A stretch of 20,716 nt of DNA, from IMG/VR virus record IMGVR_UViG_3300046697_000153, positions 1 through 20,716 of that record; one strand, given 5' to 3'. Position numbers and translations under genes: made by a program. Below the pieces are notes generated by a model. It made no database searches and was not told the DNA's origin. It saw only the letters and a program-made list of their open reading frames with translations. This DNA is from a virus. Positions 1-20,716 of the stretch are shown here, piece after piece; the stretch's first letter is position 1, and each line of letters starts with the position of its first letter.

Positions 1-215
1 CCGGCGATCACTGATCCCGCTGCGAGTGGGACGACAACGTTGCCACTTGCCGCGAGTGTTGCGATTCCGCCGATGACGGCTATAAGGATCACTACAATCT
101 TGTGCGACGTTGCACTGAGATCCGCCACGTCACTGACGAGCGTGTGTAATACTACACCAATCGTAAGCCCCGCGACGAGGCAAAGAAAATTAACCGTGCT
201 TTGATCTACTATCAT
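1..215 (-). CDS. Small membrane protein, 3' end outside window
   Basis: An open frame starts at an ATG (213-215) behind a strong ribosome site, GGAGGTGAAACAA, and runs off the left edge after 71 codons without a stop. The protein begins MIVDQSTVNFLCLVAGLTIG, a hydrophobic segment at about residues 8-27. A second hydrophobic stretch follows a short polar part with Asp and Lys, at about 43-70. Two membrane spans in a small protein downstream of the terminase would suit a holin or another envelope protein, but no family is recognised. It is the last visible gene of the leftward terminase operon, 12 nt after the preceding gene. Confidence 0.7.
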   Translation of the reverse strand, partial: MIVDQSTVNFLCLVAGLTIGVVLHTLVSDVADLSATSHKIVVILIAVIGGIATLAASGNVVVPLAAGSVIA

Positions 216-227
216 TTGTTTCACCTC

Positions 228-428
228 CTAGTCTTTTAACACCTGTTTCACTAACTCCTCGATAGCCTTTGATGTCGTCATATCCTCCCCTCGCTCCATT
301 TGGAGTTTGCCCGCATAGCGCAAGAGTGCCGCGTGTGCTTCGTTGGTGATGCGGAGAACTTTGTGTTCACTACACCAACGGGCCTGTGCATCTCGATCCT
401 TTTGAGTTGACAACTGACGTATCTTCAC
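228..428 (-). CDS. Ribbon-helix-helix-like small protein
   Basis: A 66-residue protein starting at GTG (426-428). Its ribosome site GGAGGTG lies in the last codons of terL, so it is translationally tied to that gene. Residues about 23-66 read as a short strand (HKVLRIT) followed by two helices (AHAALLRYAGKLQ and SKAIEELVKQVL), the pattern of ribbon-helix-helix DNA-binding proteins. The N-terminus is basic. Such proteins bind DNA as dimers and often repress their own or nearby promoters. No toxin gene is beside it, so an antitoxin role is not supported. The family call is by fold pattern only. Confidence 0.6.
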   Translation of the reverse strand: MKIRQLSTQKDRDAQARWCSEHKVLRITNEAHAALLRYAGKLQMERGEDMTTSKAIEELVKQVLKD

Positions 429-431
429 TTT

Positions 432-1250
432 CTAATCCACCTCCACGTCGATCTCGTCTCTTGTGTAAATATCAGGTCTAAATGCTCTGTTGATATCCTC
501 GATTCTAAACACGTTAGATAACCCTTCTGCGAAATGCCCGTAGTATTCCTGATTAAACTGCCAGTCAGGTTTTAATTCCTTTTCTTCTGCGAGATACTCT
601 TTAGAGATTCGCGGACACTGATCTGCTGAGATTGCGATTTTAAGCCAGTTGTTTTCCTTTTCCCACGCGTGCCAAAAGAATCCCCTCTTACCGTGTGGTG
701 TAGATAACAGTACAAGTCTACCCTGTGAAACTGCGATCATAGGTCTAAGTGATTCCTCATACGCTTCGTCGAGGACTTGTGCGGCTTCGTCGATTATAAC
801 AAGTGATGGGCCACTGAAACCACGGATACTTGCGGGGTGTTGTCCTGATAACGTTATAATGCGCGAACCGTTCTGTAGTTCAAGTCTATGGACATTCTCA
901 GTAACGGGTTGTATCGGTGTATCGTGGCGTTGATAGAACTGTGCAATCTTTCTAAAGGTTTCAGTGGCTTGTCGGTAGATATGTGAAACGACTAAGACTA
1001 ACGAGTTAGGCGTATTGAGTGCGTGGTAGAGTGCGAGGACTGCTACGATGGTTGATTTGCCGGATTGTCTCGAACAATTAAGGATGATACGATTTGATTC
1101 AGAACGTAGGACTTGTGCTTGCCACGGATCGGGAGTTATGCCTAGCGCCTTAGAAAACTGCACTGGATCAATAGCAAGTGCAAGGCGTATGAGCTGTTCC
1201 TTTTCGAGTTGGTTGAAGTTCGGTAACGTTGTAGAAGTAGTTGAAGCCAT
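432..1250 (-). CDS. terL: Terminase large subunit, ATPase domain only
   Basis: This is the motor that pumps DNA into preformed heads. A 272-residue protein shows a Walker A motif CSRQSGKST at 59-67, a Walker B LVIIDE at 150-155 followed by AAQ, and the coupling motif LLSTPHG at 181-187. The region to about 250 matches the usual end of the packaging ATPase (a segment like GLSNVFRIEDI). Typical TerL proteins run 400-600 residues and continue into an RNase H-fold nuclease; here the protein stops about 20 residues later. The stop is embedded in the ribosome site of the next gene, so it does not look like a sequencing frameshift. The start ATG directly follows the terS stop. Confidence 0.92.
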   Translation of the reverse strand: MASTTSTTLPNFNQLEKEQLIRLALAIDPVQFSKALGITPDPWQAQVLRSESNRIILNCSRQSGKSTIVAVLALYHALNTPNSLVLVVSHIYRQATETFRKIAQFYQRHDTPIQPVTENVHRLELQNGSRIITLSGQHPASIRGFSGPSLVIIDEAAQVLDEAYEESLRPMIAVSQGRLVLLSTPHGKRGFFWHAWEKENNWLKIAISADQCPRISKEYLAEEKELKPDWQFNQEYYGHFAEGLSNVFRIEDINRAFRPDIYTRDEIDVEVD

Positions 1251-1730
1251 CTAGTTTAGATCCGCCTCTGCCGTTTCAGCCATTTTCAATAGTCGTTCAG
1301 ATAGTTTAGCCCTTGCAGTTGGGTCCAGTGATTTTACAATAGCCTCTTGGAGTTGTTGGAACTGTTCGGCGTTGATTGTCTTTACTTCGCCACTGAGTTC
1401 AAGTTTGGTTGCATCTTTCCTACCCCACTTTTTCGGGTCTTTGCGTTCGAGCATCCACGCATCTGCCTGCCATGCTCCTTCTTCCCCGGCCTTGTTTATT
1501 CTCCGTATATGTAGCTGTTCGCCTTCTGCTTCCGCCCTTTTTACCGACTCATAAAAATCATGGAATTTTCCTTTTTCTTCGACTCCACCTTTCTTTTCCC
1601 ATTCTCTGAACGTGTTATACGCGATTCCAGCACCTTCAGCAGCAGTGTCGCGGTAGTTACCTTCACGTAGGGACTCTAATATCTTTTCAAGCCTTTCAGG
1701 TGTTAGTTTAGAAGGGCGACCACGTTTCAT
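1251..1730 (-). CDS. terS: Terminase small subunit (HTH protein)
   Basis: A 159-residue protein whose stop touches the terL start. Residues about 8-48 form a helix-turn-helix of the homeodomain-like type, with TAAEGAGIAYNTFREWEKKG as its core. This is followed by a long charged helix and the segment WMLERKDPKKWGRKD, a combination typical of phage small-terminase-like proteins that recognise DNA and load TerL. I chose the ATG at 1728-1730, one base after the stop of the upstream winged-helix gene and behind GGAGCGTAGG. An ATG four codons upstream (1742) has no ribosome site. TATATATATA at 1749-1758 lies inside the upstream coding sequence and could also act as a TATA box. Confidence 0.8.
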   Translation of the reverse strand: MKRGRPSKLTPERLEKILESLREGNYRDTAAEGAGIAYNTFREWEKKGGVEEKGKFHDFYESVKRAEAEGEQLHIRRINKAGEEGAWQADAWMLERKDPKKWGRKDATKLELSGEVKTINAEQFQQLQEAIVKSLDPTARAKLSERLLKMAETAEADLN

Positions 1731-1731
1731 C

Positions 1732-1938
1732 CTACGCTCCATTTATGGTATATATATACGGATATGGTTTGCCGTCTGGTTGTGTTGCGCGTTCTACTTC
1801 GCCCTTTTGAAACAGTCTTTTCATGTAGTAGCTCGTATTAGCGAGAGAATTCTTTGAGGCGATTGATATCTCTTTATTGGTTGACGGATGCCCTAACGTT
1901 TTAAGGGCTTTATAACATTCATCTTGAGAGATATTTAT
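1732..1938 (-). CDS. Small winged-helix protein, no canonical start
   Basis: The frame encodes about 68 residues (ISQDECYKALKTLGHPSTNK, then an EISIASKNSLANTSYYMKRL segment, ending PYPYIYTINGA). The order helix, helix, recognition helix with SYYMKRLFQKGEVER, and a Tyr-rich wing fits a winged helix-turn-helix DNA-binding domain. Its stop is one base from the terS ATG. There is no ATG, GTG or TTG between the in-frame stop upstream and the middle of the domain. Candidate starts are ATA (1936-1938) or ATC (1930-1932), just after GGAAGGGGGA. Alternatively it is joined by a -1 shift in a run of five G to the zinc-ribbon frame upstream, giving one protein of about 125 residues. Confidence 0.6.
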   Translation of the reverse strand: MNISQDECYKALKTLGHPSTNKEISIASKNSLANTSYYMKRLFQKGEVERATQPDGKPYPYIYTINGA

Positions 1939-2111
1939 TCCCCCTTCCGTTCTTTATTCCAGTGTTGTAACTCTTCATTGGTTATCCGAGCGTTTAGCGG
2001 TTGTTTCTCCTGACAGAAGGGGCAAAGGAGACTTGGTGTGTCTCCTCCGAGCGAGTGATGCAGCAGGAGCATTGGCCGTCCACAGTTCCGACACGGTATC
2101 GGAGTGGTCAC
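1935..2111 (-). CDS. Zinc-ribbon protein, 58 aa
   Basis: A short frame starting at GTG (2109-2111) encodes two Cys knuckles, PCRNCG at residues 6-11 and CPFC at 30-33. About 20 residues separate them, which is a zinc-ribbon pattern. A charged helix follows and ends QHWNKERKGE. Its stop at 1935 overlaps the beginning of the winged-helix frame. The frame is in phase with the glycosidase gene upstream but separated from it by that gene's stop codon. The ribosome site is weak (TAGGG about 10 nt upstream). The likely role is nucleic-acid or metal binding as part of a zinc ribbon-winged helix regulator. It is too short to name. Confidence 0.6.
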   Translation of the reverse strand: MTTPIPCRNCGRPMLLLHHSLGGDTPSLLCPFCQEKQPLNARITNEELQHWNKERKGE

Positions 2112-2123
2112 GACTAGAGAACC

Positions 2124-3155
2124 CTACTGAATCTCCGAACAAACGCAGATCGGCAATACCGCACTTGTCGATCCCAGATAGTTCTCATCACCGGCAAACG
2201 AGGCATAGTAGTAGCGAATCCCGGGAGACGTGAACGACACTGGCACCGTCAGCGTCGAGAATGCAGTCTTATCGTTGTACCGAACGCCGTTCAGTGTGTG
2301 GTAGAATGTCACTTCTCTCGGGATTGGCGTGTTGCCGTCCTTCAATGTTACGGTGAATGTGACGGGCTTGTTAACACCTACACATCTTTTGTCTGAAGTG
2401 ACACCTATCGTCGTTGGTTTCTTTGTTACCGGCGGTGGCGGCGTCGGACCTGCAAATCTTTCTTTCATTGTTCGTGTCTCCGGTGGCCATACTGCTTGCC
2501 ACGCTTTATACCATGACGCGAATTCATTAAGGAGAGTATTCATGTTGTTGCCGTACCCAGACCATACGCCTATTCCTGCGCAGGTGATACCGTGTGCCTC
2601 CATGTCCTGGGCAAGTTGAATATAATCTTGTGCTGTACTATGACTAATCATCCAGCTACCAACGCAGATTCCTATCTCTTTAACTCCGTGTGCCTTGGCG
2701 TTGAGCATTGCCGAACCTACAACATTCCAGCCCCAGAAATTACTTCCCGAGTCATACGTTTCCATGTAACTCGCGCAGCCTTTATCGTGTACCGCTGCCG
2801 GATGTACTCCCGAGAATACATCGTCTTCGGGATTGAGGCCTTCGCCGCCGTAATTCAAAAAGATGATGTTATCCATACAACGGTCCATCTCGTCGGCTTT
2901 CTCACTTTCACCCCCACCCGCATGATACCCCATTGCAGCCATTCTCGTGTAATACTGCGGATCGCCACCATCACCATTAGCGCCGTCATTGCCGCAGTTA
3001 CAGATCGGACTGACCTTAGCATTATTACAATCTGTAACGAACTGTTGAGGTGGTACAACACCCCCGCCGTGAATGACGAGGTGGACATCTACTATTCCTG
3101 CATTCCTGATTGCAGACAGGTCTGAATAACTATCCCCTGCAATGAAATAGACCAT
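2124..3155 (-). CDS. Glycosidase-like protein with C-terminal Ig-like domain
   Basis: A protein of 343 residues. Residues 1-230 resemble a TIM-barrel-type hydrolase, with GGGESE around E83 and YMETYD around E132, and strands such as KEIGICVGSWM. Both glutamates are conserved in the paralogue at 15213-16250 and are candidate catalytic residues. A Pro-rich linker (PTPPPPVTKKP, about 238-248) leads to an Ig-like domain at 248-343 ending ICVCSEIQ, about 60% identical by eye to the tail of the papain-like protease. There is no signal peptide. The strong ribosome site AAAGGAGG (3175-3182) is 19 nt from this ATG but only 7 nt from an in-frame ATA at 3165-3167, so the real start may be four codons upstream. 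The substrate is unknown; a host cell-surface glycan is plausible. Confidence 0.6.
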   Translation of the reverse strand: MVYFIAGDSYSDLSAIRNAGIVDVHLVIHGGGVVPPQQFVTDCNNAKVSPICNCGNDGANGDGGDPQYYTRMAAMGYHAGGGESEKADEMDRCMDNIIFLNYGGEGLNPEDDVFSGVHPAAVHDKGCASYMETYDSGSNFWGWNVVGSAMLNAKAHGVKEIGICVGSWMISHSTAQDYIQLAQDMEAHGITCAGIGVWSGYGNNMNTLLNEFASWYKAWQAVWPPETRTMKERFAGPTPPPPVTKKPTTIGVTSDKRCVGVNKPVTFTVTLKDGNTPIPREVTFYHTLNGVRYNDKTAFSTLTVPVSFTSPGIRYYYASFAGDENYLGSTSAVLPICVCSEIQ

Positions 3156-3214
3156 CGAATGTGTTATGTTAATTCCTCCTTTTAAGATTTGGTTCCGATA
3201 GGAAACATTTGATT

Positions 3215-3328
3215 TTAGAACTTAGACTCGATTCCTAAAGCCAGATCATACAGTGCCGCTAGTGGATAAAAGATAGTAAAGCAGCCTGCAAAGAAACACG
3301 CTAATAGGTAGTTACGAACGTAGTTCAT
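3215..3328 (-). CDS. Single-span membrane microprotein, 37 aa
   Basis: A 37-residue frame with an excellent ribosome site (GGAGGGAAAAGA before the ATG at 3326-3328). It overlaps the stop of the upstream Cys-rich gene as ATGA, which implies coupled translation. The protein is MNYVRNYLLACFFAGCFTIF then YPLAALYDLALGIESKF: a basic N-terminus and one hydrophobic span at about residues 7-30. No family is recognised. A role in the host membrane is inferred from the span alone. Confidence 0.65.
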   Translation of the reverse strand: MNYVRNYLLACFFAGCFTIFYPLAALYDLALGIESKF

Positions 3329-3510
3329 TCTTTTCCCTCCGGTTCATCGTAAAGTAGGAAAGGCAAAAGACATAAGTGAAGATAAGGCTCACTAAGAAGG
3401 TTAAAACCCCAAAGCGGACAGGTAGAACAATCCCTTCTGCAAACCAAATCCAGCTTAGACATACAACGAGCACCGCCCCTGGTATGATCGGGTCGACGGC
3501 GCAGTGACAT
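3325..3510 (-). CDS. Small Cys-rich protein
   Basis: The frame encodes up to 61 residues. The C-terminal 45 residues, starting at an internal Met (MSKLDLVCRRDCSTCPLWG), contain the cluster C-x3-C-x2-C and a later Cys, suggesting metal binding. Its stop overlaps the start of the next gene (ATGA). The first ATG (3508-3510) lies about 45 nt downstream of a TATA-like box and has no close ribosome site. The internal ATG at 3460-3462 is equally possible. No family is recognised. It is the first gene of the lower leftward unit, which leads on to the terminase. Confidence 0.5.
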   Translation of the reverse strand: MSLRRRPDHTRGGARCMSKLDLVCRRDCSTCPLWGFNLLSEPYLHLCLLPFLLYDEPEGKE

Positions 3511-3550
3511 GCTGAGAGTCTACTAATCGAATCACGCTCCCTTAGAGTTA

Positions 3551-3562
3551 AGATATATAAAA
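3551..3562 (-). promoter_or_regulatory. Archaeal TATA-like promoter
   Basis: On the minus strand the sequence reads TTTTATATATCT, close to the archaeal TATA consensus. The predicted transcription start is near 3530, just before the Cys-rich gene at 3510. The 79-nt gap 3511-3589 holds nothing else. It probably drives the unit running through the glycosidase and terminase genes. Confidence 0.5.
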
Positions 3563-3589
3563 GTCATGTAAGATTTAGCGTGAAGCACC

Positions 3590-4084
3590 TTAACTGTTTC
3601 GATGTTCCGTAACTTTGATTCCGCACTTTTCTAACCACAAATTCCACGCTTCGAGTCCTGTAATGCCGTCTCTTTTTGGTCGCCTCCACAAACCCTTGTA
3701 CCTATATACCCGCAGGGTCGTATCGGCAAACTCAACGGGTGGTAAATCTTGAGGTTCTTGTGGTTGTGTGTGTGTCGTAAGCATCCAAATTGTTGGTTTT
3801 TTTGTTGTGAGATCATCAGTCACGGTCTCAAATGATTTTCTCTGCCCCCAGTTTTTACCGAATATGGATTTCGCTATATCGAACCCCCTCAATTCTTTAG
3901 AAATTTCTTCGTCGTAAAATTTCGTCTCTCCGAACCAGTAAAATTTGTCATGGATCTCTGCAAATGCATCTATATCAGTGGGTGATATTTTTCCCATACC
4001 ATTTTTCCCGGGGCATTCGAGCCCTTTAAATAGCACTATTTGTCGATATGGTTGCCTGTATTTATTGAAACCTAGTTTCTTCAT
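3590..4084 (-). CDS. Unknown protein, possible nuclease fold
   Basis: Encodes 164 residues from the ATG at 4082-4084, which follows GGGGAG at only 3 nt. The segment HDKFYWFGETKFYDEEISKE (from residue 45) has an Asp, a hydrophobic strand and E-x-K, which loosely fits a PD-(D/E)XK nuclease core. This is a weak guess and no family is recognised. The C-terminus is basic with an amphipathic helix (GLEAWNLWLEKCGI). The reading frame remains open at least 27 codons upstream, into the end of the methyltransferase gene, with protein-like content (ending ATFGITNCSGEF) but no ATG, GTG or TTG. The true start may therefore be upstream at a non-standard codon. Confidence 0.6.
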   Translation of the reverse strand: MKKLGFNKYRQPYRQIVLFKGLECPGKNGMGKISPTDIDAFAEIHDKFYWFGETKFYDEEISKELRGFDIAKSIFGKNWGQRKSFETVTDDLTTKKPTIWMLTTHTQPQEPQDLPPVEFADTTLRVYRYKGLWRRPKRDGITGLEAWNLWLEKCGIKVTEHRNS

Positions 4085-4154
4085 AAACTCCCCTGAGCAG
4101 TTCGTTATTCCAAATGTGGCGGGGATTAATGTATCTGCAAACCTTGTTACTCTA

Positions 4155-5144
4155 CTATTCTTTATCGTTGAACCACATCTCTTCTCTTTGTTCTACCGCG
4201 GCCATTTCGTCTCCCCACGACGTCCAACCTGGGCGTTTACCGCGGGCAAATAGTTCTATCTTTCGCATGTTTGGATACATACCCTCAATGATTCGATACA
4301 CGACGCTAGGCTTACGACTGTGTCCTGCTGATTTCTCCCGAATAACTGAACGGGGCAGCGACGCATCGGGGGGGGATGCCATCTTACCCTTTCGCCCAAT
4401 TAATAGATATTCGTGTTGTATGCGGACGATATGCCCAAGTCCCATGCGCTCTTTGTCCCATACCATGCTTGTTCGATATGTGAATCCCCATGCATTCAAA
4501 ACTGAAAGTCCTTCCTCCAATTTCGGCGACGTAGTCCATAAGAATAACATCGCATTCTCGGCCGACGGAACGTCCATTGCTTTGATATCCTCGAGTTCCA
4601 TCGTTGGGTATTGATGTTCGATCTGCCGTTCCGGGGTTGTCGTCCCTACATCATACTTCCACGGTGGATCTGCATATATTACGTCATATTCACCTTCTAA
4701 CGGTGAGAGGGGTTCTGGTTCTATGCGATTTAGGTCACGGACTGCTTCGCGTAGTTCTTTTACTGTCCAACCGTCTGCTTCAGCTTTATCTAATAACTCA
4801 TCGGCAAGTTCGTCCGGTCGCACTCCGGCAACTTCTGTATGGTGACTCCATGATAACTTGTCCCGTCGACGGGACACTTCAAATCGTCTTGCTATCTGTT
4901 TCTCATTACGCAATGTTTGGTAATCATATCCGGTAGCTTCGATTGCTTCCTTATATTTCTCACCATACCGTGTCTCCCCATAGTTGAGCCAGTCCCCTAC
5001 AAGCCACTGTATTGCACCTTCAACGCCTTTTATGCTTTTTCCGAAGTCAGTCCACTCAGCAACTGATGCCTCGCCGGTTGTAATAAGACCTGTCGGCGTT
5101 GGCGTAAAATATCCTGTTGTCGTTAAGGTTAATTCTTCTGCCAT
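4155..5144 (-). CDS. MT-A70 family adenine-N6 DNA methyltransferase
   Basis: Adds a methyl group from SAM to the N6 of adenine in DNA, probably to protect viral DNA or mark it. In this 329-residue protein the catalytic DPPW is at 159-162 (YADPPWKYD). It is followed by the family's typical FLWTTSPKLEEGL, the strand MVWDKERMG, and the SAM-side motif PRSVIREKSAGHSRKP, then ELFARGKRPGWTSWG. The N-terminal 145 residues are a helical region (LNYGE, GYDYQTLRNEK, SWSHHTEVAG, DGWTVKELREAV), an arrangement often fused to phage MT-A70 enzymes and perhaps DNA-binding. AAGGAATAAAA precedes the ATG. It follows the ParB-like gene after a 117-nt gap in which I see no gene. The target site is unknown. Confidence 0.9.
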   Translation of the reverse strand: MAEELTLTTTGYFTPTPTGLITTGEASVAEWTDFGKSIKGVEGAIQWLVGDWLNYGETRYGEKYKEAIEATGYDYQTLRNEKQIARRFEVSRRRDKLSWSHHTEVAGVRPDELADELLDKAEADGWTVKELREAVRDLNRIEPEPLSPLEGEYDVIYADPPWKYDVGTTTPERQIEHQYPTMELEDIKAMDVPSAENAMLFLWTTSPKLEEGLSVLNAWGFTYRTSMVWDKERMGLGHIVRIQHEYLLIGRKGKMASPPDASLPRSVIREKSAGHSRKPSVVYRIIEGMYPNMRKIELFARGKRPGWTSWGDEMAAVEQREEMWFNDKE

Positions 5145-5261
5145 TTTTATTCCTTGATTCTAAAAGGCAAAGCGGTCGCCGGTAACTAAACCAAACCGGA
5201 GATGAAAACAGTCTGGTTTCTTCCGAGGTAGTAACTCATTGGTGAAAAAATGGGTTTTCCT

Positions 5262-5843
5262 TTATTTAATCGCGTCACCGGCGATTTCCGCGCCTTTCTT
5301 TTCCAGATGGCAGCGCCGCTCTCTCCACACTCGCTCTGTCCTGAGGTAGCCAGTTCTTTCGAGGGTGGCTACTCGATAATAAAACGTGGGAAATCTATCT
5401 TTGCCGGCATTTACGGCAGCACTAATCCATGGTTCTGAATACCCTATTTTAATCGCTATTTTAGAATACTGTGGCTTCCCTTTCAAGAGCCAATACTTGT
5501 AAACCGCGTTCTCGACTTCAATTTGGTCAACATCCTCTCGTTGCGAGAGTTCTGTTAATCTCATCTCTTGAGCGGTTACTCTATCGACATCATACACGCG
5601 AACCTTGAGCAACCCTTCGTTGCCTATCAGTTCACGTTCCGCCCTCCATCGCCGTTCCCCATTGATGATCTCGTAGTGGCTGTTGTCACTTGGGCGCACG
5701 ACGATTTCTTCCATGAGATCGATCGATTTGATAGATTCTGCTAGTTCCTTCAATCGTTCTTGATTGAAGGTTTTTCTTGGATTGTCTTCAGATGGTTTAA
5801 TCTGATCAATCCTTACTTCCTTCAGTTCGTATTTTGTTGTCAT
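5262..5843 (-). CDS. ParB/Srx-like protein
   Basis: A 193-residue protein with an N-terminal ParB-type domain. Residues about 9-25 contain the SEDNPRKTF box and the later INGERRWRAERELIG matches the GERR(Y/W)RA motif of ParB and related nucleotide-binding or nuclease proteins. A predicted helix-turn-helix follows (YSKIAIKIGYSEPWISAAVN). A short Arg/Lys-rich tail replaces the usual dimerisation domain, so it is shorter than chromosomal ParB (about 280). The start is ATG 5841-5843 behind GGGAGGTCCAGGAAAC. In-frame ATGs further upstream overlap the preceding gene and lack support. No parA is visible, so the role may be regulation or DNA modification support rather than partition. Confidence 0.82.
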   Translation of the reverse strand: MTTKYELKEVRIDQIKPSEDNPRKTFNQERLKELAESIKSIDLMEEIVVRPSDNSHYEIINGERRWRAERELIGNEGLLKVRVYDVDRVTAQEMRLTELSQREDVDQIEVENAVYKYWLLKGKPQYSKIAIKIGYSEPWISAAVNAGKDRFPTFYYRVATLERTGYLRTERVWRERRCHLEKKGAEIAGDAIK

Positions 5844-5865
5844 GTTTCCTGGACCTCCCATCTTC

Positions 5866-6273
5866 TTACTCCTTAGATTCCCATTGGAACCACTTTTCTG
5901 CATCATCCTGATACAGAATCCCCCGCTTAATCTGTCGAGGGATTTCTTTGTATGCTTCGGATTCCCAACCTCTAACTCTCATGTGCGCCGGATTTACACA
6001 GTTGCGCTTTCCACAAACCATCGTAATCTGTTTCGATGGAAGGAAACCGTACTCTATTAGATACATTAGCCGCTTAACCAAAACGAGGTGCGGTTTGTTA
6101 TCCGTGACTTCACCCGGCGCTAGTCGAATAAATCGGTTGGTGTTTACCGGCTCCCGCAGAATCCAATCGTTAGGAGACGGACATCCGATCGCTCGGCTTT
6201 TTACCTTTTGGAGAATCTCTCTCCGATGTTCCGGGACTTCTGCCGCTTCCGACAGTTTTAATATTTTAGTCAC
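5866..6273 (-). CDS. HNH-type zinc-finger protein, putative endonuclease
   Basis: Encodes 135 residues. The core is MVCGKRNCVNPAHMRVRGW at about 85-103, matching the C-x4-C-x-N-P-x-H signature of HNH homing or phage endonucleases. The first histidine of the motif is not obvious, so activity is uncertain. The N-terminal part (SEAAEVPEHRREILQKVKS) may be a DNA-binding helix pair. The start is GTG (6271-6273), about 27 nt downstream of a TATA-like box and with no ribosome site, which suggests a leaderless transcript. HNH proteins often sit near terminase genes and can assist packaging. It is the first gene of the leftward block. Confidence 0.7.
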   Translation of the reverse strand: MTKILKLSEAAEVPEHRREILQKVKSRAIGCPSPNDWILREPVNTNRFIRLAPGEVTDNKPHLVLVKRLMYLIEYGFLPSKQITMVCGKRNCVNPAHMRVRGWESEAYKEIPRQIKRGILYQDDAEKWFQWESKE

Positions 6274-6294
6274 ACTTTAAGATATGCATAATAA

Positions 6295-6306
6295 TACTTA
6301 AAAGTA
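6295..6306 (-). promoter_or_regulatory. TATA-like box of HNH gene
   Basis: The minus strand reads TACTTTTAAGTA, a perfect 12-bp palindrome apart from its centre, centred about 27 nt upstream of the GTG start at 6273. This spacing fits an archaeal TATA box driving a leaderless mRNA. Confidence 0.4.
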
Positions 6307-6310
6307 TCAC

Positions 6311-6328
6311 AAGTTACGCTAGTTACGC
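6311..6328 (+). promoter_or_regulatory. Operator-like tandem 9-bp repeat (site 1)
   Basis: The sequence is AAGTTACGC followed directly by TAGTTACGC, two 9-mers differing at one position. It abuts the rightward TATA box at 6330-6337, where TFB would bind, and lies just upstream of the leftward TATA box at 6295-6306. A protein bound here could control both directions. Confidence 0.55.
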
Positions 6329-6329
6329 T

Positions 6330-6337
6330 TTTATAAA
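6330..6337 (+). promoter_or_regulatory. TATA-like box, rightward
   Basis: TTTATAAA matches the archaeal TATA consensus. The predicted start near 6357-6362 would place the hairpin at 6341-6362 around the transcription start and leave a leader of about 50 nt before the micro-ORF at 6411. The box is symmetrical, so direction is inferred from context. Confidence 0.4.
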
Positions 6338-6340
6338 TCA

Positions 6341-6362
6341 CCCCGAACGAAAAAGCGTCGGG
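6341..6362. other. Hairpin in control region
   Basis: CCCGAACG and CGTCGGG can pair into a 7-bp stem with one bulged A and an AAAAAG loop. It is the most GC-rich stretch of the control region. No T-run follows directly on the plus strand, so a terminator role is not supported in that direction. It may be an RNA leader structure or a protein-binding palindrome. Confidence 0.35.
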
Positions 6363-6410
6363 TAGAATCATACTATAATCTAATCTTTAAAAAAAAGTAG
6401 GTGAGTCATC

Positions 6411-6500
6411 ATGTGCTGTATGTATATAAATACCTTTTACGTATCAGCAGTTGATAGGTTAAATCAATTTTTGAGAATCAGGAATAATATATTAGCGTAA
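6411..6500 (+). CDS. Possible 29-aa micro-ORF
   Basis: ATG at 6411 is preceded by GTAGGTGAGTCATC, a good ribosome site at normal spacing. The frame encodes MCCMYINTFYVSAVDRLNQF then LRIRNNILA. Its stop overlaps the second operator-like site, and its coding sequence contains a TATA-like box (6421-6431). It has no recognisable family. It could be a real regulatory peptide, a leader peptide, or chance. Confidence 0.3.
   Translation: MCCMYINTFYVSAVDRLNQFLRIRNNILA
6421..6431 (+). promoter_or_regulatory. TATA-like box inside micro-ORF
   Basis: TGTATATAAAT is a strong TATA-like string. It would direct transcription from about 6450, ahead of the second operator-like site at 6495-6512. Position and direction are uncertain. 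Confidence 0.25.
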
Positions 6501-6512
6501 CTTGCGTAAGTT
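6495..6512 (-). promoter_or_regulatory. Operator-like tandem 9-bp repeat (site 2)
   Basis: The minus strand reads AACTTACGC then AAGTTACGC, two adjacent 9-mers, one identical to the first 9-mer of site 1. The site is in the opposite orientation, about 165 bp away. Two copies of the same unusual arrangement in one intergenic region argue for binding by one regulator, possibly with looping. Confidence 0.5.
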
Positions 6513-6560
6513 GTAAACCTTTCACTATACCTAGTCGAACTTCTGCGTGGTGTTTCAGCT

Positions 6561-6662
6561 ATGATTATGGCGAAACAGTTGATTTCTACTGAGGAAGTCC
6601 CTGAAAAGCTGTCGTGGGTGGCACGAATTAAGCTATTTCTAGGATTTAAAGGTCGTGAGTAA
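6561..6662 (+). CDS. Possible 33-aa basic micro-ORF
   Basis: ATG at 6561 opens a frame for MIMAKQLISTEEVPEKLSWV then ARIKLFLGFKGRE. A weak ribosome site (TGGTG) lies 8 nt upstream. The peptide has a plausible amphipathic basic C-terminal helix. Protein-like composition is the only support; no family is recognised. Confidence 0.3.
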   Translation: MIMAKQLISTEEVPEKLSWVARIKLFLGFKGRE

Positions 6663-6702
6663 CTTCTTTTTAATGCCTAACGCATTTACCCCTACTTTGT
6701 AG

Positions 6703-6731
6703 GTAGTATAACCACCTTGCGAGCATACTAC
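6703..6731. repeat. 7-bp inverted repeat upstream of rightward promoter
   Basis: GTAGTAT and ATACTAC are separated by 15 nt, immediately upstream of the TATA-like box at 6746. The position fits an activator or repressor site. It could also be a weak hairpin from an upstream transcript. Confidence 0.3.
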
Positions 6732-6745
6732 TAGTCCTATAATAA

Positions 6746-6754
6746 CTATAAATA
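6746..6754 (+). promoter_or_regulatory. TATA-like box of small-gene operon
   Basis: CTATAAATA lies 48 nt before the first gene's ATG at 6802. The predicted start near 6776-6782 leaves a short leader that contains the ribosome site GAGGTGA (6789-6795). It probably drives the rightward block of small genes. Confidence 0.5.
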
Positions 6755-6801
6755 CTATTGGTGCTATTATAATCTTGTAGGAAACTACGAGGTGAAACAA
6801 A

Positions 6802-7011
6802 ATGTCAGCAACATCTAAATGGATTGCCTTTGTAAATTTCTCAGAGGCGTTTATGTATTACGTAATAATGCCAGCAGTCGTTATCGGCCTTATGGTAGTG
6901 TTTATACCAATCGGAATAATAGCATTAATCGTTTGGTTAATACTCGTTTATCGTCGTCGGGCCGGTGGAGCTGCACGAAAGGCGCGGGATCAAGAACTGT
7001 TGAAAGGCTAA
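6802..7011 (+). CDS. Small membrane protein, 69 aa
   Basis: First gene of the rightward operon, with ribosome site GAGGTGAAACAAA. Residues 18-51 are almost entirely hydrophobic (YYVIMPAVVIGLMVVFIPIG onward), enough for one long span or two tight spans. They are followed by a strongly basic tail (YRRRAGGAARKARDQELLKG) that should lie in the cytoplasm. No family is recognised. A role at the host membrane early in infection is inferred from position only. Confidence 0.65.
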   Translation: MSATSKWIAFVNFSEAFMYYVIMPAVVIGLMVVFIPIGIIALIVWLILVYRRRAGGAARKARDQELLKG

Positions 7012-7031
7012 GGTTAGAAGGAGTTAAAACA

Positions 7032-7169
7032 GTGACTGAATATAAATCAATTAATGTCAAAGATAAAACACATGCACGGTTGCGAGAACTAGGAAGGATG
7101 AATGAGTCGTTTGACGACCTCATAAATCGTATAATCGAAGGATACATCGCGTTCTATCAGGGTGAGTAA
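7032..7169 (+). CDS. Ribbon-helix-helix protein, VapB/DUF7557-like
   Basis: A 45-residue protein from GTG 7032-7034 behind AGAAGGAGTTAAAACA. It reads as a strand KSINVKDKTHARL, then a helix ELGRMNESFDDL and a helix INRIIEGYIAFY. This is the pattern of archaeal VapB-type antitoxins and DUF7557 proteins (strand, then 'LxELGxxxESFDDLIxRII'). No toxin is adjacent, so it more likely acts as a stand-alone DNA-binding regulator. The frame is open further upstream, but that part overlaps the preceding gene in another frame and lacks a ribosome site. It is a candidate binder of the nearby operator-like repeats. Confidence 0.7.
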   Translation: MTEYKSINVKDKTHARLRELGRMNESFDDLINRIIEGYIAFYQGE

Positions 7170-7181
7170 AGAGGGTGAAAA

Positions 7182-7322
7182 ATGATAATTGCCGAAGACA
7201 TACAAGAAATGTTAGACGAGTGTGGAGCTATAGAAACTGCAGTTAAAAAACTTAAAGACAGATTACTTGAAGAATACGCCGAGATGGTGGAGGTCGCAGA
7301 CGCGGCTAATCCTGAGTGGTAA
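7182..7322 (+). CDS. Small acidic helical protein, 46 aa
   Basis: ATG at 7182 follows GAGGGTGAAAA, the standard ribosome site of this operon. The protein (MIIAEDIQEMLDECGAIETA then VKKLKDRLLEEYAEMVEV and on to PEW) is almost wholly helical and acidic, with heptad-like spacing of Leu, Ile and Val that suggests a short coiled coil or dimer. No family is recognised. It follows the ribbon-helix-helix gene by 12 nt. Confidence 0.6.
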   Translation: MIIAEDIQEMLDECGAIETAVKKLKDRLLEEYAEMVEVADAANPEW

Positions 7323-7372
7323 TAGATAGGTAATGATAAAGTAACAAAAGTAACGAAAAAGGAGGCTGAAAA

Positions 7373-7507
7373 ATGACTTGCTATAAAAAGATGTGTGGCG
7401 TTCCTAGCTCATATAAATACAAAAAGGAGTGCGTGATGGGTGTTTCAAAAGATGAAAAGATAGCGTTTCGTGATTGTGGGTATTGTCCAGTTAAACGTTT
7501 GATTTGA
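7373..7507 (+). CDS. Small Cys-rich protein, 44 aa
   Basis: The ribosome site AAAGGAGGCTGAAAA precedes ATG 7373. Cys residues at 3, 8, 20, 35 and 38, with a final CGYC knuckle, suggest a metal-binding fold. The rest is Lys-rich. The 50-nt gap before it holds a tandem AAGTAACAA/AAGTAACGA. No family is recognised. Confidence 0.6.
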   Translation: MTCYKKMCGVPSSYKYKKECVMGVSKDEKIAFRDCGYCPVKRLI

Positions 7508-7527
7508 ATAAGAAAAGGAGGTGAAAA

Positions 7528-7692
7528 ATGACTACTATATTAACACTAAACGGGGAAACTGAAAGACTTTGGCGCGCAATTAAAAAGAATTGGCGTATTA
7601 GTGAACCAGATAGCACTGATGATTATATCCTACTTACACTATTCGGAATGTGGATTGATGAATTTGAGCCAGGTATTGAAAAAAGAGGGTGA
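7528..7692 (+). CDS. Small protein, 54 aa
   Basis: The ribosome site AAAAGGAGGTGAAAA is one of the best in the window. The protein starts MTTILTLNGETERLWRAIKK, contains Trp-rich patches and an acidic middle (SEPDSTDDYILL), and ends EFEPGIEKRG. Its stop codon TGA lies in the ribosome site of the next gene (GAGGGTGAAAA). No family or fold is recognised. Confidence 0.6.
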   Translation: MTTILTLNGETERLWRAIKKNWRISEPDSTDDYILLTLFGMWIDEFEPGIEKRG

Positions 7693-7695
7693 AAA

Positions 7696-7875
7696 ATGAC
7701 TGAAATTTATACGGTTCTCTGTGGGTGTTGTGAGTCTTCCGAAATTGAAAAGATTGAGGTGGGAACCTACAAATTCCTGTGCCGGAAGAATGGGGATGAT
7801 AAAACACCTGAAGAGGTTGGCTATGAAGATAAAAACCACCGTTTTGGCTGCGATGATTTTGAGTTCAACTTGTGA
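7696..7875 (+). CDS. Small Cys-rich protein, 59 aa
   Basis: Starts 3 nt after the preceding stop, with its ribosome site inside that gene's end. The N-terminus MTEIYTVLCGCCESSEIEKI carries a C-x-C-C cluster. Further Cys lie at 29 (KFLCRKNG) and 52 (FGCDDFEF), and a His at 48. The arrangement suggests a small zinc- or iron-binding domain, but no family is recognised. Confidence 0.6.
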   Translation: MTEIYTVLCGCCESSEIEKIEVGTYKFLCRKNGDDKTPEEVGYEDKNHRFGCDDFEFNL

Positions 7876-7885
7876 GGGCTGAAAA

Positions 7886-7972
7886 ATGATTGATGCAAAA
7901 ACGGTCGACTTGATTATTTTATACCTTCTTATGATGTGCGTAGCATTCGTTTTCTTGGCGTTGGTACGGTAG
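7886..7972 (+). CDS. Single-span membrane microprotein, 28 aa
   Basis: ATG 7886 follows GAGGGCTGAAAA, the operon's usual signal. The protein MIDAKTVDLIILYLLMMCVA then FVFLALVR is one membrane span with almost no other content. It is likely real because of its ribosome site and regular placement in the array. The role is unknown. Confidence 0.55.
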   Translation: MIDAKTVDLIILYLLMMCVAFVFLALVR

Positions 7973-7999
7973 TAGGCGGGGCTGAAAAGAGGGTGAAAA

Positions 8000-8185
8000 A
8001 TGACTGATAGTAGATGCAAATGTCTTAAAAATGTACCGTGGAGAGAGAGCTGTATTTATTGCGACCCCGACTTACGACAGTTTACACTAGAGGGGTATAA
8101 TGAAAGTATTGGTATAAAGAAGAAAAATGAGGTGAAAAGAAGAAATGAAAGCAACCTGTTGTGTGCAAGGACACTTAATAGATGA
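8000..8185 (+). CDS. Small Cys-rich basic protein, 61 aa
   Basis: GAGGGTGAAAA precedes ATG 8000. The N-terminal third (MTDSRCKCLKNVPWRESCIY then CDPDL) has a C-x-C plus C-x2-C pattern fitting one zinc site. The C-terminal part is Lys/Arg-rich and overlaps the next gene by 41 nt. Possibly nucleic-acid binding; no family is recognised. Confidence 0.55.
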   Translation: MTDSRCKCLKNVPWRESCIYCDPDLRQFTLEGYNESIGIKKKNEVKRRNESNLLCARTLNR

Positions 8186-8321
8186 GATGTTGGCGTGCGA
8201 TTGTGCCTCTCCGAGCGATTGTGAACATCAGCCGATTTGTGCAGCGATGAAGGCGCTCGAGGCGGCTGGTGTTAAGGAGAAAGGAATGTCCAAAAAGAAA
8301 GGAGGAACCACAAAGAAATGA
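8145..8321 (+). CDS. Small Cys-rich protein, 58 aa, overlapping
   Basis: ATG 8145 follows GAGGTGAAAAGAAGAA and lies inside the preceding gene in another frame. Cys at 5, 6, 18, 20, 26 and 32 form a dense cluster (ACDCASPSDCEHQPICAAM). The tail is Lys-rich. Its stop overlaps the next ATG as ATGA, so the two are coupled. The Cys cluster and coupling support it as a true gene. No family is recognised. Confidence 0.55.
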   Translation: MKATCCVQGHLIDEMLACDCASPSDCEHQPICAAMKALEAAGVKEKGMSKKKGGTTKK

Positions 8322-8638
8322 GTCTCAAGGATGAATTGAATACAGAATGTTTCGCATTTGAAAAACTAGCGGATGAACTTGAATCAGTCCTGGTGGATTT
8401 GCATAATGGGATTGATCCGACGCGCACACGCATACGGTTAAAAATCGTCTGCGCTGAACTACATCTGCAAAGAGAGCGCGTTGACCGGATGGTGAAAGAC
8501 GCAGAGGGCGCCGCACCCGCACCGGAACCAAAGATATCAACATTTAGCAGTGTGTTCCACGGGCCATTTCACGGGGAGGCCCAAGTCGATTTTTCAAAGC
8601 AGTTTGTTTACGATTCTGGTAAGGAGGATGATAGATAG
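8318..8638 (+). CDS. Unknown protein, 106 aa
   Basis: Starts by ATGA overlap and has AAAGGAGGAACCACAAAGAA upstream. Residues 1-63 form two long helices (FEKLADELESVLVDLHNG and RIRLKIVCAELHLQRERVDR) likely to pair as a helical hairpin. A Pro/Ala linker (GAAPAPEPK) leads to a Phe/His-containing tail (FHGPFHGEAQVDFSKQF). Its stop is directly followed by the protease ATG. It may be a partner of that protease, but nothing in the sequence proves it. Confidence 0.6.
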   Translation: MSLKDELNTECFAFEKLADELESVLVDLHNGIDPTRTRIRLKIVCAELHLQRERVDRMVKDAEGAAPAPEPKISTFSSVFHGPFHGEAQVDFSKQFVYDSGKEDDR

Positions 8639-9781
8639 ATGATAACCGTTACTAAGAAAGGTCACGGCCTGGGGTGGAAACCTCAGATGCCGTCACATTT
8701 AGATTACAGATACGAAGATCGCGTGAAGTTGATGGCACCTGAAACGTTGGTGCCAACGGACATAACCAATTTAGTCAGCACAGTCAAGAATCAAGGACAA
8801 CTAGGCGCGTGCGTAGCACACGGAACCACATCAGCCTTTGAGGCGTGTCAGATTAAGGCAGGAATCGAGGCAGTTCTAGGCTGCAGGCTACTGGTCTATC
8901 GCGATGCGAGGATTATTGGCGGCGATTATCCTGGAGATAATGGCTGTAATATCAGAGATGGTATTCACGCAACTGTTCAGGATGGCGTAGCACCTGAAAC
9001 TGATTGGGCTTATGATATAAGCCAGTTCGATACCGCACCGCCAGCGAAAGCAGTCAGCGACGCAGTGAAAGCCGAGTCTACGAGCTACTACTTGCTTGAC
9101 GGCGCCTCAACAACTCAGATGATTGCGAACATAGACAACTGCCTCTGCGTGACGAAGCTTCCAGTGGTTTACGGGATGCCAGTCTACCAGCAATACGAAG
9201 ACGTCGGCAGCGATGGGATCATTGATATGCCAAGCGGCGCATCAATCGGCGGTCACTGCAATGCGTTGTTTGGCGTAACTGGCTTTACTGACGCCGACTA
9301 CTACATCACCCTCAACTCTTGGGGGACAGGATGGGGCAAAGGATACGCCAAATTCAGTGGCGGCTTCGGTTTGATCCCGCGACCGTACATCCGGCAATAC
9401 GCGAGCGACAGTTGGACTATCGCGATGGAGAGTCAGCTTGGGCCGACACCCACCCCCACACCACCTACACCGACTAAGAAAGCGACCCAGATTACCATAA
9501 CCGCTGACAAGTCGTGTTACGGGGTCAATAAACCGGCGACGTTTATTGCCACATTAAAAAGTGGGACTGCTGCGCCTATTGCGGAGCCTATAAAGATTTA
9601 CCACACTCTTGGAGGTGCAACGTATCAGGACAAAGCAGCGTATTCAACGCTGACGTACCAAACGTCCTTCACGTCGCCAGGGATTCGCACCTACTATGCT
9701 TCGTTTGCAGGCAATGCTAGTTACGCGGCATCAGTTAGTTCAGCGTTACCGATCTGCGTATGCAGTGAAATAACCAAGTAG
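8639..9781 (+). CDS. Papain-family (C1) cysteine protease with Ig-like tail
   Basis: A 380-residue protein. The C1 peptidase core carries all catalytic residues: Gln52 and Cys58 in VKNQGQLGACVAHGT (six residues apart as in papain), His206 in IGGHCNALFGV, and Asn226 in TLNSWGTGWGKGYAKF. No signal peptide and no long propeptide is visible. A Thr/Pro linker (TPTPTPPTPTKK, about 270-281) leads to an Ig-like domain (282-380) ending ICVCSEITK, about 60% identical by eye to the tail of the glycosidase-like protein at 2124-3155. AAGGAGGATGATAGATAG precedes the ATG. It may digest host S-layer or envelope protein at entry or lysis, or process virion proteins. Confidence 0.88.
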   Translation: MITVTKKGHGLGWKPQMPSHLDYRYEDRVKLMAPETLVPTDITNLVSTVKNQGQLGACVAHGTTSAFEACQIKAGIEAVLGCRLLVYRDARIIGGDYPGDNGCNIRDGIHATVQDGVAPETDWAYDISQFDTAPPAKAVSDAVKAESTSYYLLDGASTTQMIANIDNCLCVTKLPVVYGMPVYQQYEDVGSDGIIDMPSGASIGGHCNALFGVTGFTDADYYITLNSWGTGWGKGYAKFSGGFGLIPRPYIRQYASDSWTIAMESQLGPTPTPTPPTPTKKATQITITADKSCYGVNKPATFIATLKSGTAAPIAEPIKIYHTLGGATYQDKAAYSTLTYQTSFTSPGIRTYYASFAGNASYAASVSSALPICVCSEITK

Positions 9782-9789
9782 TTTAAAAG
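9782..9789 (+). promoter_or_regulatory. TATA-like box before YkgJ-type gene
   Basis: TTTAAAAG starts two bases after the protease stop. The predicted start near 9808-9815 would give a short leader to ATG 9834, which lacks a ribosome site. Modest support. Confidence 0.3.
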
Positions 9790-9819
9790 GCGCGAGCGGT
9801 CGGGAGCCCGTTTGCGTTC

Positions 9820-9833
9820 CCTTTCTTTTTATT
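9820..9833 (+). terminator. Pyrimidine/T-rich tract, possible archaeal terminator
   Basis: CCCTTTCTTTTTAT lies after the protease gene and a short CGGG-AG-CCCG hairpin. Archaeal RNA polymerase can terminate at such T-rich tracts. It also immediately precedes the next ATG, so it may act only partially. Confidence 0.3.
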
Positions 9834-10220
9834 ATGGTAGAATACTCCGCTTGTGAAAATTGCTTCGGTGTCTGTTGTGCCGGTTTCTCAACGCCCTGCG
9901 CGTTAGGAACCGATGAGGTAGCACGGATCGCAGAATACCTAGAGATTCCCCTGGATGTCTTCAAGGAACTTTATGTTGTGAATGTTGAGATGTCTGAAGC
10001 GAAGCCGTGGACCTTCAAACAAGGAAAACCTTGCAGGTTTTGGACTCAAGGAAGATGCGGAATACACGCTGTTAAGCCTGAAGGGTGCGCCCTCTGGAAA
10101 CCTTACGGTAATAACGGAGAAGCATGCGGTAAGCATTTCAGAAAAGAGAGTGAAGAAGACAAGGCGTTTCCGTGGTGGGATTTGTTAAACCCAAAATGGA
10201 AACCGTGTCCTCCTCGATGA
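9834..10220 (+). CDS. YkgJ-family cysteine cluster protein
   Basis: A 128-residue protein with the family signature C-x2-C-x3-CC at residues 7-15 (SACENCFGVCCAG), then Cys22, Cys67 and Cys75 in PCRFWTQGRCGIH, and GCALWKPYG with Cys85, then Cys98. YkgJ-type proteins chelate zinc or an iron-sulfur cluster; their biochemical role is largely unsettled. It is the last gene of the rightward block and converges on the leftward gene ending at 10243, 22 nt away. The ATG lacks a ribosome site and may be read from its own promoter. Such genes are common in methanogens, so it may be host-derived. Confidence 0.8.
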   Translation: MVEYSACENCFGVCCAGFSTPCALGTDEVARIAEYLEIPLDVFKELYVVNVEMSEAKPWTFKQGKPCRFWTQGRCGIHAVKPEGCALWKPYGNNGEACGKHFRKESEEDKAFPWWDLLNPKWKPCPPR

Positions 10221-10242
10221 CTGCTGTCTCTGTTGCACTGCG

Positions 10243-10632
10243 TTAACGTTTCACTTTAGCATAATAAGACTGCGCTCGCCAATCTTCACAGAGAACATCC
10301 TTGATGCTCTGATAACGCCTGCGTAGGCAGTTGCGCGGGCGAGCGTGATACACGTCGTCTATTCTTGGACTGATCTCAGCGAGATCGTCCACGATTGTAA
10401 TAACCAACTGATGATTATGGTCTTTATAAGGATGATAAAGAAGATGCTCGTATTCTGACGTGAACTTGGTTTCGCTGCACTCCTGGACTTTCTTAGCTAG
10501 TTCGTGGCCGACCATCGCTTGCTTGATTCTTGCCAGTTTGATATTGATCCTGAAGCACTTGATTGCTTCTATAGGGCAAGACGAGACGGGTTTGCAGGGT
10601 TTGTAAGCCATCGGTCTGTTTAGTTTTGTCAC
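10243..10632 (-). CDS. Unknown basic protein, 122-129 aa
   Basis: The frame encodes 129 residues from a GTG at 10630-10632, or 122 from ATG 10609-10611. The GTG lies within AGGTGA, right behind a terminator T-run, so the internal ATG may be the true start. The protein is basic with Cys near the N-terminus (PCKPVSSCPIEAIKC), a strand HQLVITIVDDLAEI, and a C-terminal basic helix. No family is recognised. It is the last gene of the right-hand leftward block and lies behind an intrinsic-type terminator, so it probably has lower or separate expression. Confidence 0.5.
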   Translation of the reverse strand: MTKLNRPMAYKPCKPVSSCPIEAIKCFRINIKLARIKQAMVGHELAKKVQECSETKFTSEYEHLLYHPYKDHNHQLVITIVDDLAEISPRIDDVYHARPRNCLRRRYQSIKDVLCEDWRAQSYYAKVKR

Positions 10633-10633
10633 C

Positions 10634-10669
10634 TAAAAAAATAAAAAAGTAGACTATTTTTTAGTCTAC
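10634..10669 (-). terminator. Intrinsic-type terminator
   Basis: On the minus strand GTAGACTA and TAGTCTAC form a perfect 8-bp stem with an AAAAA loop. It is followed at once by TTTTTTATTTTTTT. The stem overlaps the stop codon of the two-TM gene. This is an unusually clean hairpin plus T-run. Confidence 0.8.
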
Positions 10670-10879
10670 TACTGGCACTTCCATCGTCGTGAAGAGCGTT
10701 ACGAGTCCTGCCAATACTGTTGCTATAAAGCCAACGAACGCAGCTTGCACCGTTGTTAAGACGAAATATTGACCTACTGAATTGACTGTAAACACTAAGA
10801 ATGTCAGAACTACGACTATCGCTGGAAGCCAGCCCATTCCTGTAGCTGGATCAAATACGATCTGTGTCTTGGTTGCCAT
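10661..10879 (-). CDS. Two-span membrane protein, holin-like
   Basis: A 72-residue protein starting at ATG 10877-10879, behind the ideal site GGAGGTGATAAAA; an in-frame ATG five codons earlier is part of that leader. Hydrophobic spans lie at about 18-38 (LPAIVVVLTFLVFTVNSVG) and 46-66 (AAFVGFIATVLAGLVTLF), joined by a short loop. Size and topology fit small viral holins that permeabilise the membrane at lysis, but there is no family-level match. It is bounded by terminators on both sides and shares its leader sequence with the histone-fold gene. Confidence 0.6.
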   Translation of the reverse strand: MATKTQIVFDPATGMGWLPAIVVVLTFLVFTVNSVGQYFVLTTVQAAFVGFIATVLAGLVTLFTTMEVPVVD

Positions 10880-10900
10880 TTTTATCACCTCCATTTAAAT
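10876..10900 (-). repeat. 25-nt duplicated leader, copy 1
   Basis: This segment matches 11108-11132 at 24 of 25 positions. It contains ATTTAAATGGAGGTGATAAA and the start ATGG. Both copies act as the ribosome-binding leader of small genes. Selection for high translation or a recent local duplication could explain it. Confidence 0.7.
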
Positions 10901-10923
10901 AAAAAAGAAGGGCGTTACCCCTC
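10899..10923 (-). terminator. Intrinsic-type terminator after histone-fold gene
   Basis: On the minus strand GAGGGG and CCCTTC pair around a TAACG loop (one G-U pair) and are followed by TTTTTTATT. The stem overlaps the stop codon. The stem is weaker than the one at 10649-10669, so it may attenuate rather than stop transcription. Confidence 0.55.
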
Positions 10924-11111
10924 TAAGCTGTAGGTACATCTTCAGGTTCTACCCGCGTGCGTCCTGCGGCTTGCATTGCTGCAACTGCAGCCTGGGCGAG
11001 TGCAACCTGCTTGTTGATTAACACCTCGATCGCAGCTTTAGCAGCTGCTTCCGAGACTTGTGTCGCGCCAGCGGTCTTGCAGGCTACGCGAAAGGCTTCT
11101 TCACTAACCAT
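10923..11111 (-). CDS. Archaeal-type histone-fold protein
   Basis: A 62-residue protein from ATG 11109-11111 behind GGAGGTGATAAAG. It aligns without gaps to archaeal histones such as HMfB from about residue 8: AGATQVSEAAAKAAIEVL against the AGAERVSDDA region, a central helix ending in AAVAAMQAAGRTRVEPEDV against the ARHAGRKTIKAEDI region. Conserved are the AGA-xx-VS turn, AGR, and the acid pair ED. It ends at PTA, just into helix 3, so it is shorter than most archaeal histones (66-70). The Arg at the first DNA-contact loop is Gln and the Thr in the second is Arg. It likely binds or compacts viral or host DNA, or is packaged. It lies between the transporter and the two-TM gene. Confidence 0.8.
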   Translation of the reverse strand: MVSEEAFRVACKTAGATQVSEAAAKAAIEVLINKQVALAQAAVAAMQAAGRTRVEPEDVPTA

Positions 11112-11132
11112 CTTTATCACCTCCATTTAAAT
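11108..11132 (-). repeat. 25-nt duplicated leader, copy 2
   Basis: Partner of 10876-10900, differing only at the base before the start codon. Here it overlaps the region just after the transporter stop. Confidence 0.7.
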
Positions 11133-11133
11133 C

Positions 11134-11631
11134 TCACATTGAAACTCCTAAGACTAGCCGCAGTCCGTATGCAAGCAAAAATGCTATTGCGGCAATCCCA
11201 AATGATAATGTGATTCGCTTCGGAAACTCTTTCCAAAAATACCTATCTTCAGGCTTCGTGATATATATTGTGAATCCGACGACGATGGTAAACGCAATAG
11301 CTAGTGTGCAGGTGAGTGCCGCTACGTAGCTCTGCAGCAATAAAAAGGGAATAATAAGGGCCATCGCGATCCCGAAATACAGGAGGCCGGTTCGTATGGA
11401 TGCGCCTGCAGGACTTTTAACGTTTTTATCGAAGACTTCTTCAGTCTCTTTTTCGAGGTATTCGCTTGCCGCCATGCTCAACGATCCAGCTAGGCCTGTA
11501 ATGAGTGCTGCTAAGGCTACAAGTCTAGCGTTTTGCAGGGCAATAGTCAAGCCTGCTATCGCTGCAGTAACCTCAACGAGGGAGTCATTAACACCCATCG
11601 TCATCGCGCCTAAATAGCGAGTGTCAGTCAT
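11134..11631 (-). CDS. VIT1/CCC1-family iron/manganese transporter
   Basis: A 165-residue membrane protein with five predicted spans (about 15-33, 36-57, 78-98, 102-124, 138-162), the number usual for the VIT family. The N-terminal signature is intact: GVNDSLVEVTAAIAGLTIAL with Asp16 in the first span, and GLAGSLSMAASEYLEKETEE with Met53 in the second. Equivalent Asp and Met residues line the metal path in VIT1. The cytosolic loop between spans 2 and 3 is short. Family members export Fe(II) or Mn(II) from the cytosol. The start overlaps the DUF1003 stop by 8 nt, so the two are coupled. A metal exporter is unexpected in a viral late operon and suggests capture from a host. Confidence 0.85.
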   Translation of the reverse strand: MTDTRYLGAMTMGVNDSLVEVTAAIAGLTIALQNARLVALAALITGLAGSLSMAASEYLEKETEEVFDKNVKSPAGASIRTGLLYFGIAMALIIPFLLLQSYVAALTCTLAIAFTIVVGFTIYITKPEDRYFWKEFPKRITLSFGIAAIAFLLAYGLRLVLGVSM

Positions 11632-12058
11632 GTTTGCACAACTCGAGTAACAGTTTCGTCTGCTTTAACAGCTCATCATCCTGCGCGGACAAGTGCTTGC
11701 CAGTCTCTTCTATGTCATGGTAGGTCTTCTGCGTGGTCTTGAACTGTTCGTCTGCCTGCATCTCTGACTTTCGGCCGAGGATGTTTTGACCGACCATGAT
11801 GATCGGCAGGATGGTAAGCGAAAGGAACGAAGATGTGAGCCACATTATGATCCAATACAACGTGTTCGGGAGCCATCCAAGTATCGCACCTAAACCGATA
11901 AAACAAATTACCGTGAACAGGTAGGCCGTCCACATAGAACCTACGTGCTGCGTAAGCCAAACAGCCAATTTCGCGTTAAAGCCTATCTGCTCGCTTGTGA
12001 AACGGTCATTTGAGTTAACGGGTTTGTGCGGATGCAGTTTATGTTTATAAAGTGCCAT
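11624..12058 (-). CDS. DUF1003 membrane protein
   Basis: A 144-residue protein. After a basic, His-containing N-terminus come two spans, about 42-62 (SMWTAYLFTVICFIGLGAIL) and 67-89 (LYWIIMWLTSSFLSLTILPI). Then the DUF1003 hallmark IIMVGQNILGRKSEMQADEQF and a coiled-coil tail to residue 142. The family is widespread in bacteria and archaea and of unknown function. AGGGGAACCA precedes the ATG. Its overlap with the VIT transporter gene suggests they act together at the membrane. Confidence 0.75.
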   Translation of the reverse strand: MALYKHKLHPHKPVNSNDRFTSEQIGFNAKLAVWLTQHVGSMWTAYLFTVICFIGLGAILGWLPNTLYWIIMWLTSSFLSLTILPIIMVGQNILGRKSEMQADEQFKTTQKTYHDIEETGKHLSAQDDELLKQTKLLLELCKHD

Positions 12059-12066
12059 TGGTTCCC

Positions 12067-12576
12067 CTATCTAACGAAATGTGCATACCCGAACAGGATA
12101 GATAATGCGACCGTGACAACGAATGAAACCACGAGTCCGATAACATATTGCTGGTTCCTTATCTTGTCCTTTCGTGTATCGTCTTTAAGTGCGTCAATCC
12201 GAACGGTGCATGCGTCTTTTACTTCGAGGATGAGTTCTCGCAGCGTTGTCATTCGGTTGCTCTGCTCAGTCATTACGTCTTTTAAAGTGGCAACGTCATC
12301 GATCAATCCGATGATCTGCTCTCCCCTTTTAGCTTGGCCAACTTCCAGTTTACCAGTGCGCTTTTCAATGCCCTCTGAACGGTCCCACCGATAACTGCCG
12401 TTCAGCTGTCGCCGGTCAGTAGGAACCGCCCGGTCGAGGTCATATAGCGCTTGATCGCAAGCGTTCTTAACCTTCTCTCGCGCAGTCTCGGCAGCTGAAA
12501 TCATCTCTTCTTTAGCTACTTTGGCCGCAGCAAGCAGTTCCTCGGCTGCCGTCGTTTCACTTTTTGTTGGGGTCAT
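12067..12576 (-). CDS. Coiled-coil protein with C-terminal membrane span
   Basis: A 169-residue protein. Residues 8-50 and 76-138 are helical with heptad-like patterns (AAEELLAAAKVAKEEMISAA; GLIDDVATLKDVMTEQSNRM). A basic stretch (DDTRKDKIRNQQ) precedes a membrane span at about 145-165. The soluble part is probably cytoplasmic. Its N-terminal Ala/Glu-rich helix resembles the upstream 79-residue protein, which it overlaps by 20 nt. No family is recognised. A membrane-tethered rod could link the virion or packaging to the envelope; this is inference. Confidence 0.6.
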   Translation of the reverse strand: MTPTKSETTAAEELLAAAKVAKEEMISAAETAREKVKNACDQALYDLDRAVPTDRRQLNGSYRWDRSEGIEKRTGKLEVGQAKRGEQIIGLIDDVATLKDVMTEQSNRMTTLRELILEVKDACTVRIDALKDDTRKDKIRNQQYVIGLVVSFVVTVALSILFGYAHFVR

Positions 12577-12796
12577 CTCGTGATCTCTCTAGCTTTAAGC
12601 GTTCAGCTTCAGCTACGGCCGCCTCATGAAGCAGCTCTTTCGCTCTCTCGACTGCTTCCGCAATAAGCAGCATGGCGCGAGTAGCTGCATCATCTATTAA
12701 GTCTCGCGCCGACGCTGCAGCAGATTCAATCAAACCTTCTGCCTTTATTCGAGCTTCTTCGTGTTCTTGTTCCTGTTCTAGTTTATCTTCGGTCAT
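12557..12796 (-). CDS. Ala/Glu-rich coiled-coil protein, 79 aa
   Basis: GGCGGTGAAAAA precedes the ATG at 12794-12796. The whole protein is a single charged helix (for example EEARIKAEGLIESAAASARD and AVERAKELLHEAAVAEAERL) with a heptad-like repeat. It likely forms a coiled coil with itself or with the downstream coiled-coil protein. No family is recognised. Confidence 0.6.
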   Translation of the reverse strand: MTEDKLEQEQEHEEARIKAEGLIESAAASARDLIDDAATRAMLLIAEAVERAKELLHEAAVAEAERLKLERSRDDPNKK

Positions 12797-12800
12797 TTTT

Positions 12801-13073
12801 TCACCGCCCTATACGCTTGTGCTTTAGATGATATCCGCGTCTATACGGCATGACCCTTTTGATCTTATATCCGCGCTTGTGGACGTAAGCTTTATGCTTA
12901 ATTCCGGTTCTATATGGCGCAATTCGTTTAATATGATATCCACGGCGATGTACATAACTTTTATGGGGGTGGTGCGCCTTCGGTCGTACTCCTCGAGCAC
13001 CGGGTCTAGCTGCGTGACTGCCTGCGTGAGGATGGCGAATACCCTTTTTATGAACATAAACACCGCGAGGGAT
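12801..13073 (-). CDS. Basic His/Arg/Tyr-rich repeat protein, non-standard start
   Basis: This frame encodes about 90 residues dominated by Lys, Arg, His, Tyr and Gly. Its C-terminal half is built of related units: YVHRRGYHIKRIAPYRTG, then YVHKRGYKIKRVMPYRRG, then YHLKHKR. Similar very basic repeat proteins occur among archaeal virus virion proteins and may bind DNA. There is no ATG, GTG or TTG. AGGAGG (13083-13088) stands 9 nt before an ATC at 13071-13073. The frame stays open and basic (IKRKRWFRRRYK) back to 13124, so the start could be further upstream. Another frame here (12824-13063) has an ATG but no repeats and no ribosome site. The stop lies in the ribosome site of the next gene. Confidence 0.6.
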   Translation of the reverse strand: MPRGVYVHKKGIRHPHAGSHAARPGARGVRPKAHHPHKSYVHRRGYHIKRIAPYRTGIKHKAYVHKRGYKIKRVMPYRRGYHLKHKRIGR

Positions 13074-13098
13074 TTTATAACGCCTCCTAAACCATCGT

Positions 13099-14667
13099 TT
13101 ACGCTTGATACGAGTTGTAAAGGTTTAGCGAAAGGCCGCTAAGAGTGGCCCCGTTTAGGATAATGTCCTTTGAGCCGGTTCCTCCGGATGCGTCATACAT
13201 ATCGTTACCAACCGCTCGCGTGTCTTGCACTGCGTTACTTGAAATGCCGATTCCATATTTCGTGTATGGCGCGTTAGCAGTCCACCCATAGTTTCCAATT
13301 AAAGACGTAGATCTGATACCTGTACCTATCAAGTTTATACACGACGGAGAACCAGTGGCAGCCATTCCGCATTGTCCGATCTCGTTGTTACTGATCATGT
13401 TATACCATCCTACAATGGCACCTGCTGCAGTCCCGTCAACCAGTATACCGTGCAACCCGCAATACGTTACGAGGTTTCCTGAAAACTTGTTGGCTTGAGC
13501 ACCACTTGTGGCTGTCGCAGCAAGGTGTATCCCGCAGTCGCCACAGTTTGAGATCTTGTTGTCAGCAACGATTCCGAGACTGCCCTGATAATAGATACCG
13601 TCGGCGTATGCGTAGGTTATTGTGCAGTCCTTGATTACTACATTGCTCGTTGCGCCACTTGTCACGTCAATGCCGTAATCCTGCGCCCCGGTGATGGTTA
13701 AGTTGAGGAGTTGCACGCTACCAGTCGTGACAAGAACGCCTTGATTGCCAAGTCCGGTAGTGACCGGCGTTGTGGTGTAGATACTTGACGTACTACCACC
13801 ACCAAAGAGTGCCATGTCGCGGATCGTCGCACCCGCATAACCAGCTACTATCATCGGAGTTCCTGCTGGAGCGCGGCCCGACAAGGTGATCGTGGTTTGT
13901 GATCCGCAGCCGATGAGGTTCGCACCCATCACTGGACTGATACTGTCCGAGATGATGCAGTCGCCCTCACTGAGCATGACCGTTCCACCACATGCCGGTA
14001 GTACTGAAAAGGCTTCGTTTATGATCTCGTCTGCATCTATAAATCCTGCAGATGCGGGAATCTGAAAGTCGGCATTTTGCTTCATAGTGGAACGAGCATT
14101 AGGCATCGCCACGACTACCGAGTTGCTTTGCGTCGCCTGTACGCCGACGAAGTTTCGTAGGTCAACGATATCCGTGTCCACAATCGTCGTATGTCCGTTA
14201 ACCATATTGACCTGAGCGAGGGGGAGTTGCCATCTGACGCCCTCTGTTTGAACTGGTTGCGGCGGCATTGGGTTGCCGGATCGCGGGTCAGTTGATGGAT
14301 ACTGTAGACCGTTAGTTCCTTGTACTACTATCGCGGTGATCCCTGCGTTTAATCCCCACTTGCATTCGAGCGCTATTAGGTCAGCGCGAATGCCGGACGC
14401 CAGGTTCGCGTTAAGCGTAAGCGTGTTCGTCGCATTATTTTGATAATAATGCCCCTGGATGGCCGCTGCACCCGTGTCGATATCCACTGTCAATGGCAGC
14501 GTGCCTGCAGTTACTTCCAACTCCCCCAGGTTATCGTTGAAGCTTACCGACATAACGCCGGTTCCTATCAAGTATCGGCTGAATTGAGCCCATTGGTTCT
14601 CGGTCAATGTGGCACCGAAAGGGTTAGTATCTCCTGGCTTTCTGAACGGATACGAAGTTTCGACCAT
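13099..14667 (-). CDS. Beta-helix receptor-binding / tail spike protein
   Basis: A 522-residue protein. Residues about 15-170 resemble the virion-attachment domain of many phage baseplate and fibre proteins (PFGATLTENQWAQFSRYLIG; ADLIALECKWGLNAGITAIV; VVQGTNG). From about 210 onward, repeated short strands with Asn and Gly turns (TIRDMALFGGG, NLTITGAQDYGIDVTSG, VIKDCTITYAYADGIYYQG, NKISNCGDCGIHLAA) form a right-handed parallel beta-helix of the pectate-lyase type, common in spikes that bind or cleave glycans. No catalytic triad can be assigned. CAGGAGAAAACACAA precedes the ATG. Confidence 0.75.
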   Translation of the reverse strand: MVETSYPFRKPGDTNPFGATLTENQWAQFSRYLIGTGVMSVSFNDNLGELEVTAGTLPLTVDIDTGAAAIQGHYYQNNATNTLTLNANLASGIRADLIALECKWGLNAGITAIVVQGTNGLQYPSTDPRSGNPMPPQPVQTEGVRWQLPLAQVNMVNGHTTIVDTDIVDLRNFVGVQATQSNSVVVAMPNARSTMKQNADFQIPASAGFIDADEIINEAFSVLPACGGTVMLSEGDCIISDSISPVMGANLIGCGSQTTITLSGRAPAGTPMIVAGYAGATIRDMALFGGGSTSSIYTTTPVTTGLGNQGVLVTTGSVQLLNLTITGAQDYGIDVTSGATSNVVIKDCTITYAYADGIYYQGSLGIVADNKISNCGDCGIHLAATATSGAQANKFSGNLVTYCGLHGILVDGTAAGAIVGWYNMISNNEIGQCGMAATGSPSCINLIGTGIRSTSLIGNYGWTANAPYTKYGIGISSNAVQDTRAVGNDMYDASGGTGSKDIILNGATLSGLSLNLYNSYQA

Positions 14668-14682
14668 TTGTGTTTTCTCCTG

Positions 14683-15201
14683 TTACGCAACTTTTCTGGC
14701 TATCGGCATCTTCTTATGATCCATTAATGCGACTGTGAGTCCTGCTGCTTGCGGAACGGGTACTGGCAATACCGGCGTGAGCGAGACGTCAGGCGGTTCG
14801 TACCCTGCTGCAGTCTGCGCGATTGTAGGCAGTGGGTTCTTTGCACCCCAATCGACTGACAGTGCATTAGACCATTTGGTAGTCCTCCAAGCCGGAGTAG
14901 TTGTGACGCTGGCGGCGCTGGCGGGGGTTGTAGTAGTAGTACTTAGGGGGGCAGTTGTTGACGTCTTTGTTGTCGTTGCCGCAATCGACTTCTGGATCGC
15001 TGCGAAGACATCGTTCTCAGCATTGCCGCCGCAACTCGTGACGTGCGAGCCGTCGCAAAGCACCGCGCAGGGATAGCACTGGCAGGCCTGGGACATATCA
15101 ACAGTGTATTTGATTTGGGCGTTATTGAGCATTGATTCTAAGTTCGCGCAATGAGGACATCCTGACAAGGTTATTATCGTAGGTGTACAAGCTTGTGCCA
15201 T
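14683..15201 (-). CDS. Glutaredoxin-like virion-operon protein with Thr-rich linker
   Basis: A 172-residue protein from ATG 15199-15201 behind GAGGTAATTGAAA. Residues 8-75 match a glutaredoxin fold: a strand then the redox motif SGCPHCANLE (Cys15, Cys18), a second strand KYTVDMSQ, then YPCAVLCDGSHVTSCGG, which corresponds to the cis-Pro strand and the glycine-rich turn of glutaredoxins. Several additional Cys lie nearby. Residues about 84-115 are a Thr/Ser/Ala-rich linker, and the rest (KWSNALSVDWGAKNPLPTIA on) is an unknown Pro-rich domain. It sits directly between tail genes. It may exchange disulfides in virion proteins or at the host surface. Confidence 0.7.
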   Translation of the reverse strand: MAQACTPTIITLSGCPHCANLESMLNNAQIKYTVDMSQACQCYPCAVLCDGSHVTSCGGNAENDVFAAIQKSIAATTTKTSTTAPLSTTTTTPASAASVTTTPAWRTTKWSNALSVDWGAKNPLPTIAQTAAGYEPPDVSLTPVLPVPVPQAAGLTVALMDHKKMPIARKVA

Positions 15202-15212
15202 TTTCAATTACC

Positions 15213-16250
15213 TCATACGAAGCAGACGCTATAACTTCTTTTCTCAGCCGTGTCGCTTCCGACCGAGAATGCGAAATCACCGTTCTTGTCCGGCCAAATC
15301 TTTCCAAGCGACCACGTTTTTTTTGCATTGCTCGTCCAAATTTCAAGCTGGCCTGTATATGGTTTACCGTGTATCCAGTTCTCGTTATTATCCACCCATC
15401 CGGCGCGACCAGTGATTTGCACTTTAAATTCAATGTGCTGTGAAACGTCACTAGCTGATGATCCCACGAATGCAATCGAAATGTGCTTGCAGGGACACTG
15501 AATGACTGCTTTCGTTGCCGCTGTTGTTGCCGCCGCTGTTGCTGTAGCCCCAGCAGTTCCACCAGTTGCCCCTGTTTTTGTTGCTCCGTAATGACTGATT
15601 AACTGTTGCGCTAGTGACACAATACTCGATGATGAAGCACTATAACCCCCCCAAAAACAAATCGTGTCGCATCCAGTCGAATCAACGACGTTTATATACG
15701 TCTGAGCGCCGACGCCTTGCATCCAGTTACCGATAAGGATTCCGAGGTGTCCCGCGCCAGCTGATCTGGACCAGCCGATTGATTGGCTCGGGTCAACGTA
15801 ATTGTCGCTGTTGTCGTAAGATTCAATATAATCCCAATGCCCTTTTCCACCGCCCGTCGGGTGATCCCACGGGTCGGCGTACATATCTGCCTGACTATTT
15901 CCAACAATGCCGCCGTAATTAACATACGTGCAATAGTTCTGAACGGTGGAAACTACAGAGCCGCCGCAACCCTCACCTGCAATACAGTTCCAACCGGCGC
16001 TCGCAAGAGCTTGGAAGTATCCTGCATACGGACCACCGGCAGCGCCTGGTTGACACACCGCTGCGCTGCCATCATTGAACGCATTGAATGTGGCTGTAGG
16101 GATTCCTGCGTTGTGTATGGCACTTGCAGTACCAGCAGCCGTAGTACTACCATCCCAGTCCCAGACTAACCCGGCTTCCGCAAATCCTACTGATGCCAAC
16201 CAACTGAGGTTATCTAACGAACCAAAGTGCGCGCAAAAGCGTTTTCCCAT
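15213..16250 (-). CDS. Glycosidase-like protein, paralogue of the 2124-3155 protein
   Basis: A 345-residue protein. Residues 1-222 align with the catalytic-type domain of the protein at 2124-3155: AGEGCGG with Glu93, YVNYGG, HPTGGGKGHWDYIESYD with Glu143, LGILIGNWM, and TICFWGGY. The two shared glutamates are candidate acid/base and nucleophile residues of a TIM-barrel hydrolase. An Ala/Thr/Gly-rich linker (about 225-247) leads to a beta-rich C-terminal domain (IQCPCKHISIAFVGSSASDV on to YSVCFV), different from the Ig-like tail of its paralogue. GGTGGGG lies 8 nt before the ATG. Being inside the tail operon, it is likely a virion-bound enzyme or adhesin. Confidence 0.6.
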   Translation of the reverse strand: MGKRFCAHFGSLDNLSWLASVGFAEAGLVWDWDGSTTAAGTASAIHNAGIPTATFNAFNDGSAAVCQPGAAGGPYAGYFQALASAGWNCIAGEGCGGSVVSTVQNYCTYVNYGGIVGNSQADMYADPWDHPTGGGKGHWDYIESYDNSDNYVDPSQSIGWSRSAGAGHLGILIGNWMQGVGAQTYINVVDSTGCDTICFWGGYSASSSSIVSLAQQLISHYGATKTGATGGTAGATATAAATTAATKAVIQCPCKHISIAFVGSSASDVSQHIEFKVQITGRAGWVDNNENWIHGKPYTGQLEIWTSNAKKTWSLGKIWPDKNGDFAFSVGSDTAEKRSYSVCFV

Positions 16251-16721
16251 TTATAGTACCCCACCGATAATAACTGTCCACCCTCCCCACGCGCCGGTGC
16301 CGGATGCTGGATACCACATCCAACCTACTGCTCCGTCCATATCTCGCGCAAATATCCGAATGACGTCGGGTGATGCATTAGCGTCGTAGATAACGGTTGG
16401 GCCGCTAGATGCGGCTATTCCCATGCTTGCTACTGATGTCCATCCTGTGCCGTTAACGTTCTTTGTCATGCGTATTATATTATCCGTTCCAGTGTAAAAA
16501 AGCCAAAAAGTCCCGGTTCCGTTGCCGCACGCCCCTGGCGAAGTTCCCGGCAGTGCGTCAATCTGGTTCTGTTGGTTGGCTTGTGTCTCAAGAACCCCAC
16601 TTGAACCATTCACCGCTGCCGTGTTATTCAATGTGGCATTGATGGCACTAAGATTTGCACTGTGGTCGATTAGGTTCTGTGCCACGGCAGTTTTATAATC
16701 CGTATCGCTTGCGTTTAACAT
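16251..16721 (-). CDS. Small tail protein with beta-propeller-like repeats
   Basis: A 156-residue protein. The first 60 residues are helical and Asn/Gln-rich (LIDHSANLSAINATLNN), perhaps a trimeric stalk. The remainder has blade-like repeats (FWLFYTGTDNIIRMTKNVNG, then GWTSVASMG; VIRIFARDMDGAVGWMWYPA, then GAWGGWTVIIGG). These resemble PLL-like lectin or sialidase-type beta-propeller blades. Only about two blades are present, so assembly by oligomerisation would be needed. AGGAGAGTT precedes the ATG. A glycan-binding tail tip or fibre protein is likely. Confidence 0.5.
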   Translation of the reverse strand: MLNASDTDYKTAVAQNLIDHSANLSAINATLNNTAAVNGSSGVLETQANQQNQIDALPGTSPGACGNGTGTFWLFYTGTDNIIRMTKNVNGTGWTSVASMGIAASSGPTVIYDANASPDVIRIFARDMDGAVGWMWYPASGTGAWGGWTVIIGGVL

Positions 16722-16728
16722 AACTCTC

Positions 16729-18306
16729 CTACGCGAAATCCATCGTTCTGAGTTGCGCTTGTTGGCTCTTTGCTATCTTCATCGCTTGCGTTTCTTGTTT
16801 AGAGAGCGCCGCCGCGAGTGCGGTTCCAGCTCCGGCCCCCGTAGCCGAAGTGGGAATTGAATACTGAAATGCAGTCACGATCTCGTAGACTGGCTGATCG
16901 CCGATCATCACACAGACCTTATCGCCGAGGCCAAAGTCTCGAGGATACCTGACCTGATCTGTCTCCTGAATAGTCAATGTTAGCTGCGTGTTTACGATTG
17001 ACTGTGCTAAAGCCGCATTATTAGTTTGAACCATATTCGCGGCTATCAGAGCAGCGCTATCTCCGGCTTTTGCAGTAGCAGAGCTTATCCACGTTTCCCA
17101 TCGTCCGTAGTCATTGATAGATTGAATGTCGCCGCTCGGTAGCATCAGCTTATCAACGCCAGTTTCAGGGCCGCACCCCCATACCATGTTTGCGGTTGGG
17201 CCACCATAATTGTATTGATAATCACTTAGGTTGCCACTCGCAAGGCTGAATACCAGGTTGCCATCCTGTGAGAGGTCATTGCCCACGTATGTCTCAAAGA
17301 CAAGATCATACCCTTGTTGAGTAGTTTTGAAGTTAACGTTTCCACTTAGGCAAACATTCTGAACCTGCGTGAGAAGGCTTTCGCCACGTGCATTAGATGT
17401 AACGACTGCGCCCTGCGAGAGAGGATGGGCAACTACTAGGTGTGGGATTGCTCGTGTGCCAAAGTGATCGGAGCACGCGCCTACGCCAGCATTGAAATAG
17501 ACAAGCTCTTTTGCTACATTGTCACCTGGGCCAGTTCGTGTATCGTAACCAAGATACGCGGGATCATCGACTATGCCCCCGCTTGTCTGGTAGAGCTTGC
17601 CACCTGTAGGAATAGCAGGCGACAAGACCGCAGGATATTGCTGGTGAACGGCTAAGGTAATCGTGTTCGTGCTCAGGTCAACACCCGAGATTGTTATGGG
17701 CCCTGAACCGTATGCAGCCGCTATCGGGGGGTTGCCTGTCGTTCCTACGAGTTGGTTCCAATTAGAGATCGCGGTTCCGTTTGCCTGCACCCACGTAACG
17801 GTATTGCCACCCTCAAAGCTCTCTGCATCGTCTACCACTAATGGAATGTCATATTCTTCACCGGCGGCGTCGCCTTTCGTGATATTGCAGGATATCCCGA
17901 CTGCCGAACGTAGCACTCCGAATTTCCAGTTCTGCGTCGTGACGTCGAATAGCGGCCCGGTCACTACTGGATAGCAGATTCTCGACGTGAGGTACTGGTT
18001 ATCGCAACCGCCAATTATCGTCGTGGTTTCGACTCCGGCTGAAAGTGTTTGCTTGATCCCTTTTGGTGATATAGGCCCATCAATAAGCAGCACGTCGTCA
18101 CGCCAGAGTTGTATCCCCGTAGTAACATCTATATCATAACTGTTGAAGTCCTGCGTTCGCATATCGAGCTGCCACGACGAAACATCGTTGAGCTTCAGCG
18201 TATGTTGCCATTGCGTGAAGCGTGTAACCTCACCGATGTCCTCAAACGTGGTTTCATCGCGCAATATTATCTTGTGCTCTGCTTCTATTAATGGGCTTCC
18301 TGGCAT
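16729..18306 (-). CDS. Gp37-like tail/baseplate protein
   Basis: A 525-residue protein resembling the siphovirus ReqiPepy6 Gp37-like family of tail-tip proteins. The N-terminus has FTQWQHTLKLNDVSSWQLDM and an LLIDGPIS strand, typical of the beta-barrel hub region. A middle segment (DNVAKELVYFNAGVGACSDH) and a C-terminal region (QTDQVRYPRDFGLGDKV-like, here ETDQVRYPRDFGLGDKVCVM) follow the family's layout. The last 50 residues are an Ala/Gln-rich helix. AGGAATTTAA precedes the ATG and overlaps the stop of the upstream gene. It is likely the hub to which the downstream fibre and enzyme proteins attach. Confidence 0.62.
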   Translation of the reverse strand: MPGSPLIEAEHKIILRDETTFEDIGEVTRFTQWQHTLKLNDVSSWQLDMRTQDFNSYDIDVTTGIQLWRDDVLLIDGPISPKGIKQTLSAGVETTTIIGGCDNQYLTSRICYPVVTGPLFDVTTQNWKFGVLRSAVGISCNITKGDAAGEEYDIPLVVDDAESFEGGNTVTWVQANGTAISNWNQLVGTTGNPPIAAAYGSGPITISGVDLSTNTITLAVHQQYPAVLSPAIPTGGKLYQTSGGIVDDPAYLGYDTRTGPGDNVAKELVYFNAGVGACSDHFGTRAIPHLVVAHPLSQGAVVTSNARGESLLTQVQNVCLSGNVNFKTTQQGYDLVFETYVGNDLSQDGNLVFSLASGNLSDYQYNYGGPTANMVWGCGPETGVDKLMLPSGDIQSINDYGRWETWISSATAKAGDSAALIAANMVQTNNAALAQSIVNTQLTLTIQETDQVRYPRDFGLGDKVCVMIGDQPVYEIVTAFQYSIPTSATGAGAGTALAAALSKQETQAMKIAKSQQAQLRTMDFA

Positions 18307-20716
18307 TTAAATTCCTGCGTAACGCTTCACTAATTGCATATTGATAATGCTACTTCCGTATTGCACGAGTCCCATTTCGACCTGAATGACGGTAGCCGTA
18401 GGCGCGAATCCCCAGAACGTATTGCCATTCGGGTCCATCTGGAAACGGAGGTTATACATGCCGCCGACATCGTTCGTTGAACCCGTTGAGGATGCTACCC
18501 ATACGCTGATAATGCCGGTGCCGTGGCAGGTAGGGCAAATTTCCTGGCCGCCACAAGTCGCACACGCTGCTACGACACCAGTACCGTGACAAGTGGGACA
18601 GGTTTCTGTTTTCATATAGCCACTTCCAACGAAGTCCGCTGATGCAGTGCTGCCGACCGTATGACTTTCCTCAGTCGCATCTACAATGACCGTCTCACCT
18701 GCGACTAGCTCGTGATTCAGTTGAAATACATCTCCCGTGGTAACGTTTGTGAATGTAGGTGTCTGTCCTGGCCCTGTGATAGTCCAGACTGGATACGAGA
18801 TCGCCTCGCCACCGCTCGGAATAACGACCTGAAAGCCGATTGAGCTCGTGCCAAGTCGCCACGCGGTTGCGGGACCGCATGTATCCTCGATCACGTCGCT
18901 TGCGATGGGGTCAACTCCGGTGGTATGCACACCACACCACGACTTAATCCATAATCCACTCCGATAAACGGAGATAACTGCCGGCATCATGCCCTTTTCA
19001 CTATTGATAACTCCATACGACGCCGGTGGCGGGGGGCCACAATTTGCTGCGAAGTTGTAGGCGTCAGGGTACAAGATAGCTGCCTGATCCATCCCAACGT
19101 TCAGGTTGCCCAATTCGTCTACCTGTCCTACGTGATCCTGAATCTCGACAAATGTGACCTGTAGGCCGGTCGGATCGTCAGTTGGGTTCATCGCAGCCTT
19201 GATCGCTAAGAGTTGTTTCTTGGCTGTATAACACGGTGGGCAACCTCGCATCCAGAAGATAACAAGTTCGCAGTCAGGATTTAGAGCACGTGGCACGATG
19301 GCAAACGTATCTACTATCTCGGCATTATCCGTGACGGCGTAGGTGTTGGCTAATGCATTTACAAGGGTGAGTTGTGTCTGACTATCAACTGAAGCTATGA
19401 CATTTGTTTCAGTGACGGTCGTGCCAGGCAGCCGGGGGGACGCTGGATTGTTGAGAAGTGTCACGGGATGCCCTGCAATGCAGCCGGTAGTGTCAGTTAA
19501 CTTTACAGTATATGCCCCCTGAACCGCATCAGCAGTCAGAGCCTCATCGAGACTCGTTGTGTTAGTCAGGAAGCAGTCATTCGGGTCTATCTCTACAGCG
19601 TAAGCATCGGCTGAAACAAGGTAATCATTCGTAAGTGCATCGGCGATGGTTATTACGGTAGGACTGTCAACGCTGACAATAGAAGTAAGCTGCATGACCG
19701 ATTCGTCATTAAGCAGCACATCGGCGTAGATCGTTATCCCTAATGTGGGCGCGTAAACTGCCATGTGCGTGCCGTCACCTGCATACTTTAGCCGGAATAC
19801 GTGTTTTCCAGCTGGCGTGGGATCGTATGGAATTGAATACTTTCCATTAGCATCTGTCGTAGCTGTGGCTGCGCGGTCAGTCCACGTGCCTAATACACTA
19901 GCCGATTTTGCTATGGTGTAGGTATTAGTTAAGTTAGTCGTGAACGTGATGGTGTTAACCGTGTAATTAACCGTTGATACAGTCCTACTCTCAGAATGCG
20001 GAGTATTATCCGAAACAGTCACCACATCCCCCGCTACGAATGATGCGGCGCACGTTACACCTATCGTTGGTTGCCCAGATGGGTAGCTCACCGCAGTAAT
20101 AGTCCCATTTGTGTAGGTATGTGAGGGGTAGTTTGTTAACGTTATCACGTCGCCTGAGATTGAAGTAATTGAGTTGGTTTCTGTATTGTTCGCATCAGAT
20201 ATTGTAACCGCCTGTGCATGTCCGGAGACAAATGTAGCCCCAGTTCCAGTCGCTACGGTGATATTCTTTGATGAAGTAGACGCAGTTGCGAAGGTCGTGG
20301 CTCCCGATATACTTGACTGTGGGAGTTCCTGCAGGGTGATCGTCTTCCCCACAAGTGCCGCACCGTCGGTAATTGTCGTGAGCTGGCCAGAGAACGTTAC
20401 CAGTTCCACCCCATCGACGTGCGTGACTGTCAACTCAGTGGCCTTCAATGTAGGGGGCGACCACGTAGAGACGGTGGCGGGATAATATTTCTTCATCTCC
20501 GTAACGATCTGCTCGAAGCCGAGGGACTTGTAAAGAACGACCTGTTCGTTCTCTATGTCACGAGCTGTAACCGCGTTGTATTTTGGTTGGAACCAGATAC
20601 AGAAGTGCGTCATTCCTGTAGCATTACCTTCGCTCCAATCGAGGATGCACGTGTAATCCGGACAATCATCCTTTACTGCATTGGCGAGTATCTGGTTAAT
20701 GCCGTTTGCATCGTTC
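18307..20716 (-). CDS. Large tail protein: beta repeats, thioredoxin-like domain, DnaJ-type zinc finger (5' end outside window)
   Basis: The frame is open to the right edge, so the protein is at least 802 residues; residue numbers below count from the internal ATG at 20611-20613. The codons upstream (DDCPDYTCILDWSEGNATG) look coding. Residues 60-300 contain an Ig-like domain (TTDANGKYSIPYDPTPAGKH) interrupted by two repeats of the type ATGTGATFVSGHAVTIS and SISGDVITLTNYPSHTYTNG. Similar repeats continue to 440. Residues 446-565 are thioredoxin-like: CELVIFWMRGCPPCYTAKKQ with the redox pair Cys458 and Cys461, and a later MMPAVISVYRSG matching the cis-Pro strand. Residues 672-700 hold three CxxCxG units (CPTCHGTG, CATCGGQ, CPTCHGTG) like the DnaJ zinc finger. 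It likely belongs to the tail or baseplate. Confidence 0.7.
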   Translation of the reverse strand, partial: NDANGINQILANAVKDDCPDYTCILDWSEGNATGMTHFCIWFQPKYNAVTARDIENEQVVLYKSLGFEQIVTEMKKYYPATVSTWSPPTLKATELTVTHVDGVELVTFSGQLTTITDGAALVGKTITLQELPQSSISGATTFATASTSSKNITVATGTGATFVSGHAQAVTISDANNTETNSITSISGDVITLTNYPSHTYTNGTITAVSYPSGQPTIGVTCAASFVAGDVVTVSDNTPHSESRTVSTVNYTVNTITFTTNLTNTYTIAKSASVLGTWTDRAATATTDANGKYSIPYDPTPAGKHVFRLKYAGDGTHMAVYAPTLGITIYADVLLNDESVMQLTSIVSVDSPTVITIADALTNDYLVSADAYAVEIDPNDCFLTNTTSLDEALTADAVQGAYTVKLTDTTGCIAGHPVTLLNNPASPRLPGTTVTETNVIASVDSQTQLTLVNALANTYAVTDNAEIVDTFAIVPRALNPDCELVIFWMRGCPPCYTAKKQLLAIKAAMNPTDDPTGLQVTFVEIQDHVGQVDELGNLNVGMDQAAILYPDAYNFAANCGPPPPASYGVINSEKGMMPAVISVYRSGLWIKSWCGVHTTGVDPIASDVIEDTCGPATAWRLGTSSIGFQVVIPSGGEAISYPVWTITGPGQTPTFTNVTTGDVFQLNHELVAGETVIVDATEESHTVGSTASADFVGSGYMKTETCPTCHGTGVVAACATCGGQEICPTCHGTGIISVWVASSTGSTNDVGGMYNLRFQMDPNGNTFWGFAPTATVIQVEMGLVQYGSSIINMQLVKRYAGI

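Follow-up and report, generated by a model that had tools for sequence, protein, structure and literature searches.

A family of HMf-type histone-fold proteins in tailed archaeal viruses with an altered dimer-dimer interface

Here, we describe h1, an archaeal (HMf-type) histone-fold protein encoded by a tailed virus, and a family of related viral histones, in which the interface used for stacking of histone dimers is largely lost. The DNA analysed is a 20.7-kb IMG/VR virus record, taken at its full length of 20,716 nucleotides and referred to as the window. The loss of the stacking parts, together with the presence of the same type of gene in sister viruses, suggests that the virus probably uses its histone to block or loosen chromatin and not to build it. 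Our tentative reading of the sequence comparisons, to which we give close to an even chance, is that h1 acts inside the infected cell as a viral histone of a capstone-like, non-polymerising kind. Known before were the viral histones of eukaryotic viruses and one proposed 'phage histone' category for tailed prokaryotic viruses; the open-access literature that we searched contained no description of HMf-type histones from viruses of archaea.

Results

The h1 gene codes for a protein with an archaeal histone fold

The h1 gene is located at positions 10923-11111 on the minus strand and codes for a protein of 62 amino acids (MVSEEAFRVACKTAGATQVSEAAAKAAIEVLINKQVALAQAAVAAMQAAGRTRVEPEDVPTA), followed by a stop codon. 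The leader GGAGGTGATAAAG, which contains a Shine-Dalgarno sequence, lies directly 5' of the start codon (11112-11124, minus strand), and a nearly identical leader precedes the next gene. An alternative in-frame ATG is present 15 nt upstream of the ATG at 11111; GGAGGTGAT is ideally spaced for the ATG at 11111. Just past the stop codon, a terminator-like stem-loop with a T-run is found by consensus match only (10906-10924, minus strand), and a search of the DNA against Rfam gave no match.

The initial annotation had assigned this open reading frame to the archaeal histone-fold proteins, and this assignment is confirmed, with a homology beyond chance. The NCBIfam model for archaeal histones, NF043032, matches h1 over positions 10-60 of 60 with an E-value of 2.4e-5 and 24.6 bits, which falls below the curated cut-off of 50 bits. 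On a hidden Markov model built from cellular archaeal histones only, h1 scores 38.4 bits, compared with a maximum of 12.6 bits in 5,000 shuffles. A phmmer comparison with solved archaeal histones gave E-values of 8.8e-4 for HPhA and 0.09 for HMfA, and the only Pfam model to match was that of the TAF histone fold (0.06). With an archaeal-derived pattern, 53 relatives were confirmed among 84,980 prokaryotic genomes scanned, all of them archaeal (best match 49% identity, 7e-7). When a profile of the viral histones was compared with the PDB, archaeal histones ranked first (2.9e-6), and the closest sequences are archaeal and not of the eukaryotic core-histone type. The previously described gap-free alignment to HMfB-type histones is seen from the N-terminus through D58.

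Structure prediction, which had been proposed as a check and was run on the monomer with AlphaFold2, gave a confident histone fold for h1 (pLDDT 94.7), with helix 1 at residues 4-13, helix 2 at 21-48 and helix 3 at 56-58; a second viral allele is predicted to adopt the same fold (pLDDT 95.7). Helix 2 is thus 28 residues long in the models, and helix 3 comprises three residues, or one turn. The top Foldseek matches in the PDB are archaeal and eukaryotic histones, including HMfA and HPhA (TM 0.75-0.82, probability 1.00); the E-values, from 0.045 upwards, are weak, which is to be expected with such a short protein.

The viral histones form a conserved family under purifying selection

Profile scans of IMG/VR viral contigs yielded 14 records including the window, with eight distinct proteins of 61-62 amino acids; every family protein except h1 carries a C-terminal D[ILM]GE motif. 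Taken singly, some of the other viral alleles barely exceed shuffles on the cellular-only model and are linked through the family, and a search for the viral histone in isolated phage genomes gave no match. Positions 8131-20716 of the window are 99.5% identical to a 67.9-kb record, G002. This record encodes terminase, portal, protease, major capsid, tape-measure and tail proteins, so that the virus is a tailed one; the viral origin claimed for the region is supported. It also carries a second histone, h2, which is 39% identical to h1 (L003:16407-16589, minus strand), and one of its two histones lies outside the late gene cluster. In addition, G002 encodes a Ku protein (L008:13287-14078; Pfam Ku 2e-43), which suggests that the joining or the protection of ends is a virus-encoded function. 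Positions 1-8130 of the window differ from G002, the exceptions being about 420 bp at 2023-2441 and, near 6 kb, 0.4 kb of diverged sequence, and this divergence amid near-identity shows strong mosaicism in the virus group.

The viral histones are a conserved family under purifying selection and not a one-off: where dS could be estimated, dN was well below dS (0.033 and 0.145 for the h2 pair, 0.22 and 1.0 for L107-L104). That h1 is a passenger, namely a host gene fragment without a selected function, is in our view very improbable. A neighbouring DUF1003 gene does resemble genes of the candidate host order described below, and the h1 copies are identical in three records, but the eight distinct viral alleles have a constant length and a low dN/dS. 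Moreover, h1 is at most 35-37% identical to the two host-order histones compared and is therefore not a recent copy. In a phylogenetic tree, viral and cellular sequences are split (support 100/98) and h1 sits on a long branch between the two groups, so that the tree does not distinguish one capture from two. We favour a single origin of the viral histones, to which the shared N-terminus, M46, A48 and the Q18/R53 pair point.

h1 is located in an accessory cassette at the end of the tail-gene cluster

The h1 gene lies downstream of the tail genes in a DUF1003-VIT1-histone cassette. The cassette contains a VIT1-like membrane protein of 165 amino acids (11134-11631, minus strand; Pfam VIT1 1.4e-10) and a DUF1003 membrane protein (11624-12058, minus strand; 51% identical to host-order proteins), and its upstream border is formed by a membrane-anchored coiled-coil protein, which is encoded where the tail-gene cluster ends (12067-12576, minus strand). 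The cellular matches of the VIT1-like protein, which belongs to an iron/manganese transporter family and is paired with DUF1003 beside the histone (11134-12058), are in frames of about 300 amino acids. The slot is marked by the gene for a small transmembrane protein (10661-10876, minus strand), which is kept in G006, a related 66.9-kb virus that has h2 but lacks the cassette, including the VIT1-like gene at this place. In L096 and L107, a different histone allele occupies the slot of h1, ahead of the same membrane gene. The other copies are found in different surroundings: h2 precedes a gene with an Ig-like domain, and histone copies of the L104, L108 and L110 type are followed at a short distance by a papain-like peptidase gene. 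The earlier placement of h1 in a 'virion operon' holds in so far as the tail-gene cluster has h1 at its 3' end; with a cassette that is missing in G006 and sister histones that are mostly elsewhere, the slot is accessory and not core virion.

This position could suggest that h1 is packaged in or on the virion, where it would condense the encapsidated genome, a role that histones have in Marseilleviridae and that the initial annotation had put forward for h1. We regard such a role as improbable, though not quite as improbable as a passenger gene, since this is a terminase-packaged tailed virus and the protein is nearly neutral. Packaging by terminase and portal is expected to strip DNA-bound protein, several lysines and arginines of the DNA ridge are lost, the cassette is missing in one relative and most sister copies are outside the slot.

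Several other features of the viral genes were noted. The tail cluster codes for a tail-module protein (18307-20613) that has a thioredoxin-like CPPC motif as well as a DnaJ-type zinc-binding match, the latter weak, and for a small protein (14683-15207) whose CPHC motif is glutaredoxin-like. Ig-like Big_3_5 domains are present on three viral proteins (2124-3155, 8639-9781 and 18307-20613), one of which is a papain-family protease, and two of the copies share 71% DNA identity over 119 bp.

Residues of the dimer-dimer interface and of the DNA-contact loops are changed in the viral proteins

Six viral alleles were compared with 51 cellular homologues, using HMfB numbering. An arginine is found at position 19 in all 51 cellular sequences, a conservation that is inflated because this set was picked by a pattern over the loop-1 region allowing R, K or Q at 19, whereas the viral alleles have Q (five) or K (one); a further viral allele, L106, has H. 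Positions 46-56 were not part of the selection. Here, position 54 is T in 51/51 cellular proteins and R (four), K (one) or T (one) in the viral alleles. In h1, these two sites correspond to the Gln of codon 18 in loop 1 (11058-11060) and the Arg of codon 53 in loop 2 (10953-10955), both on the minus strand and placed by alignment. The swaps at viral residues 18 and 53, Q/R, Q/K or K/T in place of R/T, are a family trait, and one basic residue stays at the L1-L2 site. Position 53 is K or R in 51/51 cellular sequences but V, T or I in the viral ones, position 56 is K in 47/51 as opposed to E (five) or L (one), and the R or K at position 10 of 49/51 cellular proteins is not conserved in the viral alleles. 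The minor-groove set of R10 and R19 with T54 is therefore not retained.

The changes at the dimer-dimer interface are equally consistent. The residue at position 46 is L, F, Y or V in 51/51 cellular sequences and R (five) or A (one) in the viral alleles, and position 49 is H in 49/51 cellular sequences and A in 6/6 viral ones; position 47 in between changes from A (51/51 cellular) to M (6/6 viral). In h1, the loss of L46 and H49 maps by alignment to codons 45-48 (A, M, Q, A; 10968-10979, minus strand). L46, H49, D59 and L62 make up the dimer-dimer interface, which is needed for hypernucleosomes (PMC6136690), and of this set the viral proteins retain D59 alone; the three-turn helix 3 is also absent. 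The viral chains end inside helix 3 at residue 61-62, compared with residue 64 or beyond for the cellular proteins. As cellular histones of ANME-1 and Methanosarcinales end just two residues past h1, length alone is not unique, and the truncation counts only together with the interface changes. The early end and the Gln-for-Arg and Arg-for-Thr swaps are all as they had first been described.

The R-D clamp, R52 and D59 (viral R51 and D58; codons 51-58 of h1, 10938-10961 on the minus strand, by alignment), is invariant in all viral and cellular sequences, so that R51 and D58 of the RxTxxxD motif are kept throughout and T53 in one of the six viral alleles. The helix-2 core contains F, M and often W in the viral proteins and L, L and mixed residues in the cellular ones, and the net charge of the viral histones is -1 to +2. 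The weak DNA ridge and the fact that histone folds serve non-DNA complexes such as TAFs would suit a function away from DNA, for example in a protein complex, viral or of the host, to which it would contribute one of the partner subunits. We consider this unlikely, as the clamp and the basic residue at the L1-L2 site are present in every allele compared.

The virus is linked to an archaeal host

The terminase ATPase of the window (432-1250, minus strand) is 50-53% identical to terminases in the archaeal genomes G424 and G463, while the best isolated phages reach 41-43%. One such terminase, L166, sits a few kb from genes for a proteasome subunit, a FEN1-like nuclease and a KH/beta-CASP protein, as read from the translations, and is therefore on an archaeal chromosome. 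The terminase large subunit of the viruses looks split into ATPase and nuclease genes (432-1250; L108:3772-4584 and 4597-5376), whereas its relatives in the genomes of the candidate host order are single proteins of 616-627 amino acids. A 36-bp stretch of the window (10202-10237) matches exactly inside a fasciclin-like gene in G470, G444, G434 and G454, with 44 bp at 95% in another genome. It lies at the 3' end of a CxxCxxCC-domain gene and may be captured host DNA or a recombination site; a CRISPR spacer is ruled out by the location inside the fasciclin-domain gene, and a tRNA att site by the absence of a tRNA there. The cassette DUF1003 gene shows 76-77% DNA identity over 95 bp to the same four genomes and about 51% identity as a protein.

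All matching genomes belong to one Halobacteriota order of seven genomes, six of which match the window. The terminase relatives and the 36-bp match thus bear out the archaeal host. This candidate host order, which might be Methanocellales/Methanoflorens of permafrost peat, carries three native full-length histones. A scan of genome contigs for the major capsid protein gave no match. Relatives of this protein do occur on Halobacteriota and Thermoproteota contigs, but the stretches read there contain no histone, and these relatives do not outscore the capsids of bacterial phages; the host is therefore not settled by the capsid protein. A scan with TerS found no relatives, and a search for the VIT gene in four host-order genomes gave no match.

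Discussion

The viral proteins share with the nucleosomal HMf/HTk-type histones (HMfA, HMfB, HPhA) the gap-free alignment, a full-length helix 2, the AGAxxVS loop 1, the R-D clamp and the fold, but they lack L46, H49, R10, K53, K56 and the end of helix 3, have the R19/T54 pair replaced and are without the LPxAP N-terminus. Archaeal capstones such as Msp_0383 and Msm_1260 are recognised by their residue 49, which is either hydrophobic or negative (PMC7776873), and the Ala 49 of all six viral alleles corresponds to this non-His, hydrophobic marker of an unstable dimer-dimer interface. Capstones are, however, host-encoded, whereas the viral proteins are virus-encoded and have in addition a cut helix 3 and DNA-contact changes. 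Bd0055 (HBb), with the equivalent residues A48, S45 and I61, forms no tetramer and does not wrap DNA, and wrapping is restored by A48H/S45F/I61L (PMC10627809). It resembles the viral proteins in its Ala at the His position, a non-hydrophobic residue 45, a one-turn helix 3 and the lack of a sprocket arginine, but its helix 2 is one turn shorter. Given these published roles of L46/H49, residue 49 and the Bd0055 residues, the viral proteins appear to carry the signature of non-polymerising histones.

Other histone classes are more distant. Alpha3 histones have a helix 3 of 3-4 residues, which is matched by viral residues 56-58, but their helix 2 is 4-5 residues shorter; membership is ruled out by the full-length, gap-free viral helix 2. 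The phage histones, an alpha3 category (Schwab 2024, PMC11390915), are also small histone folds in tailed prokaryotic viruses, but they add a C-terminal helical tetramerisation domain and lack RxTxxxD. The proteins described here end with the fold and keep the R and D, and membership is ruled out by the missing C-terminal domain. The histones of giant viruses (Marseilleviridae, Medusavirus) are virus-encoded as well and account for the named histone matches in the viral structure library, but they are of the eukaryotic H2A/H2B/H3/H4 type, often doublets, with structural E-values of 0.17 or worse.

We propose that the viral histone would still form a histone-fold (handshake) dimer, but that such dimers would be unable to join into tetramers or hypernucleosomes. 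In the infected methanogen-type archaeon, it would most likely pair with host histones, of which the candidate host order offers three at full length, or sit on DNA as its own dimer, and as a capstone or poison subunit it could end or prevent hypernucleosome growth. DNA might thereby be kept accessible on viral templates and perhaps in host chromatin too, to the presumed benefit of the virus. Fold, homology, viral location, family-wide interface loss, purifying selection and the archaeal host link are supported computationally. The initial annotation had suggested capping of host histone multimers through the missing helix end; this end is missing family-wide and coupled to the loss of H49 and L46, which fits the idea, while the capping step itself we infer.

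Several observations speak against capping. The helix-2 core differences could favour homodimers over mixed dimers with histones of the host, and with R10, K53 and K56 lost and a near-neutral charge, the affinity for DNA may be low. FtF-type alpha3 histones tetramerise via another interface (PMC11390915, PMC12701072), and by analogy the viral histones might do likewise. In addition, the cassette copy is dispensable in one relative. A less likely but serious alternative is a viral nucleoid protein, modelled on HBb/Bd0055 in Bdellovibrio (PMC10627809), whose homodimers would bind the intracellular viral DNA and either bend or coat it, protecting it or regulating transcription, and leave host chromatin untouched. 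The interface state is that of the non-wrapping Bd0055, the clamp and the L1-L2 basic residue are retained, and of the two copies in one virus, one is not part of the late gene cluster. The lost basic residues and the charge near zero argue against it, and with a full-length helix 2 unlike that of Bd0055, the end-on binding mode of the latter need not apply.

Returning to the non-polymerising, capstone-like histone, one might speculate further, with somewhat less confidence, that tailed archaeal viruses carry dedicated chromatin-breaking histones, sometimes two per virus, minimal histone folds which are selected to pair with host histones without offering a polymerisation surface, and that hypernucleosomes are thereby dismantled or capped upon infection. 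The family is also a source of small, naturally occurring histone variants, in which a compensating swap is present where loop 1 and loop 2 contact the DNA. With a viral family that has the fold but not the polymerisation surface, an old question can now be tested, namely whether archaeal hypernucleosomes restrict viruses and whether viruses counter this by histones of their own. If the viral histones do break chromatin in this way, they would be an archaeal anti-chromatin counterpart of the nucleoid-attacking phage proteins in bacteria.
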